64,000 bases of DNA, from the NCBI GenBank assembly GCA_029881805.1, contig JAOULW010000006.1:1-64000 (forward strand), given 5' to 3'. Each line of letters begins with the position of its first letter. Positions within the stretch are counted from its first letter, which is position 1. This document shows positions 1-64,000 of the stretch, one piece after another. The translations under genes were made by a program, and so were the position numbers. Below the pieces are notes generated by a model, which had not been told where the DNA came from, did no database searches, and worked only from the letters and a program-made list of their open reading frames with translations. Source of the stretch: Candidatus Bathyarchaeota archaeon. Lineage in GTDB: Archaea; Thermoproteota; Bathyarchaeia; Bathyarchaeales; Bathycorpusculaceae.

Positions 1-440
1 TGGAAATCGCGAAAGCCTGCAAAGAAAAAGGATTGAACATTGATTTGGAACTTGTAGAAATAGGAGCACTTCTACATGATATTGGTCGTTCAAAAACTCA
101 TACAGTCCATCACGTTGTTGTTGGGGTAGAAATCGCAGAATCGCTAGGTTTGCCGGAAATAGTAATTTCAATAATAAAGAGACATGTTGGCGGAGGAATA
201 GCAGCAAGAGAAGCGAGAAAATTGCGATGGCCAAAGGACATTTATATCCCGCAAACACTCGAAGAGAAAATTGTTTCGTATGCAGACAAGCTCATTGACG
301 GCTCCAAGCGCGTGCCGATAGAAGACACGATAGAAAAGTTTTCGGAGAAAGGAAGGATGCCGCCCTCAGCCATCGAAAGAATGCGAAGACTACATGAGGA
401 AATTTTGGTTTTGGTCGGCGATTGCAAATGTCTACCGTGA
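1..440 (+). CDS. HD domain phosphohydrolase, 5'-truncated by window edge
   Basis: The frame is open from the window edge (first full codon at base 3), so the gene starts outside the window; the TTG at 33 is only an internal codon. The visible part carries the HD signature LLHDIGRSK near its start and a downstream helical region with YADKLIDG, as in small archaeal HDIG-type metal-dependent phosphohydrolases (the TIGR00295 type). The His-Asp pair would bind a metal and hydrolyse a phosphoester; the substrate is unknown. It overlaps the DUF2110 gene by 13 bases, so the two are probably cotranscribed and translationally coupled. Confidence 0.8.
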   Translation, partial: EIAKACKEKGLNIDLELVEIGALLHDIGRSKTHTVHHVVVGVEIAESLGLPEIVISIIKRHVGGGIAAREARKLRWPKDIYIPQTLEEKIVSYADKLIDGSKRVPIEDTIEKFSEKGRMPPSAIERMRRLHEEILVLVGDCKCLP

Positions 441-1204
441 CTTTGATTACAAAGATCCATAATAATTATCAGAGAAAACTTGTTAAACGAAATCTTAAGT
501 CAACAATTAAAGGTTTGAAAGTTGAACTGAAAATATGCGAGGTTACGTCCCGCGGATGGATTCAAATAGATGTTTCAGGCGAAGATGAGAAGGTGGCATT
601 GCGCCATTTGGCTCGTGAGATAGGGCTGTGTCCGACAAATTTGGAAAATGTAGAGAGATTCTCAACCACACGTGGATACTTGACAGCCCTAAACAAAAGT
701 GACCGTGAAGTCTATGTAGACATAGGTGTGTTCTCACCTCAAGTTGTTGACGCAGCAATATCACTCAGTCATATGCAAGCTCAACTTGTTGATGGAAGAA
801 AAGTTGCACTTAGGAAGCTAATTGAACTTTTTGGTTTCTGCGAAAATTTACCATTAACAATTAAAATTCTCGGCGTAGATAGAAAAAAGCCCCATGTAGA
901 GGCTATGCTGTCGGAAAAACAGATCAGCCAATACAGAAATTGGACGAGGTCATTACTGGACAGATTAGTTGTTTTGAAAGGATCTTTTTATGATGTTAAG
1001 TTGGCTTTGAAAATTGCAGAGTGCAACCGTGATGTTGTGGGAATTGAAACCTTAGGATTGCTTGAGTACGCTGTTGTATGCAAGCTGGGAACGGATGCTG
1101 CTGGACTCATTCCAAAAATCGGCAGAAGGCTACGGAACGCATCTTTCAGTGTTTTTAGTCCGAGGAAGATTTTAGAATTTCTTGGAGAGGATTCAATGTC
1201 CTAA
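428..1204 (+). CDS. DUF2110 family archaeal protein
   Basis: This is a soluble protein of about 258 residues with no signal peptide or membrane segment. It resembles the archaeal DUF2110 family in length and in its basic, alternating helix and strand composition; I recognise no catalytic motif. I prefer the ATG at 428 over the in-frame TTG two codons earlier. The start lies inside the end of the HD hydrolase gene, so translation is likely coupled. The stretch near residues 35-60 (GWIQIDVSGEDEKVA) and the basic C-terminus could suit nucleic acid binding, but that is only inference. Confidence 0.65.
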   Translation: MSTVTLITKIHNNYQRKLVKRNLKSTIKGLKVELKICEVTSRGWIQIDVSGEDEKVALRHLAREIGLCPTNLENVERFSTTRGYLTALNKSDREVYVDIGVFSPQVVDAAISLSHMQAQLVDGRKVALRKLIELFGFCENLPLTIKILGVDRKKPHVEAMLSEKQISQYRNWTRSLLDRLVVLKGSFYDVKLALKIAECNRDVVGIETLGLLEYAVVCKLGTDAAGLIPKIGRRLRNASFSVFSPRKILEFLGEDSMS

Positions 1205-1245
1205 GTGTCTTCTTGAACGCTGCCTTTTTGGAGACGCAGATGTGC

Positions 1246-1926
1246 TTATTGGAGTTTTCCTTTTTCTTCTTGTTCGCGTACTTTTTCTTTATATGCTTCT
1301 TCTTGCCAGAATGGTTTTTTTGGTTTTTCTTTTCTTGTTTTGTAGAGGTCGTATACTGTTGGTGTTATAGCGACTATTATGAGGGCGATTCCTGCATATG
1401 CGAAGGCCTTATCTAGTGGAGGGCGGTAATAGGTTGTTTCCACTTGCCATTCATAATTGTAGTAATAAACCAGGATTTTTACAGTGATATTAGTTGCTGT
1501 GTCATAGGGATTGTCAAAATAGAAGTCACAAGCTCCAAGCCATGGGGGAGTCCAGAAGTATTCAAATGGGTTCAAAGGCCAAGTAGTATTTATTGGGTAA
1601 AAGGCCAAAGTTCTGCTGCCATTGAATCCAGTTCCAATATAGCTTTCTATCCTGAAGATTATGGGGTTTGTGGCTCTCTCCACTTTAACGTATACGAGGC
1701 TGTTATTCTCATTTAACCAATCCAGCGAAAAGAATCTGAACTCGCCTGGTCTGAGCGTCAAATTTTCGACACCCCGTACTGTAGGACCATGAGGATAATT
1801 ATTAACCGTTTCATACCTAGAGTAGGGCAGTTCAACAACAGCCCCAAACAAGACCAACAGAATAGCTAAAACACCAAAAAACACAATTAACAACTCTACT
1901 CGCTCTTTCGTAAGACGACCACACAT
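1246..1926 (-). CDS. membrane-anchored extracellular-domain protein, unknown function
   Basis: A 226-residue protein with a membrane segment at about residues 9-30, a central exterior domain rich in Tyr, Phe, Asn and Pro (about 35-170), a second membrane segment at about 173-195 and a short highly charged cytoplasmic tail ending in a Lys/Glu run. Several NxS/T sequons (NLT, NNS, NGS, NTT, NIT) fall in the central domain, consistent with archaeal N-glycosylation. The exterior domain looks like a beta sandwich, but I recognise no family. It converges with the DUF2110 gene and ends 41 bases from it. A small possible gene lies just upstream on the same strand. Confidence 0.7.
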   Translation of the reverse strand: MCGRLTKERVELLIVFFGVLAILLVLFGAVVELPYSRYETVNNYPHGPTVRGVENLTLRPGEFRFFSLDWLNENNSLVYVKVERATNPIIFRIESYIGTGFNGSRTLAFYPINTTWPLNPFEYFWTPPWLGACDFYFDNPYDTATNITVKILVYYYNYEWQVETTYYRPPLDKAFAYAGIALIIVAITPTVYDLYKTRKEKPKKPFWQEEAYKEKVREQEEKGKLQ

Positions 1927-1932
1927 GATATT

Positions 1933-2031
1933 TCACACCTGTAGCATCATTTTTCTAATTTCATATTTAATCGTTGCTTCAACATCGCGAGCAACGGCAT
2001 CCTCGTTGACGCTATAGTAACCTTCTGGCAA
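1933..2031 (-). CDS. possible 32-residue small protein upstream of the membrane protein
   Basis: An open frame starting at TTG gives a 32-residue peptide beginning LPEGYYSVNEDAV with an amphipathic helix VEATIKYEIRKMM near its end. It stops 6 bases before the ATG of the membrane protein at 1926. The composition looks protein-like and the spacing suits an operon, but the frame is too short to prove. It may be a real small protein or the remnant of a longer one; two TGA codons lie just upstream in frame. Confidence 0.3.
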   Translation of the reverse strand: MPEGYYSVNEDAVARDVEATIKYEIRKMMLQV

Positions 2032-2128
2032 AAAGAAACCGAAAAATCATCACCCTTCTTTTTGTTTTTTGCAGGACTTGATCAAATTAGCAATTTTACA
2101 AAAGGATTCAGCCACGCGCGTGAAAATG

Positions 2129-2203
2129 TGGGCCGGGCCGGACTTGAACCGGCGACCTTTGGCTCGTAAAGCCAATGTCCTAACCAAGCTAGACGACCGG
2201 CCC
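2129..2203 (-). tRNA. tRNA-Val (anticodon TAC)
   Basis: The reverse strand folds into a full cloverleaf: acceptor GGGCCGG/CCGGCCC, D-stem GTCT/GGAC, anticodon stem TTGGC/GCCAA around loop TTTACGA, variable AGGTC, and T-arm GCCGG-TTCAAGT-CCGGC with discriminator A. The anticodon UAC reads GUA (Val). There is no intron and CCA is not encoded. On the reverse strand, CTTTAAAAAG lies about 28-37 bases upstream of G1, which suits a TATA box. Confidence 0.95.
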
Positions 2204-2377
2204 CTTTGGTTCTAGGAAACCGGTAACTTCTTTTTAAAGTTGCTGTGGTTTATCCACGCTTTCCTGGCGTTCAAGAGTGATTTGGTGCAGTTTTCTTTTT
2301 ATACTTCAAACTGGAACTATTGCTAACGAAAGCATGGAAAGAAAACAGTTTCGGAACTTTGTACTAGTGATTGAAGT

Positions 2378-3451
2378 ATGAAAAAGATTCTTACTACGGG
2401 AGCTGGCGGCCCCGCTGGCGTAAACTTTGTTATGTCGTTGCGGATTGCCCCAAGAAAAATATTCGTAATAGGGGTGGAAGCGAATGAGTATTTCACCCAT
2501 CTTGCTTGTACAGATAAGATTCGTCTAGTTCCGACGGCAACAGACGCAAAGTATATCGATAGGCTGAATGAAATCATTCAAAAAGAAAAAGTCGAATTTG
2601 TCCACGCCCAACCAGACATCGAAGTTGCCACCATTTCAGAAAACCGCGAAAAACTGGAAGCTAACACGTTTCTTCCGTCAAAAAAAGCCATACGCATATG
2701 CCAAGATAAATTCGAGTCAGCAAGACTATGGCAAAAAAACAACGTTCCAGTAGCAAGACTCTTGGAGCTACGCGATGAATCAGATGTTCAAAAAGCTTTT
2801 GAAGAACTTGGAAAACCCATGTGGATCAGGGCACGACATGGCGCAGGGGGCAAAGGAAGCACCCCCGCGTATAATAGAGAAACAGCCTTATCATGGATTA
2901 GATACTGGAAATCACGCGACGTATACTGGAAATTCATTGCACAGGAACATCTTCCCGGAAGGAACATAGGCTTCCACAGCATATGGAAAGACGGCGAACT
3001 TGTAACATCCATGGCTAGAGAACGCCTCGAGTATATTTACCCACACCTTGCCCCTTCAGGCATTACTGGCACACCATCTGTTCAGAGAACAATTCACGAC
3101 AAGACAACAAACGAAATCGGAACCCAAGCTGTTTTGGCTGTTGACCCGAATTTCAACGGGATTGCTTGTGTAGACTTAAAAGAAAACAGCGAAGGCGTAC
3201 CCTGCGTAACCGAAATTAACGCTGGACGAATGTTCACCACGAGCTTTTTCTTCTCCTACGCTAGTAAGATATTACGCCGCGACTTCTTCGCCAACATACC
3301 CTATCTATATGTGAAACTTGCCTACAAAGAAAAACTGCCAAAAATTCCAAAATATAACATTTTACCAAAAGATGTTTATTGGATAAGACATTTGGACGCC
3401 CCTGCAAGACTTGTTGAGAACAAAAAAGTGTTGGGAGCAATGTATACGTGA
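2378..3451 (+). CDS. ATP-grasp ligase (carbamoyl-phosphate-synthase-like fold)
   Basis: A 357-residue ATP-grasp protein. The N-terminal Rossmann-like preATP-grasp domain has TGAGGPAGVNF at residues 6-16. The ATP-grasp fold follows, with the glycine-rich loop RARHGAGGKGST near residue 150 and the metal-binding end CVTEINAGRMFTT near 285. It would activate a carboxylate with ATP and ligate it to an amine or similar nucleophile; the substrate is not readable. It begins a tight operon: its stop overlaps the GTG start of the HAD gene by 4 bases, with an SDR epimerase and a DUF354 protein downstream. That company suggests making or modifying a sugar or sugar acid for surface glycans. Confidence 0.8.
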   Translation: MKKILTTGAGGPAGVNFVMSLRIAPRKIFVIGVEANEYFTHLACTDKIRLVPTATDAKYIDRLNEIIQKEKVEFVHAQPDIEVATISENREKLEANTFLPSKKAIRICQDKFESARLWQKNNVPVARLLELRDESDVQKAFEELGKPMWIRARHGAGGKGSTPAYNRETALSWIRYWKSRDVYWKFIAQEHLPGRNIGFHSIWKDGELVTSMARERLEYIYPHLAPSGITGTPSVQRTIHDKTTNEIGTQAVLAVDPNFNGIACVDLKENSEGVPCVTEINAGRMFTTSFFFSYASKILRRDFFANIPYLYVKLAYKEKLPKIPKYNILPKDVYWIRHLDAPARLVENKKVLGAMYT

Positions 3452-3981
3452 TCGAGGGCGTTATTTTTGACTTAGACGGCACATTAGTTAACTTGCCTAT
3501 AAACTATGATTCACTCCATCATGAACTCCAAAAGCTTTTGAAAACTGTAGAAATCAAACCAATAACAGAAGCAATACCAAAGCTAAATGATAAACAACGC
3601 AAAGCTCTGTACCAATTTTGGACAAGGCTCGAAATAGACGCTTTGCCCAATGTTAAGGTTAACAAAGACGGAATCAGAGTCTATAGAAAGTTCTGCAAAA
3701 AACCTTCTGCGCTCGTAACGTTGCAGGGCAAAGAAGTTGTACAAAGAATAATGGAACTGGTAAAGTTATCGTTTGTTATCATTCTCACACGAGAAGATGG
3801 CTTCGATAGAGTTGAACAGATAGAAGCAGCTATTGAAAAACTGGGTTTGAAAGCGCAAAATGTCCTGATGGTAGGTGACAGAGAAAGCGACAGAAAGGCC
3901 GCACAAAAATTGGGTTGTCAATTCCTAATGATTCAAAATGGCAAGCAAATGGAAAAGCTGCTGACGCAAAACCTTAAATAA
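3448..3981 (+). CDS. HAD-superfamily hydrolase (phosphatase-like)
   Basis: A 177-residue HAD protein. Motif I is DLDGTLV at residues 8-14 with the nucleophile and acid/base Asp pair. Motif II is the Thr of ILTRED near 113, and motif IV is MVGDRESDRKAA near 140. It probably dephosphorylates a small phosphorylated metabolite. The start is GTG within the stop of the ATP-grasp gene (GTGA overlap), so the two proteins are translationally coupled and may act in sequence. There is no obvious cap domain beyond a short helical insert at about 20-70. Confidence 0.82.
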   Translation: MIEGVIFDLDGTLVNLPINYDSLHHELQKLLKTVEIKPITEAIPKLNDKQRKALYQFWTRLEIDALPNVKVNKDGIRVYRKFCKKPSALVTLQGKEVVQRIMELVKLSFVIILTREDGFDRVEQIEAAIEKLGLKAQNVLMVGDRESDRKAAQKLGCQFLMIQNGKQMEKLLTQNLK

Positions 3982-4028
3982 CGTCAAAAAGTTCTTAATT
4001 CAACCCTAGCCAATGGAGAGAGCAAATT

Positions 4029-4928
4029 TTGATCGTAATAACTGGCTGCGCAGGATTTATCGGAACAAACGTAACACAACACTTCATTGATAAGGGCGAA
4101 CACATAGCAGGGTTAGATGTTGCGGAGCCACAGAAAATATTTCCGAAGGAGCTATTCACTTTTCAAAAATGTGACCTGACAGACAAAGATGCCGTCGAAA
4201 AAATATTTAAAGAACTAAAACCTAACCGTGTAGTGCACTTGGCTTTTGTCACCCACCGCAAGGAAATTTTTAATGAATTTCTGGATGACTCAAAAATCAC
4301 TTTGAACATGCTGGAGGCTTCCCTTGGACAAGGAGTTGAAAGGTTTATTTTGATGAGTAGTTCGACAGTTTATGGCTTGCGAAATGTCGACCAACCTGTA
4401 GAAGAGGATGAGAAGCCTAACCCTAAAGGAACATATGGAAAAGCCAAGTTGATGGCTGAGCTTATGGCTCGCCAATACTTTGAAACGGAAAACCTACCAT
4501 TGGTGGTGTTCAGAGGTTTTGAAATTTATGGACCGATACTCACGATTCCGTCCATCGTCAGAAAACTACTTGAAAGAGCTATCAAGAAGGAATCATTGCA
4601 GTTGTATTGCTATGGTAAGCAAAAGACTGATTTCACGTACGTGGAAGACCTGTGTCAAGCCATGGACATCGTACTGCGCAATTCCAAAGCGATTGGTGAG
4701 GTTTTTAATGTCGGCTCAGGCAAAGCCTACACGTACGAAGAATTTGCCAATTTCATAAATCGACTATTGCCGTGCAAAATTAAACTTCTACCACCGAGAC
4801 CAGGTGAACATCCATTCTATCTCTACTCTACCGTCAAGAAGTTGAAATCTTTAGGTTTTAAACCCAAATACGACGTTGTGGAAGGTTTAAGAAAGACAGT
4901 AGATTGGATGTTGACAGAACATGGCTGA
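4029..4928 (+). CDS. NAD-dependent epimerase/dehydratase (extended SDR)
   Basis: A 299-residue extended SDR with the NAD-binding GCAGFIGTN at residues 6-14, catalytic Ser/Thr region LMSSSTVYG near 108-116 and YGKAK (YxxxK) near 136-140. It would act on a nucleotide sugar (epimerisation or dehydration). The start is TTG, placing the Rossmann strand at residue 2 as is usual. The gene overlaps the next (DUF354) by 8 bases and follows the HAD gene by 47 bases, so it belongs to the same four-gene set. Confidence 0.85.
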   Translation: MIVITGCAGFIGTNVTQHFIDKGEHIAGLDVAEPQKIFPKELFTFQKCDLTDKDAVEKIFKELKPNRVVHLAFVTHRKEIFNEFLDDSKITLNMLEASLGQGVERFILMSSSTVYGLRNVDQPVEEDEKPNPKGTYGKAKLMAELMARQYFETENLPLVVFRGFEIYGPILTIPSIVRKLLERAIKKESLQLYCYGKQKTDFTYVEDLCQAMDIVLRNSKAIGEVFNVGSGKAYTYEEFANFINRLLPCKIKLLPPRPGEHPFYLYSTVKKLKSLGFKPKYDVVEGLRKTVDWMLTEHG

Positions 4929-5961
4929 AGTCTGGCTTGACGCTGCAACACCAAAAGATGCCTTGCTCATTGCTTGTCTGTTGCCACCATTGCACAACAA
5001 GGGTCATGAAGCCATCATAACAGCACGAGAACAAACTCAAACAACTGACATGCTAAGACTTCTGAAAATACCCCATGTTTGCGTCGGCAAATATGGCGAA
5101 ACATTAAAAGACAAGCTTGTTGAAGAGCAGAAAAGGACTTTGGCATTCGTGGAGCTTTTCAATAGAATTGGGCTCCCAAAAGTATTATGGACACATGGAG
5201 ATGTAGGCGCAACTCGAACGGCATTTGGCCTTCAAATACCTATAGTATATTCAAACGATACACCTCACGCTATTCACGTGGCTAAACTAATATGCCCTCT
5301 AGTAGATTGGCTTGTGGCACCAATAGCCTTTGGAAAATCATGGAGCGAATTCGGCATCCCCAAGTCCAAAATTGCACTGTATGAGGGTGTAGAAGAAATT
5401 GCTTGGCTAGTAGGACCCAAATTCGAGCGCCCAGAGTTTTTGGAAGAATTAGGTCAGAAAAACCGAGTCGTGCTTTTCAGGAATATTGAGTATAAAGCTA
5501 GTTACTGTAAGGATGTCGAAGTGGATACATGGCAATTATTGAAAGAACTTTCCGAAGTGGCTACAGTAGTGTACCTCCCGAGGTACGAAGAAGAGAAACA
5601 GAGGCTCAGCGATTTCAACAATGTTTGGGTTCCTCCAAAACCAGTACTAGCATTTCAGACTATTCCATATGTAGACCTAGCAGTTGGTAGCGGTGGCACC
5701 ATATGCCGGGAAACAGCTTTGATGGGAATACCCACTATCAACTTTCACTTTTGGGATGCAATAGCCAGATATCTTCACAGAAAAGGTCTGCCCATTCAAT
5801 TTACAAAGAACCCAGATAAAATTACCAAAATAACAGAAACTATTTTGAAAAAACCCGAAGAATACAAAATGAACACGGGAAACATCCTAAGAAGACTTGA
5901 GTCCCCAGTACCGACTACGATGCAATACATAGAAAAGTGCTTAGAGGCACATGCTCTTTGA
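4921..5961 (+). CDS. DUF354 family protein, glycosyltransferase-B-like
   Basis: A 346-residue protein matching the archaeal DUF354 pattern, related to GT-B enzymes such as UDP-GlcNAc 2-epimerase or MurG-like folds. It has an N-terminal half starting VWLDAATPKDALL, a linker, and a C-terminal half with the nucleotide-site-like glycine motif AVGSGGTICRETALMGIPT near 252-270. Most DUF354 members sit in polysaccharide loci, as here. It may be a glycosyltransferase or a nucleotide-sugar epimerase. It overlaps the upstream SDR by 8 bases and converges with the GT2 gene. Confidence 0.75.
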   Translation: MAEVWLDAATPKDALLIACLLPPLHNKGHEAIITAREQTQTTDMLRLLKIPHVCVGKYGETLKDKLVEEQKRTLAFVELFNRIGLPKVLWTHGDVGATRTAFGLQIPIVYSNDTPHAIHVAKLICPLVDWLVAPIAFGKSWSEFGIPKSKIALYEGVEEIAWLVGPKFERPEFLEELGQKNRVVLFRNIEYKASYCKDVEVDTWQLLKELSEVATVVYLPRYEEEKQRLSDFNNVWVPPKPVLAFQTIPYVDLAVGSGGTICRETALMGIPTINFHFWDAIARYLHRKGLPIQFTKNPDKITKITETILKKPEEYKMNTGNILRRLESPVPTTMQYIEKCLEAHAL

Positions 5962-5968
5962 TTAAAAG

Positions 5969-6853
5969 CTAGTTCCATTTTTCAGATTCTAAGAGACCCT
6001 TCAAATAATAAAATCGAATCAAAGGGTGAATATAGGTTATAGACGGCTCCAAAGTTTTCATCGCAATAAATATGCCTGTGAATGGTGAAAGAAAAAAACG
6101 TGATATTACATTGAACTTTGTAACTGGCGGACGTTTACTTATTTCGGTTTCTATTTTTCTCCACATTTCATACAACTGTTTCGCATACCAATATTGATGA
6201 CTCAACTCCTGTCTTAAGCCGCGTCTTAAATGGACCGACTGGACACTGCAATCTACAAACCAGTGGTACCCTGCTTGGCTAATAATATAGGCCAAAGTCG
6301 TGTCAACGCCCGAGTTTGCTCTTAGTTTTGGAAAACCTCCAACTGCTTTAACTATTCTAGTCTTGTAAATTGTGTTGTCCAAGGTTTTTCCTAACGTAAA
6401 AGCTGCCATCTGCCTACCTTTTAGCCACGGCTCAAGCTTGACTTCACCACGATATTTTCTTGCCACGTACTGCTGTAGTCTTCGCACTCCTTCAGGTTTG
6501 TTTGCAAAACGCATACCGGACGCAATAGCTACTTTTGGATTCTCAAGAGAAGGGGGAATCTTGTCCCACCAGTCACGAGCTAGTAGTAGGTCTTGTTCAA
6601 AACTTGTGAAAAACTCAGATGTAACGTTTTTCAACGCTGTGTTTGCTCCATCGCTTATGCCTTTCCCCGCGTTGAAAATGACATCCCAGCCAAAAGATTT
6701 CGCAATTTCTCTTGTGCTGTCCGTGCTGCTATCATCTACGATTACTTTCTTATTGACAGAATTGCTGGGTATAACTTCGCTGATTCTTTTTAAGACTAAA
6801 GGCAGAGTCTCAGCGCCATTCTTAGTCCACATAACTAAGTCGACGTTTTTCAA
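5969..6853 (-). CDS. glycosyltransferase family 2
   Basis: A 294-residue GT-A enzyme. The N-terminal nucleotide-sugar domain has WTKNGAETLPLVLKRI, the VDDSSTDSTREIA motif near 40-52 and an acidic SFEQDLLLARDWW segment near 88-100 in place of the usual DxD. The C-terminal third has weakly hydrophobic segments (RFFLSPFTGIFIAM) and may be membrane-associated. The start is TTG, chosen because a strong AAGGAGG Shine-Dalgarno lies 9 bases upstream (6863-6869). It probably adds a sugar to a lipid-linked or surface glycan. Confidence 0.85.
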   Translation of the reverse strand: MKNVDLVMWTKNGAETLPLVLKRISEVIPSNSVNKKVIVDDSSTDSTREIAKSFGWDVIFNAGKGISDGANTALKNVTSEFFTSFEQDLLLARDWWDKIPPSLENPKVAIASGMRFANKPEGVRRLQQYVARKYRGEVKLEPWLKGRQMAAFTLGKTLDNTIYKTRIVKAVGGFPKLRANSGVDTTLAYIISQAGYHWFVDCSVQSVHLRRGLRQELSHQYWYAKQLYEMWRKIETEISKRPPVTKFNVISRFFLSPFTGIFIAMKTLEPSITYIHPLIRFYYLKGLLESEKWN

Positions 6854-6858
6854 AAGGT

Positions 6859-6927
6859 CTAGCCTCCTTGCTCTTTACACCATTTCAATATTTTCCCAGT
6901 TAATTCTGAAGCTCTTTTCTCCGACAT
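6859..6927 (-). CDS. possible 22-residue leader ORF upstream of GT2
   Basis: A short ATG frame (MSEKRASELTGKILKWC...) ends 5 bases before the TTG start of the GT2 gene and contains that gene's Shine-Dalgarno. The composition is protein-like (charged amphipathic helix). It could be a coupled leader peptide or chance; no conserved motif is visible. Confidence 0.22.
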   Translation of the reverse strand: MSEKRASELTGKILKWCKEQGG

Positions 6928-7072
6928 TTTTCATTAATATGCACCTTAAATCTTTTTGTAGTCTGCTCTAACAATCTGTGTCAAGTGCTTTAAGATATAC
7001 CTGTACGCCTTGCTAAAACTGAAGATAAGGGTCTTTTGAAGATAGGAGGCAGCAAAAACAAAGATGTTTGAC

Positions 7073-8059
7073 TTAAATCTGTTTTTTCCCTTTTTTGTTG
7101 AATTTCTGAAAATAAGAGATGACCTTGTCGATTCCTTCGCTAAGAGAGATTTTGGGTGCCCAATTCAACTCCTTTCTTATTTTTGCCGAGTCCAGCACTA
7201 TTGATGGTTGATCAGAAATTGGTGGACGATATGGATAGCCTGGAGGATATGAACCCAAGACTGCGTTTTCCATGTCAAATCCGATTTTTTTGGCTATCAT
7301 GTTAGCAAGTTTACTATTGCTTGTGCCGATTCCTGTCCCCACGTTATAAACTTGACCTTTCGCCCTCGGACTTTTCATTGCAAGCAAATAAGCACTGACG
7401 TGATCATCCACATACATGTAGTCCCTAACGGAGCTGGGTGAGCCAACATAAATCTTCTCGCCTTCCAGCATATACGTAACCAAATATTCGATTATGAAAC
7501 TAGTGTCGAATTTCCTTCCGTATGTGTTTGTGGGTCTCATTACAGTACAATTCAAGTTGAACGTGTGAGACAGCATCCGCAGATAAAGATCCGCAGCAGC
7601 CTTGCTAACAGCGTACGGACTCGACGGCTTTAGAGCAAGGCGCTCTTCTAATGATTCTTTTTCCTGTAGACCATACACTTCAGCTGTTGATGCAGCTATT
7701 AACTTCCTAGTTTGCGGGTCCGGAAGCTCCAACATTGCATGTGCGATATTCATTGTTCCAAGAAGATTTGCCTGCTGATATTCAAATGGGCGTTCGAACG
7801 AATCGCGCACAGGAGTAAGCGCGGCTAAGTGAAAAACAACATCTGGACTAATGGTTTTTAATGCATTACGAATGGATACGTAGTCGGTGACGTCACCTGA
7901 GACCAGCGTTACATCTTGGAGGATTTTACTGATAACTTCCAAGTTCCTGTTCGCGACTCGGCGCGCAATCCCGTAAACTTCATATCCGCCATCAACTAGT
8001 TTCTCAGCCAAATTGCTACCTATAAAACCCAATATTCCGGTTATCAACACTTTGGCCAA
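7073..8059 (-). CDS. NAD-dependent epimerase/dehydratase (GDP-mannose 4,6-dehydratase-like SDR)
   Basis: A 328-residue extended SDR with GILGFIGSNL at residues 8-17, an active-site region AASTAEVYG near 123-131 and YAVSKAAAD (YxxxK) near 148-156. The overall pattern (FHLAALTPVRDSFERP, MRPTNTYG) resembles GDP-mannose 4,6-dehydratase and UDP-glucose 4-epimerase relatives. The start falls just after the stop of the upstream nucleotidyltransferase, a classic activated-sugar pair: one enzyme makes the NDP-sugar and the next modifies it. The actual substrate is not readable. Confidence 0.83.
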   Translation of the reverse strand: MAKVLITGILGFIGSNLAEKLVDGGYEVYGIARRVANRNLEVISKILQDVTLVSGDVTDYVSIRNALKTISPDVVFHLAALTPVRDSFERPFEYQQANLLGTMNIAHAMLELPDPQTRKLIAASTAEVYGLQEKESLEERLALKPSSPYAVSKAAADLYLRMLSHTFNLNCTVMRPTNTYGRKFDTSFIIEYLVTYMLEGEKIYVGSPSSVRDYMYVDDHVSAYLLAMKSPRAKGQVYNVGTGIGTSNSKLANMIAKKIGFDMENAVLGSYPPGYPYRPPISDQPSIVLDSAKIRKELNWAPKISLSEGIDKVISYFQKFNKKGKKQI

Positions 8060-8060
8060 T

Positions 8061-8786
8061 TTATAATCTCCTCATTAATGCGAACTCTTTTTCTGCAACT
8101 GATAAATCTTTCACGCTATTAATAGTTAGCCATGATTCGCCCTCGACAAGTCTACATGCCTTAAGAAGCCTCTTTTTTGCGAGCAACGGAAATGTCGTTT
8201 TTTCAATAGCCCCCTTCACTGGCAAGTAGCTCGAGATGTCATGATTAAAAATGTATACGCCAATGCTTACAAGCGTGTGTTCAAGAATAATTTTCTCTTT
8301 GAATCCTAATATGTCATCTCCGTCGATTTCAAGTATTCCAAAAGGTGATCGCATTGGTGAAACAGCTATTGTTGCAACCGGTCTATATTTCAAGTGAACG
8401 GCTTCAAGTCTTTCGAGATCTACGTTGGTGATTTCATCTCCGTTCATGGCTAGAAAATTCTCGTCATCCACGTATCTGCTAATAGCAAGCCGGAAGCCCT
8501 CGCCAGTTTCGCCTTCCTTTGTATGCTCACTAAAATCTATATCCATTTCAACGGGATTTTCTTTGATGTAGTTTATAACTACTTCTTTGCGGTATGCAAC
8601 TCCTAGAACAATATGGTTGAAACCATAGTTTCTCAGCCAGTCCAGTGTCCAGTGTATAAGGGGTTTACCTTTCAAAGGCGTCATGCATTTTGGCATGTCT
8701 TCCGTAAGGGGACGCATTCGCAGCCCTGATCCACCAACTAAAATAACCGCTGTTCGAATTTCCGTCTTCATTTTAGTGTGTCTCAC
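8061..8786 (-). CDS. sugar-phosphate nucleotidyltransferase
   Basis: A 241-residue NTP-transferase. The signature VGGSGLRMRPLTEDMPK lies near residues 17-33 with the catalytic Lys of the PK pair, and MNGDEITN near 114 supplies the metal Asp. It lacks the left-handed beta-helix tail seen in the long RmlA of this window, so it is a minimal NMP-transferase. M6 (position 8771) is an equally good start. It is translated just upstream of the SDR dehydratase and diverges from the GT4 gene across an 82-base promoter gap. Confidence 0.83.
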   Translation of the reverse strand: MRHTKMKTEIRTAVILVGGSGLRMRPLTEDMPKCMTPLKGKPLIHWTLDWLRNYGFNHIVLGVAYRKEVVINYIKENPVEMDIDFSEHTKEGETGEGFRLAISRYVDDENFLAMNGDEITNVDLERLEAVHLKYRPVATIAVSPMRSPFGILEIDGDDILGFKEKIILEHTLVSIGVYIFNHDISSYLPVKGAIEKTTFPLLAKKRLLKACRLVEGESWLTINSVKDLSVAEKEFALMRRL

Positions 8787-8815
8787 GGCATCAGTGTGTC
8801 GATGTTTTGCTTAGT

Positions 8816-8828
8816 CAAATATATAAAC
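8816..8828 (+). promoter_or_regulatory. archaeal TATA box for the GT4 gene
   Basis: The stretch CAAATATATAAAC lies in the divergent gap between the nucleotidyltransferase and GT4 genes, about 45 bases before the GT4 ATG. With the usual 25-27 base offset this predicts transcription starting near 8848 and a leader of about 20 bases. Confidence 0.5.
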
Positions 8829-8868
8829 ATTGGTCAAATGCTTAGTATGCGTAAGGTGACATTGACTC

Positions 8869-10137
8869 ATGAGAATCGCGATGGTTCACACTCCATTCTG
8901 GGGACGAGCTGGCGGAGAAAGACAAATTCTAAGGTTGGCAATCGAACTGCAAAAGATAGGGCATAAAGTAGAGGTATTCACGAACGCAGTCAATGAAGAA
9001 ACCTTTCCCGACTTTTTTAAGCAGCTCACAGTAAATGTTATTCAACATCCAATGAAAGGAAAGATGCCTAAATGGTTGGCCCCAGCTGAGACTTACGGGA
9101 AATCGCCTGGTGCTGGGACTGAAAAGCCTTCCGTTTTGAGAACGTGGATGCGAAGACGCATGGGACGCCAATTCTACACAATCCCATATCAGTTCCCATG
9201 CATGCTATGCATAGGACGAAAGATACCGAAGCGATTCGACGTTGTTAACAATCACAACTTTCCTACTGAGTGGGCAGTCTTTTTTGCCAAGAAAAGGTTG
9301 AAAGCCCCTGTTGTATGGATGTGTAATGAACCACCATACTGGTTTTTTATCCCCGAACTCAGAAATGGTCTGCGCAAGCTAAACTGGCCTCTTTTTGAAT
9401 TGCTGGACAGAGTTGCAGTGAACTATATTGATGAGATATGCGTTCTCTCGAAAGTTGGCGCAGGATTCGTCAGAAAAGCCTACAATAGATCAGCCAAAGT
9501 AGTGAGAACTGGCGTAGACACAGAGTTGATTCACAATGCCTCAGGCAAAGAACTCAGAAGAAAATATAACCTTGAAAACGACTTTATTATGTTGTTCGTC
9601 GGTGGAAGCTCATATGCGCGACGATCAGAGCTCGTCAAAGCGCTTTATCAGTTGTCTAAAAGCTATGATAATGTTAAGTTGATTTTAGACGTTCCTGCGA
9701 GACAAAAAGAAACGCTGACAAAACTCAGTGAGGAATTAGGTATCAGGAACAGAATTCTGTTTTTCCACAGTACCAGCGACAAAGAACTTGCTGAAGTCTA
9801 TGCCGCTTGCGACGTGTTCGTGTATCCATCTGCGATCAGTCCATGGGGTCTGGTGGTGACCGAGGCAATGGCAGCAGCTAAGCCTGTTATAGTTTCAAAT
9901 CAAGTTGGAACATCGGAGATTATACAGGATGGTGTTAATGGAATAGTCATTGACAGAGCAAAGCCAGATAAGATCGCGAAACAAGTTGAAGTGTTAATAA
10001 ATAACCCAAAACTATGTAAAAATCTGGGAGAAAATGCTTACGAATACGTCAAAAACAATCTGTCTTGGGAAAGATACGCCAAGAACATTGAAATAGTCTT
10101 TCAAGAAGTAATATCGCGTTCAAAAGGCAATCCGTAA
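8869..10137 (+). CDS. glycosyltransferase family 4
   Basis: A 422-residue retaining GT-B glycosyltransferase. The N-terminal domain opens MRIAMVHTPFWGRAGGERQ with the acceptor-side glycine motif. The C-terminal GT1-type domain (from about 225) has FVGGSSYARRSELVKAL and the donor-site motif SPWGLVVTEAMAAAKPV near 324-340 with the E-x7-E-like acidic pair. It uses a nucleotide sugar and acts at the inner membrane face. It stands alone on its strand between two reverse-strand groups. Confidence 0.87.
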   Translation: MRIAMVHTPFWGRAGGERQILRLAIELQKIGHKVEVFTNAVNEETFPDFFKQLTVNVIQHPMKGKMPKWLAPAETYGKSPGAGTEKPSVLRTWMRRRMGRQFYTIPYQFPCMLCIGRKIPKRFDVVNNHNFPTEWAVFFAKKRLKAPVVWMCNEPPYWFFIPELRNGLRKLNWPLFELLDRVAVNYIDEICVLSKVGAGFVRKAYNRSAKVVRTGVDTELIHNASGKELRRKYNLENDFIMLFVGGSSYARRSELVKALYQLSKSYDNVKLILDVPARQKETLTKLSEELGIRNRILFFHSTSDKELAEVYAACDVFVYPSAISPWGLVVTEAMAAAKPVIVSNQVGTSEIIQDGVNGIVIDRAKPDKIAKQVEVLINNPKLCKNLGENAYEYVKNNLSWERYAKNIEIVFQEVISRSKGNP

Positions 10138-10193
10138 TCATGGTAAGCATTGTTTACGCCAAATTTGCTCAGCCTTCGTTGTTGAGACTTTCG

Positions 10194-11453
10194 TTAACAA
10201 TTACTTTTAGTTATTATCATGAATTTGGGTATGGCGACGATCATTTTTCCGCCCTTTTTTAAAAATTCCTTTTCCTGACCTTTGATCTCTTCTATAAAAT
10301 GATATGGCAGAACAAGCAGATAGTCTGGCTTTTCTTTTCGATATTCTTCAATAGACATAATAGGGATGCTTGTACCAACAATGTATTTTCCACATTTGTC
10401 AGGGTTCTTGTCTACAGCCGCCTTGATTAGCCTTTTATCTATACCGAAATACTGCAATGTAACTAAGCCACGAGTAGAAGCGCCATATATGAAGAATTTC
10501 TTTCCTTTCTTAATCTCTTGCTTTAAGAAACTCATAAGATCTCTTTTTATCGTTTCTATCCGTTTTGCAAATGCAGCATAGGCTTTGCTGGTGTCAAGCT
10601 CCATTTTCTTTTCATAATCCCTTAACTTTCTCAATCTTTCTTCTGCGCCTGGAAACTCTCTTACTTCTCCTCCTTTATGCCGTATATAGATTCTGAAACT
10701 ACCGCCATTTACATCATTAAGTTCGACATCGAACGCTTCCATATCATGTTTGTTCAGCAGATGTTCAAGAGACAATAGAGAGTAATATTCTAAATGTTCA
10801 TGACATATGTTATCAAAAGTATTGTTTTCTAGCATAGAACCCAAATAATTCATCTGTATTATCCATAAACCATCCTTATGTAAGCATTTCTTTATGTCTT
10901 CAACAAAGGCGTTTGGATCTTCCAAATCATAGAACATAGCGATGCTCGTTATTAGTTTCGCCTTTTTGTCTTTGTATTCTCTTTTGAACGCTTTATAGTT
11001 GAAATAATCGTTAATTATCTTGGATGTCCCTTCAACTCCTAACTCCCAAAGATTTGAAGGCTCAAAACCGACGGTTATCAGCCCAGGAGTCTTGAATTGT
11101 CTCAATAATGTTCCGTCATTCGATCCTATGTCAACGACTATGTCCCGACTTGATAGTTGGACCCGTCTCTGGGCAGAAGACACAATGTCAGCTAAAGCCT
11201 TCACCATTGTTGTACTTATTCCAGACTTGTACCAATATTTTCTGTATAGGACATCGTGATCCAGAGTATGCTTCAGTTGTAACAACCCACAACCATTTTT
11301 AGAATCGCAAAGAACCAGTTCTAAAGGACCTTTTATGCTATTTCTTTCCAATTCTTCGACGAAATTAGTGACGAATTGTTCGCCCAAGGACAGAATCGGA
11401 ATCAATCGGTCTGATCCGCAAACTCTACAGGTTTTTCGAGTTTTTATGTACAT
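10194..11453 (-). CDS. class I SAM-dependent sugar C-methyltransferase (TylCIII/NovU-like)
   Basis: A 419-residue protein of the three-part C-methyltransferase family. The N-terminal zinc-binding domain has CRVCGSD and a further Cys pair; the central Rossmann domain has the SAM motif VVDIGSNDGTLL near 108-119 and HEHLEYYSLLSLEHL near 218; the C-terminal part has a second nucleotide-like fold (FIYGASTRGLVTL near 333). Characterised relatives methylate carbon 3 of dTDP-4-keto-6-deoxysugars. The dTDP-sugar genes 1-4 kb away make the same kind of substrate plausible, so this cell may make a branched deoxysugar. Confidence 0.82.
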   Translation of the reverse strand: MYIKTRKTCRVCGSDRLIPILSLGEQFVTNFVEELERNSIKGPLELVLCDSKNGCGLLQLKHTLDHDVLYRKYWYKSGISTTMVKALADIVSSAQRRVQLSSRDIVVDIGSNDGTLLRQFKTPGLITVGFEPSNLWELGVEGTSKIINDYFNYKAFKREYKDKKAKLITSIAMFYDLEDPNAFVEDIKKCLHKDGLWIIQMNYLGSMLENNTFDNICHEHLEYYSLLSLEHLLNKHDMEAFDVELNDVNGGSFRIYIRHKGGEVREFPGAEERLRKLRDYEKKMELDTSKAYAAFAKRIETIKRDLMSFLKQEIKKGKKFFIYGASTRGLVTLQYFGIDKRLIKAAVDKNPDKCGKYIVGTSIPIMSIEEYRKEKPDYLLVLPYHFIEEIKGQEKEFLKKGGKMIVAIPKFMIITKSNC

Positions 11454-11639
11454 TTACTTTCACAAGTGTTAGCATTCCGAGACATATTTAAGATTATTTG
11501 CAACTTCAATCAAGATTTCAAATTTAACACCAGAAAGCGCCGCGTCACTCTTAACATAGAATTCCGAAGAAAGAGAATAAAAGACAAATCGAAGAACAGA
11601 AGATAGAATAACTGGAATTATTCTTACTGAGGAGTCAAA

Positions 11640-12434
11640 ATGAAGAAAGGAAATGCCTCTTACAGAGCAAGAGGATTTCTATCCAGAGTTAAGGAAGCAT
11701 CCAAAGAGAAAGGAATTCGTTATGTTGCTTTGGCAGGGGTTAACAGGATGCGCAGAATGGTGATAGATTCTTTTTGGTGTTACTATTACAGTTTATTTAA
11801 GTCATGGAGTACATTCACGTTCCAAGGAAAAAACTACAAATATTTCTATCACAGGTATAATACAACATGGCGAAATGAAAGAGCAGTCGAAATTCCAATT
11901 ATCTGGCATATAGTCAAAACGTGTGAATGGAGAAGTGTTTTGGAGGTAGGCAATGTTCTTTCACACTATTTTACTGTCAATCATGATATTGTAGACAAAT
12001 ATGAGAAGGCAGAGGGTGTGATTAGCCAAGACGTGACTGAGATTCGTCCCTCAAAAAAATACGATCTGATTATTAGCATTTCAACTCTGGAGCATGTCGG
12101 TTGGGACGAAAACCCTGGCGACCATAGAATTCTACATGAATCCAAAAAAATCACGTACACTATTGATGTTTTAAAACGGTTATTGACTTCTAAGGGAGAA
12201 ATTGTTGTAACTCTGCCCCTCGGTTATAATCCCTACTTGGATAAGTTACTCAAAAGTGGCGAGATAAAATTTGATGACCGATTTTACTTGAAACGTATCT
12301 CCAAAGATAACAGATGGATAGAGGTCAGCTGGAAAGATGTTGAGCGTTTAAAATACAACGGCTTGATCCCTTCTGCTAATGGATTAATAATTGGCGTCAT
12401 CAAGAGTGAGAATAAAATAAAACCTGCACCTTAG
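11640..12434 (+). CDS. methyltransferase-like protein of the glycan locus
   Basis: A 264-residue protein with a basic, helical first 60 residues and a degenerate class I SAM fold: VLEVGNVLSHY near 100-110 stands for motif I, and YDLIISISTLEHVGW near 141-155 is the usual post-motif region. It resembles SAM-dependent methyltransferases next to polysaccharide genes, but the motif I glycine pattern is weak. It may methylate a sugar or be catalytically reduced. A 187-base gap upstream has no gene that I can see. Confidence 0.6.
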   Translation: MKKGNASYRARGFLSRVKEASKEKGIRYVALAGVNRMRRMVIDSFWCYYYSLFKSWSTFTFQGKNYKYFYHRYNTTWRNERAVEIPIIWHIVKTCEWRSVLEVGNVLSHYFTVNHDIVDKYEKAEGVISQDVTEIRPSKKYDLIISISTLEHVGWDENPGDHRILHESKKITYTIDVLKRLLTSKGEIVVTLPLGYNPYLDKLLKSGEIKFDDRFYLKRISKDNRWIEVSWKDVERLKYNGLIPSANGLIIGVIKSENKIKPAP

Positions 12435-12539
12435 AAAAGGCAGAAGCTCAACCATATCAAGTCAGATTCACCTCACTTCCTCTACCCAGAAAAGTATTAT
12501 TACACATTCTAACCTATCAGACTAGTCGAAAGAGAAAAG

Positions 12540-13445
12540 TTGCCAGCTGGAAAAATTTTGAAAAACCGAAAAAGATTACTGGTTACTGGTGCAAGCGGTT
12601 TACTAGGCAACAAAATAATTAAACTCGCTGAGAAAGATTATTCTGTCGCACCTACTCACAGAACCAAACCGCTCCATTCAAATTCTATAGAACTGGACAT
12701 AACAGAAGCAAAAGATGTTCGGAAGGTTTTCCACAAATTCGAACCGGATAAAGTCATTCACACTGCATCTGAAACAAACGTGGACATGTGCGAAAAAGAA
12801 AAAGATCATGCTTGGAAAACAAATGTTGACGGATCCCACAACATCGCCCTCGCCTGCAGTGAAGTTAGCGCAACATTAGTATATATATCCACAGATTACG
12901 TTTTTGATGGTAGGAAAGGGTCATACGTTGAAGAAGACAATCCGAACCCAATAAACTACTATGGCGTCACAAAACTTGAAGGAGAAAATCAGATCATTCG
13001 GAACTGCAGAAACTATACCATTCTACGTACAAGCGTCATATACGGTTGGCACCCTTGGAAGCAAAACTTCGCAACATGGGTGATAGAGTCCCTAAGACAG
13101 CAAAAGGAAATAGCTGTTGTAGAAGATCATTACAATACGCCGACATTGGCAGACAATCTAGCGCAAATGGCACTAGAGACTTCAGAAAAAGGTCTGCAAG
13201 GATTATATCACGCCTCTGGAAGTGAGAGAGTAAGCCGCTACACATTTGCAAAACAAATCGCAAAAACCTTCAACCTAGACACTAGCTTGATTAAACCAAT
13301 AAAAATGCATCAATTAACTGCTTGGATAGCAGAAAGACCAAAGGATTCATCATTAAAAACAGAAAAAATACAAAAGCATCTAAAAACAAAACCACTAAAA
13401 ATAACTGAAGGATTGAACAGAATGAAGAGAGAGGCAGAACAATGA
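12540..13445 (+). CDS. rmlD: dTDP-4-dehydrorhamnose reductase
   Basis: A 301-residue SDR of the RmlD type, the last step of dTDP-L-rhamnose synthesis (reduction of dTDP-4-keto-rhamnose with NAD(P)H). The NAD site is VTGASGLLGNKI near residues 15-26, the active-site region is YISTDYVFDGRKG near 118-130 and the YxxxK is YYGVTKLEGE near 142-151. The start is TTG. It overlaps rmlA by 4 bases; rmlC and rmlB follow, so all four rhamnose enzymes form one operon in the order D-A-C-B. Confidence 0.88.
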   Translation: MPAGKILKNRKRLLVTGASGLLGNKIIKLAEKDYSVAPTHRTKPLHSNSIELDITEAKDVRKVFHKFEPDKVIHTASETNVDMCEKEKDHAWKTNVDGSHNIALACSEVSATLVYISTDYVFDGRKGSYVEEDNPNPINYYGVTKLEGENQIIRNCRNYTILRTSVIYGWHPWKQNFATWVIESLRQQKEIAVVEDHYNTPTLADNLAQMALETSEKGLQGLYHASGSERVSRYTFAKQIAKTFNLDTSLIKPIKMHQLTAWIAERPKDSSLKTEKIQKHLKTKPLKITEGLNRMKREAEQ

Positions 13446-14512
13446 AAGGTGTGGTACTCCACGGCGGCCACGGGACACGTTTAAGACCTTTAACCCACAC
13501 CGGACCAAAACAGCTAATCACAGTGGCAAATAAACCTATTTCACAATATGTCCTAGAGGACTTGCGTAATTCTGGAATTAAGAACATAGCCATAGTGCTA
13601 GGAGACATAATGCCTGAAAAAGTGAAAAGTCATTATGGAGACGGAAGCAAATTTGGTGTAAATATCAAGTACATATATCAAGAAACGCCAGAAGGAATAG
13701 CGCAAGCAGTAGGCTTAACAGAAGACTTCGTAAATGAGGACCCTTTCGTCGTATATCTTGGTGACAACCTTCTAAAGGGTGGGATCTCAAGGTGTGTTCA
13801 AGAATTTCGACAAAAGAACTATGAGGCAATGATACTGCTATGCGAAGTTGAAAACCCACAACAGTTCGGAGTGGCAGAATTCGACAAAAATGGAAAGTTG
13901 GTAAAGCTTATTGAAAAACCAGAAAAGCCGCCAAGCAACTACGCGCTTACAGGCATATACTTTCTCAAACCAACAATCTTCAAAATGATAAAACAGCTGA
14001 AACCATCATGGAGAGGTGAACTGGAAATAACAGAGGCATTACAGCTTTTGATAGATTCGGGCTGTAAAGTAGGATATAGAATAGTTGAAGGGTGGTGGAA
14101 AGACACAGGTACTATTGAAGATATCATCGAGGCAAACATACTCGTACTGGATGAATTGGAACCAGAAATAGAGGGAATAGTTGAAGACAAAACTTGCATT
14201 CAAGGACGTGTATCTATAGGAAAAAACGCCTACATAAAAAAGGGGGCTTTAATTAGAGGCCCTGCCCTAATCGGAGAAAACACGATAATAGAAGATGGGG
14301 TTTACATAGGACCGTATACTTCAATAGGTGACAATACGAAGATAAAGAAAGGCGAAATCGAAAACACGATAGTAATGGAGAACTGCATAATAGAGATTAA
14401 CACAAAAATAATTGATAGTATAATAGGCGCAAACTCGGAAATAATAGCGAATGAGAAAGGCCCAAAAGGACATAAACTGATTGTTGGTGAAAATTCAAAA
14501 ATAGTTTTTTGA
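13442..14512 (+). CDS. rmlA: glucose-1-phosphate thymidylyltransferase, long archaeal form
   Basis: A 356-residue enzyme making dTDP-glucose from dTTP and glucose-1-phosphate. The N-terminal transferase domain has HGGHGTRLRPLTHTGPKQL at 8-26 and YLGDNLLKGG near 103-112. The C-terminal region from about 245 is a left-handed beta-helix of hexapeptide repeats (IEDGVYIGPYTSIGDNTKI). This long form is common in archaea and some bacteria, whereas the classical RmlA is about 290 residues. It starts inside the rmlD stop (ATGA overlap). Confidence 0.9.
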   Translation: MKGVVLHGGHGTRLRPLTHTGPKQLITVANKPISQYVLEDLRNSGIKNIAIVLGDIMPEKVKSHYGDGSKFGVNIKYIYQETPEGIAQAVGLTEDFVNEDPFVVYLGDNLLKGGISRCVQEFRQKNYEAMILLCEVENPQQFGVAEFDKNGKLVKLIEKPEKPPSNYALTGIYFLKPTIFKMIKQLKPSWRGELEITEALQLLIDSGCKVGYRIVEGWWKDTGTIEDIIEANILVLDELEPEIEGIVEDKTCIQGRVSIGKNAYIKKGALIRGPALIGENTIIEDGVYIGPYTSIGDNTKIKKGEIENTIVMENCIIEINTKIIDSIIGANSEIIANEKGPKGHKLIVGENSKIVF

Positions 14513-14513
14513 G

Positions 14514-14990
14514 ATGAAAAATATGATAGAAGGAGTCGTAACCAAGCAACTTAAACAGATAGCAGATGAGCGAGGATGGCTAATAGAAGTACTGAGAAAC
14601 GATTGGGAGCACTTCCAAAAATTCGGCCAAGCATATTTGACAGCGGCCTATCCACAAGTTGTAAAGGCTTGGCACAAGCACAAAAAGCAGACAGATAACA
14701 TAACCTGCATAAAAGGAATGATAAAACTTGTACTATATGATGGCAGAAAAAAATCAAAAACCAAGAACGAAATAAACGAACTCACGATCGGTGAAAAAAA
14801 TCTCCTTTTAGTTAAGATTCCACCGGAAGTCTGGCACGGATTCAAAACCATAACAGAAGAATATGCGCTTGTTCTTAATGTCCCTACAGAACTCTACAAC
14901 TATAAAGAACCAGACGAGCATAGATTGCCACCAGACACGGACAAAATACCATACGACTGGAAGCTTACGCCATGGCTTAAACATGGTTGA
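14514..14990 (+). CDS. rmlC: dTDP-4-dehydrorhamnose 3,5-epimerase, short form
   Basis: A 158-residue cupin-fold protein. It keeps the region GQAYLTAAYPQVVKAWHKHKK, where His residues fit the RmlC active site, and a second strand set with IPPEVWHGFKTI near 102-113. It is shorter than the usual 180 or so residues, so it may be a sugar 3,4-ketoisomerase or single epimerase relative. Its place between rmlA and rmlB makes rhamnose epimerisation the best call. The gene starts one base after the rmlA stop. Confidence 0.82.
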   Translation: MKNMIEGVVTKQLKQIADERGWLIEVLRNDWEHFQKFGQAYLTAAYPQVVKAWHKHKKQTDNITCIKGMIKLVLYDGRKKSKTKNEINELTIGEKNLLLVKIPPEVWHGFKTITEEYALVLNVPTELYNYKEPDEHRLPPDTDKIPYDWKLTPWLKHG

Positions 14991-14995
14991 TATAC

Positions 14996-15976
14996 ATGAA
15001 AATTCTCATCACTGGCGGCGCAGGATTCATTGGAAGTAACTTTGTACACTATATGATTAGAAAGCATCCAGAATACGAAATCGTCGTTTTGGACAAACTC
15101 ACTTATGCAGGAAAAAAAGAAAATTTACAGGCCGTTTGGAACAAGATTACATTCATCAAAGGTGACATAACCAAAAAAGAAGATGCGGAAAAAGTCATAA
15201 AGAATTGCAATTGGATCGTGAATTTTGCCGCCGAAACCCACGTCGATAGAAGCATAATAGAAGCTGGAACTTTCGTATTAACTGATGTCTTCGGAATCTA
15301 CAATCTGTTAGAGGCAGCAAGAAAATTCGACATATCAAAATTTGAACAAATAAGCACAGATGAGGTCTATGGACATATTCTAAAAGGCAGCTTTAAAGAA
15401 CAAGATAGACTAAATCCACGCAACCCGTATTCTGCATCAAAAGCCAGCGCAGAGTTATTATGCAAAGCATATTTCGAGACCTATGGCTCACCAATAACCA
15501 TAACAAGGTCGTCAAACAATTATGGACCATATCAGCACCCGGAGAAGCTTATCCCAAAAACTATAATCTACGCGCTCTCTAACAAGGCGATACCAATTTA
15601 CGGGACCGGCGAGAACATCAGAGACTGGATTTATGTAGAGGATAACTGTGAAGCCATAGATTGGGTTCTGCATAAGGGTAAGCTTGGAGAAGTCTACAAT
15701 ATTGCGGCAAACCAGGAGTTTAAAAATGTAGATGTTATAAGAACTATCCTGAAGCTTACTAGGAAACCGGAGAGTTTAATAGAATATGTCAAAGACAGAC
15801 CTGGGCATGACTTGAGATATTCGTTGAACACGAAGAAAATTCGAGAGATCGGCTGGATACCAAAAACCATCTTCAATGATGGAATAAAGAAAACTATTGA
15901 TTGGTACATGCGGAATACTCAATGGTGGATGCCAATAATAGAAAAAGAAAAAGTAGACTTTCACAAAACGTCATAG
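14996..15976 (+). CDS. rmlB: dTDP-glucose 4,6-dehydratase
   Basis: A 326-residue extended SDR with the start MKILITGGAGFIGSNF, the RmlB motif FAAETHVDRSI near 77-87, the active-site segment ISTDEVYGH near 116-124, YSASKASAE near 142-150 and TRSSNNYGPYQHPEKLIP near 167. It converts dTDP-glucose to dTDP-4-keto-6-deoxyglucose. I chose the ATG at 14996, three codons into the frame, because the Rossmann strand begins there. It closes the rmlD-A-C-B operon. Confidence 0.93.
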   Translation: MKILITGGAGFIGSNFVHYMIRKHPEYEIVVLDKLTYAGKKENLQAVWNKITFIKGDITKKEDAEKVIKNCNWIVNFAAETHVDRSIIEAGTFVLTDVFGIYNLLEAARKFDISKFEQISTDEVYGHILKGSFKEQDRLNPRNPYSASKASAELLCKAYFETYGSPITITRSSNNYGPYQHPEKLIPKTIIYALSNKAIPIYGTGENIRDWIYVEDNCEAIDWVLHKGKLGEVYNIAANQEFKNVDVIRTILKLTRKPESLIEYVKDRPGHDLRYSLNTKKIREIGWIPKTIFNDGIKKTIDWYMRNTQWWMPIIEKEKVDFHKTS

Positions 15977-16107
15977 CTGAATAAACAAATAAATCTCAAC
16001 ACAACCATCACTACAGCTAGAGAAAACTTGGTTTAAATAGGACTATTCTAGATGAAGAACTTATAATTGGATAAAAGTCTCATTTAAAAACAGCGAACGG
16101 AGATGCA

Positions 16108-17595
16108 ATGATAAAACTAAGAATAGATGTTGATTACCCTTATCCTTCAAGAATCAAGAGCTTTCTTTATACAGTTCTGAACATCAAGATAGGCAAAGAC
16201 TTTTTGAAAAATGCGAAAATAATTGCGAAAATGATTGAAAGGTCCCCAAAGGACATCAGGACCTACTGGTTTTTCACGATAAAAACAATTCCCGACGAAG
16301 AATTGCTGGAACTACTGAACAATAAGCATGAGATAGCCCTTCATGTCGCAAATGACCCATACAGAGAATGGAAACTTTTGGAAAACTCAACCGGAAGAAG
16401 ACTGAGGTATTATACTGTTCACGGAACAGCCCGTTTATTGGCACGAGTAATGTGGAAGCGATGGAGAGAAAAAACTCCCAAAATTCCGAACAACTTTCCG
16501 CTCGAATCTTTTCACAAGTTCCCCACAATAGGCTTGGACATTTTATGCTATACTAATACGACAACACAGGCCACTAAAATAGCAAAAAACCATAGTAAAA
16601 AGGGAGAAATCCTTCACATTCACCCGGAGTGGCTTTTCCAAAGAGGAAAAATAAATCATAGGGGACCCTTTTATGAGGCATTAAGGAGGATTCTAGAAAC
16701 GGACATGGAGTTCGAAACCTTATCTATTCGCAAAAAGATCTTTTTCAATATCGCTAGTGACGCAGAAGAGTACGAAAGAGATTTTGTCCCAACTCAAAAA
16801 TTCATTGAAAAACTCCAGAAAAGAGGAATAGACATTTTTACAACTATTGAAAGAAAATGGTGCCATGCAATTCCTAACCCTTCAAAATTCTGGTTGAGAG
16901 CAAGCGACAACATTGCACTTCTTCAGATAGCGAGCTATGATGAATGGTGGAAAAGCATAGGGAAGAAGACACGTAACATGGTTCGCAAAGCCGAAAAGAC
17001 TGGAATCAAAACAGCAATAGCCGTGCCCAACGAAAAGCTGGCGGAGGGTATTTGGAAAATCTATAATGAAACGCCAATACGGCAAGAAAGAGCCTTTCCA
17101 CACTATGGAATATCATTGAAAGCAGTGAGAGAAAGCGTGTTTTCATCGCAAGACTGCACTTTCGTAGGAGCACATTTTCAAGATGAACTTGTAGGATTCA
17201 TACAGCTCGTCCATGACAACGGCACAAGCAGAATAGCTCAAATGCTTTCAATGCAGAAACGTTGGGACAAAGCAGTAAACAATGCTCTCATAGCAAAGGC
17301 GGTTGAATTCTGTGCGACCAAGCAAATTCATTGGCTTATGTATGGAAGAATGGGAAATCATCCGTCACTAGACAATTTTAAGCAAAATAATGGATTCAAA
17401 CAGTTCCAGTTGACAAGATATTACGTACCATTAACCCGGAAGGGAAAAATAGCTGCCAAACTGAGGCTGCATAGAGAAGTGAAGGATGTGCTTCCACAAT
17501 CAGTGAAATATCCACTGATTCCTTTTTATAATTGGATAAGTAGGAGTAAAATGAAATTTAGACTTCGCCTAAATCCAGAAACAGCAGCACTCTAA
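16108..17595 (+). CDS. fusion: polysaccharide-deacetylase-like domain plus FemAB/GNAT-like acyltransferase domain
   Basis: A 495-residue two-domain protein. Residues 1 to about 240 look like a NodB-type deacetylase: it opens with RIDVDYPYPSR (a DVD acidic motif), has HEIALHVAND near 75 and ends with a HIHPEW segment near 172 that could supply the metal-site His. Residues about 250-450 look like a FemAB/BioF2-type GNAT fold, with DEWWKSIGKKTRNMVRKAEK near 276 and a later YGRMGNH element. A deacetylase and an acyltransferase in one chain could swap the acyl group on an amino sugar. Both calls rest on motifs only. Confidence 0.6.
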   Translation: MIKLRIDVDYPYPSRIKSFLYTVLNIKIGKDFLKNAKIIAKMIERSPKDIRTYWFFTIKTIPDEELLELLNNKHEIALHVANDPYREWKLLENSTGRRLRYYTVHGTARLLARVMWKRWREKTPKIPNNFPLESFHKFPTIGLDILCYTNTTTQATKIAKNHSKKGEILHIHPEWLFQRGKINHRGPFYEALRRILETDMEFETLSIRKKIFFNIASDAEEYERDFVPTQKFIEKLQKRGIDIFTTIERKWCHAIPNPSKFWLRASDNIALLQIASYDEWWKSIGKKTRNMVRKAEKTGIKTAIAVPNEKLAEGIWKIYNETPIRQERAFPHYGISLKAVRESVFSSQDCTFVGAHFQDELVGFIQLVHDNGTSRIAQMLSMQKRWDKAVNNALIAKAVEFCATKQIHWLMYGRMGNHPSLDNFKQNNGFKQFQLTRYYVPLTRKGKIAAKLRLHREVKDVLPQSVKYPLIPFYNWISRSKMKFRLRLNPETAAL

Positions 17596-17666
17596 CGTTT
17601 TTGGAACAGTACAAAATTAAATACTTGCACAAGATTATGCATGAGCAACAATAAGGGTTAGCGTTG

Positions 17667-19142
17667 GTGAAGAAAGAACTTAGGTTACAGTATTCAGGAT
17701 TCGTGATATTTGCGGCTAAATTGCTCAGTGTAGCAACAGGTCTAATTTTCCAATTCATGATAGCTCGCTCAACCACAGGACCTGAGTATGATTTATGGTT
17801 CAATATTAACGATTTATTAGCATATTTTACATTGCTGACAGGGGTGCTTCCATTTTGGGTGATGCGATTTGTTGTACGAGAAAAAGAAGGAGCCGTCAAA
17901 ACTGGATTACTAGCAAACTTGTCAGTCTCTGTGATAGCCACGTCCATCTATATTTTGTTCATTCCCTTAATAATTTCAGCGCTGGGCATCAGTGAAAACT
18001 ACCTTTTCTTATATTTTTTAGTTTCGATTCAGATAATTGAACTCTACTCCATGAGCCTTTGGGAAGCATGTCTTCAGGCGACTATGCCACAAAAAGTGGG
18101 CTATGGATGGCTTGTCCAACAATTTTGCAAAGTCATTTTAGGCTATATACTAATAATTGTATTTCAACAACCTCTTTTAGGAGCAGTGCTCAGCACTGTA
18201 GTGGCATTCTTCATCCAAATAATCTACTACTCTAAGCTACTCTTAGAAGAACTAAAACAAAGAATTAGATGGGAATACATAAAAGAGTGGCTTAAGGGTT
18301 CTGTGGCAAGCATCTATAATGTTATTGGCAATCAGGTAGCAGCACTCGTATTTATTATGTTATTTGTTTATGGTGGAGTAGGTGGACGAGGCAGATACGG
18401 AGTTGCAATGTCAATTGCAAACGTGATCACGTACTCTTCTTTCCTTGCGTTTGCTTTATATCCGAAGCTTCTAGCGGAGAGAAAACACGAAGACATAACG
18501 GCTTCGCTGAAAATGGTTTTGATGTTTGCTATCCCCCTAACTGCAGGTGCAATAGCATTAGCTGACTCTTACATAACACTCTTCAGAGTAGAATACCCAG
18601 ATGCGGCACCAGTACTAATCGTTTTAGCGATAGACGCTCTGATTTTGACAATTTCTGGAATCTATAGCTCTGTGCTTTTTGGAGTTGAAACATTCGACGA
18701 AAGGGCGAAAATATCATTTAAAGAACTGGCCAAAAGCCGATTGTTTTTTTCGTTTTCCCTACCATATCTTCATTCTGCAATAACCCTTCCAACAGTGTTT
18801 TACGTTCTGACAACCTATGCCAACAACCAACCTTTACAAGCAGCGCTATATGTGAGTATTATCAACTCTTCGGCTCATTTTGCAATGTTTCTCATACTAT
18901 ACTGTATCGTCCGTAAAATGGTTAGAATACAGATACCGTGGGTGAACATCTCAAAATATGTTTTTGCAGCAGCCGTTATGGCAATTATCCTGTTTATAGT
19001 GCATCCTACAAGAATATCTCTGGTTTTAGCCATGACTGTGGTAGGCGGTATAATCTACTTAGTACTATTGATGACAATCGACAAAGAAACAAGAATGTTG
19101 CCTAGGACATTATGGAAAGAGATCAGAAGGGGTCATGGTTAA
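17667..19142 (+). CDS. polysaccharide/oligosaccharide flippase (Wzx/MATE-like)
   Basis: A 491-residue, strongly hydrophobic protein with about 12-14 predicted membrane helices and short charged loops, opening with a basic segment followed by FAAKLLSVATGLIFQFMIARS, typical of the polysaccharide-transport (MVF/Wzx) superfamily. It likely moves the lipid-linked glycan built by the neighbouring enzymes across the membrane. The GTG at 17667 follows a TTG codon, and either may start it. It ends one base before the convergent TrmB gene stop. Confidence 0.85.
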   Translation: MKKELRLQYSGFVIFAAKLLSVATGLIFQFMIARSTTGPEYDLWFNINDLLAYFTLLTGVLPFWVMRFVVREKEGAVKTGLLANLSVSVIATSIYILFIPLIISALGISENYLFLYFLVSIQIIELYSMSLWEACLQATMPQKVGYGWLVQQFCKVILGYILIIVFQQPLLGAVLSTVVAFFIQIIYYSKLLLEELKQRIRWEYIKEWLKGSVASIYNVIGNQVAALVFIMLFVYGGVGGRGRYGVAMSIANVITYSSFLAFALYPKLLAERKHEDITASLKMVLMFAIPLTAGAIALADSYITLFRVEYPDAAPVLIVLAIDALILTISGIYSSVLFGVETFDERAKISFKELAKSRLFFSFSLPYLHSAITLPTVFYVLTTYANNQPLQAALYVSIINSSAHFAMFLILYCIVRKMVRIQIPWVNISKYVFAAAVMAIILFIVHPTRISLVLAMTVVGGIIYLVLLMTIDKETRMLPRTLWKEIRRGHG

Positions 19143-19143
19143 A

Positions 19144-20019
19144 CTAATTAACCTCATTATTCCATAACTCAAGGAAGAGCGCCTTCAAGGCTTTTACGAA
19201 AGCGTCATAGTTTGTCCACAACGCAGCTATTTTCTTTTTCCCATCGTTCTTTCTAATTAGTAAAAGCAGTTGCTCATCATCTGTGAGCATAAAGGTTGGC
19301 AACTCTTCAACATCGGAAAGTGAATACCTGGCCTTTTTCAGTTTCAATTTTTCGATGAAAAAGCAACTTTTGGGACAATAATTTGTTAATAGCTGGACAT
19401 TTATGTTTTTCCTTGACGGTTTCTCAAGTTTATCCAAGAGACCTGAATGGTAGAAATTTGTAATATCATGCTCAGATGTGAAGACAAGGACTTCTTTCTT
19501 GGCATTATCGAGTATTTCATCGGCCTTCAAACTGATCTGTTCTTCGCCTTCCAGTATTTGAAATACCTCTTTCCTTCCATTTTCTGTTTCTGGTTTAGGA
19601 AGGGAAAGCCAAATGTCAACTAGGCTTTTTTTTCGCTTTTCTAAGAGATTTATTTTCATTTTTTTAGTCTGAATCAGTGTATCCAATGCTTTTTCAAACG
19701 GAGTGGCAATAAACTTTAAGGGTTTCTCAAAAACAGAAGATATTAACCCTCTTTTTTCCAAATCACGCAAAATTCTGTATGTCTCAGTCCGGTGGAGGGA
19801 TAAGGCCTCAGAAATTTCACTGGCTTTGTGCTCACCCGTTCTTGCTAAGTAGATATAAATTCTTACTTCATTTTTTGACAACCCAAGCCTGTGAAGAGCC
19901 TTCTCAATAGTTTCTATACACTTCGCTGGTCCCTTATCCGTCCTCACAAATCGCCATAATCCACTATTTTCATCGTAAAGTTTTATGATGCTTTCAGGCT
20001 TTTCAACCGATAGCTCCAA
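19144..20019 (-). CDS. TrmB-family transcriptional regulator
   Basis: A sugar-sensing TrmB-like regulator. The winged helix is at about residues 40-110 (LGLSKNEVRIYIYLARTG, SLHRTETYRILRDLEKRGL), followed by a coiled coil and a C-terminal effector/PLD-like domain (EEQISLKADEILDNAKKEVLVFTSEHD). The frame opens at a TTG at 20064, but a TATA-like box at about 20078-20087 would place the transcript start near 20057. I therefore prefer the TTG at 20019, preceded by GGGATG. TrmB proteins bind sugars and control sugar genes, so the convergent glycan locus is the obvious target. Confidence 0.82.
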   Translation of the reverse strand: MELSVEKPESIIKLYDENSGLWRFVRTDKGPAKCIETIEKALHRLGLSKNEVRIYIYLARTGEHKASEISEALSLHRTETYRILRDLEKRGLISSVFEKPLKFIATPFEKALDTLIQTKKMKINLLEKRKKSLVDIWLSLPKPETENGRKEVFQILEGEEQISLKADEILDNAKKEVLVFTSEHDITNFYHSGLLDKLEKPSRKNINVQLLTNYCPKSCFFIEKLKLKKARYSLSDVEELPTFMLTDDEQLLLLIRKNDGKKKIAALWTNYDAFVKALKALFLELWNNEVN

Positions 20020-20077
20020 TTTACATCCCTTGTAGCCTTGCTCCTTATTCTGCTTCAGACACAAAATTCGACTACAG

Positions 20078-20111
20078 TATATTTTATACTTCTGAATTCA
20101 AAATATGAAGT
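20078..20111 (-). promoter_or_regulatory. TATA box and inverted repeat upstream of trmB-like gene
   Basis: Read on the reverse strand, AGTATAAAATATA forms a TATA-like box. Overlapping it upstream is an inverted repeat ACTTC(14 bases)GAAGT at 20088-20092 and 20107-20111. An inverted repeat abutting a TATA box fits an operator for autoregulation by TrmB, but this is inference. Confidence 0.35.
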
Positions 20112-20239
20112 GAAAATACATATTCAAAGCTTTTAATCAATAGCGGATATAATTAGTCTTCTAGAACTTCGATAGAGCCCATCGAGGGGAAGGAGAAACG
20201 CAGAAACTAATTAAAGAAGTTAGCTTAAAACACTTCATT

Positions 20240-20686
20240 TTGCCAAAAGATAATCATTGGAAAAAAAGAACAATACTGGTTTTTGCTTTCATCTTGCTGG
20301 ATTACTTTTCAACACTTGCGTTTTGCAAAGTCCCATACGAAGAAGCCAATTTGTTTGCCCGAACCTTCATGGAAGTTCTTGGCATACCGCTTGGACTGAC
20401 GTTATTTGTTATGATAGCCAATTTGCCAATCTACATGACTTTAAGTCTGGACTCTCACATCATTAGGCTTTCATATAGGAGAGCTATTCTTGTAGAGATA
20501 TTCGTTGACACAGTCTTTGCGTGGTTCATTGCGGGCTTACATTTCAGTGGAGGAACAAGTTGGTTCTGGTATGTTCCAGATATTGCGCGACAAACCATCG
20601 GAGCTACTGCATATCTTGTCATAGCTTTCTTGCTTATTAAGCCGCATAAATCATTCCAAGATAGTCAAGAATTACTCTGTATGTAA
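20240..20686 (+). CDS. four-helix membrane protein, DUF5658-like
   Basis: A 148-residue protein with four predicted membrane helices (about 11-29, 46-68, 82-102, 119-134). The first carries LDYFSTL followed by an EANLFAR segment, which resembles the DUF5658 pattern of small archaeal membrane proteins. Function is unknown. The start is TTG. It lies upstream of the MoxR-VWA region on the same strand as the small helical proteins but is separated by an 82-base gap, so membership in that module is uncertain. Confidence 0.6.
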   Translation: MPKDNHWKKRTILVFAFILLDYFSTLAFCKVPYEEANLFARTFMEVLGIPLGLTLFVMIANLPIYMTLSLDSHIIRLSYRRAILVEIFVDTVFAWFIAGLHFSGGTSWFWYVPDIARQTIGATAYLVIAFLLIKPHKSFQDSQELLCM

Positions 20687-20768
20687 TGAATTACAACGTA
20701 CTAACTCTATTATTCCTTTAACAACTCAATTAGTTAGCCGATCCCAACTTAGGAGACTAGACAGATTT

Positions 20769-21404
20769 ATGGACGAGTCAAAGACGGAAGTCGAAAATGC
20801 ACGAATACTAACGGAAGAGGGGCAAAGGCAAAACGATAAAGAAGCATGCATTTTGGATTCAGCAATATCGGAAAAGAATGAAGAGATGGAAGTACCAAAT
20901 GTTGAAAAGGAACAGAAAATACAGGAGCTCCTAAAAAGCATAAACGATGAGGCTTCGCAGTTAAATGGATTTTTGATCGAGGAAAGAAAGCTGACACACG
21001 AAATTTGCATGTCCTTAAAATATGTTCTGAACGAGCTCCACGTTTGCTTTAGCATCCCGCCACAAGACATAACGTTTGAGAAAAAAGCTAGAAAGGTTGT
21101 TTTGAATGAAGAGGCCCAGCTGACAATAACTGACGAAAACGGCGAAACCCGTTCAACATTTTTGGCGGAATGTGCACCAGAAACCATTATGGCTGTACTA
21201 TGGAATGTCATGCCTGAATTGAAGAGAACGATGATGACGTATAGAAAGAAAGTCGGTACGAGGGTCAACTTTTTCAAAAAGCTGAAAACGGAGCTAAAAA
21301 GTATAGCTAGAACCATAACTGGCAAAGAGGAGAACCAGAGTTCCCCTGAAGAACAAGTAATAGAAGTTGAAGGGAACTCGACAAACGACGAAAACAAAAG
21401 CTGA
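20769..21404 (+). CDS. helical accessory protein A of the MoxR-VWA module
   Basis: A 211-residue soluble protein I do not recognise. Residues 1-65 are acidic and coiled-coil-like, 65-110 form a helix with SLKYVLNELHVCFSIPP, 110-150 look like a small beta region, and 150-190 form a basic helical pair with VGTRVNFFKKLKTELK, followed by a Glu/Asn-rich tail. Order and spacing match the protein at 25054-25578 (SLKKILKSISRKLEISVSSLP and EKRVKFLMSVTKELQ), so the two appear to be paralogues. It is followed 19 bases later by accessory protein B and faces the VWA and MoxR genes. Confidence 0.7.
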   Translation: MDESKTEVENARILTEEGQRQNDKEACILDSAISEKNEEMEVPNVEKEQKIQELLKSINDEASQLNGFLIEERKLTHEICMSLKYVLNELHVCFSIPPQDITFEKKARKVVLNEEAQLTITDENGETRSTFLAECAPETIMAVLWNVMPELKRTMMTYRKKVGTRVNFFKKLKTELKSIARTITGKEENQSSPEEQVIEVEGNSTNDENKS

Positions 21405-21423
21405 GACTTAAGGGTGATGGTGT

Positions 21424-21990
21424 TTGGAAGGACTTTTGACGGAAATCCGAACTTTCTATTCGCTCAAGGAAATCAGAGAAAACATTGACTCAGGAATGGG
21501 TCAATACAAACTGTTGCTTGATGATTATAGCCAGTGGCTTGGCACCCTTTTGCGAAATCCCGAAACTTCAAGAGACAAGGAGCGAGCGAAAAAAACTGCT
21601 GAACTGCAAAAAATTTTCAGGGCTGGAGTTAGAAAAGGAAGAAATAAAGAGGAAAAAAAGGTTAGCGTCTCGACAGAGTGGATTCAGTTCAAAGACATTA
21701 TGCTTTCCGCTGATGAATTAGGAGAAGCAGAAATGCTTTTTGACGCAATAGAAGAGTTAAGAGGCAAAATTGAAAAATTAGAAAGAGCCAAAAATTCCAT
21801 AATTGATCTAGAGCGATACGGTCTAGGGAAAGAACTGTTGTATATAACTTATATCCGCGATGGAGTCCCGGAAAAATTAGTTTTCATACCAAAGAATAAC
21901 GTCAATATTACAGAGAAATTCAAGTTCATGACGGAATTTTCAACAGTACAACAAGCATTACAATCAAATGAAACAAGAGTCGAGGAATAG
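21424..21990 (+). CDS. helical accessory protein B of the MoxR-VWA module
   Basis: A 188-residue protein of unknown family. It is almost all helix with a basic middle (about residues 53-80, KGRNKEEKK), a coiled-coil segment at about 100-125 (LFDAIEELRGKIEKLERAK) and a short beta-rich end (LLYITYIRDGVPEKLVFIP). The start is TTG, 19 bases after accessory protein A, so the two form an operon. It converges with the VWA gene across 82 bases. A scaffold or adaptor for the VWA protein is conceivable, but nothing in the sequence proves it. Confidence 0.65.
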   Translation: MEGLLTEIRTFYSLKEIRENIDSGMGQYKLLLDDYSQWLGTLLRNPETSRDKERAKKTAELQKIFRAGVRKGRNKEEKKVSVSTEWIQFKDIMLSADELGEAEMLFDAIEELRGKIEKLERAKNSIIDLERYGLGKELLYITYIRDGVPEKLVFIPKNNVNITEKFKFMTEFSTVQQALQSNETRVEE

Positions 21991-22072
21991 CCAAGTTTCA
22001 AAACTGCAAAACTCTCTTCACATCAATTGAAACTTCAAATCCTTGTGTCACGCTTTTCCTCCAACAGCTTTC

Positions 22073-23815
22073 TTATGATTCCGCCACAACTCTGCTTGCT
22101 TCCGCATACAGAGTTGAGAATTTTTTATTTAGATCCCGCAAAGTGTACACTGCACAATTAGGTTTAAAAAAGAATCCCATTCTTCGACTTTTAGCACCTA
22201 CGCCAACGACTACGATGTTCCCTTTTTGCAAGGTGTTCAAGATTCCCGACAATGCAGCATTTATGTCTTGATATCCATATGGCCACCCATCAGAAATAAT
22301 AATAATTAATCTCAAGTGTTCACTCTTTGCCTTTACAACTTGTCCAGCAACAGACAACGCATCAGGCATGTAAGTCAAACCGCTGAAATCTATTCCGCCA
22401 ATACGAGACTTCACCCTAACATTGTAGCGTTCTTTCGGGTCTTTAATTACAAGAAAACGATCGTTGAAGGCATACAAGGCCCATGATGTTGAGTCCAAGA
22501 CCAATTCATTTGCAGCGTCCGCCAACATTAAAAAGAGTTCTAATGCGAAATCTCTTAGGCATTTCATACTTTCGCTCGCATCTAATAAAACTATCCAAGA
22601 GTAGCTTTTTCCAACATTTTCGTCTAGCATAAAAACGTCCAATCGCGGGCTTTTGCTGGCAACAACTTGTATGACTTCCTGCAGGTCCAACACGCCATAA
22701 AGCTTTCTCGGGTCCTCATCGACTGCATTTCTAACAACCAAGAGACTTTCCATGAGTCTGTGGGCTTCGCTCTTGCATCTAGACTTGGCCCGTAGAAACT
22801 CAGAATAGTCTTGTTCAGGAAACTCGACAGATTTAAATCGTGTCGTCGCTAGGAGATTTTCGTATTTGGCAAGAATCTTCTCTTCTCTATCCGTTTGGCG
22901 TCTCCATGTTTCAAAAACTTGAACCGCCTCAGCTTCGGCTGTTTTTTTCCATGTATGCTCTGTGTCTTCAGATGGTGAATTATCTCCGCCCAAAAATCTC
23001 AAGCATTCTTTGAGACTTTCTTCGAGTGCGACATCCAAATTGACCCAAAAGGATCTAGAGGGAATATAAGAAGCTTCCAATTCTTCAGTATGAGGGAGAA
23101 AGGGAACTTTGGTGATTGGGCCGACTTTCTCGATTGCACGATAAATTTCGTCTGCAATCCTCAATTTTTCGTCTTTCAGATTTGCGTTGTCATCTGCAGA
23201 AGATTGAACTGCTTTCTCTTTAAATTGGTCAAGAAACGGAGCTAAACGAGCAATTATAGCATGTTCATTCGTTGATTTAACTTGAATTAATCCGGTGTTC
23301 ACCCGTAGTAACAGTCCCATCATTGTCCTAGTCGCGGGGTTTACTAACCTGTCTATTCGGCGTGTTCTTCTCAAAGCTAGGGCGTTTGCGAATGCCAAGT
23401 CAACAAGTTTATCAGGATTCTGTGAGGAAATGTATGCATTCGCTTTCACGTCTTCTATTAATGATATTACAAATTTTGTCAATCTTGGGTCTTTGGCTTT
23501 TTTCCAGTCTTCATAATCTTCAAAATTCGAGGAGCGCACATGTGCACCCATGTGGAAAACTATCGCTCGAAAAAGACTACCAAGGTGTCTTTTACCTTGT
23601 CCGTCGGCTGGGAAATCATAGCCGACTAATGATATTGTTTCTTCGCCTTCTATACTTGTTTTAATTATGGGTTCTGGAAAAGCAACTACGAAACCAAAAT
23701 CATCCTTAAAGAGTTGAGGGAAAGAAAATCTGGAAGACACTAACAATTTCGTTTTCATCAAATCCTTCGCAAATAACGTTGACAAGGCATATTCCAGAAA
23801 TCCCACTTGATTCAC
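22073..23815 (-). CDS. VWA-domain protein, MoxR partner
   Basis: A 580-residue protein. About 390 residues of helical, charged sequence precede a C-terminal von Willebrand A domain with a complete metal-ion-dependent adhesion site: DASES at about 412-416, the Thr of SGLTYMPDA near 481 and ISDG near 508. There is no signal peptide or membrane segment, so it is cytoplasmic, like CbbO, NorD or CoxE. In those systems a MoxR ATPase and its VWA partner remodel or insert metal into a client enzyme. It lies 21 bases after the MoxR gene on the same strand. No known client enzyme sits beside it. Confidence 0.85.
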   Translation of the reverse strand: MNQVGFLEYALSTLFAKDLMKTKLLVSSRFSFPQLFKDDFGFVVAFPEPIIKTSIEGEETISLVGYDFPADGQGKRHLGSLFRAIVFHMGAHVRSSNFEDYEDWKKAKDPRLTKFVISLIEDVKANAYISSQNPDKLVDLAFANALALRRTRRIDRLVNPATRTMMGLLLRVNTGLIQVKSTNEHAIIARLAPFLDQFKEKAVQSSADDNANLKDEKLRIADEIYRAIEKVGPITKVPFLPHTEELEASYIPSRSFWVNLDVALEESLKECLRFLGGDNSPSEDTEHTWKKTAEAEAVQVFETWRRQTDREEKILAKYENLLATTRFKSVEFPEQDYSEFLRAKSRCKSEAHRLMESLLVVRNAVDEDPRKLYGVLDLQEVIQVVASKSPRLDVFMLDENVGKSYSWIVLLDASESMKCLRDFALELFLMLADAANELVLDSTSWALYAFNDRFLVIKDPKERYNVRVKSRIGGIDFSGLTYMPDALSVAGQVVKAKSEHLRLIIIISDGWPYGYQDINAALSGILNTLQKGNIVVVGVGAKSRRMGFFFKPNCAVYTLRDLNKKFSTLYAEASRVVAES

Positions 23816-23836
23816 CGACTATTGCTCAATAGCTGT

Positions 23837-24886
23837 TTAACTCGAGAAAGTCGCTTCAATCAGTCTTCTCACGTCTCCTTGGATTTCCACGCTGTCACTA
23901 GTTAACGCTACTATTGTTTCTTCCGCGGCGGTAATTGGGTCGCTACCATCTTTTATGAGAATCGCCCAATGGACCAGATCACCAATTGACGGTGCATAAG
24001 GAAGGTCGCCAGCCTTGTACTGTCTGCGCATTTCTGCTCCAACTCTTATGATCTTGTAGCCGGTGTCCTCGTCGATTTTTGTTCTTTTTATCAGAAGTTC
24101 AACTTCTTGGCTAGAAATTTTTTCCCCCACACTTTCGTAGTCGAAGTTTATCCATACACTCATTCTCCTTCTGAAAGCAGCATTAAGAGGCTTTGTTCCA
24201 GCAAATTCTGAAGAAAACGGGTTCATACTTATGATAAGATAGGCGTAAGGATGTCGTGCGACAATTTCGTTGTCTTTTTCGGTCAAAACTAGATGACCCC
24301 TGGTGTCGAGCACTGGGTTCAATCTTGTTGCAACATCTTGCTTCATCATGTTTGCTTCGTCAAGATACAGTAGACCTCCGAATCTTAGCCAACTTGTCAC
24401 TTGTCCGTCGATCCAATTTTCTTTCCCAAGACCAATGAATCGTCCAATAAGATCGTATGAGGAGGTTTGCAATCCACAGTTTACTTCCCAAACAGGCAGA
24501 CCCGTTAGTTCTGCAACAAGATAAGTTATATGAGTTTTCCCTGTTCCAGAAGGTCCTATTAATGCACATTGTTTGAAGTAATAAAGCGCACGAATAATTC
24601 TTTCCACGTATCTTTGTCCGCTATCTACATATTCTGGAGTGCTAGTTGGAATTAGATGTTCAAACAATTCTGGGAATAAATATCCGGGATGAAGGTCATA
24701 TTTTGATATCGTATATTTATTGTAGTGAGGAGACTCAGACATCTCTCGTCTTTTGCTGATGTCCACGGTTATTTTGGAGTTACCTTTCTTAAGCGAAAAC
24801 GAGTCAGTCTTGGTTGCATGTTTGCCTGTTTGCTTTATGGAATCTGTTCCATACCCGAATCCGCTGGCTTTTTCTTCTTGTTTCAT
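23837..24886 (-). CDS. MoxR-family AAA+ ATPase (CbbQ/NorQ/GvpN-like)
   Basis: A 349-residue AAA+ protein. Walker A is GPSGTGKT at 111-118, Walker B LLYLDEA near 172-178, sensor 1 SMNP near 220, and FRRR near 238-241 fits the arginine finger. The pattern (substrate-loop insert, NCGLQTSSYDLIGRF, closing helical lid) is that of the MoxR clade with CbbQ, NorQ and GvpN. The first 70 residues are a charged, probably disordered extension. The ATG has a good Shine-Dalgarno (AGGAAGAG). It likely forms hexameric rings and works with the VWA protein encoded just downstream. Confidence 0.87.
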   Translation of the reverse strand: MKQEEKASGFGYGTDSIKQTGKHATKTDSFSLKKGNSKITVDISKRREMSESPHYNKYTISKYDLHPGYLFPELFEHLIPTSTPEYVDSGQRYVERIIRALYYFKQCALIGPSGTGKTHITYLVAELTGLPVWEVNCGLQTSSYDLIGRFIGLGKENWIDGQVTSWLRFGGLLYLDEANMMKQDVATRLNPVLDTRGHLVLTEKDNEIVARHPYAYLIISMNPFSSEFAGTKPLNAAFRRRMSVWINFDYESVGEKISSQEVELLIKRTKIDEDTGYKIIRVGAEMRRQYKAGDLPYAPSIGDLVHWAILIKDGSDPITAAEETIVALTSDSVEIQGDVRRLIEATFSS

Positions 24887-24918
24887 TGTCTCTTCCTAGA
24901 CATACTTGTGGCGCGAGT

Positions 24919-24933
24919 GATAAAAATATTATG
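24919..24933 (-). promoter_or_regulatory. TATA-like promoter of the MoxR-VWA operon
   Basis: The reverse strand reads CATAATATTTTTATC here, 33-47 bases upstream of the MoxR ATG. An almost identical AATATTTTTAT core precedes the ferredoxin gene. The divergent gene at 25054 has its own Shine-Dalgarno (GGTGA, 6 bases before ATG). Confidence 0.4.
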
Positions 24934-25053
24934 TCTTAATATACAATATTAACTTCCCTTATCCAAATGTTGTATGTACGCTCTCTACACAGACTAATCT
25001 TATTATTGACATTGCGACGATTTTGTTGTCATAGTATCTATTGGTGAAACTGA

Positions 25054-25578
25054 ATGAGTGAGCAAACGGTCCCGCCTCCTACTCAAAGTACTGAATCACA
25101 AGCAATTACAGATGCGACAGTGGTGGAAAAGGAGAAGTCAAAGGTCAGTGAAGAAGAGGCATTGGATTCATTAAAGGAGGTGCAAGAAAATGTTGGTCAA
25201 ATATCTGAGCTTGCGAAAGAAGAAGAGAATTTAGTCGTCGAATTTTTTGATTCCCTGAAGAAAATTTTGAAGTCAATCAGCAGAAAGCTTGAAATTTCGG
25301 TTTCTTCGCTTCCAAAAAAATACCAAGAGCGAATAAATAAGGCGTACTTGTATCTTACCGGACAACTGGTTCTAGTCCATAGAAGTGAAGAAGTGGAGAT
25401 ACTTAATCTTGCCGAGCCAGAAAATCATGGAATTCTCATTGAAATTTTGGGTGAAATAATGGTACAGTTGAAATCAACTGTGAGCTCACACAGTTCAAAA
25501 ACTGAGAAGAGAGTCAAATTTCTCATGTCTGTGACCAAAGAACTGCAGAAAGTCGCAAATGTCTTCGCGGGAAAATAA
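25054..25578 (+). CDS. helical accessory protein C of the MoxR-VWA module, paralogue of A
   Basis: A 174-residue soluble protein with a low-complexity Thr/Ser/Pro/Glu start (1-45), helix 45-90 (SLKKILKSISRKLEI), a small beta region (LVLVHRSEEVEILNL near 109-123) and a C-terminal basic helix pair (EKRVKFLMSVTKELQKVANV). This order matches accessory protein A. It is divergent from MoxR and starts 168 bases from it, so shared regulation is likely. No known domain is recognised. Confidence 0.7.
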   Translation: MSEQTVPPPTQSTESQAITDATVVEKEKSKVSEEEALDSLKEVQENVGQISELAKEEENLVVEFFDSLKKILKSISRKLEISVSSLPKKYQERINKAYLYLTGQLVLVHRSEEVEILNLAEPENHGILIEILGEIMVQLKSTVSSHSSKTEKRVKFLMSVTKELQKVANVFAGK

Positions 25579-25603
25579 GTGCTTTTTGCGGCAATAGGTT
25601 TTC

Positions 25604-25873
25604 TCAAAACAGAAGCTCGAATAGAAGAGCTTGGAGTTCGCCTTTGTCTTTTATGCTCCTAAAAATGGCTTTGCCACTGCTATAGACGCGAAAGGAAAAA
25701 TTTTTGAAAGTCATCTCAAATATTATGCCTGAAATTGACTTCTTTGTTTTTGCTTTCTTGAGAATTCTTGCGATCGCCTCATTTTTTTTACCGTATTTGA
25801 ATATAACTATAACATCTTTTTCTTTGCCACATGTTCCTTCAATTCTCGCCACGTAATCGTCAACTGCAGGCAT
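25604..25873 (-). CDS. small protein at the end of the Fe-S operon, unknown
   Basis: An 89-residue protein with mixed alpha/beta composition and a Lys-rich middle (IARILKKAKTKKSISG). It has one Cys (CGKEKD, about residue 15), so it is unlikely to bind a cluster alone. Its ATG overlaps the stop of the SufS-type gene (TAATG), so it is coupled to Fe-S assembly genes. I do not recognise a family; it may be a desulfurase activator, regulator or client. Confidence 0.6.
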   Translation of the reverse strand: MPAVDDYVARIEGTCGKEKDVIVIFKYGKKNEAIARILKKAKTKKSISGIIFEMTFKNFSFRVYSSGKAIFRSIKDKGELQALLFELLF

Positions 25874-27108
25874 TAGATTTGTTCAATCTCCTTCAGAGCT
25901 TCGATAAATCGGTCAATTTCTTCCCGTATGTTGTAAATATAGAAGCTGACTCTTACAGAAGACTGTAGTTTGAAAATCTGATGTAGCGGTTGGGCGCAGT
26001 GAAAACCGCTTCTAACCATGACTCCATAGTTGTCAAGGAATAAGGCAATGTCATGCGAACCTAGACCGCCAATTCCGAAAGGAATTATGCCACATTTGGC
26101 AGAGGCCTCTCTTGGACCGTAAATCTTGGCTTTTGGCAGTTTCTGCAGGTGTTGCATTGCATATTCTGTTAAAACACATTCGTGTCTTTTGATGTTTTCC
26201 ATACCAATTCGTCTTAAGTATTTCACAGCCTCCATAAGACCGATGCCGCCAGCAATATTCGGTGTTCCAGCCTCGAACTTCCAAGGTAGATCGTTCCAGG
26301 TTATAGAACAGCGTTGCAATTTTGAGTTAAAGGAGACTTCTCGTATCATTTCGCCACCGCCCTGGAACGGTTCCATCATTTCAAGAATCTCATGTTTTCC
26401 GTATAACACACCTATGCCCGTTGGACCTAACATTTTATGTCCTGAAAAGGCAAGAAAGTCTACGTCTGAGTCTTTGACGTTTACAGGTAGATGTGGGACG
26501 GATTGTGCTCCATCTACGAGTATCAAAGCTCCATGTTCATGTGTGACTTCTGCCAGTGTTTTAACATTGTTCACAACACCGCTGACGTTTGAAACGTGGC
26601 TTACGCATACAATTTTGGTTTTCTTGGAAATCTTGTTTTCGAAATCTTCGTAGTTGAACGTTCCATCATTGTTTACATTTACATATTTAATCTTGAATTT
26701 GCCTATTTTGGAAAGCAGTTCCCATGGAACAATGTTACTGTGATGTTCCATCAGTGATACTATGACTTCATCATCGCTTTTTAGATTGCGAAGCCCCCAA
26801 GCATATGCAACAAGATTTATTGCTTCGGTTGTGCCTCGTACAAAGATAATTTCCTCCATGTCATTCGCACTTATGAAGTTAGCAACCTCTTCATGCGCGT
26901 TTTCGTAAAGTTCAGATGCCTCTTGAGAAAGCGTATGAACTGCTCTGTGCACATTCGCATTATGATTTTCGTAGAATCCTTCGATGGCTGCAATCACTTG
27001 TTTTGGCTTTTGCGTTGTCGCAGCATTGTCGAAGTAGATTAGGGGGTAGTTGTTTATTCTTCGTCTTAATATAGGGAAGTCTTTCCGAATCTTTTGGGGA
27101 TTTAGCAT
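25873..27108 (-). CDS. sufS: cysteine desulfurase, SufS (group II) type
   Basis: A PLP enzyme of about 411 residues that takes sulfur from cysteine for Fe-S assembly. It has YFDNAATTQKP near 24-34, the PLP lysine in FSGHKMLGPTGIG near 228 and the active Cys in VRSGFHCAQPLHQ near 366, the short-loop SufS pattern. The frame is open to 27210, but I chose the ATG at 27108 because LNPQKIRKDFP after it is the usual SufS N-terminus and it overlaps the scaffold gene stop by one base (TAATG). Confidence 0.9.
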   Translation of the reverse strand: MLNPQKIRKDFPILRRRINNYPLIYFDNAATTQKPKQVIAAIEGFYENHNANVHRAVHTLSQEASELYENAHEEVANFISANDMEEIIFVRGTTEAINLVAYAWGLRNLKSDDEVIVSLMEHHSNIVPWELLSKIGKFKIKYVNVNNDGTFNYEDFENKISKKTKIVCVSHVSNVSGVVNNVKTLAEVTHEHGALILVDGAQSVPHLPVNVKDSDVDFLAFSGHKMLGPTGIGVLYGKHEILEMMEPFQGGGEMIREVSFNSKLQRCSITWNDLPWKFEAGTPNIAGGIGLMEAVKYLRRIGMENIKRHECVLTEYAMQHLQKLPKAKIYGPREASAKCGIIPFGIGGLGSHDIALFLDNYGVMVRSGFHCAQPLHQIFKLQSSVRVSFYIYNIREEIDRFIEALKEIEQI

Positions 27109-27614
27109 TATTGTTCGCCTGCTTTTTCCATTCTTCTCGCAAGCATTTTTGCTAGTTCTTCCTCTTCTAAAGCTTGTTTTTCCTCGAAGCTTAACTCTTC
27201 TTTCAACCATTCTGGGGAGGCATTCTTATTTTTGTGGTATTTTCTGATAGCTCTCTTCAGCGCTCCGACCGCTAGTATGCCGCAGTGAAACTTTATGCTT
27301 GGCAATCCACCTACAGCTTCTGCAACACTTTTCCACGAAATGTTCCATGCATCTTCAAGGCTCATTCCTTTAATCATCTCTGTGACTATACTGGACGTTG
27401 CTATATTTGCAGCACAACCATAACTCTCGAATGTTGCTTTTTCCACAATATCCTGTTCGTTGATTTTTAGATAGAATGTTATCATGTCTCCACATAGGGG
27501 GTTTCCTGCAACTGCCGTTACTGTGGCATCTTCCATCTTCCCAAGGTTTTTGGGATTCCTAAACAATTCGAGTACTTTCGGGTTGTAGGGTAAAGGCATC
27601 CGTGATATAGTCAA
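27108..27614 (-). CDS. iscU: iron-sulfur cluster scaffold IscU/NifU-type
   Basis: A 168-residue scaffold with the three cluster-binding cysteines in NPLCGD, SYGCAANIATSS and IKFHCGILA. The length exceeds a minimal IscU by a charged C-terminal tail (EEKQALEEEELAKM). It sits between two cysteine desulfurase genes with overlaps of 4 bases and 1 base, so sulfur could be delivered by either enzyme. Confidence 0.9.
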   Translation of the reverse strand: MTISRMPLPYNPKVLELFRNPKNLGKMEDATVTAVAGNPLCGDMITFYLKINEQDIVEKATFESYGCAANIATSSIVTEMIKGMSLEDAWNISWKSVAEAVGGLPSIKFHCGILAVGALKRAIRKYHKNKNASPEWLKEELSFEEKQALEEEELAKMLARRMEKAGEQ

Positions 27615-28834
27615 TCAACTCCAGTAGAGCCAGTAATCCCCCTTATCCTTTCAACGGCTTTTGGAATTGCTTCCAAAACGTACTTCACGTCCTCATCCTT
27701 ATGGTATCGTGTTACTTTCATAAGTATGCTACCATGGGCTTCATCGTAGTTTCTGCCTATTGCAACGAGAACGTGACTTGGTTGAAGAATTCTTCTGGTA
27801 CACGCGCTTCCGCTTGAAACATAGACGCCCTTGAGGCTTAGCTCAATTGTCAAAGCTTCGCCTTCACATCTCAAAAAGCTCATATTCACATTGTCTGGGG
27901 CTCTTTTTTCACCTTTTGGTCCGTTTAGCTTAGCTTCTGAAACTTTTCCTATTATTCCACTGATTAATTCATCTCGCAATCTGCGCATGCAATCTACGTT
28001 TTCTTCAAATCTTTGGAAGGCTAGCTCAGATGCCTTCGCGAAACCGACAATCAGAGGCGTATTCTCAACTCCTGGCCAAAGCTTTTGTGTTCCTATTTGA
28101 CCCTCTAAAATTCTTTCCACGTTAACGCCTTCTCTAACATAAAGAGCGCCGATACCACGCGGGCCCAAGATTTTATAGCTACTTATGGTTGCTAAATCTA
28201 TCTTTAATTCTTGCACGTTTAAAGGTATTTTGGCATAAGAGTCTGAAGCGTCTGTATGGAAAATTGTTTGAGGGTTTTTGTCTTTGACTATTTTTAGTGC
28301 CTCATGAATGGGTTGTATAGTTCCGATTTCGTGATTTACGGCTGACACACTCACAAGAATTGTTTCTTTATCGATGGCATTTCTCAATTTTTCGAGGTTT
28401 ATGATGCCTTCGCTATCGACTGGAATCTTCGTTGTGGCAAATCCATATTTCCGTAGCATATCGGTGACGTGTAACACGCTTATGGGTTCGATTTCTGAAA
28501 TCACAATTTTTTTTCCTTTATCCTTCATTGCGAAGGCTGTTCCTATTAGCGCTAAATTATTTGCTTCTGTCTCCCCTGGAGTGAGGTTGATTTCTTCAAG
28601 TGTTCTACATCCTAAGAAATTAGAGATTTTTTGTGTCGATTCCATTATTGTTTCGAAGGCCTCCCATCCAGGTTTGTGTGTTAATGTGGGATTGCCATAT
28701 GCATGTTGATCATAGTAAGGAAGCATTGCTTCAACGACTTCTTCAGGAACTATGCTTGAGTTTTCGATGTCTAGATAGACTTCACGCTCCAAACCTGCGT
28801 GAGCCCGAAGTAGCGCTTTTACATTCTCGACCAT
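27611..28834 (-). CDS. nifS: cysteine desulfurase, NifS/IscS (group I) type
   Basis: A 407-residue PLP enzyme with NLTPGETEANNLAL near 85-98, the PLP lysine in SSYKILGPRGIG near 219-230 and the active Cys in SSGSACTRRI near 339-348, the long-loop IscS/NifS type. It opens the four-gene set nifS-iscU-sufS-89-residue protein. Its presence together with a SufS-type enzyme in one operon is unusual. Confidence 0.9.
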   Translation of the reverse strand: MVENVKALLRAHAGLEREVYLDIENSSIVPEEVVEAMLPYYDQHAYGNPTLTHKPGWEAFETIMESTQKISNFLGCRTLEEINLTPGETEANNLALIGTAFAMKDKGKKIVISEIEPISVLHVTDMLRKYGFATTKIPVDSEGIINLEKLRNAIDKETILVSVSAVNHEIGTIQPIHEALKIVKDKNPQTIFHTDASDSYAKIPLNVQELKIDLATISSYKILGPRGIGALYVREGVNVERILEGQIGTQKLWPGVENTPLIVGFAKASELAFQRFEENVDCMRRLRDELISGIIGKVSEAKLNGPKGEKRAPDNVNMSFLRCEGEALTIELSLKGVYVSSGSACTRRILQPSHVLVAIGRNYDEAHGSILMKVTRYHKDEDVKYVLEAIPKAVERIRGITGSTGVD

Positions 28835-28995
28835 TTACAATTCAATCCTCATAAGCAAGACTGATTCATTAGGGTTCAGTATTCATTATCTAGTAGAAAA
28901 ACATAACCCAAGAAAGAGAAAACAAGCTGCACAATTAACACTTTAAACCAGTAGTGCCATATTGCTTTTGTAGCAAAATAGATGGACGCGTCCAA

Positions 28996-31227
28996 TTGAA
29001 AATAACAGATTTGTCACTGCCAGAATCGGTCAAAGAAGTCACAATTAGATCGGGAATTACTGAGTTGTATCCCCCACAGGAGGAAGCAGTGAAAGCTGGC
29101 GCACTCGAAGGAAGAAATCTCGTTCTAGCCAGTCCAACTGCATCTGGAAAAACCTTGGTTGCAGAGTTTTGCGCCCTAAAGCATATACTGGAAGAAAATG
29201 GAAAAGCAGTTTATTTGACGCCTTTAAGAGCGCTGGCAAACGAAAAGTTTGATGAATTCAAAAAGTATTCTACGATAAGTAAATCTGATCGTAAACGAGT
29301 GAGAATAGGCATAAGCACTGGTGACTTTGACAGCAGCGACCCATGGTTGGAAAGATATGATATAATCATAACCACAAATGAGAAGGCAGATTCGCTTTTG
29401 CGGCATAGAGCCAAGTGGATGGATGAAATCTCGCTTATAGTCGCTGACGAAGTGCACTTGTTGAACGAGGCTGAGCGCGGCCCAACGCTTGAAATTGTTT
29501 TAGCAAGACTTATGCAGATTAACCCGGACATGCAGATTTTAGCCTTAAGTGCAACTATAAATAATGTTGAGGAAATCGCAGGATGGCTTAAAGCTGATTA
29601 TGTGACAATGGAATGGCGTCCAGTTCTTTTGAAAGAGGGCATACTTTTACACAACGAAATCCAATTTAAGGATGGAGATTCTAAGAAATTAGAAAAGAAG
29701 ACAAAAAACCCGTCAACAAACTTGGCGGTAAACACGGTTAAATCAGGTGGACAAGCACTGATTTTTGCCTCAACGAGGAAAAACGCCGTCGCTCTAGCGA
29801 AGAAGTTTGCAGGCGAAATTGAAGCAGTCTTATCCAAACCAGCTAAGAGGTCTCTTAAACATGAATCTGAAAGAATTTTGGCAGCAGGTGAAAGAACAAG
29901 AATAAGTGAGTCACTGGCAGAGCTGGTAAGGTTCGGCGTCGCCTTTCATCATGCTGGCTTGGGTGGAGCACACCGCAGAATAATTGAGGATTCTTTTCGC
30001 CAAGGAAAAATTAAGGTTGTCACTGCCACACCGACATTGGCTTTCGGGGTGAACCTTCCCGCCAGAACAGTAGTAATCCAAGATTACAGACGCTATGAGC
30101 CAGGTTACGGCTACTATCCGATTAGCGTATTAGAGTACAAGCAGATGGCTGGGAGAGCCGGGAGACCAAAATATGACAAGGTAGGAGAAGCCATACTTAC
30201 AGCAAAGACCGCAGACGAAGCAGACTATCTAATGGAAAGCTATGTACTCGCACGTCCAGAACGGATCTGGTCAAGGCTTGCTGTTGAAAGAATAATGCGG
30301 TCACACGTGCTAGCAACAATAGCAGCAGATTTTGCTCACACCGAACATGGCATCTATGATTTTTTCGGCAGAACCTTTTACGCGTACCAATACGACATAA
30401 GTGCAATTAAGAACATCATAGCGAAAATTCTCAAGTATCTATACGCTGAAGGAATGATTGACGTTAGCGGCGAAAACATTTTTGCCACAGGATTTGGAAA
30501 ACGTGTAAGCGAACTCTATGTGGATCCGGTTTCAGCCGTTATTATTCGCAACGCACTTAAACAAAAACCAGTGTATCTAACTGAATTAAGCCTGCTTCAA
30601 ATGATTTCACATACGCCAGACATGGGTCCAATACTACGACCGTACACGCGAGAGTTGGATGAAATAGCGATTTTCATGGAACAACACAGAGAGGAATTCC
30701 TAATAGATGTGCCAAACGAGTGGGAAGATAGCATCGCCTACGAACAGTTTCTGGGAGAAGTAAAAACGGCCATGGTTTTGAAAACATGGATAGAAGAGAT
30801 CACCGAAGACCAAATAATCGAAAAGTTTAGAACGCAACCAGGTGACCTTTACAGAACAATCGAAAGCGCGAAATGGTTGCTTCACGCTACACGTGAGCTA
30901 GCAATGCTTTTTGGCGAGAAGCACATAATGCCTTGGACCCTTGAACTCATGGAAAGAATAGAAAAAGGAGTAAAGAAAGAACTGTTGCCAATAGTCAAGC
31001 TGGAAGGAGTCGGCAGAGTCCGCGGGCGCATAATATACAATGCAGGATACAAGACGACAGAAGAGATAAAGATTGCGAAACTTGAAGAGTTGATGAACTT
31101 GCCGCTGATAGGACCGAGACTAGCAAAGAAGATTAAAGAGCAAGTCGGCGGGTTCGTCAAAAAAGAAACGTGGGAAAGACTCGAAAAAGAAGATGCTTGG
31201 AAGCAGAAGGCTTTGACAGAATACTAA
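28996..31227 (+). CDS. hel308: Hel308/Hjm superfamily 2 DNA helicase
   Basis: A 743-residue ATP-dependent 3'-5' DNA helicase for stalled-fork repair. It has the Q-motif area YPPQEEAV, Walker A ASPTASGKTLVAE, motif II ADEVHLL, motif III LSATINN, motifs IVa-VI (including QMAGRAGRPKYD), a winged helix, the ratchet domain and a C-terminal helix-hairpin-helix (LEGVGRVRGRIIYNAG, NLPLIGPRLAKKI). I chose the TTG at 28996, since family members begin with a sequence like LKITDLSLPE, and not the earlier frame opening at 28954. It stands between the Fe-S operon and purB; its stop overlaps the convergent purB stop by 4 bases. Confidence 0.93.
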   Translation: MKITDLSLPESVKEVTIRSGITELYPPQEEAVKAGALEGRNLVLASPTASGKTLVAEFCALKHILEENGKAVYLTPLRALANEKFDEFKKYSTISKSDRKRVRIGISTGDFDSSDPWLERYDIIITTNEKADSLLRHRAKWMDEISLIVADEVHLLNEAERGPTLEIVLARLMQINPDMQILALSATINNVEEIAGWLKADYVTMEWRPVLLKEGILLHNEIQFKDGDSKKLEKKTKNPSTNLAVNTVKSGGQALIFASTRKNAVALAKKFAGEIEAVLSKPAKRSLKHESERILAAGERTRISESLAELVRFGVAFHHAGLGGAHRRIIEDSFRQGKIKVVTATPTLAFGVNLPARTVVIQDYRRYEPGYGYYPISVLEYKQMAGRAGRPKYDKVGEAILTAKTADEADYLMESYVLARPERIWSRLAVERIMRSHVLATIAADFAHTEHGIYDFFGRTFYAYQYDISAIKNIIAKILKYLYAEGMIDVSGENIFATGFGKRVSELYVDPVSAVIIRNALKQKPVYLTELSLLQMISHTPDMGPILRPYTRELDEIAIFMEQHREEFLIDVPNEWEDSIAYEQFLGEVKTAMVLKTWIEEITEDQIIEKFRTQPGDLYRTIESAKWLLHATRELAMLFGEKHIMPWTLELMERIEKGVKKELLPIVKLEGVGRVRGRIIYNAGYKTTEEIKIAKLEELMNLPLIGPRLAKKIKEQVGGFVKKETWERLEKEDAWKQKALTEY

Positions 31228-32606
31228 ACTAGCCCTCTAGCTTTGCGTTCCTTCATTGTTCGTTTAACTACACGGGCCACTTGCTCTTTAGCCGTTCCCA
31301 GATAATTTTTAGGTTCTAAAGCCGCGTCAATTTCTTTCTTCGTAAGTCTTCTACTCACAATTTTGTCTTCCAGAAGTACATCTTCGAAGTGCTGTCTTTC
31401 TATTTCGCTCTTTATTGTCAATTTTCTAAGGAGCTCGTGAGCTTCTTGCCGACCCACACCTTTCTTTGTTAGTGCAATCATGACGGCTTCGGACATGGCG
31501 CGTCCTTGCGTCAAGCCCACATTTTTTAGCATGTGCTTTTCATCAACACGTAAATGAGCCACAATATTGGTCATCAGAAAGAGCATATAGTCAACCAAAA
31601 TGCAGACTTCTGGGAGAACATACCGTTCAGTGGAAGACTGCGTCAAATCTCTTTCGTGCCATGTTACAACATCCTCCAAAGCCGGAACGACAAGACTTCT
31701 AACAATTCTAGCTAGCCCACAAACCCTCTCGCAGAGTTCAGGGTTCCGCTTGTGAGACATTGTCGAACTTCCAACCTGCTTCTCAACTTCAAAAAGTTCG
31801 AAAAGTTCTCCAATTTCAGGTCTTTGCAGCTCGCGGATTTCAGTGGCAAAATTGTCAAGTGTGGAGGCAATTCCGGCCAGCAAACAGACAAATTCTGCGT
31901 GGCGGTCTCTTTGTACAATTTGAGTGGAAATTTCTGCAGGTTTAAGCTCTAAACGTTGCATAACAAGGTCTTGAATTTTCAGGGCATGCTCACCTAAACC
32001 TGCTTGCGTGCCAACTGCGCCACTCATTTTTCCAACCAAAACACGTTCCTTACATTGTCTAAGCCTTTGAACATGTCTGGAGATCTCTCGCATCCACACT
32101 GCAAATTTAAAGCCCAGAGTTATTGGCAATGCGTGTTGGCCATGAGTTCTACCCATCATCAACGTGTTCTTGTACCGCGAAGCTTTCTCAATCAAGACTT
32201 TTTCGAACTCATCAAGCTTGTCTCCAATTAGCTCCAACGCGTCCTTTAATTGAAGTGCGTTAGCGGTGTCCACAATATCATAACTTGTTGCTCCAAGGTG
32301 CACATATCCTCCACTTGGTCCGCAAGCTTCCGCCAAAGCTCTGACCAAGGAGGCGATATCATGCTTTATTTCACGTTCAATCTCCTTAATGCGATTAACC
32401 TTAACATATTTTGTTGAAGCAGTAGCCACAATCTTCGCAGCATGCTTTCGCGGTATATTGCCAACCTCAGCGTGTGCCCATGCCAAGGCCGCTTCTACGT
32501 CAAGCAGTCTTTGAACGCGTGCCTCTTCTTCAAAGATTATTCGCATTTCAGCGGTTCCATGACGGCCTGTGTCGATCGGGCTTGTGTCTGTCGGTAGGAT
32601 AGGCAA
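31224..32606 (-). CDS. purB: adenylosuccinate lyase
   Basis: A 460-residue fumarase/aspartase-superfamily enzyme for purine synthesis (SAICAR to AICAR and adenylosuccinate to AMP). The signature GSSTMSHKRNPELCE lies near 281-295; MMGRTHGQHALPIT near 149 has the catalytic His, and VHLGATSYD near 101 completes the site. It starts at TTG (LPILPTDTSPIDTGRHG) and diverges from the asparagine-synthetase-like gene. Confidence 0.93.
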   Translation of the reverse strand: MPILPTDTSPIDTGRHGTAEMRIIFEEEARVQRLLDVEAALAWAHAEVGNIPRKHAAKIVATASTKYVKVNRIKEIEREIKHDIASLVRALAEACGPSGGYVHLGATSYDIVDTANALQLKDALELIGDKLDEFEKVLIEKASRYKNTLMMGRTHGQHALPITLGFKFAVWMREISRHVQRLRQCKERVLVGKMSGAVGTQAGLGEHALKIQDLVMQRLELKPAEISTQIVQRDRHAEFVCLLAGIASTLDNFATEIRELQRPEIGELFELFEVEKQVGSSTMSHKRNPELCERVCGLARIVRSLVVPALEDVVTWHERDLTQSSTERYVLPEVCILVDYMLFLMTNIVAHLRVDEKHMLKNVGLTQGRAMSEAVMIALTKKGVGRQEAHELLRKLTIKSEIERQHFEDVLLEDKIVSRRLTKKEIDAALEPKNYLGTAKEQVARVVKRTMKERKARGLV

Positions 32607-32697
32607 ATTCTCTTTCCCTCGAAAGAAGGTACGTCAGTTAAAGATTAATGTTTTACGATGACAATGCGTAGTATGTGCAATTCAAAGGCTATCCATC

Positions 32698-34152
32698 ATG
32701 GGAGCGCTAATAGCAGTAATAAATAAAAAAGGCGAAAGCTCAGTAGAAACAGCAGTTGCTATGCTTAGAAGATTAAGACACAAAAGCACAGAAGCCTTTG
32801 GAATAGCTTCACCTACTACCACGAAAATGAGGAAAGCTGTTGACCTTCTACAGAATAAGAGTTTGTCCTCGTCTATAATAATTGGACACGCATTCTCAAG
32901 AGTTCTTATGATGGACAAACCTCAACCAATAATATCTGACGATGTCACATTTGTATTTGAAGGAAGAATCTATCCAAACGCAACAGAGATTTCAGACCGA
33001 GAAATTGTTGCCCAAGAGCTGCAACAAAATCGTGAAGAAGCCGTTGAAAATCTTATCAAAGAAGTTAAAGGTGACTTTATTCTGGTAATAGCTGAAAACT
33101 CAAGACTAATTGTAGCCAGAGATGCCATGGGTATGCGTCCGCTTTATTATGGCGAGAATACAGGTTTGGCAGCTTTAGCCTCTGAACGCAAAGCTTTATG
33201 GGCTGTTGGAATAGAAAAACCTGATTCTTTTCCACCCGGACATATCGCTATTGTCGACAAAAACGGATTCGCATTCAGACCAGTAAAAACACTTGGTTAT
33301 TCAGAACCGAAGCAGATAGCAATGCAAGCTGCAGCTAAAGAATTGCAGACTCTTCTGCAACAGTCAATTAATATGAGGATTTCTGGGTTAAAGGAAGTAG
33401 CGGTAGCCTTTTCAGGAGGTTTAGACAGTAGCGTAATAGCCATTCTAGCCAAGAAAACTAGAGCAGATGTGCATTTAATCCACGTAAGCCTAGAAGGTCA
33501 GCCAGAAACTGGGCAGGCTAAAATAGCAGCAAACGAGTTGAAGCTCCCTTTACACGTTTGCCTGTTTGAAGAAGACGACGTAAAAAGCACTCTTCCAGAA
33601 GTTCTAAGGTTGATCGAGGAGCCTGACTTAGTCAAATTAAGCGTAGGCATACCGTTCTATTGGACAGCGAAAAAAGCGGCGGAAATGGGATTGAAGGTGA
33701 TGCTGGCTGGACAAGGCGCTGATGAACTTTTTGGAGGATACAGACGCTATATTGATACTTATCTCTTGTATGGTGGCGAAGAAGCGAGGAAGAAGATGTT
33801 CGAAGACACTAGTAGTCTATACGAGACTAATCTTGAGAGAGATCTTAAGATTTGCGACTTTCACAATGTTGAATTGCGCTTACCTTTTGCAACGTATAAA
33901 ATGGCTAAATTTGCCATAGATTTGCCAATAAAGGTAAAAATCGAACCAAAACATGACTGCTTACGAAAACTTGTTCTAAGACAAGTTGCCGAGAATCTCG
34001 GGCTTCCGAAACTCACTGTGAAGAAACCTAAAAAAGCCATTCAATATGCGACTGGCGTAAACAATGCTCTCCAAAGGTTAGTCAAAAAACAAGGAATGTC
34101 TTTGAAAGAATACTTCAAAATATTTTATGAAGACGCAACGAAAGTGGCGTAA
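32698..34152 (+). CDS. asparagine synthetase-like protein without the Cys nucleophile
   Basis: A 484-residue protein with an AsnB layout: an N-terminal Ntn-glutaminase-like domain (1 to about 200) and a synthetase domain with the PP-loop AFSGGLDSSVIAI near 240 and GQGADELFGGYRRY near 339. The start reads MGALIAV, so residue 2 is Gly where active glutaminases have Cys. It therefore probably cannot use glutamine and may use ammonia, take it from a partner, or amidate another substrate. The chosen ATG is sound, with no alternative Cys start nearby. The HDAC-family gene follows directly. Confidence 0.85.
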   Translation: MGALIAVINKKGESSVETAVAMLRRLRHKSTEAFGIASPTTTKMRKAVDLLQNKSLSSSIIIGHAFSRVLMMDKPQPIISDDVTFVFEGRIYPNATEISDREIVAQELQQNREEAVENLIKEVKGDFILVIAENSRLIVARDAMGMRPLYYGENTGLAALASERKALWAVGIEKPDSFPPGHIAIVDKNGFAFRPVKTLGYSEPKQIAMQAAAKELQTLLQQSINMRISGLKEVAVAFSGGLDSSVIAILAKKTRADVHLIHVSLEGQPETGQAKIAANELKLPLHVCLFEEDDVKSTLPEVLRLIEEPDLVKLSVGIPFYWTAKKAAEMGLKVMLAGQGADELFGGYRRYIDTYLLYGGEEARKKMFEDTSSLYETNLERDLKICDFHNVELRLPFATYKMAKFAIDLPIKVKIEPKHDCLRKLVLRQVAENLGLPKLTVKKPKKAIQYATGVNNALQRLVKKQGMSLKEYFKIFYEDATKVA

Positions 34153-34153
34153 C

Positions 34154-35218
34154 ATGGGTAAGACAGCCGTGATTTTTTCCCCTCTATATTATCGACATCG
34201 AACTGGCAGAAATCATCCCGAGTCGGCACGACGTCTCCGTGCTATTGTCGAGGAGCTGAAGAAAGACAAGATTTCAGGAAACGGAAAGTGGCAGTTCATA
34301 CACCCAAATAAAGCACCTGCGACGTATGTTCAACTGGTTCATGGCTTAGAATATATCAAACTTGTAGAGGCTGTCTGCAAGTCTGGAGGAGGCTTGCTGG
34401 ATTTAGGAGACACTATGACATCGCGAGAAAGTTTCGAAGTTGCCCTTTATGCTGTGGGTGGAGCACTGAAGGCTGTTGACCTTGTCATGGAGAAGAAGTT
34501 TGAAAATGCCTTTGCAGTTGTACGTCCGCCAGGGCATCATGCAGGAAGATTTCGCGCATGCGGCTTTTGCATCTTCAATAACGTAGCTATAGCTGCCGAG
34601 TACTTAATTAGAAAGTTCAAACTGGGAAAAATTGCGATATTAGACATTGATGCACATCATGGAAATGGCACACAAGAAGTCTTCTACAAAACCAACAAAG
34701 TCCTATACGTAAGCATACATGAAGACCCACGCAGTTTTCCTGGAACAGGGTTCATAGATGAAATTGGAGAAGGTGAAGGCCTAGGTTATAACATTAATGT
34801 TCCATTACCATTCGGAACCACAGATCAGATATTTCTCAGAGCTTTGGATGAAATAGTGTTGCCCGCGGTGCGCGAGTATGAACCTCAATTCGTATTAGTA
34901 AGCGCTGGTCTTGACGGTCACTACACAGACCCTGTGGGAAATCTTTCTCTATCAGCTTTGTGCTATGAAAAAGCTTTTGAGACAATAATGAAGTTGACAT
35001 CTGACACTTGTGAAGGAAAGCTGGTTGCAGTCCTTGAAGGAGGCTATAGCCTCAATTTTGTTGGAAAAATAGCCACAGCAGCTATTGCAGAGATCAGCGG
35101 AGCTAATTACGCTTTGAACGATAAGGTTTTGACCGCTAGTAAGGGCGTTAGATTGCAGGGAGAAAAGGCTATAGAGAAGGTGAAAAAGGTTCTCAGATCT
35201 TTTGAGCACACAGCTTAA
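34154..35218 (+). CDS. histone deacetylase/acetylpolyamine amidohydrolase family protein (1)
   Basis: A 354-residue zinc deacylase of the HDAC superfamily. RPPGHHAGRFRACGFCIFNN carries the catalytic His pair, DIDAHHGNGTQEVFY holds the zinc Asp and His, and SAGLDGHYTDP the second zinc Asp; LEGGYS ends the core. The ATG at 34154 lies one base after the upstream stop; an in-frame ATG at 34127 would overlap that gene. Substrates could be acetylated proteins, polyamines or an acyl small molecule. Confidence 0.9.
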   Translation: MGKTAVIFSPLYYRHRTGRNHPESARRLRAIVEELKKDKISGNGKWQFIHPNKAPATYVQLVHGLEYIKLVEAVCKSGGGLLDLGDTMTSRESFEVALYAVGGALKAVDLVMEKKFENAFAVVRPPGHHAGRFRACGFCIFNNVAIAAEYLIRKFKLGKIAILDIDAHHGNGTQEVFYKTNKVLYVSIHEDPRSFPGTGFIDEIGEGEGLGYNINVPLPFGTTDQIFLRALDEIVLPAVREYEPQFVLVSAGLDGHYTDPVGNLSLSALCYEKAFETIMKLTSDTCEGKLVAVLEGGYSLNFVGKIATAAIAEISGANYALNDKVLTASKGVRLQGEKAIEKVKKVLRSFEHTA

Positions 35219-35258
35219 GCAGCTTTAATATAGAAATTTTAAATCAGAGGCTAAAGAG

Positions 35259-35441
35259 TCACTCGATTACTTGAATTGCGCTTTCTGGACATTGGGCTTC
35301 GCATGCTCTGCAAACCAAGCAGTCTTCGGAGTTCACCGGAACGGATTTGCCCTCTTTGATCTCGTAAATGCCTACAGGGCAATTGTCAACGCACGTGCCG
35401 CACCCAGTACACTTATGATTATCCACTAATATTTTCACCAT
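35259..35441 (-). CDS. 2x[4Fe-4S] ferredoxin
   Basis: A 60-residue bacterial-type ferredoxin. Two cluster motifs are complete: CTGCGTCVDNCP and CLVCRACEAQCP. The ATG at 35441 is favoured because AGAGGA lies 6 bases upstream; a second ATG two codons earlier leaves no room for the ribosome site. It is a single gene and probably an electron carrier for central metabolism. Confidence 0.93.
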   Translation of the reverse strand: MVKILVDNHKCTGCGTCVDNCPVGIYEIKEGKSVPVNSEDCLVCRACEAQCPESAIQVIE

Positions 35442-35487
35442 TTCCATTCCTCTTTAACTAGATTTTCACTCAGAATCTAAGCAGTAG

Positions 35488-35500
35488 CATAAAAATATTG
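35488..35500 (-). promoter_or_regulatory. TATA-like promoter of the ferredoxin gene
   Basis: The reverse strand reads CAATATTTTTATG, about 47-59 bases upstream of the chosen start. The core matches that before the MoxR gene (AATATTTTTAT). Confidence 0.4.
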
Positions 35501-35582
35501 TGTCAAAATAGAATGTTTTTTAATGTAAGACAGTAAAGTTTTGCAGATTCTGAGGTTAACGTGAGCCTCCAATTTCAACGCA

Positions 35583-35763
35583 TTAATAGTTGCACCAATG
35601 GATTAGAAAAAAATGATGCCTTTTTTGTTCTAGACTTTCAGAAGTCTTTTTTTCACTATATTGATATGTTTCAATCCATTAATTTTCCGTCAAATCTGAT
35701 GATGGAACCTAGATCTGCTTCCTTCGCCTTTCTTAATATCAGGTTTTCTTTGTTCCCATTCAT
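35583..35763 (-). pseudogene. relic of a GNAT acetyltransferase N-terminus
   Basis: From the ATG at 35763 the frame reads MNGNKENLILRKAKEADL and on to FDGKLMD before a stop at 35671. The opening matches GNAT N-termini (LxIRxAxxxDLxxI...). A one-base shift then opens IETYQYSEKKTSESLEQ up to a stop at 35583. The acetyl-CoA motif is absent. I read this as a frameshifted, truncated gene. Confidence 0.4.
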
Positions 35764-35867
35764 TTGAACGAATCCCCACATTGTAATTGGAAATCGAAAC
35801 CTTGTCAAAACTAACAGTTTGGGTTGTCAAGCTCAGGAGAAGAAAAAAATCCTTCATACACGGTCAT

Positions 35868-37583
35868 CTAGTGGGTCTCTTCACGTAACCTCAATAGAAT
35901 CCCGTTAATCGTTGTTTGGGCCTTTTCTTTTCTGCGCTGATAATCTGCTAGAAGCTTTCGGTATGCTTCCAAGGACAGATCTCCGCGGCTGTGACGGGCC
36001 TCTATGCTTTTGATGTTGGCTTCAACTTCGTTGATCTCGGTCTCTGCGATTTCAAGTTGTCGCATTAAATCTGCATAAAGACCACCGGCAGCACGCATCT
36101 TCTCTCCGGATTCTGCCAAGCTTCTAGACAAGGAGCCAAGTCGTGTTTCCAGAGTTTTTCTCTGTACCTTATACCGACGCCTAGGGATTTTCCCCTTGCG
36201 CACTCTAGCCACAAGAGACTCTATTTCCAACACTATTTTCGTTTTCTGTTGGTATTCATCGACAAAGGATTTGACGTGTTCAGGGCGGAGACTTACTGCT
36301 ACAGTAGGCGCAGTTACTCGTGTTAGGGGAGCTTTAGGTCTTTTCCACACGATTGCAATTGCACATCCAACAATCGATAACGACCATGCCCACAATGTTG
36401 GACGGAAAGACAGCCACAAACTGTTATATTCATACGTAAGCGCAACATTAAAGGTGTCAAAGGAGATTATTCCCTGTTTTTTTATTGTCACTAGTTCTTG
36501 GAAAACGTTTCTGGCTAAGATATAGTCATCGCCAATCAATCCATCTTCGAAACTTTGTATTTTTGCGCCTTCCGGTAAAACGAAAATCACCAATACCTGA
36601 TCAATGTAACAATTCAAATGTTGAAAAAAAGAAAAGTTGAGGGTAGATTCACCTTCATTTTTTTGGCTTGTGGAAACTTGGAGATTGTATCTAACACTAA
36701 ACAATGCGGATTCTCCGTTTTTCAGTGATAACTTTAATGCAATCCTGTAACGGTTTGTCTCTTCGTCTATTGGTGCGGGGTCAGCCATTTTTCTTCTAAA
36801 CTGGTCTTGAGCTCTTGGGTTAGATGCATTAGGAGGTAACGTTATGTCAATAAAGTTTAACTCCAACTCCGCCCTGTTTGTTAGACGATATGTATCTGAT
36901 CCTTCTATTTCACCAAACTCGTTTAGCCTGATCTCTCGCACCAGCTCCTCTAAATCGGCTACAAGTATTTTGTCATCTGCTACAGAGAAGGTTATTTGAG
37001 ATGAATTATAAGTGAATGCTGGAAAGTTCACTTCTGAATAGTTGAAGGCATTGACCGTCCCCGTAACGTATGACGCATTTTCTGGCAAAACAATTGAAAC
37101 GTTACAAACATCGGCTGGTTTCGTTAAGCTAGGAAATGCTGGAAAGTTTAGGAAGTAATAGGCTGTACCATTATGTATTAGAAGATTGTTTGAAAGTACA
37201 AACAAGACCGTAAATACTTGTGGAGATCCCTGTGGAAAGTTTACTTTAACGCCGTAAAAACCAACATGATTTTCCAATGGTACATCAAGATTTACTGGGA
37301 AAACATCTGATTCATTGTAGGCAATACAGCGAAGAACATGTGGACCGTACTCATAGGGAAAGCCTATCAGAAAGTCTTCAGGCGCTTGTCCAGTAACACT
37401 TATCCTTAAGGTGTCGTTGATTTGAACATAGCCGTTGTACAGAACCTCAACAGTGTGATTTACATGTTCTATACTATAATCCGCAGCATCTGCTCCCTTA
37501 ACATTCCTGATGCAGAAGGAAATTGAGAAAAAAATTGCCATAGTGATAATGAAGAGGGTGAATGTCAAAGTTGTTTTCTTCAC
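35868..37583 (-). CDS. ribophorin I (OST1)-like type I membrane protein
   Basis: A 571-residue protein with a signal peptide (about 1-30), two exterior beta-rich domains (about 35-210 and 215-385), one membrane helix (about 394-413) and a cytoplasmic coiled coil (about 435-571). This order matches eukaryotic ribophorin I (about 607 residues), a subunit of oligosaccharyltransferase. Shared details include the second-domain opening (REIRLNEFGEIEGSDTYRL), VLPEGAK at 336-341, a TYEYNS strand pairing before the helix, and the tail pattern KTLETRLGSLSRSL. Several NxS/T sequons fall in the exterior part. No oligosaccharyltransferase catalytic subunit lies nearby. The match is by eye from memory. Confidence 0.6.
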   Translation of the reverse strand: MKKTTLTFTLFIITMAIFFSISFCIRNVKGADAADYSIEHVNHTVEVLYNGYVQINDTLRISVTGQAPEDFLIGFPYEYGPHVLRCIAYNESDVFPVNLDVPLENHVGFYGVKVNFPQGSPQVFTVLFVLSNNLLIHNGTAYYFLNFPAFPSLTKPADVCNVSIVLPENASYVTGTVNAFNYSEVNFPAFTYNSSQITFSVADDKILVADLEELVREIRLNEFGEIEGSDTYRLTNRAELELNFIDITLPPNASNPRAQDQFRRKMADPAPIDEETNRYRIALKLSLKNGESALFSVRYNLQVSTSQKNEGESTLNFSFFQHLNCYIDQVLVIFVLPEGAKIQSFEDGLIGDDYILARNVFQELVTIKKQGIISFDTFNVALTYEYNSLWLSFRPTLWAWSLSIVGCAIAIVWKRPKAPLTRVTAPTVAVSLRPEHVKSFVDEYQQKTKIVLEIESLVARVRKGKIPRRRYKVQRKTLETRLGSLSRSLAESGEKMRAAGGLYADLMRQLEIAETEINEVEANIKSIEARHSRGDLSLEAYRKLLADYQRRKEKAQTTINGILLRLREETH

Positions 37584-37726
37584 TTGGTTTTCCTCCGCTT
37601 AATTTACGGGCCTTTGAGCTTTTTAATTAATGATGAGCCCATTTATTTACTTTTAGAATTACGCTGCAGTGGTTACGTATATACTTACCCATACGCAGAA
37701 ATAATTTCAAACGCAAGAGTGCTGCA

Positions 37727-38071
37727 TCACATTCCGCCGTGTTTAAAATAGTAGTTTCCTTCTTTCTTTGATCCGAAGCTTCTTACGCCTTTCTCTCTAA
37801 GCTGTTTCTTAAGTTTTTCAGCATATTGCTTTTCTATTTCGCCTCTTTTCTCCATGTAGTTAATTATCTCCTCTGCTTGTTCTATAGTATCGGATCGCCG
37901 AATAAAGTCTATTATGTCTGGCATGTAATTAACAAAATCCTCTGATGCTGCTCTTTCTCCGCTTTGCGTGTCTGTTCGCACAGAATCTACTGGAACTGTG
38001 CTCTCGCCAGTCTCTAGCTCTTTGGCTAGGTTCGGAAACATCTTTTTTAATCTTTTTTTGTCGAACTCCAT
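37727..38071 (-). CDS. DUF2095 family archaeal protein
   Basis: A 114-residue soluble protein. The opening FDKKRLKKMFPNLAKELE, the middle VNYMPDIIDFIRR and the ending LREKGVRSFGSKKEGNYYF match the archaeal DUF2095 family as I recall it; function unknown. I chose the ATG at 38071 (the frame is open to 38089). It lies downstream of the nucleotidyltransferase on the same strand with an 86-base gap. Confidence 0.7.
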   Translation of the reverse strand: MEFDKKRLKKMFPNLAKELETGESTVPVDSVRTDTQSGERAASEDFVNYMPDIIDFIRRSDTIEQAEEIINYMEKRGEIEKQYAEKLKKQLREKGVRSFGSKKEGNYYFKHGGM

Positions 38072-38157
38072 CTCCGAACCTTCAAACATGTCATTGATTC
38101 TTTATGTTAATTATTAAGAGCCCAATATTTAAGCGTCTTTGGAAAGAAAAGGGAACA

Positions 38158-38775
38158 TCAAAAAGGAACAAAACGTTGTGACGCATTCCTTCTGAGCAAC
38201 ATTTCTAATTCTTTTATGTGAAGACCAGTTATTTCGTCTCCGTATATCTCGCATTTTTCCTTTCTGTTGGCTTCTTCTGGGCTGATCACTTTTATCTCTG
38301 CTTTCTCTTTAGCTGGACATTCTACAAGTATGTGAAAAGACCGCTTTTCCTTTCCCTTTTTAGTGACACTTACCCATTCAGCCTGAGCTATTTTGACGCT
38401 GTTTTGTTTCAGAATATTTATAATGCTGCCGGGATCGTCATGCCGCACAACTATATCGATGTCGCTTTCACAGTCTATTGTTCCACGCCAGACACTTCCA
38501 ATAAGAAGAGGGCTATATTCTTTTAGAATTTTCATCAACTTCAATGCGTCCTTGCGCATATAAATTAAACGCTCCTGTCTGGCTTTACCTTCTTTTTCCT
38601 CAGCCATTTTGTCAAGTTCTAATGCAACTTCAAGGTTGGTGGGAAGAAAATTGACCCCAAAAGTTTTAGCGGCTTTTAGTTTCGCTTGTTTATACTCCTT
38701 TTCAATACCAGAATAAAGTAGGTTCGCAGCTTCACATGCCACCTTTTTTCTTGCATTCTTAAAACCATTTTTCAA
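38158..38775 (-). CDS. polymerase-beta-like nucleotidyltransferase domain protein
   Basis: A 205-residue protein. A helical N-terminal half (basic, 1-95) precedes the nucleotidyltransferase core LLIGSVWRGTIDCESDIDIVV, where GS, DID and a following acidic residue form the metal site. It lacks the multi-domain layout of CCA-adding enzyme or poly(A) polymerase. It may modify RNA, a protein or a small molecule. It follows the glycogen-synthase-like gene by 29 bases. Confidence 0.75.
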   Translation of the reverse strand: MKNGFKNARKKVACEAANLLYSGIEKEYKQAKLKAAKTFGVNFLPTNLEVALELDKMAEEKEGKARQERLIYMRKDALKLMKILKEYSPLLIGSVWRGTIDCESDIDIVVRHDDPGSIINILKQNSVKIAQAEWVSVTKKGKEKRSFHILVECPAKEKAEIKVISPEEANRKEKCEIYGDEITGLHIKELEMLLRRNASQRFVPF

Positions 38776-38804
38776 AGTTTCACCAGAAAAGGCTTGAATT
38801 AGAC

Positions 38805-40055
38805 TTAACGCTTGATTATTTGCTCATATAGTTCTCCAGTTTTTTCAGCTATTTTATCCCATGTGAACTCTTCCAACACCCTGCGTCTACCATTTTTTCC
38901 AAGCCATTGTCGTTTTTCGGGACTTTCTAAAGCGCTCGTTATGCCCCAAGCTATGTCTGATGGATTGTTCGGGTCTATATGAAAACCGCACTGTTCTTCG
39001 CCACAGCAAATAACTATTTCTCGCATTCCGCTAACGCCTGCTGCCCCAACAACAACTGGACGTTCCATACTCATTGCCTCGAGGACAACAATCCCAAAAG
39101 GTTCATATAGGCTTGGGAAAGCTGCGACATCGCATGCAGCATAATGAAGAATACGCTCCTCTTCAGGGATAAATTCACAGCGGAATTTTACAAAATCAGT
39201 CAATCTCGTGGTTTTGACTAGATTAACCAGATACTCCTGCAAATCGCCTAAACCAACTATGATTAATTTTGCCTTAGGAATTTTTTGCAAGATGTGAGGC
39301 ATTGACATTATTAGTTTGTCAACACCCTTAACACCGACTAGTCTTCCAAGAAAAAGAATCATAAGCTCATCATCTTTCAAACCATAGAAATCTCTCACTT
39401 TCTTAATTTGCTCAGGGTTCACTTCCGCTGGATTGTATTTCTGTGGGTCAACACCATTATAGCTAACTTGAATTTTTTCTTTTGGGAAGCCGAGTTTTGT
39501 CAGCTCATCTTTCATGGCGTACGAAACAGTTACAATAAGGTCCGCTGCTCTTGCACCATGAAGCTCAATGTTGCTGACGACTGACGAGCCGTTTCCAAGA
39601 GTTCTTCCTTTCTCTGTTGAGTGGACGTGAAACGCGAATGGCAATCCAGCCTCTTTTTTAATGGTTATGCCACCTATGGCTGAAAGCCAATCGTGGGCGA
39701 CTACGATATCGTATTTGAAATTTTCTTTTCTAATGAGTTCGTTGACGAGTTTGGAAGCACTCAGATAATTATAGACAAGGATCTTTGAGAACAAATGAAT
39801 GCCTCTGCCCCATTTTTTAATGTCTTCTGCAAGCACATCAGGAAGCGAATCAGAAACATCAATGTGCAGCGGGCGGTGGATTTCTATGCCTCTCCAAATT
39901 TCCCGTGTGGGAAGATTTCCTGCATCGTCATTCATTGTAAAAACTGTGACGTCATTATCCGTTATGACAAACTTACGTGTAATTTCAGCCGCGTAAGTTC
40001 CCAAACCACCGACAATTTTCGGCGGATATTCGTAGACAAGCACGGCCATTTTCAT
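38805..40055 (-). CDS. glycogen/starch synthase-like glycosyltransferase (GT5/GT4)
   Basis: A 416-residue GT-B enzyme. The N-terminus MKMAVLVYEYPPKIVGGLGTYA has the KxGGL-type glycine motif near 14-19 that distinguishes glycogen synthases. The donor domain has LFLGRLVGVKGVDKLI and SLYEPFGIVVLEAMSMERP (E-x7-E). It probably elongates an alpha-glucan from ADP- or UDP-glucose, although a mannosyl or trehalose-type activity is possible. It lies away from the surface-glycan locus. Confidence 0.83.
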   Translation of the reverse strand: MKMAVLVYEYPPKIVGGLGTYAAEITRKFVITDNDVTVFTMNDDAGNLPTREIWRGIEIHRPLHIDVSDSLPDVLAEDIKKWGRGIHLFSKILVYNYLSASKLVNELIRKENFKYDIVVAHDWLSAIGGITIKKEAGLPFAFHVHSTEKGRTLGNGSSVVSNIELHGARAADLIVTVSYAMKDELTKLGFPKEKIQVSYNGVDPQKYNPAEVNPEQIKKVRDFYGLKDDELMILFLGRLVGVKGVDKLIMSMPHILQKIPKAKLIIVGLGDLQEYLVNLVKTTRLTDFVKFRCEFIPEEERILHYAACDVAAFPSLYEPFGIVVLEAMSMERPVVVGAAGVSGMREIVICCGEEQCGFHIDPNNPSDIAWGITSALESPEKRQWLGKNGRRRVLEEFTWDKIAEKTGELYEQIIKR

Positions 40056-40200
40056 ATCTTTCCCGTCTTCCTTTAATCTAATTGTGGGTTACTGCTTAAT
40101 GAAGTATTACTTATTTACGTTTCTCAGACTCGTATATTTACTTCATATTTGACACACAATTTCAATGCATAATTTATGTAGCAAACGCGAATCGGAGGGA

Positions 40201-40833
40201 TTACGTTTTCGCTATGAGTATCCAGCGACTTTGAAGAGCCCCTTCAACTTCCTTTTCATGTAACCTTAAACTGACAATTTTGAAACGTTTGAATAATTGC
40301 TCTATCTCTTCTTTGTCGCTGAAATGATGCAAAACTCCCTTTTCTGCACCTTCTTCCCTGACGAAGGTGCCCCCTTCAACTTCCGCGCCAATCGCATAAC
40401 TATAGGTTCTGTTTGACAGAAAGTTGACTAGTATCAACCCTTCTTTCCTAAGTATTCTATGGACTTCAGAAACTGTTCCTTGAATCCCTGAGAGTCCTTG
40501 ATGATAAATCGTTTGGAAGCACACCACCGCATCAAAGCAAAAGTCAACATAGGGTAGAAAGTGCATATCACACTTCACCATGTGCCCCGCTAATCTTTGC
40601 TTTTCAAGTCTGTCTTTGGTTAGTTTTAAGCCTGTTTTAGAGATGTCTATTCCGTGAGTTTCAAATCCTTGTCTCGCCATGTAGATTTGATGTCTTCCTC
40701 CGCCGCATCCTAAATCTAGGATTCGCATCTCCTTACTCTTCTTTCTTAGCAGGGCAGCGAAATTGACAACGGCATCATCGGGTTCTTCTATGCTGTACCC
40801 TCTTTTACACAATATTTGGTTCCATTCTACCAT
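40201..40833 (-). CDS. class I SAM-dependent methyltransferase
   Basis: A 210-residue methyltransferase with motif I RILDLGCGGGRHQIYMA near 37-53, the post-I GIDISKTGL and the motif at FDAVVCFQTIYHQ near 97. The ATG at 40833 is chosen because GGGAG lies 7 bases upstream; an in-frame start at 40857 has no such site. The YHQGLSGIQGTV region is typical of type-11 methyltransferases; substrate unknown. Confidence 0.83.
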   Translation of the reverse strand: MVEWNQILCKRGYSIEEPDDAVVNFAALLRKKSKEMRILDLGCGGGRHQIYMARQGFETHGIDISKTGLKLTKDRLEKQRLAGHMVKCDMHFLPYVDFCFDAVVCFQTIYHQGLSGIQGTVSEVHRILRKEGLILVNFLSNRTYSYAIGAEVEGGTFVREEGAEKGVLHHFSDKEEIEQLFKRFKIVSLRLHEKEVEGALQSRWILIAKT

Positions 40834-41029
40834 TATTGCTCCCTTTGCCAATATCACCAGTTATCATTAGCATCTCTTAAAACGTTAGCTATGCGACCAC
40901 AAAACCAGAGAGTCTGGTGCCTTTAGAAGTGCGGTGAACCTCAGCTTTAACTTTAGCTTTGTCTTGGCAAGGGAAAACCTGAAAAACCTATTAATAACAT
41001 ATGTGATAAATTATAAATGGTGTAATAGG

Positions 41030-41593
41030 ATGACTGTATCACCTGTCAAGAGATTAATTCTAGAAACTATGTGGACGGTCGAAAAACCTGCCAAGGCTAC
41101 AGAAATAGCGAAAGAGACTGGAGTGAATTTTCCCTCAGTCATGATGCACATAATTGGGCTTACTCGTATGGGATATGTAGAGTCGCAAGAGAAAGGATAT
41201 TATGTCATAACGGAGAATGGAAGAAAGGCTCTTGGCTTTCCTGAAATCAACGGAGAAAAGGCAAACGAAATTTTGGCGTATCTTCCATTAGAAAAATCGT
41301 TTCACTTTTATGCAGACGTTGGAAAGCCTTTAAACGTTCTCGCAGCGAGCCTGCAAGACTTTTGTCACAAAATCTCAAAGGTTGATGTAGGCGCGGTGGA
41401 ATTTCATGTTTACCGCGGAGATTTTGAAGCATGGTTCATGGAGTTAGGCGACATTGAGCTTGCGAGGAAAACATTACTTATCAAGGAACATAAGATATCT
41501 GGAGATAAGCTGCGGAGTAGACTTTATGAAATCGTAAAAAACCGGTATGAAGAGTTAGTAAAAATAAGGGAGCAAGCAGTTGTACCAGAGTGA
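41030..41593 (+). CDS. winged-helix protein with DUF5752-like domain
   Basis: A 187-residue regulator. Residues 1-65 form a winged helix (VKRLILETMWTVEKPAKATE, NFPSVMMHIIGLTRMGYVE). Residues about 85-180 match the DUF5752-like pattern with FHFYADVGKPL and VEFHVYRGDFEAWFMELGD. I chose the ATG at 41030; the frame is open to 40934 but that part is AT-rich and unlike the family. AT-rich runs (TATTAATAACAT, ATTATAAATGG) just upstream suit a promoter with a very short leader. It probably binds DNA and may sense a small ligand. Confidence 0.7.
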   Translation: MTVSPVKRLILETMWTVEKPAKATEIAKETGVNFPSVMMHIIGLTRMGYVESQEKGYYVITENGRKALGFPEINGEKANEILAYLPLEKSFHFYADVGKPLNVLAASLQDFCHKISKVDVGAVEFHVYRGDFEAWFMELGDIELARKTLLIKEHKISGDKLRSRLYEIVKNRYEELVKIREQAVVPE

Positions 41594-41605
41594 TTCCATT
41601 AAGCT

Positions 41606-42736
41606 CTAGCCGGATTTAAAGCGCTTCTTAAGCTTTTTCAGAATTTGCCGTAGAGTCGTGTACTCCATCTCTTCGGGACCCAGACGAGCTGGTTCAAATT
41701 CCCCCATACGTCTGAGCATGGAGGCATTTTCCAAGGCTTCATGTCTAGCCAAGTCAAATGCTGGATCATCAAAAAGGTCAGCTATCATCGGTTTTCCATC
41801 ATCATCACTGGCAATTTTGCCACTCGCAATTTGAAAACCTAGAGCAACAATTCTAGGTGGACCGTCGAAAACAGTGCATTTCGCGTCTTTTAGTCCAACA
41901 GGCATTATTGGACCCCAATGGCTCCCACGCATCCATCCCTCAACAAGGTAGCTATGCATGAAAGGCACGAGAATTTCTCCCAAGGCTGGTAGTCCATGCT
42001 GTGCTCGCACGACCATTACTGGATCGTCTTTTCCGATGTATTTGCCAGCAATTTTGGAGAGTCTAGTAATGCTGCCGGTAGCGCATATTAAGTCGTCTCT
42101 GGCTCGCCAGACGCGAGAAATCATGTATCTCTGAACAGTACCGATTAAGGCAAGTAGCTCATACATCTCTTCAGGACACTTAAGCACGATGCTCCTGTTT
42201 TCCACGGTGTCTAGAACCTCGAATTTGAAGCCGCCAGTCATGTTCGGGTCTATTACAAGCCCTGCTGTGCTCATTGGGTCCGCGAAAATGCGGAATAGAG
42301 GGAAGTTGAAGGCGCCGGCTGAAGTTTTGTCTGCTGCTAAGGCAACAATAGGGTCAGATCCTCTTTCTTCTATTTCCATTTCTGCAACGCCTGGGCCCAT
42401 TCCTCGGATGTTTCCGCTGAAAGCAGTTTTCAAAAGGTCCTGTCCAGCACCATAAAGTTTCAGTTCCAAGGCCTTGTTTGAAGCTTCTTTAAAGGTGTCC
42501 CATGCAAGTTTGTGGATTTCTGAATTTGATTCACCCCTCTCATGAATCATGAGCAGTTGAAGATCGTCTCCAACGTTGAAGACTTGATAGCTGTTTATTA
42601 GTCCTTCTTCCGTTGCTTTTTTCAGATTTTTCTGAGCAACGTTAGATAGAGGTTTTGGCGCAACGTAATGACCAGCCAAGGAGCCTACATCACATTTGAT
42701 TAGGGAGATTGTGGTCTTTTTAGGCATAAACATCAC
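41606..42736 (-). CDS. fbp: fructose-1,6-bisphosphate aldolase/phosphatase
   Basis: A 376-residue bifunctional archaeal-type enzyme that joins DHAP and G3P and then removes the 1-phosphate, making gluconeogenesis unidirectional. The start KKTTISLIKCDVGSLAGH carries the metal and Schiff-base side residues; other family features are NVGDDLQLL, LAADKTSAGAFN, DPMSTAGLVIDP, AQHGLPALGEILVPF and MRGSHWGPIMPV. The length is typical. It faces the RHH/wHTH regulator across a 117-base divergent gap. Confidence 0.95.
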   Translation of the reverse strand: MMFMPKKTTISLIKCDVGSLAGHYVAPKPLSNVAQKNLKKATEEGLINSYQVFNVGDDLQLLMIHERGESNSEIHKLAWDTFKEASNKALELKLYGAGQDLLKTAFSGNIRGMGPGVAEMEIEERGSDPIVALAADKTSAGAFNFPLFRIFADPMSTAGLVIDPNMTGGFKFEVLDTVENRSIVLKCPEEMYELLALIGTVQRYMISRVWRARDDLICATGSITRLSKIAGKYIGKDDPVMVVRAQHGLPALGEILVPFMHSYLVEGWMRGSHWGPIMPVGLKDAKCTVFDGPPRIVALGFQIASGKIASDDDGKPMIADLFDDPAFDLARHEALENASMLRRMGEFEPARLGPEEMEYTTLRQILKKLKKRFKSG

Positions 42737-42853
42737 ATCAAACCGAGCTCCAGCCTAGAGTTAGATCGTAGCTTTTTAAAAGATTTCCGAAAGAAACCTA
42801 AAAAAGAATCATAAAATAATAAGGGCTCTATAGTTGAGTGTGAGGAAACTCTT

Positions 42854-43357
42854 ATGGGCGAACAAAGAACCTTATCCGTGAAAATACCTGAAGGGATTTA
42901 CAATGAATTGGCTTTACGTGTTCCAGAAGGGGAAAGAAGTAGCTTTGTCCGAGACGCTATAATGGAAAAACTTCAGAAAACACCGAAACCTAACAAAATA
43001 TTGAAGTTGGAAGAGCGAGTCAGCAAAATGGAAAAAGAGTTTTCGGAAATAAAGAAATATCTTGCAGACTTGGAGTTGCTCACTTATGAACGTGGAAAGA
43101 TGAACCCTCATGCTTTCTGCATGGATGAAACAGACCATAAAATAGTAGATTACCTCATTCACTACAAAGGTGCAACCACACCAGAACTGGCAGAATACCT
43201 AAAAACAAACCGATGGCTAGTTTTGAACAGACTTAGAAGACTGCAGAAAAATTCGAGAAAGCAGCTTGGAAAATCCGTGATTGACTATTACCCCGGAGAG
43301 AAATCCGGAAAAAAAAAGGCTTGGTGGATAAACGAAGAAATAACTGAAACACAATGA
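42854..43357 (+). CDS. ribbon-helix-helix plus winged-helix regulator
   Basis: A 167-residue protein with two DNA-binding modules. Residues 5-43 look like a CopG-type ribbon-helix-helix (RTLSVKIPEGIYNELALRV, SSFVRDAIMEKL), 50-75 form a coiled coil (LKLEERVSKMEKEFSEI) and 92-165 form a winged helix (ETDHKIVDYLIHYKGATTPE, TNRWLVLNRLRRL). Such a fusion is uncommon. It diverges from the FBP aldolase/phosphatase gene, so control of gluconeogenesis is a reasonable guess. Confidence 0.68.
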   Translation: MGEQRTLSVKIPEGIYNELALRVPEGERSSFVRDAIMEKLQKTPKPNKILKLEERVSKMEKEFSEIKKYLADLELLTYERGKMNPHAFCMDETDHKIVDYLIHYKGATTPELAEYLKTNRWLVLNRLRRLQKNSRKQLGKSVIDYYPGEKSGKKKAWWINEEITETQ

Positions 43358-43510
43358 AGAAAAGCCTACTCGGCGGAGACCAACCCCTTGGACATATTTT
43401 GAACCTTGCCCAAGTTTGACGTAGTGGAGTAACAATTAATTTTAGGAGGAAGAGGTCAACTCATATCTGTCTGAAGAAGGGCCCGTAGCCCAGTATGGAT
43501 TAAGGCGCCG

Positions 43511-43532
43511 AATCAAAGAAGCTGATGCGCAA
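43511..43532 (+). other. tRNA-Arg(CCG) intron 1, noncanonical site 29/30
   Basis: A 22-base intron in the anticodon stem. Cutting after the second base of each three-base bulge (CG^A and AA^G) gives exactly these ends. The inner loop is AAGAAGC closed by ATCA/TGAT. Confidence 0.82.
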
Positions 43533-43540
43533 GCCTCCGG

Positions 43541-43558
43541 ACACCTAGAATGGAGGAA
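43541..43558 (+). other. tRNA-Arg(CCG) intron 2, canonical site 37/38
   Basis: An 18-base intron after base 37. Anticodon-side CTCC pairs with intron GGAG. The exact ends are inferred from the need for a 7-base loop, as the bulges are not both three bases. Confidence 0.7.
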
Positions 43559-43575
43559 AGCCGGAGAACCTGGGT

Positions 43576-44193
43576 TCAAATCCCAGCGGGCCCGCCACCT
43601 TGTGAATCACTTGAGAGCTTGCTCAAAATATCTTTTCCAATCTTTTCCTCGTCTATTTTTAGAGTTTCAGGCTCTTCTATTTTCAATATTGCTTTCAATG
43701 CTTCAGTGTCAAGTTCGCTGACAACCCTCAATATTTCTTTCTTAGCTAATTCACCATGTTTCTGAAGCGCTTCCTCGTTTCTATACAAGGCCTCTGCTAG
43801 CGGACATGTTTTTTCTATTTTCAAATACCATTCAATTTTCTCAGATTTCACATTTATGTCAAATGTTATCGGTCCCGCTACGCAAGTTTCTGGCTTTACT
43901 GGGTGAACCAGACATTTGCTTGTCTTCCTGTCATAAAATATACAGTACCCTTCTGCGTCCTCTTTCGGAAATGTGTAGGATGTTTGAATAAAGGGGTCTT
44001 CAATGCAAATTTCATGGTCTTTCAAATGTGCTTCTAGGATTTTTCTACGTTGGTCAGTTAAGGGAGGTCTTGCGCCTTTGCAACAACTAGTTTTACACTT
44101 ACTACAGACAATGAAGAAGTTGTTTTGCCGTTTTTTTGATGTGTGCATAGAAGGTACTTCGTCGCTCTTAGAAGTAGGGCTCATTATCTGCAA
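43576..44193 (-). CDS. YkgJ-type cysteine-cluster protein
   Basis: A 205-residue protein. The cluster motif CSKCKTSCCKG near 31-41, then GYCIFYDRKTSKCLVHPVKP and ETCVAGP, give the Cys spacing of the YkgJ (zinc or iron cluster) family. The last part is helical and Glu-rich. The start overlaps the end of the GCS2 gene by up to 26 bases (ATG at 44184 also possible). The end runs antisense into the T-arm of tRNA-Arg(CCG), where the conserved TTCAA supplies its TGA stop. Role in the amidoligase cluster is unknown; a metal or redox helper is possible. Confidence 0.75.
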   Translation of the reverse strand: MQIMSPTSKSDEVPSMHTSKKRQNNFFIVCSKCKTSCCKGARPPLTDQRRKILEAHLKDHEICIEDPFIQTSYTFPKEDAEGYCIFYDRKTSKCLVHPVKPETCVAGPITFDINVKSEKIEWYLKIEKTCPLAEALYRNEEALQKHGELAKKEILRVVSELDTEALKAILKIEEPETLKIDEEKIGKDILSKLSSDSQGGGPAGI

Positions 44194-45295
44194 GACTCTT
44201 TATAAGTTTTGAGTAGATAGTAATTAGAGCTTCTTTAAAGCTTGTTTTTTGAGCTTTTCTCTGAATCCTTTCTTTTATGATTTCTGATAAATTTCCAGCT
44301 TCTATTCTTTTTTGTATTATTGGAAGATACTTCTTCTCTTCTTCTGTAGCGTTTTCCCAAGCAATTCTGAAGAAGTGCTGACAGACTTGACGGGCAGTTA
44401 AACCTCGTGGATGCACAACCTTTGCGCTCAATCCATTCTCTACAATCGAGTTGAAATCTTTCACGAGGATTTCATGAGGCAAAAGCTTTGGTTTTTCATG
44501 CATCAGTCCTCTAAGTGATGCTCTTATAAAACAGCTCAAGGCTACATCCGATTTGATGCATTCCTGTTCATCCATGACTCGGATTTCGACAGCCCTTCTC
44601 TCAAAGCGAAAGATAATCCCGCGTGAGTTAACCCAATCCTTGTAAAGGAGAGACTCTTTCGCGCCGGCTTTAGCCAAGTCCAACGAGTATTTTCCGATGA
44701 TTTCCTTTTCATATTGCTGGAATGAGGAGATATATTCTGGAACAACGTCACCAGTTACAGAAGGCACTTCTCTTTGATTCAGCGCGTAAAAATGCAGCCT
44801 GTTATCCACGTTCTCTCGAAGTTTCCCTTCATAAGCAGGCGATGAAGCTGCAATCGCGGGTAAATAAGCACACATGTTTGCAAGCAAATTATGCAGCAAA
44901 ATTCCTTCTTCTTTAAAATAGGGTACATTCAACTGAAAACTCTGGATGTTGAGCCAACCGTGTCGTTTAAGATTAAAAACCTTGCTATAAGCCTCGTAGA
45001 TTTGTCGATGACGATGCGGCCACACTCCAGTCTCTTCAAGTCTAAGCAGAGGATGCATGCCTGTCCCGAGAAGATGTGCGCCGTGTCTACTTTCTAAAAA
45101 ATCAAGAAGTGTAAGAACCGCGTTTTGCATTGTTTCGTTGAATTCTTCAGGCGACTTGAAGGGCACGTTAGATCTGATTTCCATAACGTGTAACTGGATT
45201 TCTTTTCCAAAAGCAAAGTAAGGCTGTTCCACCACGTTAACAATTCTGCCATAAAAATCTTTTATTACCTTGTCTACGATGGGTAAAGCTTTCAA
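44168..45295 (-). CDS. GCS2-family glutamate-cysteine-ligase-like amidoligase, 5' end disrupted
   Basis: A 375-residue glutamine-synthetase-fold ligase of the GCS2/YbdK type. It has HGAHLLGTGMHPLLRLEETG near 74-93, LNIQSFQLNVPY near 115-126 and RFERRAVEIRVMD near 231-243, the metal and ATP sites. Open frame upstream of the TTG continues with conserved residues LGPEHEFSLVDEEL, the usual first strand and glutamate motif, but no ATG, GTG or TTG lies in that frame before a stop. An ATG at 45372 is in another frame (MKEELIR). A one-base frameshift near 45345-45355 would join the two. It may be a real mutation, an assembly error, or programmed. The enzyme would form amide bonds with amino acids. 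Confidence 0.78.
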   Translation of the reverse strand: MKALPIVDKVIKDFYGRIVNVVEQPYFAFGKEIQLHVMEIRSNVPFKSPEEFNETMQNAVLTLLDFLESRHGAHLLGTGMHPLLRLEETGVWPHRHRQIYEAYSKVFNLKRHGWLNIQSFQLNVPYFKEEGILLHNLLANMCAYLPAIAASSPAYEGKLRENVDNRLHFYALNQREVPSVTGDVVPEYISSFQQYEKEIIGKYSLDLAKAGAKESLLYKDWVNSRGIIFRFERRAVEIRVMDEQECIKSDVALSCFIRASLRGLMHEKPKLLPHEILVKDFNSIVENGLSAKVVHPRGLTARQVCQHFFRIAWENATEEEKKYLPIIQKRIEAGNLSEIIKERIQRKAQKTSFKEALITIYSKLIKSLADNEPYF

Positions 45296-45372
45296 TTCTT
45301 CATCAACTAATGAAAACTCGTGTTCGGGACCTAAGACTTCTAGTGGTTTATACGTATCAGTTCCTCTTTCAT
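45296..45372 (-). other. out-of-frame 5' end of the GCS2 gene
   Basis: This segment encodes the family N-terminus in the GCS2 frame (up to LGPEHEF) but the only usable ATG (45370-45372) is in a different frame and hits TAG at about 45342. A single-base change would restore a start such as MKEELIR joined to YKPLEVLGPEHEF. Confidence 0.6.
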
Positions 45373-45412
45373 TTTACTTGTTGCCTAAAATTTGAATATA
45401 AATGTACAGTTA

Positions 45413-45421
45413 GTTTTAAAT
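45413..45421 (+). promoter_or_regulatory. TATA box of the RLAN-RimK operon
   Basis: The consensus-like TTTTAAATA lies about 50 bases upstream of the preferred GTG at 45467. This places the transcript start near 45443, which argues against the upstream frame opening at 45392. Confidence 0.45.
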
Positions 45422-45466
45422 ACGACCATTGCGATACCGAGCATTCAATCATCTGGTGTTACATGC

Positions 45467-46159
45467 GTGTTGGTCGTATCAAATATCGACCTACCAACAA
45501 ATTTGGCTATTATGAAGCCGTCAACGTTTCTTGAAACATCAATTAAAGATTTTACTGTAAATATAAACAACGACTATCGTTATCTAAAAACAGGATACTA
45601 TGTATCTTTGCACGCGGAAATCTTGGGAAGCCCAGTAATTCCTTCAAGCGAAAACATACTTGACGCAAACAGAATACCCTTACTGCTGCTTAAGGCGTCA
45701 AAAGCTGGAATTCCAACATTGCCGTTCTTAGTGACTGATTCCGTAAAACAGGTTATGTCCAGTTTTGAATTTCCAGTAGTTGTTTTCGCCGTAAATCCTT
45801 TCTCTTATGAAGGGTTCGAAATTGCGAAAAATAGGAGCGCACTCTATAGAGCCATTAAGAGTTTAGGCAGGAATTACAAATTTGCTGTTTGCGTGCAACC
45901 TCTCCTTGGTGAAATGTTTACATTTAAGTCTATATTTGGACGATGTAAGCAAGCAAAAAGTATAGAACAAATCTCAAGGAAAGTTTACGATGTTTTTGAA
46001 GTCCCAATCTGCAAATTGCATATTCAGCGCATTGGTAAAAAAGTGCACTTGTGTGGACTTCAGCCGTTAAGAAAAGAAGAACTTCTTGCAGTCGACGTGG
46101 AAATAATTTCCGAAGAGATTTCTCAACTTTCTAAAAATGGTGACTACCTGATTGGCTAA
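45467..46159 (+). CDS. RLAN-domain protein (RimK-like ATP-grasp N-terminal domain), stand-alone
   Basis: About 230 residues. The start VLVVSNIDLPTN, then NINNDYRYLKTGYYVSLHAE and GSPVIPSSENILD, match the RLAN domain that normally precedes an ATP-grasp domain in one chain. The rest (about 90-230) is not ATP-grasp-like and carries a segment CVQPLLGEMFTF. I chose GTG 45467 by the promoter position; TTG 45470 is equally good. The next gene is a RimK-type ATP-grasp that overlaps by 8 bases, so the two-domain enzyme appears to be split. Confidence 0.7.
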   Translation: MLVVSNIDLPTNLAIMKPSTFLETSIKDFTVNINNDYRYLKTGYYVSLHAEILGSPVIPSSENILDANRIPLLLLKASKAGIPTLPFLVTDSVKQVMSSFEFPVVVFAVNPFSYEGFEIAKNRSALYRAIKSLGRNYKFAVCVQPLLGEMFTFKSIFGRCKQAKSIEQISRKVYDVFEVPICKLHIQRIGKKVHLCGLQPLRKEELLAVDVEIISEEISQLSKNGDYLIG

Positions 46160-47030
46160 TATTGCTTGCTTTGTTGAGAAATACAATTTTGCAGACTCGA
46201 ACGAAGCCATGGCCCTCCAAAATTTCAAAATCGCAGCAGAAAAACAAGGACACGAATTTGACTTCTTATTTAGAAAGAACCTTAGAGAAATTCCAAAATA
46301 CGATGCTGTTTTTATTAGAGCCACCACCGACCCCCTTTACACCGCTTATATAGTCTCAAAAACAGCTTGGGAACTTGGGTTGAAAGTGGTTGACGACCCG
46401 AAGTCAATACAGATATGCGGAAACAAGATTCACTTGTACTCCCTCTTCAGCAAATACGACATTCCACACATCCCAACAATTTTTCTGAACAAGGATGCGT
46501 TCAACCACAAACGAATTTTGGAGATTTTTAAAGTCTTCGGCAGACCAGTTGTGGTCAAGGCGCCGTACACAAGCTTTTCAAGGTATGTGGAGAAAGTTGC
46601 GTGTGAAACAAGCTTCCGCGAGGTTGCCAAGAGATTTTTCAGAAAGTCTGATGCTTTGACTGTGCAGAAGTTTATGCCCACAGCCTTCGATTGGAGAGTT
46701 GGAGTCTTAAATGACGAAGTTTTGTATGTATGCAAGTATATGGTGCCTAAGGGCAGATGGAAACATGGTGCCAAACGAAGAGGTAAGCCCAGTTTCATTT
46801 GGGGCCGAACAATAACTCTAAAAAGAGAAAATGCGCCCACAGAACTTAAAGAAACTGCTTTGAAAGCATGTGGAGTTATTGGACATGGACTTTATGGAGT
46901 AGATATAAAGGAAGTGGATGGCAACTATGTTGTGGTGGAAGTCAACGACAACCCAAGCATTTATGCAAGGTACGAAGACCTAAGAAATGAAGACCTGTAT
47001 GGAAAAATCATAGAGTACTTAGTCAACTAG
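46152..47030 (+). CDS. RimK-type ATP-grasp amidoligase
   Basis: A 292-residue ATP-grasp ligase. The family features are DDPKSIQICGNKIHLYSLF near 79-97, VVVKAPYTSFSR near 129-140, the QKFMPTAFDWRVGVL segment near 172-186 and the metal-binding YGVDIKEVDGNYVVVEVNDNPS near 251-272 (E..N..D pattern). It starts at TTG and overlaps the RLAN gene by 8 bases. Characterised relatives add amino acids such as glutamate to peptides or proteins. With the neighbouring GCS2 gene it suggests a short peptide or amide-linked small molecule. Confidence 0.85.
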   Translation: MANIACFVEKYNFADSNEAMALQNFKIAAEKQGHEFDFLFRKNLREIPKYDAVFIRATTDPLYTAYIVSKTAWELGLKVVDDPKSIQICGNKIHLYSLFSKYDIPHIPTIFLNKDAFNHKRILEIFKVFGRPVVVKAPYTSFSRYVEKVACETSFREVAKRFFRKSDALTVQKFMPTAFDWRVGVLNDEVLYVCKYMVPKGRWKHGAKRRGKPSFIWGRTITLKRENAPTELKETALKACGVIGHGLYGVDIKEVDGNYVVVEVNDNPSIYARYEDLRNEDLYGKIIEYLVN

Positions 47031-47222
47031 TCTTTTCTTGTTTAGTTCTTCTTCTCAGTGAAACTTGCTGCTTTGGTATCGCTTTTGCAACTGAAAACTT
47101 GTGAGCTGCAGTCTTGCCATCCAACGGGATAATAAGAGGCATAAGTTAACCATTAGATTTGACAAATGTGAGGTTAAGCCTTAAATCGATAAGTGTTTTT
47201 GTCTCATGAAAACGTGAAGCTT

Positions 47223-48482
47223 ATGGGAATAGCCGGCGTTATCCGACGAGAATTCTCGTTTATCACAGGTAACTATCGGATACTCGTCATAAGCTGGATT
47301 ATAATGGACCTCGCAATGGAAATGCCCGTTCCAAACTATCAACTCTACGTTCAAGATGTCCTAGGCGGTAGAGATTTCCCATTAGCCTTAGGAATAATAG
47401 GTCTCGCAAACTTTCTCGCAATGGCGGCCGTGGCATTTCCTGGAGGCTACTTCGCCGACAAATATGGGAGACGTTGGCTCGTCACGACTATGACCTTCGG
47501 AATGGCGTCTTCATTTCTTTTCTTTGCATTTGCCCCGTCTTGGCATTTCATCTTAATAGGGACAATAGTGCACAGCCTTTGTCTAGTTTATCAGCCAGCG
47601 TTGTTTGCGATGGTTCAGGATTCGCTTCCGCCAGAGCGTAGAGGCATGGGTTCTTCAATCATACAGATGATCCACGGTACATTCAATACTCCTGGTCCTA
47701 TGATTGGAGGATTCCTTCTGCTGCAATTTGGATTGGAATGGAGCATGAGAATCATCTACTTAGTAATGACGGTTCTTTATCTAATCGCGGCAGTATGGCG
47801 GTTGAGACTGAAAGAGACGCTAACAAACGCTAAACCCATTCGCTTGAGATACTTCATCTCTTCTTATCCAGAAGCCATTAGAGAAAGTTTCAATGTGTGG
47901 AGCGTTGTGCCTAGAACGATGCTATGGCTGTTTATCGTCCAAGTTCTTATGATGTTCAGTAATTCGATTATAAACGTGATCAACACGGTATACGCAGTTG
48001 ATGTGCTTGGAGTACCAAAAGAGCAGTGGTGGCTCGTCTTCATACCACTCTTACTGACTATGGTCGTTGCTTCTATCCCGGTTGGCAAAATGGTTGATAA
48101 AATTGGACCGAAAATTCCGATGACCCTCGGACCGTTCACACTTGCATTGGCCTTGTTGCTTTTTGTCAGCGGCAGCCTCATAACTTTAATGATTTCAATG
48201 TGCTTGATTGGGATGGTTCACTTGTTTGTAATGTCATCAATCATGGCGCTCTCTACAAGTCTTGTAGAACCCCAAAATAGAGGCAAAGTAAGAGGGTTCA
48301 TTAACTTCATTGGATTCACAATCACTGGAGTCGGCATGCTTTTAGGTAATTACTTCTTTAATTTGGCCCCTCAGCTACCATTCTACTTGACCATAGGATT
48401 AACAGTTCCAATGACCCTCGTAATTTTGTTCCGCATTCACGAACCAGACAAGCAAGTAAGCAGTCAAAACACTAACCTTTAA
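47223..48482 (+). CDS. major facilitator superfamily transporter
   Basis: A 419-residue MFS protein with 12 predicted membrane helices in two halves. The loop 2-3 signature GGYFADKYGRRWLV lies near 80 and a related repeat VGKMVDKIGPKIP near 285. The ATG at 47223 is chosen (frame open to 47193). The substrate is not readable; an export role is plausible. It stands 192 bases after the RimK gene, so it could carry that cluster's product, but this is only proximity. Confidence 0.85.
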   Translation: MGIAGVIRREFSFITGNYRILVISWIIMDLAMEMPVPNYQLYVQDVLGGRDFPLALGIIGLANFLAMAAVAFPGGYFADKYGRRWLVTTMTFGMASSFLFFAFAPSWHFILIGTIVHSLCLVYQPALFAMVQDSLPPERRGMGSSIIQMIHGTFNTPGPMIGGFLLLQFGLEWSMRIIYLVMTVLYLIAAVWRLRLKETLTNAKPIRLRYFISSYPEAIRESFNVWSVVPRTMLWLFIVQVLMMFSNSIINVINTVYAVDVLGVPKEQWWLVFIPLLLTMVVASIPVGKMVDKIGPKIPMTLGPFTLALALLLFVSGSLITLMISMCLIGMVHLFVMSSIMALSTSLVEPQNRGKVRGFINFIGFTITGVGMLLGNYFFNLAPQLPFYLTIGLTVPMTLVILFRIHEPDKQVSSQNTNL

Positions 48483-48550
48483 AATGCGGAAGTCTCGACA
48501 CTTATTTATCTAGAATTTAGAATCCTTACAATGAAAAGGGAGAAAATGAC

Positions 48551-49489
48551 ATGCTGAAAGAAACTGTTAAAGATTATGATTTTTCCAAGTGTGTGTCCGT
48601 TGATGAACTTGTCTTACAAATGGAAGAGGCTTGGGGCTTCACTGCCGGCAAACTAGCTTTGGGAGTGAAGACATTAGAGAAAATGATTAACGATGACAAG
48701 TGCGTCAAGTTTCTTTCTTTCACTGGAAACCTCGTGGCGACAGGAACTAGGGGAGTCTTAAAAGAAGTTGTGAAACGTAAGCTGGTTGACGTTATTATTA
48801 CTACTTGTGGAACCCTTGACCACGACATTGCTAGATGCTGGAAAAACTACTACAAAGGCTCATTCATCATGAACGACGCTATGCTTCACAAAAAGGGCAT
48901 AAATCGCTTGGGAAACGTGCTTGTTCCAAGCGACAGCTACGGCGTAATAATTGAACAGAAAATGCAAAAGCTACTCGAAAGCCTATGGAAAGAAGGGAAA
49001 AAGAACGTCTCAAGCAGTCAACTGTGCAAAGAAATTGGTCAGCGCATATGTAACGAAAGCTCAATACTCTACTGGGCGACCGAGAATGGAATACCGATTT
49101 ACGTGCCAGGCATAACAGATGGTGCAGTGGGCTATCAAACGTGGCTTTTTTCACAAGACCACGATTTCAAGCTTGATTTGCTGAAGGATTCTGGAGAACT
49201 TAATGATGCAGTGTTTACTGCAAAGAAGACTGGCGCGCTAATAGTCGGTGGCGGAATATCGAAGCATCACACCATATGGTGGAACCAGTTTAGAAATGGG
49301 CTAGATTATGCTGTTTATGTTAGCACCGCTACTGAATGGGACGGCAGTCTTTCTGGGGCAAGACCACGAGAAGCAGTTTCGTGGGGAAAAATAAGCGAAA
49401 AAGCAAAACGCATAATGATCGAAGGCGACGCTTCACTGATATTGCCAATTATTGTGAGCTCGCTCATAACTAGGCTAGGACGGGCATAA
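48551..49489 (+). CDS. dys: deoxyhypusine synthase
   Basis: A 312-residue enzyme that transfers the aminobutyl group of spermidine to a lysine of archaeal translation factor aIF5A. Family features are FTGNLVATGTRGVL (NAD site) near 57-70, WATENGIPIYVPGITDGAVG near 178-197, and the active lysine in GARPREAVSWGKI near 274-286. The length is normal. It is a single gene with a TATA-like CACTTATTTATC upstream. Confidence 0.93.
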   Translation: MLKETVKDYDFSKCVSVDELVLQMEEAWGFTAGKLALGVKTLEKMINDDKCVKFLSFTGNLVATGTRGVLKEVVKRKLVDVIITTCGTLDHDIARCWKNYYKGSFIMNDAMLHKKGINRLGNVLVPSDSYGVIIEQKMQKLLESLWKEGKKNVSSSQLCKEIGQRICNESSILYWATENGIPIYVPGITDGAVGYQTWLFSQDHDFKLDLLKDSGELNDAVFTAKKTGALIVGGGISKHHTIWWNQFRNGLDYAVYVSTATEWDGSLSGARPREAVSWGKISEKAKRIMIEGDASLILPIIVSSLITRLGRA

Positions 49490-49657
49490 AAAAATCGGCT
49501 GAAAATCAAGAAAGGCTCGGAGCTTCCATTCAGGTTTTTACTCTTTGTTAAGTGCATACGTTACGATCGTTAGAGTCATTGTTAAAAGCAACTGAGTTTA
49601 GTTTTCAGAAATCGCTAAATGCTTCCACGCTTAATCTAGAGCCACCAGGTGAAATAA

Positions 49658-50329
49658 TTGCCTATCTCCAAGAAAGAAATAGCCAAAATGATAGATTCTA
49701 CAAATGTCAAGGTGACCGCTACGAAAAACGAGATAGAAGAATTGTGTAGAGAATCCGTTCAACATGGTTTTCGCTGTGCTGTCGTTAATCCTATTTATGT
49801 AAGATTTGCCGCGGCACTCTTGAAAGGTTCAAATGTCAAAGTCTGTTCAACAGTAGGGTTCCCTTTTGGAGTTGCGTTGCCAGAGATAAAGGCTTTGGAG
49901 GCCGTTAAGGCCGTAGAAGACGGTGCAGAGGAGTTGGACATGGTCATCAATTTGAGTGCTTTGAAGTCAGGCGATTATGATGTCGTCAAGCGCGATATAG
50001 CGGCTGTTGTAGATGTAAAGCTCTCATCAAAGGATATAATTGTGAAGGTCATTATTGAGACTGCTTATTTGACAAAAAAGGAGAAGATAACTGCGTGCAA
50101 GCTTGTTAAAGAGGCTAAAGCGGACTTCGTGAAAACTTCAACCGGATTGTTCGGTAAAGGGGCAACGGTTAACGATGTCATGTTGATGCGGCAGACTGTC
50201 GGGAAAGATATGGGTGTTAAGGCGGCGGGTGGCATAAGAACCTATGTTGACGCAGTCGCGATGATTAAAGCAGGCGCAAACAGGATAGGAACAAGCACAG
50301 CCGTTCAAATAATTGAGGGGACTTCCTAA
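49658..50329 (+). CDS. deoC: deoxyribose-phosphate aldolase
   Basis: A 223-residue class I aldolase that splits 2-deoxyribose-5-phosphate. The Schiff-base lysine is in ADFVKTSTGLFGKG near 145-158, the second lysine in GVKAAGGIRTYVDA near 183-196, and the opening CSTVGFPFG is typical. It starts at TTG with GGTG about 9 bases upstream (CCACCAGGTGAAATAA). It is convergent with argS. Confidence 0.93.
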   Translation: MPISKKEIAKMIDSTNVKVTATKNEIEELCRESVQHGFRCAVVNPIYVRFAAALLKGSNVKVCSTVGFPFGVALPEIKALEAVKAVEDGAEELDMVINLSALKSGDYDVVKRDIAAVVDVKLSSKDIIVKVIIETAYLTKKEKITACKLVKEAKADFVKTSTGLFGKGATVNDVMLMRQTVGKDMGVKAAGGIRTYVDAVAMIKAGANRIGTSTAVQIIEGTS

Positions 50330-50332
50330 AGG

Positions 50333-52288
50333 CTACATTTTTTCAGGCGCAAATATTCCTATGAGGTTAAGCGCGTTTCTCAACACTAATCTTACGGCAT
50401 CTGTTAAGGCTAGTCTTGCATCGCTGAGCCCTTGTGGCTCCGCTTTTATTACTGGTAACGCATTATAGAATGTGTTGAACTTGTCGGAGACGGCATTTGC
50501 GAAATCAGCAATCAAACTGGGCTTGAGAAACTCTGATGCCTCAATAAATGTGTCTGGGAAAATTGCTAGTGCCAAGATAATTTCGTGTTCTAGTTTTTCG
50601 CCTAGCAGTTCGTAAGCTGGTTTTTTGGGTTTTCTTGCCGCTTTGCGGAGGATGCTGCATGCTCTTGCATGTGTGTATTGAATGTAAGGCGCGCTGTTTT
50701 TTTCGAAGTTAAGCACTCTGTCCCACGTGAACTCGACGGGTTTGGAAGGGTCAACCTCTACCAGTGCATAGCGTACTGCGCCTATGCCAACGAAGTCTGC
50801 AATTTCTTGTTTTTCTTTTTCTGAAAGCTGAGGCGAACGCTTCGAAACCTCTTCGTAGGCTCGTTTTACTGCTTCGTCCATGACTTCGTCGAAGGTTATG
50901 AAACGTCCTCTTCGACTTGACATTTTGTAGCCCGGAAGAGTAACCAGATTATAAGCAAAGTGAAAAAAGTTGTCCGCGTGCTTGCCGTATCCCAAAGCGT
51001 GCAAGGCTATCTTCAATTGCAACTGCGCCAATGTCTGCTCCATCCCTATCACGTTAACAAGTCTGTCCGCCTTTTCAAATTTCCACAAGGTGTAAGCAAT
51101 ATCGCGTGTTGTGTACAATGTTGTTCCGTCAGCACGCACAAGTGTCAGCGGTGAGACTTCATGATCTTCCTTTAAACCCAGTTTTTTTCTCAAATCAAGC
51201 TCTCGCAGTACCTTTTCAGCGTCAAACTCTAAAACGCCGCCTAAACTGAATACGTACGGCATCGTCTTCAGTCGCTGCAGTACTTCTGCAACCCTATTGC
51301 TCCATACAAGGTCACTTTCCCAATCCCACGAATCATAGAAAACGTCCACACGGCTCAGCGTATCCTTAAAGCCTTGCAGGCATAGCTCGCTGACTTTTCT
51401 TATTAGTCGCTTAGCCTTTGCATTACCCTCTTCGTAGCCGCGGTTTAGCTTGTTGATTGCGTCTTCGGGGTTTTTGTCCTTGCTTATTTTCTCTAAAAGA
51501 TTTTCGAAGAGTTCGGGAAATCTGTCTTTCAGCTCTGCAGCCACGGACACCCAATCATCTAGTTCTCTGTTTATCTTCGTAACTTCTTCATCTGCCTTCA
51601 ATGCTTTTGCACGTTCAAGTTCCTTTTTTAGACGGTTAATTTCGACCAAGCAACTTGTGATCGTGTAAATTTTGCCCAAGAAATGGTCTGGTTTTCCCTC
51701 AGGTTTCGGTTGGCCTAGTTTTTCGTATCCGTAGGTTATGACGGATGTTTGGCGGCCTACGTCGTCAATGTAATAGTGGCGGAAGACTTCATGCCCTCTT
51801 GCTTTGAACATGCGAGCCAAGGCGTCGCCAAGCATCGGATTTCTAGCTTGTCCAATATGTAGCGGATGTAGAGGATTTGCGCTCGTGTGCTCGACAATAA
51901 TTTTTAGGGGTTTTGCAACTTTGATAAAACCATACTCGGTGCCAAGTTGACTAGCCGAATTGATGGTTAAAGCAGAAAACCTGGCGAAGTTTGCGTGAAA
52001 GTTTATGTATCCGCTTCCTGCAGGGGCGGCTGTTTCGATTAAGGAAAATTCTGACTTGTTTACAGCTTTGACTATACGTTTAGCTAAGGCAATCGGTTTT
52101 TCGCCGATTTGTTTAGCAAGTTCAAAGCATAAGGAAGACGCTAGTTGACCAAACTCTGGATTCGGCGGTTTTTCCAAGGCCAAGTCTCTGACTAATATTG
52201 CAGGAAAAGCCTTCTTGAGTGCTTTCTCTAAGACATTTTGGACTTCTGTTTGAAGTGCAGCGAATGGATTTTCTGAAACCATCAACAC
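50333..52288 (-). CDS. argS: arginyl-tRNA synthetase
   Basis: A 651-residue class I synthetase. It has an N-terminal additional domain (about 1-130), the HIGH motif as HTSANPLHPLHIGQARN near 134-150, a KMSKS variant KMSSRRG near 436-442 and a C-terminal anticodon-binding helical domain with the DALR fold. It charges both tRNA-Arg genes in this window. It diverges from the second HDAC-like gene. Confidence 0.95.
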   Translation of the reverse strand: MLMVSENPFAALQTEVQNVLEKALKKAFPAILVRDLALEKPPNPEFGQLASSLCFELAKQIGEKPIALAKRIVKAVNKSEFSLIETAAPAGSGYINFHANFARFSALTINSASQLGTEYGFIKVAKPLKIIVEHTSANPLHPLHIGQARNPMLGDALARMFKARGHEVFRHYYIDDVGRQTSVITYGYEKLGQPKPEGKPDHFLGKIYTITSCLVEINRLKKELERAKALKADEEVTKINRELDDWVSVAAELKDRFPELFENLLEKISKDKNPEDAINKLNRGYEEGNAKAKRLIRKVSELCLQGFKDTLSRVDVFYDSWDWESDLVWSNRVAEVLQRLKTMPYVFSLGGVLEFDAEKVLRELDLRKKLGLKEDHEVSPLTLVRADGTTLYTTRDIAYTLWKFEKADRLVNVIGMEQTLAQLQLKIALHALGYGKHADNFFHFAYNLVTLPGYKMSSRRGRFITFDEVMDEAVKRAYEEVSKRSPQLSEKEKQEIADFVGIGAVRYALVEVDPSKPVEFTWDRVLNFEKNSAPYIQYTHARACSILRKAARKPKKPAYELLGEKLEHEIILALAIFPDTFIEASEFLKPSLIADFANAVSDKFNTFYNALPVIKAEPQGLSDARLALTDAVRLVLRNALNLIGIFAPEKM

Positions 52289-52386
52289 GTTCCTCGAGTT
52301 TTTTTCAAATTCTCTAAACCTTTAAAGGGTGAAGTTCTATTTTAGCTTGAAAATACTTGGTTTGTCAAGGCGTGGACGTAGCAGTT

Positions 52387-53241
52387 ATGAAGACCAAAAT
52401 AGTCTTCTCAGAAAAATGCTTGGGTTATGGACAATATCACATCGAGGGACCCGAACGGGTTAGGCGTGCCGCAGAGATTTTGAAGAGATTTGGTTACGAG
52501 TTCATAGACCCTAAGCCTGCTTCTGACGATGACTTACTTAAAGTGCATGATATGGATTATGTTTGGAATGTAAAAAAAAATCTGGTCGAGGATCCAGACA
52601 CACCTGCATACAATAACATTTACGAATTTGCGAGACTTTCGGCTGGCGGCGCCATATTGGCGGCTGAGACTAGCGGATTTTCTATTATGCGTCCACCAGG
52701 ACACCATACTGGGAGAAACGGCGCAGCGCTCGGAGCATACACTAGAGGATTCTGCTACTTCAACAACGTCGCGATTGCCGTGAAATATTTGAACAAGTCT
52801 ACGTTGATTTTGGACATTGACGGTCATCATGGAAATGGCACGCAAGAAATCTTCTTAGGAGACGAGAAAGTGACGTACGTTTCTTTGCACAGACATCCGA
52901 ACTATCCAGGCACAGGGACAGTCACCGAAGGCAATTGTCTAAATTTCCCCTTGTATCCAGACTGCGGAGATCAAGTGCATGCAAAAACCCTCGATAAGGC
53001 GTTGAGCTCGATTAACGTGGAAGATTTCGAAGTGATTGCAGTTTCAGCCGGTTTTGACACCCATGCAGGAGATTTAGCCAGCTTAGGGTTGACTGAGAAC
53101 GGTTATAAAGAGATTGGAAAAAGAATCGACAAACTAGGCAAGCCCACGTTTTTTGTGTTGGAAGGCGGATATCAAGGCGAAAACTTAGGAAAGGACATAA
53201 ACGCACTACTGAAGGCTTACGAAACTAAAAGTGACGCTTAA
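52387..53241 (+). CDS. histone deacetylase/acetoin-utilisation family protein (2)
   Basis: A 284-residue short HDAC-superfamily deacylase. It has MRPPGHHTGRNGAAL (catalytic His pair), ILDIDGHHGNGTQEIFL (zinc Asp and His), SAGFDTHAGDLASLGL (second zinc Asp) and LEGGYQ. The ATG at 52387 is chosen over an upstream frame opening at 52357. It is only distantly like the first HDAC-family protein here, so the two probably have different substrates. Confidence 0.88.
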   Translation: MKTKIVFSEKCLGYGQYHIEGPERVRRAAEILKRFGYEFIDPKPASDDDLLKVHDMDYVWNVKKNLVEDPDTPAYNNIYEFARLSAGGAILAAETSGFSIMRPPGHHTGRNGAALGAYTRGFCYFNNVAIAVKYLNKSTLILDIDGHHGNGTQEIFLGDEKVTYVSLHRHPNYPGTGTVTEGNCLNFPLYPDCGDQVHAKTLDKALSSINVEDFEVIAVSAGFDTHAGDLASLGLTENGYKEIGKRIDKLGKPTFFVLEGGYQGENLGKDINALLKAYETKSDA

Positions 53242-53373
53242 CTAATACAGATAAATTTATTCACATAGAATTTGAACAGAAATCCAATCTAAATACTAGA
53301 ATGGCTGGATGTTTCATAGACTAGAGAAGCAACAATGCACGAGGCTGCAAGACAGAAGGCTAAGTAACAGCAA

Positions 53374-53859
53374 TCATGGTGAATTTTCCTTCAATTGTTT
53401 GATGATTCTGCAGATTTTTGCGGGGTCGTTTGAGGAAAATACGAACTCTCTTCCCTTTCGTGGTATTATCTTCACGGCATTGCCAAATGATGTTGTGTAA
53501 GCCCAAGAACCGTCTACACCGCATCTAATACCAACGCCGCCGTATCTCCCAAATGATGCTTTCGTTGGTTCGCATGATACTATATCTTCTAGAGGGATTG
53601 ATCTACGATTGAAAATGCCATAGCTGACAAGAAGGCTCTTACTATTGACCTCAATTTCTATGCCCCTATAATTCCAAAACAAGAGCAGCAATGACGCCGT
53701 CAGACCAGAAGGCAGGACAACCCAAAAGGGATTTTGAAAGGCAAAACCGTTCACGACAAGTGTCAGCAATATGACTAGAGCAAGCAGGCAAACAAGGCTC
53801 ACAAGAATTTTCACGAATATCCCAGCAGAGACCCATTCCTCATAAATAAAGAATCTCAT
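53374..53859 (-). CDS. small membrane protein with PH-like domain
   Basis: A 161-residue protein with two membrane helices (about 13-36 and 44-62), then a cytoplasmic beta domain (65-160). The segment GIEIEVNSKSLLVSYGIFNRRSIPLEDI fits bacterial PH-like (bPH) domains, which bind membranes or proteins. Function unknown. It ends near the HDAC-like gene (convergent). Confidence 0.6.
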   Translation of the reverse strand: MRFFIYEEWVSAGIFVKILVSLVCLLALVILLTLVVNGFAFQNPFWVVLPSGLTASLLLLFWNYRGIEIEVNSKSLLVSYGIFNRRSIPLEDIVSCEPTKASFGRYGGVGIRCGVDGSWAYTTSFGNAVKIIPRKGREFVFSSNDPAKICRIIKQLKENSP

Positions 53860-53933
53860 AGCAATTATAGTAATTTAGACCGTTTTCAATTAATCTTTCG
53901 GATAGTGATAGGACTTGATCAAAGAGTATTTAG

Positions 53934-54009
53934 CGGGCCCGCTGGGATTTGAACCCAGGATCTCCGGCTCCGCAGGCCAGTGTCCTAATCCAGCCTAGAC
54001 TACGGGCCC
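53934..54009 (-). tRNA. tRNA-Arg (anticodon GCG)
   Basis: A complete cloverleaf: acceptor GGGCCCG/CGGGCCC, D-stem GTCT/GGAC, anticodon stem CTGGC/GCCGG with loop CTGCGGA (anticodon GCG), variable AGATC, T-arm CTGGG-TTCAAAT-CCCAG and discriminator G. There is no intron and CCA is not encoded. The acceptor and T-arm are identical to tRNA-Arg(CCG). TTTTATGATT on the reverse strand lies about 27 bases upstream, fitting a TATA box. Confidence 0.95.
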
Positions 54010-54032
54010 ACAAAAACAGATTCTAGTCATAA

Positions 54033-55640
54033 TCATAAAAGGGTTTTTAATGCTCTTTCCAACGCATCAATCACATTTTGTTTGCCCATCGCTAGGATAT
54101 ATGGACCCAGTCTTGGTCCTTGCGGCACACCAATAAGAATTGCGTAGATGGTTTTGAAGAAGGCCCCCGGTTGCACACCATGGCTCTTGGCAGTGTTAAA
54201 TATAGCGTTTTGTATTCTTTCCGCTTCATTTTCGACTTTCAGAATCTCAATCAGCTCTATCATGGTCTCTTTTTCTTCATCACTTAGACTTATTTCCGTC
54301 TCTTTAATCTCTTCAAAGTCCCTTATCCAATTAAATGCATATCCAACGCGCTTCTTTAAGCCTTCATCAAGCGTCTGGTCTTTCTGCAGATAGCCATAAC
54401 TCTGAAGTTTTTCGACGATGAACTCTTCTTCGCGGCCCTTTGGCGCCATCTTAGCCAAAGAAGTCAACAGATTGTATGGCACGTGAAGGCTTGGGTTTGA
54501 GGGAGGCTTCAGAGCCCAGCAATACTCATATAAACCACGAAGCTTAGCCAGCTCTCTCCCATCCTTCAGCGTCTTTGTTCCGAAGTAAACGTCCTCTAAA
54601 TAGTCCATCTCATTCATGTAGGAAGGAATGTCCGTAACATCCAAAGTGCGGGTCCCAACAAACCGCTTCAACATAAGCAAAAGCAACGATTGTGGAGAGC
54701 CATAGCTGAACCAAACTTGAGGGGTGAAAACGTTGCCAGCCGATTTTGAAATCTTCCTTCCACTCTTGTCTAGAAACATCTCATACTTCGCGTGCGAAGG
54801 AGGCTCATAACAAAGTATTTCACGACAAATCCTATCATTTATTCGGACAGAATCAGCAATATCCTTGCCATATGCTTCAAACCTAATATCAAGAGCCTTC
54901 CACCTAGCAGCAAATTCTCCCTTCCAAGTCAACTTGCCCTCGCCTTTAGTCACGTCAGTCTCACCTTTGAAGCCGCATCCTTCAATCCATCTGCCCTTAA
55001 TCTCCATGCCTTCACAAACATAGAGAACCTTATTCTCTTTAGAAAGAAACTCTAGTGCTTTAGTTGTGTATACGCGTCCACAGTTTTCGCATATCGAAAA
55101 GTACGGCAGAACCTCCGTATATCGTTCCTGTCCCACCTCTTCCTTAACTATTTCGCCAACTCTCTTTGCATTCAAGAGGAGTGCCCGAATTTCCTCGTTC
55201 AGCATTCCTCTTTCATACACATCTCTTGCAGACATGTACTGATACTTTATTCCGCATTTGTCTAAAGCCTCAAGCAACAGTGAACTCATATGCTTGCCGT
55301 AACTTTCATGACATCCAAAAGGGTCTGGAATACTCGAAACAGGAAAACCCAAATACTTCTCTAGCGACTTTGGCAACCCAGCAGGAACTTTGCGTAATCC
55401 GTCCTTGTCATCACAGAATGCAATCAATTCTGAATTGTAACCTTGCTCCATCAAAGCCAACGTGACTGCATATGAGCGGGCAGCATCACCTAAACTCCCA
55501 ATGTGAGGGAAACCAGAAGCCCCTAGACCCATCTCGGTTCTTATCAAATCTAAGCTTCTGCCCAGCTTCCGCTCCCTTCCAACCATCTTTGCAGCCATCT
55601 TGTCATACCACGTACCTCGACCAATTGTTTTATCAGTCAT
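54033..55640 (-). CDS. lysS: lysyl-tRNA synthetase, class I
   Basis: A 535-residue class I LysRS, the archaeal form unrelated to bacterial class II. The HIGH motif appears as ASGFPHIGSLGD near 41-52, the zinc-like CENCGR near 182, and the KMSKS as KISKSAGNV near 284-292. I chose the ATG at 55640 (MTDKTIGRGTWYDKMA); the frame is open to 55682. It lies 23 bases downstream of its tRNA-Arg neighbour's 5' end region on the same strand. Confidence 0.94.
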   Translation of the reverse strand: MTDKTIGRGTWYDKMAAKMVGRERKLGRSLDLIRTEMGLGASGFPHIGSLGDAARSYAVTLALMEQGYNSELIAFCDDKDGLRKVPAGLPKSLEKYLGFPVSSIPDPFGCHESYGKHMSSLLLEALDKCGIKYQYMSARDVYERGMLNEEIRALLLNAKRVGEIVKEEVGQERYTEVLPYFSICENCGRVYTTKALEFLSKENKVLYVCEGMEIKGRWIEGCGFKGETDVTKGEGKLTWKGEFAARWKALDIRFEAYGKDIADSVRINDRICREILCYEPPSHAKYEMFLDKSGRKISKSAGNVFTPQVWFSYGSPQSLLLLMLKRFVGTRTLDVTDIPSYMNEMDYLEDVYFGTKTLKDGRELAKLRGLYEYCWALKPPSNPSLHVPYNLLTSLAKMAPKGREEEFIVEKLQSYGYLQKDQTLDEGLKKRVGYAFNWIRDFEEIKETEISLSDEEKETMIELIEILKVENEAERIQNAIFNTAKSHGVQPGAFFKTIYAILIGVPQGPRLGPYILAMGKQNVIDALERALKTLL

Positions 55641-55703
55641 ACCATGTCTAACCTCCCCAACATTAAACAAGACACAAAACAAAAAAGGTTTTTAAATTGA
55701 AGC

Positions 55704-56051
55704 CTATTTCCGTTTTAGCGCTGCTGCGATGGCTAAAGCTGCTAGCACAAGCAGTATTACTGCTAGCGCATAGAGCGAGTTAGACGTATACGCATACAAG
55801 AACCATGAACCGCCCAGCGCCACCATCAACAGACCCCATGCAAACGTGCTGAACGGCCCACGTTCATACTTCTGTGGATTTGAAGCTCTGATTCCAGACA
55901 AACCTATAGTCCAACAGCCAGAAAGTAAAAGGATCAATGGCGCAATCAAAGTCCAGTCAATCAGATTTATTGCGCATACTATTATGCTAATCACAATTAT
56001 TATTAGAAAAACACCAAAGGAAAGCAATCCCAGTTTCTCGCCCACAGCCAT
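55704..56051 (-). CDS. four-helix membrane protein of the SPFH operon
   Basis: A 115-residue protein with four predicted membrane helices (about 8-30, 33-53, 67-88, 92-111) and very short loops. No family is recognised. It follows the SPFH gene by 12 bases in the same direction, so it may anchor or partner it at the membrane. Confidence 0.65.
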   Translation of the reverse strand: MAVGEKLGLLSFGVFLIIIVISIIVCAINLIDWTLIAPLILLLSGCWTIGLSGIRASNPQKYERGPFSTFAWGLLMVALGGSWFLYAYTSNSLYALAVILLVLAALAIAAALKRK

Positions 56052-56063
56052 CCTACGCGCACC

Positions 56064-57032
56064 TTACTGGATTTTCTCTCCGCATTCGGGACAGAACTTC
56101 GAAGTAGAAGGTACCGGATGACCGCATTTCGGGCATTTAGTGGTCCCCGCCGCTGGTGGTGTAAGTTGCGCTCCACATTCTGCGCAGAACTTTGACGTTG
56201 CAGGAACCTTCGCATTGCATTTTGGACAAATCACCAAAGCTGCTGCAGGCGCCTGCGCCGGACCAGTAGGCGTCATTACCTGAGGTATAAGCACCATGCC
56301 AGTTCCCAAACCTGCTCCAGACGATTTTCCAAGCTCTTCGGCAGCCTTCTTCACAGTCTCCATACGCAACACTTCTTCCGGTGCGGCCCTCCCAGTTCGA
56401 AGCCAGAAAAGCCGTTCGCGATATTCTGGCGTGGTGTCTATCCCTTCAAAGCGTAAGTCTGTCAATTCTAAGCCTAGCCGTTTAAAGTAGTCTATGAGAG
56501 CATTTTTTACGATCATCGAAGTTTCATCAAGCCTCGTGAAGACAGTAATCAGATCGTAGTGTGAAAGCTCATCGATCATCTTTTCGTTCAAAAAGCCTCG
56601 GAGAAAATCGTTAACGTTCCCGGTCGCGTAAGCATTTTGCCCCCCGACAACTTCATTCACAAACAACTGTGGGTTTTCAATCTTGAACCAAAATGAGCCA
56701 TGAACCTGAAGGGGGGCAAGCTCTGTAGTTTGAGCGCGTGTTCCATACTTCCCAGCAAAAACCTTTGAGGAAACGAAGATCACTGTTGCCTTGAAAGGCT
56801 TTTCTCCGAAACCGGTAATTCGTGTAAGCAGCCCAGTTACCAAAGGAAGATTGAGCGTTGTTAATGTGTGTCTTCCAGGACCGAAAACGTCGTATGCTTT
56901 GCCATCTCTGAAAAACACTGCAGTTTCGTATTCATGCACTATTAGCTGGGCGCCCCAAGTGATTTCCTCATTGGGATACCGCCATACAATGTCTTCTGCG
57001 CCCGGGTTTTTCCACTCTATGACTTGCGGCAT
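56064..57032 (-). CDS. SPFH/band 7 domain protein with double zinc ribbon
   Basis: A 322-residue protein. Residues 1 to about 215 form an SPFH domain (VIEWKNPGAEDIVWRYP, FGPGRHTLTTLNLPL). A helical/Pro-Ala-rich linker (225-268) follows, then two zinc ribbons CPKCNAKVPATSKFCAECG and CPKCGHPVPSTSKFCPECG. It resembles the YdjP/virion-core-like group of SPFH proteins. It lacks a clear membrane helix, so membrane contact may come from the neighbouring four-helix protein. It starts one base after the coiled-coil gene stop. Confidence 0.83.
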   Translation of the reverse strand: MPQVIEWKNPGAEDIVWRYPNEEITWGAQLIVHEYETAVFFRDGKAYDVFGPGRHTLTTLNLPLVTGLLTRITGFGEKPFKATVIFVSSKVFAGKYGTRAQTTELAPLQVHGSFWFKIENPQLFVNEVVGGQNAYATGNVNDFLRGFLNEKMIDELSHYDLITVFTRLDETSMIVKNALIDYFKRLGLELTDLRFEGIDTTPEYRERLFWLRTGRAAPEEVLRMETVKKAAEELGKSSGAGLGTGMVLIPQVMTPTGPAQAPAAALVICPKCNAKVPATSKFCAECGAQLTPPAAGTTKCPKCGHPVPSTSKFCPECGEKIQ

Positions 57033-57033
57033 T

Positions 57034-57570
57034 TCAACTCACTCCTAATATTACTTCTCCTCTCTTATCAAAGGTTTCCTCGAGAGCCTCTAAAGTCTCA
57101 GTTAAATGTTGGATTCGGTCTTTCGCCTTTTTGATGTCTTGCTTCATAACCTCAGCTTTAAACGTGTTAACTTCGCTGGCTAGGTTTTCAACATCATCAA
57201 CTAGCTGGTTGTCAAAATTAATCATTTCATCAAGGTTTTCCTCTTTTACTTTCACTATGTTGAAGAAGCCGGTATAACCATATGATGCATGATTCACTTT
57301 TTCAGCTATGCGGTCAACTTTTGCTACGAGCCGATCCATGTTCGTCAAGACTTCGAACAATCTGCGGTCTGACAGCTCTTGGAAAACATCTTTGAGGTCA
57401 CTTTTTGCTTCTGAAAGTTTTCTGTATAAATGGTTTCGAATAAGCTTGTCTGATTCTCTACGAAGTTCTTTCTCTTTATAACCGCGGAAACCCGGAATCT
57501 CTGCGAGGATTCGCTCAGAGAAGCGCATCTGCTTTTTCGCTTTCTCATAAAAATCTTTTTTCTCGCTCAA
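57034..57570 (-). CDS. coiled-coil protein of the SPFH operon
   Basis: A 178-residue helical protein. It opens with a basic part (FYEKAKKQMRFSERILAEI), then a heptad-rich segment (LFEVLTNMDRLVAKVDRIAEKV near 70-91), a short aromatic stretch (YGYTGFFNIVKV near 97-108) and a second long helix (VENLASEVNTFKAEVMKQ). No enzyme motif. It is one base from the SPFH gene, so an interaction is likely. Confidence 0.7.
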   Translation of the reverse strand: MSEKKDFYEKAKKQMRFSERILAEIPGFRGYKEKELRRESDKLIRNHLYRKLSEAKSDLKDVFQELSDRRLFEVLTNMDRLVAKVDRIAEKVNHASYGYTGFFNIVKVKEENLDEMINFDNQLVDDVENLASEVNTFKAEVMKQDIKKAKDRIQHLTETLEALEETFDKRGEVILGVS

Positions 57571-57633
57571 AAGCTATTCCTCATGTCTATTTTCCGTTTT
57601 TATAAATGCAATTCAGTTGCTTTTAAAGTTTCG

Positions 57634-58386
57634 TCAGAACATTCCAAACCCTGCTGACGGAATGTCACCTTTTATGGTTGTTCCGGTGGCACCATCCATT
57701 AGCAGTTGGTAAGTCTTTCCTTTGTACCCGTATTTTACAAACCATATAGGAGCATGCAAATAAACTACTTGTTTTATATCCATTTCATTTTTCATTTCAA
57801 CTATTTTGTCAACATCTTGCTGGACTAAATAACGATGATGCTCCTCGATTTGCTGCTTCGCAAGTTCCACAGTCTGATTCCTGTCAATTTCGCTATTCAA
57901 GACCTTCGCAAAGGCTTCTATCTTTCTGAAGTCATAGGGAATTTTTCCTTTTAATGGAACATCATATTCCCTTGTTGGAAACTCCGAAGCTTTCCTCGCC
58001 AGGACAAGCCAATCATACTTTTTTTCGATTTTTCCTTCCTTAACAACAGGCGGTGCTATACGTTCGAATATTCCCTTATAATTACTCCTCACTTCTATTG
58101 ACACAATCCAAAAAGGCAAGTAAATCAAAGTTTTTTCTTCAACTCTTGATTTCTTGGCAAGATCTGAAGGCTTAAGAAAACCTGCAAGCATCCAATTTTT
58201 GATGGGTTCGTCAATTTGTGCTGGGTCGTATCTGTTCAATAACATGGAGTGTTCGAATGTGAACGCTTTTCCGGTTTCTATAACGGTTGTGTAGCCGCAG
58301 TATTTGCATGTTGCTACTATTTCGCCAGGCTTAAAATCTATCGGTGCCCCGCAATTGGAACATCTTATTTCTTGAACTATTGACAT
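57634..58386 (-). CDS. zinc-ribbon protein of the SPFH operon
   Basis: A 250-residue protein opening with a zinc ribbon, CSNCGAPIDF...CKYCGYTT at residues 9-30, followed by an alpha/beta region with LPFWIVSIEVRSNYKG near 94-109 and VVYLHAPIWFVKYGYKGKTYQ near 207-227. Similar ribbon-plus-domain proteins are found next to SPFH genes in other prokaryotes. Function is unknown. It is 4 bases after the FAD oxidoreductase gene. Confidence 0.7.
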   Translation of the reverse strand: MSIVQEIRCSNCGAPIDFKPGEIVATCKYCGYTTVIETGKAFTFEHSMLLNRYDPAQIDEPIKNWMLAGFLKPSDLAKKSRVEEKTLIYLPFWIVSIEVRSNYKGIFERIAPPVVKEGKIEKKYDWLVLARKASEFPTREYDVPLKGKIPYDFRKIEAFAKVLNSEIDRNQTVELAKQQIEEHHRYLVQQDVDKIVEMKNEMDIKQVVYLHAPIWFVKYGYKGKTYQLLMDGATGTTIKGDIPSAGFGMF

Positions 58387-58390
58387 CGGG

Positions 58391-59773
58391 CTACTCCTTT
58401 GGCTTCTCTCTCCTCGTTATTTCCCTTGCCACAATGACCCCAGATGCCGAAGCTTGAACCAGCCCTCTTGTAACGCCAGCTCCGTCACCGATGGTAAACA
58501 AGTTCTTAATTTTTGTTTCCAAGCCATTGCTCAGTTGAAGTCTCGATGAGTAGAACTTTACTTCTATGCCATAAAGAAGAGTGTCCCTCGAATGAATGCC
58601 CGGCGCGATTTTATCCAATGCTTGGAGCATTTCTCTTATATCGGCTAAATAGCGATATGGTAAAACGAAGCTCAAATCACCTGGCGTAGCATTTTTCAGC
58701 GTTGGAATTACCACGCTTCGAGCAATCCTCTCAAGCGTTGACCTTCGTCCAGATTCTAGATCACCTAAACGCTGAATTATTACTCCTCCGCTGAGAAGAT
58801 TTGAGAGTCTGGCAACATATTTGCCGTAAGCTATCGGCTCCTTGAACGGTTCAGTGAAGGACGTACTAACCAAAACGGCAAAGTTCGTATTCTCTGTCTT
58901 CCTCTCAGCGTAGCTTTGACCGTTAACAGTCAAAACCCCATCATAGGACTCTGTTATTACCTCACCGTAGGGCGCAACGCAAAAAGTGCGCATTTGATCA
59001 TCAAAAGACTTTGAATAGTAAATGAGTTTTGGTTCGTAAAGAACGTTTGTCAATTCTTCCATAACAGAGGCTAAAACCTCGACCCTTATTCCAACATCAA
59101 CTGGGTTATTGAGCGTTTTTAGACCTAAGGCTTGTGCTTCTGATTGAAGCCATTCAGCTCCGCTTCTCCCCGGCGCAACAATAACGTATTTACTTAAGAA
59201 TTTCTCACCGTTTACAGTTGCAACGCCTTCAACAGTGTTATTCTTGACTATGAGCCCTTTAACGTCGGTTTTTGGTCTAATTTCAGCCTTGTCATTCAGT
59301 TCTTGGCGCATTTTCCGAAGAGTTTCAGCACATCTCTCTGTTCCCATGTGACGAATTTTTTGGCGAACAAGTTTCAGACCAGCTAAGGATGCCTTTCGTT
59401 CAATTTGCTCTACCTTTTCGACGTCTCCTCCATAAACATGGTTAGTTGCGCCAAATTTCAAATAGACATCATCAACATATTTCACAAGGCTCTCAAGCTC
59501 ACTCGTTGAAACGTATTGACTAAGCCAACCGCCCACTTCAGTAGACAATGTAAGTTTCCCATCGCTGAAGGCTCCCGCACCGCCCCACCCAGACAAAAGT
59601 GAACATGGATCGCAGTGAACACACTCGAATCCCCGGCTTGCAGGACATTTTCGCTGATTTATGTCTTGTCCCCTGTCCAACATAAGAACGCTCAAACCGG
59701 TCTTTTCTGTTAGTTCGAGGGCTGAGAATATCCCTGCTGGACCAGCTCCAACGATTATTACGTCGTACTTCAA
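58391..59773 (-). CDS. FAD-dependent oxidoreductase
   Basis: A 460-residue flavoprotein. The FAD site VIIVGAGPAGIFSAL begins at residue 4 if the TTG at 59773 is used; GGGGA lies about 9 bases upstream, so I prefer it to the frame opening at 59812. A Cys-rich stretch CVHCDPCSLLSGWGGAGAFSDG near 51-72 and FTIGDGAGVTRGLVQ near 436 close the cofactor site. It looks like the COG2509-type uncharacterised dehydrogenases. It is the first gene of the SPFH operon. Confidence 0.8.
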   Translation of the reverse strand: MKYDVIIVGAGPAGIFSALELTEKTGLSVLMLDRGQDINQRKCPASRGFECVHCDPCSLLSGWGGAGAFSDGKLTLSTEVGGWLSQYVSTSELESLVKYVDDVYLKFGATNHVYGGDVEKVEQIERKASLAGLKLVRQKIRHMGTERCAETLRKMRQELNDKAEIRPKTDVKGLIVKNNTVEGVATVNGEKFLSKYVIVAPGRSGAEWLQSEAQALGLKTLNNPVDVGIRVEVLASVMEELTNVLYEPKLIYYSKSFDDQMRTFCVAPYGEVITESYDGVLTVNGQSYAERKTENTNFAVLVSTSFTEPFKEPIAYGKYVARLSNLLSGGVIIQRLGDLESGRRSTLERIARSVVIPTLKNATPGDLSFVLPYRYLADIREMLQALDKIAPGIHSRDTLLYGIEVKFYSSRLQLSNGLETKIKNLFTIGDGAGVTRGLVQASASGVIVAREITRREKPKE

Positions 59774-59874
59774 AGGATATATTCCCCTGAAACCCAAAAC
59801 TACATGTAACAACTAGCATATATTTTTAGCGAGCAAATTAGTGTGGAAATTTGTTTTAGTCTTCAGAAAAGCGT

Positions 59875-60213
59875 TCACTTATGTAAAGGTACTAGACATA
59901 GAAACCTTACAGTTCTTTCCCCTTTGTTCTTAAGCTGGTGCTTCTCGTTTGGAAGAATAAAAACAACATCGCCGGCCTTAAACTTCTTTTCTCCTTCCTC
60001 GCTAGCCACAAATCCTTCGCCTTCCAAGATGAAGACTTCATGCTCCCAAGGGTGACTGTGAAAGGGGCTATGTCCTTTTGGTTCCATTTCAAAAAGTCTC
60101 ATCGCAAAGTTGGGGGCACCCATCTCCTTCGTTATAAGCCACCGCACTTTCAGATTTGAGGCTCCTTCTTCCGCGTTCTTTGCATCAATATCTTGATGAG
60201 GGAATATTTTCAT
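59875..60213 (-). CDS. single-domain cupin protein
   Basis: A 112-residue cupin. Motif 1 is PFHSHPWEHEVFILEGEG near 51-68 and motif 2 is VFILPNEKHQLKNKG near 89-103, giving the usual His/Glu metal site. It may be a sugar isomerase, dioxygenase or sensor. It is a single gene between the FAD oxidoreductase and UPF0147. Confidence 0.8.
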   Translation of the reverse strand: MKIFPHQDIDAKNAEEGASNLKVRWLITKEMGAPNFAMRLFEMEPKGHSPFHSHPWEHEVFILEGEGFVASEEGEKKFKAGDVVFILPNEKHQLKNKGERTVRFLCLVPLHK

Positions 60214-60243
60214 TTAATACGCCTCCTACATGGAGAACATAAG

Positions 60244-60522
60244 CTAGTCTTTTATTGCTTCCAAGAGGCTCATTACGTTCCATAGTTTTACTCTTGTGTA
60301 AGGTGGCATGTTTGGATCCTGTAAAATCTCGTCCAAGATTGATATTGCATTTGAGGCTCTAACGGCTGGTGTGTACTCGTTTGTCTGTAAGACACCTATG
60401 GAGTCTTTCGCAGCTCGTCTAATGTTTCTTGGTGTGGTGTTATCTTCAGAAACTACGCCAAGTACACTAACTGCTTGCCCTATTCTCTCCTCATACTCCT
60501 CCAATTTCTTTTTCCTAACCAT
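60244..60522 (-). CDS. UPF0147 family protein
   Basis: A 92-residue helical protein of the archaeal UPF0147 family, with NTTPRNIRRAAKDSIGVLQ and PAVRASNAISILDEILQDPN near 34-75. The start at 60522 is preferred: GGGTGG lies 7 bases upstream and the length fits the family; an upstream frame to 60570 is an AT-rich extension. Function unknown. Confidence 0.85.
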   Translation of the reverse strand: MVRKKKLEEYEERIGQAVSVLGVVSEDNTTPRNIRRAAKDSIGVLQTNEYTPAVRASNAISILDEILQDPNMPPYTRVKLWNVMSLLEAIKD

Positions 60523-60596
60523 ATTTGCCACCCGCAAGTAATCTCGTAATCTTGTTATATAGGTTTTCATACCTATTTACTTTGGGGTTTTAAAAC

Positions 60597-60959
60597 TTGT
60601 CACGAAAAGAGGATGATAAACACATTAAGCGAATGGCTGACCTGCTACGCCAAGGTTCGACCCTGACAGACTTATCTTGCCCTGCATGCGCATCTCCACT
60701 TTTCAAGTTAAAAGATGGAATGCTCTGGTGTGCGAAATGCGAAAAGAAAGTTTTAGTGGTAAAAGAAGGGGAAGAACCGACGAAAATAACAAGCTTTATG
60801 GCTCTGGAAAACCTTGAAGCAACGCTCTTGACCAAAGTGCAAGAGATACAAAATAGAATCCAGGGCACACAAAACATTGAAGAGCTGCAAAAACTGAGCA
60901 CAGTACTCTCAGAACTGCTAGAAAACCTTGAAAAAGTAAGAAAAATCAAAAGAGCTTAG
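60597..60959 (+). CDS. ZNRD2/Sjogren-autoantigen-1-like zinc-ribbon protein
   Basis: A 120-residue protein. A basic helix (KRMADLLRQGSTLTD) leads into a zinc ribbon, CPACASPLFKLKDGMLWCAKCEK near 28-50, followed by a helical tail (MALENLEATLLTKVQ, LSELLENLEKVRKIK). The helix-ribbon-helix layout is that of the archaeal/eukaryotic Sjogren syndrome/scleroderma autoantigen 1 family. Start TTG. The 169-residue gene follows after 14 bases. Confidence 0.78.
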   Translation: MSRKEDDKHIKRMADLLRQGSTLTDLSCPACASPLFKLKDGMLWCAKCEKKVLVVKEGEEPTKITSFMALENLEATLLTKVQEIQNRIQGTQNIEELQKLSTVLSELLENLEKVRKIKRA

Positions 60960-60973
60960 CTGGAGACTTTCGA

Positions 60974-61483
60974 ATGCTCGGTCTCTACGAAAACTTCCCA
61001 AAAAACCCTCACAGAACTGTACATTTTGACACTTTAATTTCAAGCAAGAGACTTCAAGATGTATTGATACAAATATTTTATCATCTGATCAGTCAAAGCT
61101 TAGACATAGAAGAGGTCGCAAATCCATCAATACCACGATGCACCGTTTTTTTCGAGTTTGGAATAGGTGAAGTTAACAACTTCAACTTCATAGACCATAA
61201 AGAAAAAGATAGAGTACTAAAGACGATACAGAAAAAATCCTTCCAAATCATGGATTTTCTCTGTTCAATTAGATATTATAAGATGCGTAACGGAAGGAAA
61301 ACTCCATTAAGGTTCGATTATTACATGTTACGCTTTATTTTTGACAAAAACACAATGGATATACAAGTTTTCCATGAAAGAGGCCCAATGTACATATCAC
61401 CAGAAGATGTAATTAGGTTCATTGGTAATAGAATCAACGAGAAGTTTTCTAAGAGAATATTAAGGGCTTCGGAAGTCTATTAG
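60974..61483 (+). CDS. unknown protein downstream of the ZNRD2-like gene
   Basis: A 169-residue mixed alpha/beta protein, rich in Phe, Ile, Arg and Asp, with a strand-forming FEFGIGEVNNFNFIDH near 57-72 and a basic C-terminus (EKFSKRILRASEVY). No family or catalytic motif is recognised. It follows the zinc-ribbon gene by 14 bases and its stop overlaps the convergent tmk gene by 4 bases. Confidence 0.65.
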   Translation: MLGLYENFPKNPHRTVHFDTLISSKRLQDVLIQIFYHLISQSLDIEEVANPSIPRCTVFFEFGIGEVNNFNFIDHKEKDRVLKTIQKKSFQIMDFLCSIRYYKMRNGRKTPLRFDYYMLRFIFDKNTMDIQVFHERGPMYISPEDVIRFIGNRINEKFSKRILRASEVY

Positions 61484-62079
61484 CATGCTTTTTCCAGAAA
61501 CCCAAGAACGACAGTCATGATTTCATCAGCAACTTCCTTCTTGGACTTGTTTCCATCCACGTTAACGAGCTCACCGTTTTCAACAAATCTTACATAGACT
61601 TCACGTACTTTACGTTGTGTCTTCAAATTTTCCATTACTGATTTTTTGCGCTTTAGCCTACCAATGACAATTTCAGGGTCCACATCGATGAAAATTGCCA
61701 GGTCGGGGTGCAACGCATGCTCATTTAGTTTCTGGATCCATTCCAGGTTAAGACCGGTCGCTCCCTGATAGGCTAAGGAAGAATATAGGTAACGATCAGA
61801 AATCACAAGTTTTCCTCTTTTCACAGCCGGGAGAATCACATTTTCTACATGTTCAAACCGGTCTGCTGCAAATAGTAATGATTCAACGACGCTTGAGAGG
61901 CGTTTTTTGTTATGTAAACAGTATTTTTTGATGAATCTGCCAACTTTGCCGTTGCTGGGCTCAGCTGTATAGACAGCAGCATAGTTCTCCTTTAATTTTC
62001 TAACAAGCAACCTAGCTTGTGTAGTTTTTCCGCAACCGTCCAGTCCCTCGACGCAGATGAAGAAGCCCTTCTTTTTCAT
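61480..62079 (-). CDS. tmk: thymidylate kinase
   Basis: A 199-residue kinase converting dTMP to dTDP. The P-loop is VEGLDGCGKTTQ near 9-20, the DR(Y) motif is VISDRYLYSSLAYQGA near 91-106 and the lid region is RLKRKKSVME near 144. It is head-to-head with the HD hydrolase gene (87 bases between starts). Confidence 0.92.
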   Translation of the reverse strand: MKKKGFFICVEGLDGCGKTTQARLLVRKLKENYAAVYTAEPSNGKVGRFIKKYCLHNKKRLSSVVESLLFAADRFEHVENVILPAVKRGKLVISDRYLYSSLAYQGATGLNLEWIQKLNEHALHPDLAIFIDVDPEIVIGRLKRKKSVMENLKTQRKVREVYVRFVENGELVNVDGNKSKKEVADEIMTVVLGFLEKAC

Positions 62080-62166
62080 CTTGCCATTCTCCGTGAGATC
62101 TTTGCATTAGAGATTATAAGAGTAACATGCATTAATAATTGTTTGATAAGCGCGGAGAAGTTGCTG

Positions 62167-63447
62167 ATGCCCAGAGACTATTGGGGAGAAATAAAAGACC
62201 CAGTTCACGGATACGTTTACATAACGGAAAGCGAAAAAGAGATAATCGATTCTTATCCAGTTCAGAGATTGCGAAGACTACGCCAGCTCGCAGGCGCTGA
62301 ATACGTTTATCCAGGTGCAAACCATACACGTTTCGAACATTCAATTGGTGTCATGTACTTAGCTGGCAGAGTTACAGAAAACCCAAACATTCTTCAGCGC
62401 ATAAGCGAAGAAGACGCAGAAATGGTTAAGATAGCAGCGTTGCTCCATGACGTTGGACATGGCCCATTCTCACATGTTTTTGAACATCTGCTCATTAAAG
62501 AACTAGATAAAACACATGAAGACATCACAGCATGGCTAATTGGAAGAGGGGAATTGAAAGAATTACTGAGCAAGTTCGGTTACAAGCCTGAAGACGTTGG
62601 AAAACTAGCGATAGGAAAACTGCAAACGCGCAAGAAGACCTTCGTAAACCAAATAATAAGCAGCGCCGTTGATGTAGACAAACTAGACTTCATTGTGCGG
62701 GACACCCATCACACTGGCGCGGAATATGGTTACATTGACATCTTTCGATTAATTCATGCCCTAGACGTGTTGGATGAAAACCTAGTAATAGACTTGGGTG
62801 CTTTATCTGCCCTTGAATCTCTTATAATAGCGAGAATAGAGTCCTTCAAAAGCATATACTTCCACCGCGTCGGACGAGCGGCGCAAATAATGCTGGCCAT
62901 GGCTATGGAGAAAGCAAACGAAGAGCTGAGATTAACAGACTTCAAGACCTCAGAGGAATATCTAGCGATGGACGACAGCACCGTATGGACGGCTTTAAAA
63001 AACTGTAAGAAATCAAGCGCGATAATAAGAAATCTGGAAAGGCGAAGAATGCTGAAATGCGCCTATGAACGAACCTTCTACGAAAAAGACACCATGGTCT
63101 CAAACATTTTCAGTCGTGAGACCTACAGAAAGCAGCTCCAAACTGAAATAGCAAAGGAGGCTAGAGTAGAAGCAGATGTTGTGATAATTGATGTGCCAAC
63201 AGTCCCTTCAGTGCCATATCATCATTCAGTCCTAATGGAATCAATGGAAATCCCAGTATTCATTAAAACACAAGAAGGCAACAGAATTCCGCGACGCCTA
63301 AGCGAATTCTCGAAAATCTTTGAAACTCTGAAGGGCTTCATTAACATATTACGTGTTTACACAGATGAGGAAAACCGTGAAAGAGTCGGCAATGCGGCAG
63401 CAAAGATCCTAGGCCGCGTTCCTTCAACGGTAGAAATATCTTATTGA
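62167..63447 (+). CDS. HD-domain phosphohydrolase, SAMHD1/dNTPase-like
   Basis: A 426-residue HD protein. HTRFEHSIGVMYLA near 44-57 and ALLHDVGHGPFSHVFE near 82-97 give the four metal ligands; DVDKLDFIVRDTHHTGA near 169-185 is also family-specific. The pattern is that of SAMHD1-type dNTP triphosphohydrolases, also seen in archaea. I chose the ATG at 62167; the frame is open to 62017 but that part overlaps the tmk gene. Facing tmk it suggests linked control of dTTP supply and dNTP breakdown. Confidence 0.85.
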   Translation: MPRDYWGEIKDPVHGYVYITESEKEIIDSYPVQRLRRLRQLAGAEYVYPGANHTRFEHSIGVMYLAGRVTENPNILQRISEEDAEMVKIAALLHDVGHGPFSHVFEHLLIKELDKTHEDITAWLIGRGELKELLSKFGYKPEDVGKLAIGKLQTRKKTFVNQIISSAVDVDKLDFIVRDTHHTGAEYGYIDIFRLIHALDVLDENLVIDLGALSALESLIIARIESFKSIYFHRVGRAAQIMLAMAMEKANEELRLTDFKTSEEYLAMDDSTVWTALKNCKKSSAIIRNLERRRMLKCAYERTFYEKDTMVSNIFSRETYRKQLQTEIAKEARVEADVVIIDVPTVPSVPYHHSVLMESMEIPVFIKTQEGNRIPRRLSEFSKIFETLKGFINILRVYTDEENRERVGNAAAKILGRVPSTVEISY

Positions 63448-63457
63448 TGTGCTTAAA

Positions 63458-63871
63458 ATGCCTAAGACAAAATTAAAAGGGCGAGCAATTGTTGAAGGGC
63501 GATGCAAAGCTGAGGCTCTTGTTTCTGCAAAACCCATAAGTTTCTTAGGGGGAGTTGACCCAGCCGATGGCAAAATAATTGAGAAGGGTCATGACCTGTG
63601 CGGAGAATGCGTAAAAGATAAGATTTTATGCTTTCCACATGGACACGGCTCAACAGTTGGTAGTTACGTGCTATATTCTTTAGCCAAGAAACACTTGGCA
63701 CCAAAAGCGATAATCAATCAAAAAGCTGACCCCGTTGTGGTGGTTGGAGCAATAATAGCGAATATCCCCATGATTGACCAGATAGACACTACGCAGCTCA
63801 AAACTGGCGATGTGGTTGAGGTTGACGCTTGTGATGGGTTTGTCAAGATTTTGAAGAGAAAGGTGAGTTAG
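63458..63871 (+). CDS. aconitase X small (swivel) subunit, phosphomevalonate dehydratase
   Basis: A 137-residue DUF126 swivel domain with KLKGRAIVEGRCKAEALVS at 4-22 and FPHGHGSTVGSYVLYSLAKK near 64-83. In archaea the small and large aconitase X subunits form the phosphomevalonate dehydratase of the modified mevalonate route to isoprenoids. The ATG at 63458 is chosen (frame open to 63449). It lies 5 bases before the large-subunit gene. Confidence 0.85.
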   Translation: MPKTKLKGRAIVEGRCKAEALVSAKPISFLGGVDPADGKIIEKGHDLCGECVKDKILCFPHGHGSTVGSYVLYSLAKKHLAPKAIINQKADPVVVVGAIIANIPMIDQIDTTQLKTGDVVEVDACDGFVKILKRKVS

Positions 63872-63876
63872 CAAGA

Positions 63877-64000
63877 ATGTATTTGACGGAAGAGGAAGAG
63901 CGTATCTATGAAGGCGAGCTTGGCTGGGCAAACCAAATATGCATGAAAATACTTGCCCGCCTCGGTGAGCTGTTCAACGCTACGAAACTCATCCCTATAA
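63877..64000 (+). CDS. aconitase X large (catalytic) subunit, cut by window end
   Basis: Only the first 41 residues are present, from ATG 63877 (MYLTEEEERIYEGELG) to the window edge with no stop. They match the N-terminus of the DUF521/aconitase X catalytic subunit, and the position just after the swivel subunit supports it. The cluster-binding cysteines are beyond the window. Confidence 0.8.
   Translation, partial: MYLTEEEERIYEGELGWANQICMKILARLGELFNATKLIPI

Follow-up and report, generated by a model that had tools for sequence, protein, structure and literature searches.

A 571-codon open reading frame on a Bathyarchaeal contig encodes, with practical certainty, a homologue of OST1 (ribophorin I), a subunit of oligosaccharyltransferase (OST). 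We consider it likely that the protein is an OST1 orthologue that acts as an accessory of the catalytic protein AglB, guiding glycosylation and tethering ribosomes. In most accounts archaeal OST consists of AglB alone, and the parts of multi-subunit OST have been discussed as Asgard innovations towards eukaryotes. The gene lies in a window of 64,000 nucleotides (positions 1 to 64,000 of contig JAOULW010000006.1 of a Candidatus Bathyarchaeota archaeon, assembly GCA_029881805.1). Its features, and those of the genes discussed with it, are collected in Table 1.

Table 1. Coordinates of OST1, its protein domains, its conserved neighbours and the AglB region. Positions without a prefix refer to the window.
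Feature	Position	Strand	Basis or remark
OST1/ribophorin I homologue	35868..37583	(-)	571 aa, GTG start; PF04597, profile, Foldseek
Predicted N-terminal hydrophobic signal sequence, residues 1-31	37491..37583	(-)	hydropathy (~3-30), AlphaFold2 helix 2-23
First beta-rich exterior domain, ~residues 32-210	36954..37490	(-)	AlphaFold2 strands; profile match to human OST1 32-250
Second beta-rich exterior domain, ~residues 211-386	36426..36953	(-)	AlphaFold2 strands; profile match, human OST1 from 273
VLPEGAK motif, residues 335-341	36561..36581	(-)	alignments with human ILPEGAK
Single membrane helix region, ~residues 387-414	36342..36425	(-)	hydropathy (~394-414), AlphaFold2 helix 395-413
Cytosolic four-helix bundle, residues 434-571	35871..36284	(-)	phmmer/hmmsearch and Foldseek to 8whn
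DUF2095 gene, conserved upstream neighbour of OST1	37727..38089	(-)	same order in L003-L007
GT4-type glycosyltransferase, conserved neighbour	38805..40055	(-)
AglB	L061:11287-13539	plus	PF02516
Alg7/AglH-type GlcNAc-1-phosphotransferase-type gene, next after AglB	L061:13552-14421	plus	PF00953
Membrane-only OST3/6 protein, 139 aa, 5 kb from AglB	L061:6146-6565	minus	PF04756, E=6e-8

Identification of the OST1 homologue

An ORF check of the window confirmed the exact span of the frame. Searched as a single sequence against Pfam, its product matched the Ribophorin_I family (PF04597) at 32.6 bits (gathering cut-off 25, E=6e-8), the sole family above its cut-off, and no other protein of the whole source genome was matched by PF04597. 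Weak coiled-coil families were also among the Pfam matches of the ORF and its relatives, and NCBIfam returned weak coiled-coil matches only, none of them near its cut-off. The family matched 29 of 33 diverse members of the class at E<=1, the best at 3.7e-18. When the ORF was compared with the PDB by phmmer, the top match was the cytosolic domain of the Lokiarchaeal OST1 of MK-D1 (8whn, E=8e-6). Profiles built exclusively from Thermoproteota relatives, with zero eukaryotic or Asgard sequences, reached human OST1 at E=4e-9 (six Bathyarchaeal orthologues), 3e-28 (33 Bathyarchaeal sequences) and 9e-42 (profile A3, 53 sequences from across the phylum), the last over nearly the full length of both (positions 9-551/8-607).

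An AlphaFold2 model was generated from six orthologues (mean pLDDT 74, pTM 0.53) and compared with known structures by Foldseek. Ranks 1 to 8 were all human or yeast OST1 chains, with E-values from 1.4e-27 (8b6l_O) to 1.7e-17, and the first non-OST1 protein appeared at 1.3e-6, about eleven orders of magnitude behind the last OST1 chain. An earlier note, made from the sequence alone, had read the frame as a ribophorin I-like protein and had named a missing OST1 match, or a better one to another family, as what would overturn that reading. Neither was seen: no family other than PF04597 passed its cut-off, and the eight best folds are all OST1. Thus, the assignment is borne out, and the homology to OST1 is regarded as settled.

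Domain architecture of the protein

Hydropathy analysis located only two hydrophobic stretches in the protein, one at the N-terminus, consistent with a predicted signal peptide, and one at residues ~394-414, corresponding to a single membrane helix. In the AlphaFold2 model, the beta-rich residues 36-384 form two parts, in agreement with the two exterior domains that had been proposed, and the best PF04597 stretch covers residues 295-408. The VLPEGAK motif is collinear, residue by residue, with ILPEGAK of human ribophorin I (RPN1), and its residues P337, E338, G339 and A340 are invariant across the six Bathyarchaeal orthologues. Human RPN1 likewise aligns with the strand preceding the membrane helix and with the tail, so that all three local likenesses pointed out in the earlier note hold. 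Furthermore, both profile A3 and the Foldseek alignment to 8b6l_O extend through the two exterior domains, the membrane helix and the tail.

The cytosolic tail had been described as a coiled coil; a helical tail in the human order is indeed present, but its four long helices (434-462, 468-499, 502-533 and 538-570 in the AlphaFold2 model) are better called a four-helix bundle. The tail superimposes on the bundle in the crystal structure 8whn with a TM score of 0.83 and an rmsd of 2.4 (Foldseek), and 8whn was matched by the hmmsearch profile at 2.2e-20. It is also the best conserved part of OST1 within the class, with a mean pair identity of 0.40 versus 0.28 and 0.26 for the exterior domains, and it carries an excess of K+R, giving a net positive charge, in the window protein and in most relatives measured.

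Genomic setting of OST1

In five public genomes OST1 shares a common setting made up of purB, asparagine synthase, an HDAC-like gene, DUF2095, a nucleotidyltransferase and GT4, with some differences between loci. Two HDAC-family genes are found in the window (34127-35218 and 52357-53241), the first of which (PF00850) is the conserved OST1 neighbour. The window also holds a run of nucleotide-sugar and glycan genes with glycosyltransferases (2378-19142), including apparent RmlD, RmlA, RmlC and RmlB genes (12540-15976) and a flippase-like membrane protein (17664-19142); this run is possibly a source of surface or N-linked glycans. In a close relative, a Hel308-like helicase of 1219 aa (L004:14025-17684) seems to bear an intein, and the copy in the window (28954-31227, 757 aa) has none.

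AglB and other OST parts

AglB and an OST3/6-type protein, the partners that the earlier note had suggested looking for, are both encoded in the source genome. AglB/STT3 (G000:C2) is a protein of 750 aa with a WWDYG motif and a PF02516 match of E=2e-42, and its gene is not adjacent to OST1. The nearby 139-aa OST3/6-type protein matches only the membrane part of PF04756. A profile of ten such proteins reached human OSTC (DC2) at 3e-9 versus 0.4 for MAGT1; judged by these matches the protein is closest to OSTC/DC2, and may be either an OSTC orthologue or a general Ost3/6 membrane domain. All PF04756 counts refer to matches to the membrane part (169-288). Matches to the thioredoxin part (e.g. G000:C8:51730) were set aside as ordinary thioredoxins, which are seen in controls too.

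The genes for AglB and the OSTC-like protein lie <=10 kb apart in 19 of the 27 genomes in which both could be placed (hand count). Outside the class, an OSTC-like gene occurs in 44 of 72 OST1 genomes, compared with ~14 expected from the margins (72 x 57 / 297); these numbers were counted by hand and, because the genomes are related, the comparison is no statistical test.

No Ost5 (PF05251) match above the cut-off was obtained in 21 genomes, a search that a two-helix protein of ~80 aa can escape, and weak PF05251 matches also arose in E. coli and other controls. TRAP-beta (PF05753) was not found in the source genome. Among 21 relatives it gave two above-cut-off matches, which were rejected as TRAP because each lies within a large protein (587 and 863 aa) and because 2 of 14 control genomes also exceeded the cut-off.

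Distribution and descent of OST1

OST1 was detected in 196 of 251 genomes of the class, and in 104 of the 120 good ones; five public Bathyarchaeota/Bathyarchaeia records hold it at 48-61% identity. Across the phylum, profile A2 matched 177/397 genomes and profile A3 256/397 at E<=1e-4. As weak matches may be coiled coils, OST1 was counted only at E<=1e-20, and A3 matches between 1e-4 and 1e-9, in a range where the bundle part also catches coiled coils, were dropped. At this threshold, 72 genomes outside the class, spread over at least 24 families, carry OST1 (profile A3, hand count), and most of the 40 out-of-class loci inspected contain a complete frame of 510-620 aa with the bundle.

In trees of OST1 and RpoB from 40 genomes, 20 of 37 splits were common to both, whereas label shuffles averaged 0.23 shared splits and never gave more than 3. 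These were quick trees of Thermoproteota genomes only, unrooted with respect to Asgard archaea, and the OST1 tree has many long branches. The agreement in splits fits vertical inheritance of OST1 deep within the phylum.

The exterior domains are retained in nearly all relatives. The OST1 proteins of family f30 (L122, L127, L129, L131, L134, L141) are 416-447 aa long and lack the cytosolic four-helix bundle, ending in a short proline- and lysine-rich stretch after the membrane helix. In genus g38 (G039, G069, G128, G048) the frames are ~520-530 aa long and the profile matches only from position ~206; here the first exterior domain seems to have been replaced or to have diverged strongly. One genome contains two extra OST1-like matches (G222:C1:206412-208103 and 317977-319155, in frames of 765 and 665 aa) beside an ordinary OST1, and these are possible paralogues. 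Recoding of TAG in family f5, considered on account of '1 TAG' marks, was discarded, as the match runs out close to the stop and, with profile A3, some of the marks disappeared. AglB and OSTC-like genes are found together with no convincing OST1 in several nearly complete genomes of the class (G044, G078, G084, G099, G122, G133, G148, G171 and G004). These are apparent lineage losses, so AglB can do without OST1.

Comparison with known OST systems

Bathyarchaeal OST1 resembles that of MK-D1 (Candidatus Prometheoarchaeum syntrophicum; 8whn) in its domain order and in belonging to an archaeon without an ER; the two bundles agree in sequence as well as in fold. MK-D1 is, however, an Asgard archaeon with TRAP subunits, and the host here is a Bathyarchaeon in whose genome no TRAP-beta was found. 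In pull-downs, ribosomes were recovered with the OST1 tails of both human and MK-D1 but not with the MK-D1 exterior domains (PMC11417166). Ribosome binding is thus known for the MK-D1 tail, whereas the Bathyarchaeal tail has been likened to it by sequence and predicted fold.

Human RPN1 (OST-A/OST-B; 6s7o, 8b6l) is collinear with the Bathyarchaeal protein over its full length and likewise combines a pair of exterior beta domains with a single membrane helix and a four-helix tail, at ~15% identity in the structural alignment. It differs in residing in the ER, where its complex has at least eight subunits, the majority of them not seen here. Yeast Ost1 (6c26, 6ezn), matched by profile A3 at 9e-17 and with a TM score of ~0.60 by target length, shares the exterior domains and the membrane helix but, unlike Bathyarchaeal OST1, lacks the cytosolic bundle (the match ends at 467 of a 476-aa chain). 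The OST3/6-type protein, in turn, is like human OSTC/DC2 (6s7o_H) in consisting of the membrane domain only. Eukaryotic Ost1 is part of subcomplex I and has been suggested to prevent glycosylated peptide from slipping back into STT3; human DC2, a subunit of the STT3A complex (OST-A), is reported to link OST with the Sec61 channel (PMC7226087).

Proposed function and alternative explanations

We propose that OST1 would be exported through its signal sequence, leaving the two beta domains outside the cell beside the catalytic domain of AglB and one helix spanning the membrane. The exterior domains could help AglB to hold acceptor or freshly glycosylated chains, and the basic cytosolic bundle could bring ribosomes to dock at the Sec channel. 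Together with AglB and the OSTC-like protein, OST1 would make up a small co-translational oligosaccharyltransferase. An accessory role beside AglB is the more probable part of this proposal, and we hold it with good confidence; a role as ribosome tether is rather likely. The full-length homology, the architecture, the distribution, the vertical descent and the gene link between AglB and the OSTC-like protein come directly from the data, whereas binding to AglB and to ribosomes and an effect of OST1 on glycosylation are inferred. Against the proposal count the position of OST1 away from AglB, the AglB genomes that lack OST1, the failure to find Ost5 above its cut-off or TRAP-beta in the source genome, and the tail-less OST1 of family f30. 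No isolated archaeal OST1-AglB complex was found in the literature examined.

The most serious alternative is that the homologue acts apart from AglB, as a general ribosome membrane anchor at SecYE or as a scaffold for surface proteins. The absence of clustering with AglB, the existence of AglB genomes without OST1 and the higher conservation of the tail within the class all speak for it. However, in eukaryotes the OST1 exterior domains contact STT3, and it is these domains that nearly all relatives retain; moreover, family f30 keeps them and drops the tail, which is unexpected for a pure ribosome anchor. We therefore regard this explanation as unlikely.

Two further explanations concern the origin of the gene. 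A recent transfer from Asgard archaea or eukaryotes, or a binning artefact, might be suspected because OST1 has been reported mainly from those groups (PMC10307638), but it is very improbable given the presence of OST1 in most good genomes of the class, its position among ordinary archaeal genes, the neighbourhood kept in five public genomes and the number of splits shared with RpoB, far above that in the shuffles. Convergence of an unrelated protein with two beta domains and a coiled coil could be imagined, as both beta sandwiches and coiled coils occur widely and coiled-coil families figure among the weak matches; yet the full-length collinear profile match to human OST1, the gap in Foldseek E-values and the shared PEGA motif and domain order leave it scarcely any room, and the profile and fold tests already refute it. 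An OST1 inherited within the phylum and working as an accessory of AglB is thus the explanation that we prefer.

Relation to earlier work and significance

One earlier study looked in vain for the non-catalytic OST subunits in archaea (PMC4973528). Asgard OST1 and OST3 have been reported previously, and further OST subunits in 2023 (PMC10307638); one sentence of a 2024 paper (PMC11417166) credits eukaryotes as well as the TACK and Asgard archaea with OST1 and OST3/6. For TACK, the accessible text of that paper gives no analysis of lineage, architecture or partners, so the family is already known and, there, is mentioned for TACK only in passing. The statement in the earlier note that extra subunits have been discussed mainly for Asgard archaea agrees with the Asgard reports, but must be amended in view of this mention of TACK and of the occurrence of OST1 across most of the class and in many Thermoproteota families. 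No paper on ribophorin I in Bathyarchaeia was found in the literature searched, nor, among titles and abstracts, one on an OSTC/DC2-like archaeal subunit. As far as checked, the wide distribution of OST1 with its tail, its vertical descent and the link between the OSTC-like gene and AglB are undescribed.

The presence of full-length OST1 with its tail, and of OSTC-like proteins, across Bathyarchaeia and in many further Thermoproteota families places these OST parts deeper in archaeal history. On a more tentative note, with chances that we judge slightly short of even, Thermoproteota (TACK-type archaea) may possess a ribosome- and translocon-docked OST of three subunits (AglB, OST1 with a ribosome-binding tail, and the OSTC/DC2-like protein), resembling OST-A and dating from before their split from the lineage of Asgard archaea and eukaryotes. 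If true, co-translational N-glycosylation would predate the ER and eukaryotes. These organisms offer a testable non-Asgard system for the coupling of glycosylation and translation in cells without an ER, in which the OST1-less genomes and the tail-less family f30 amount to natural experiments on the role of each part. With OST1 spread far beyond the Asgard archaea, protein glycosylation by a machine docked on ribosomes may have arisen before eukaryotes did.
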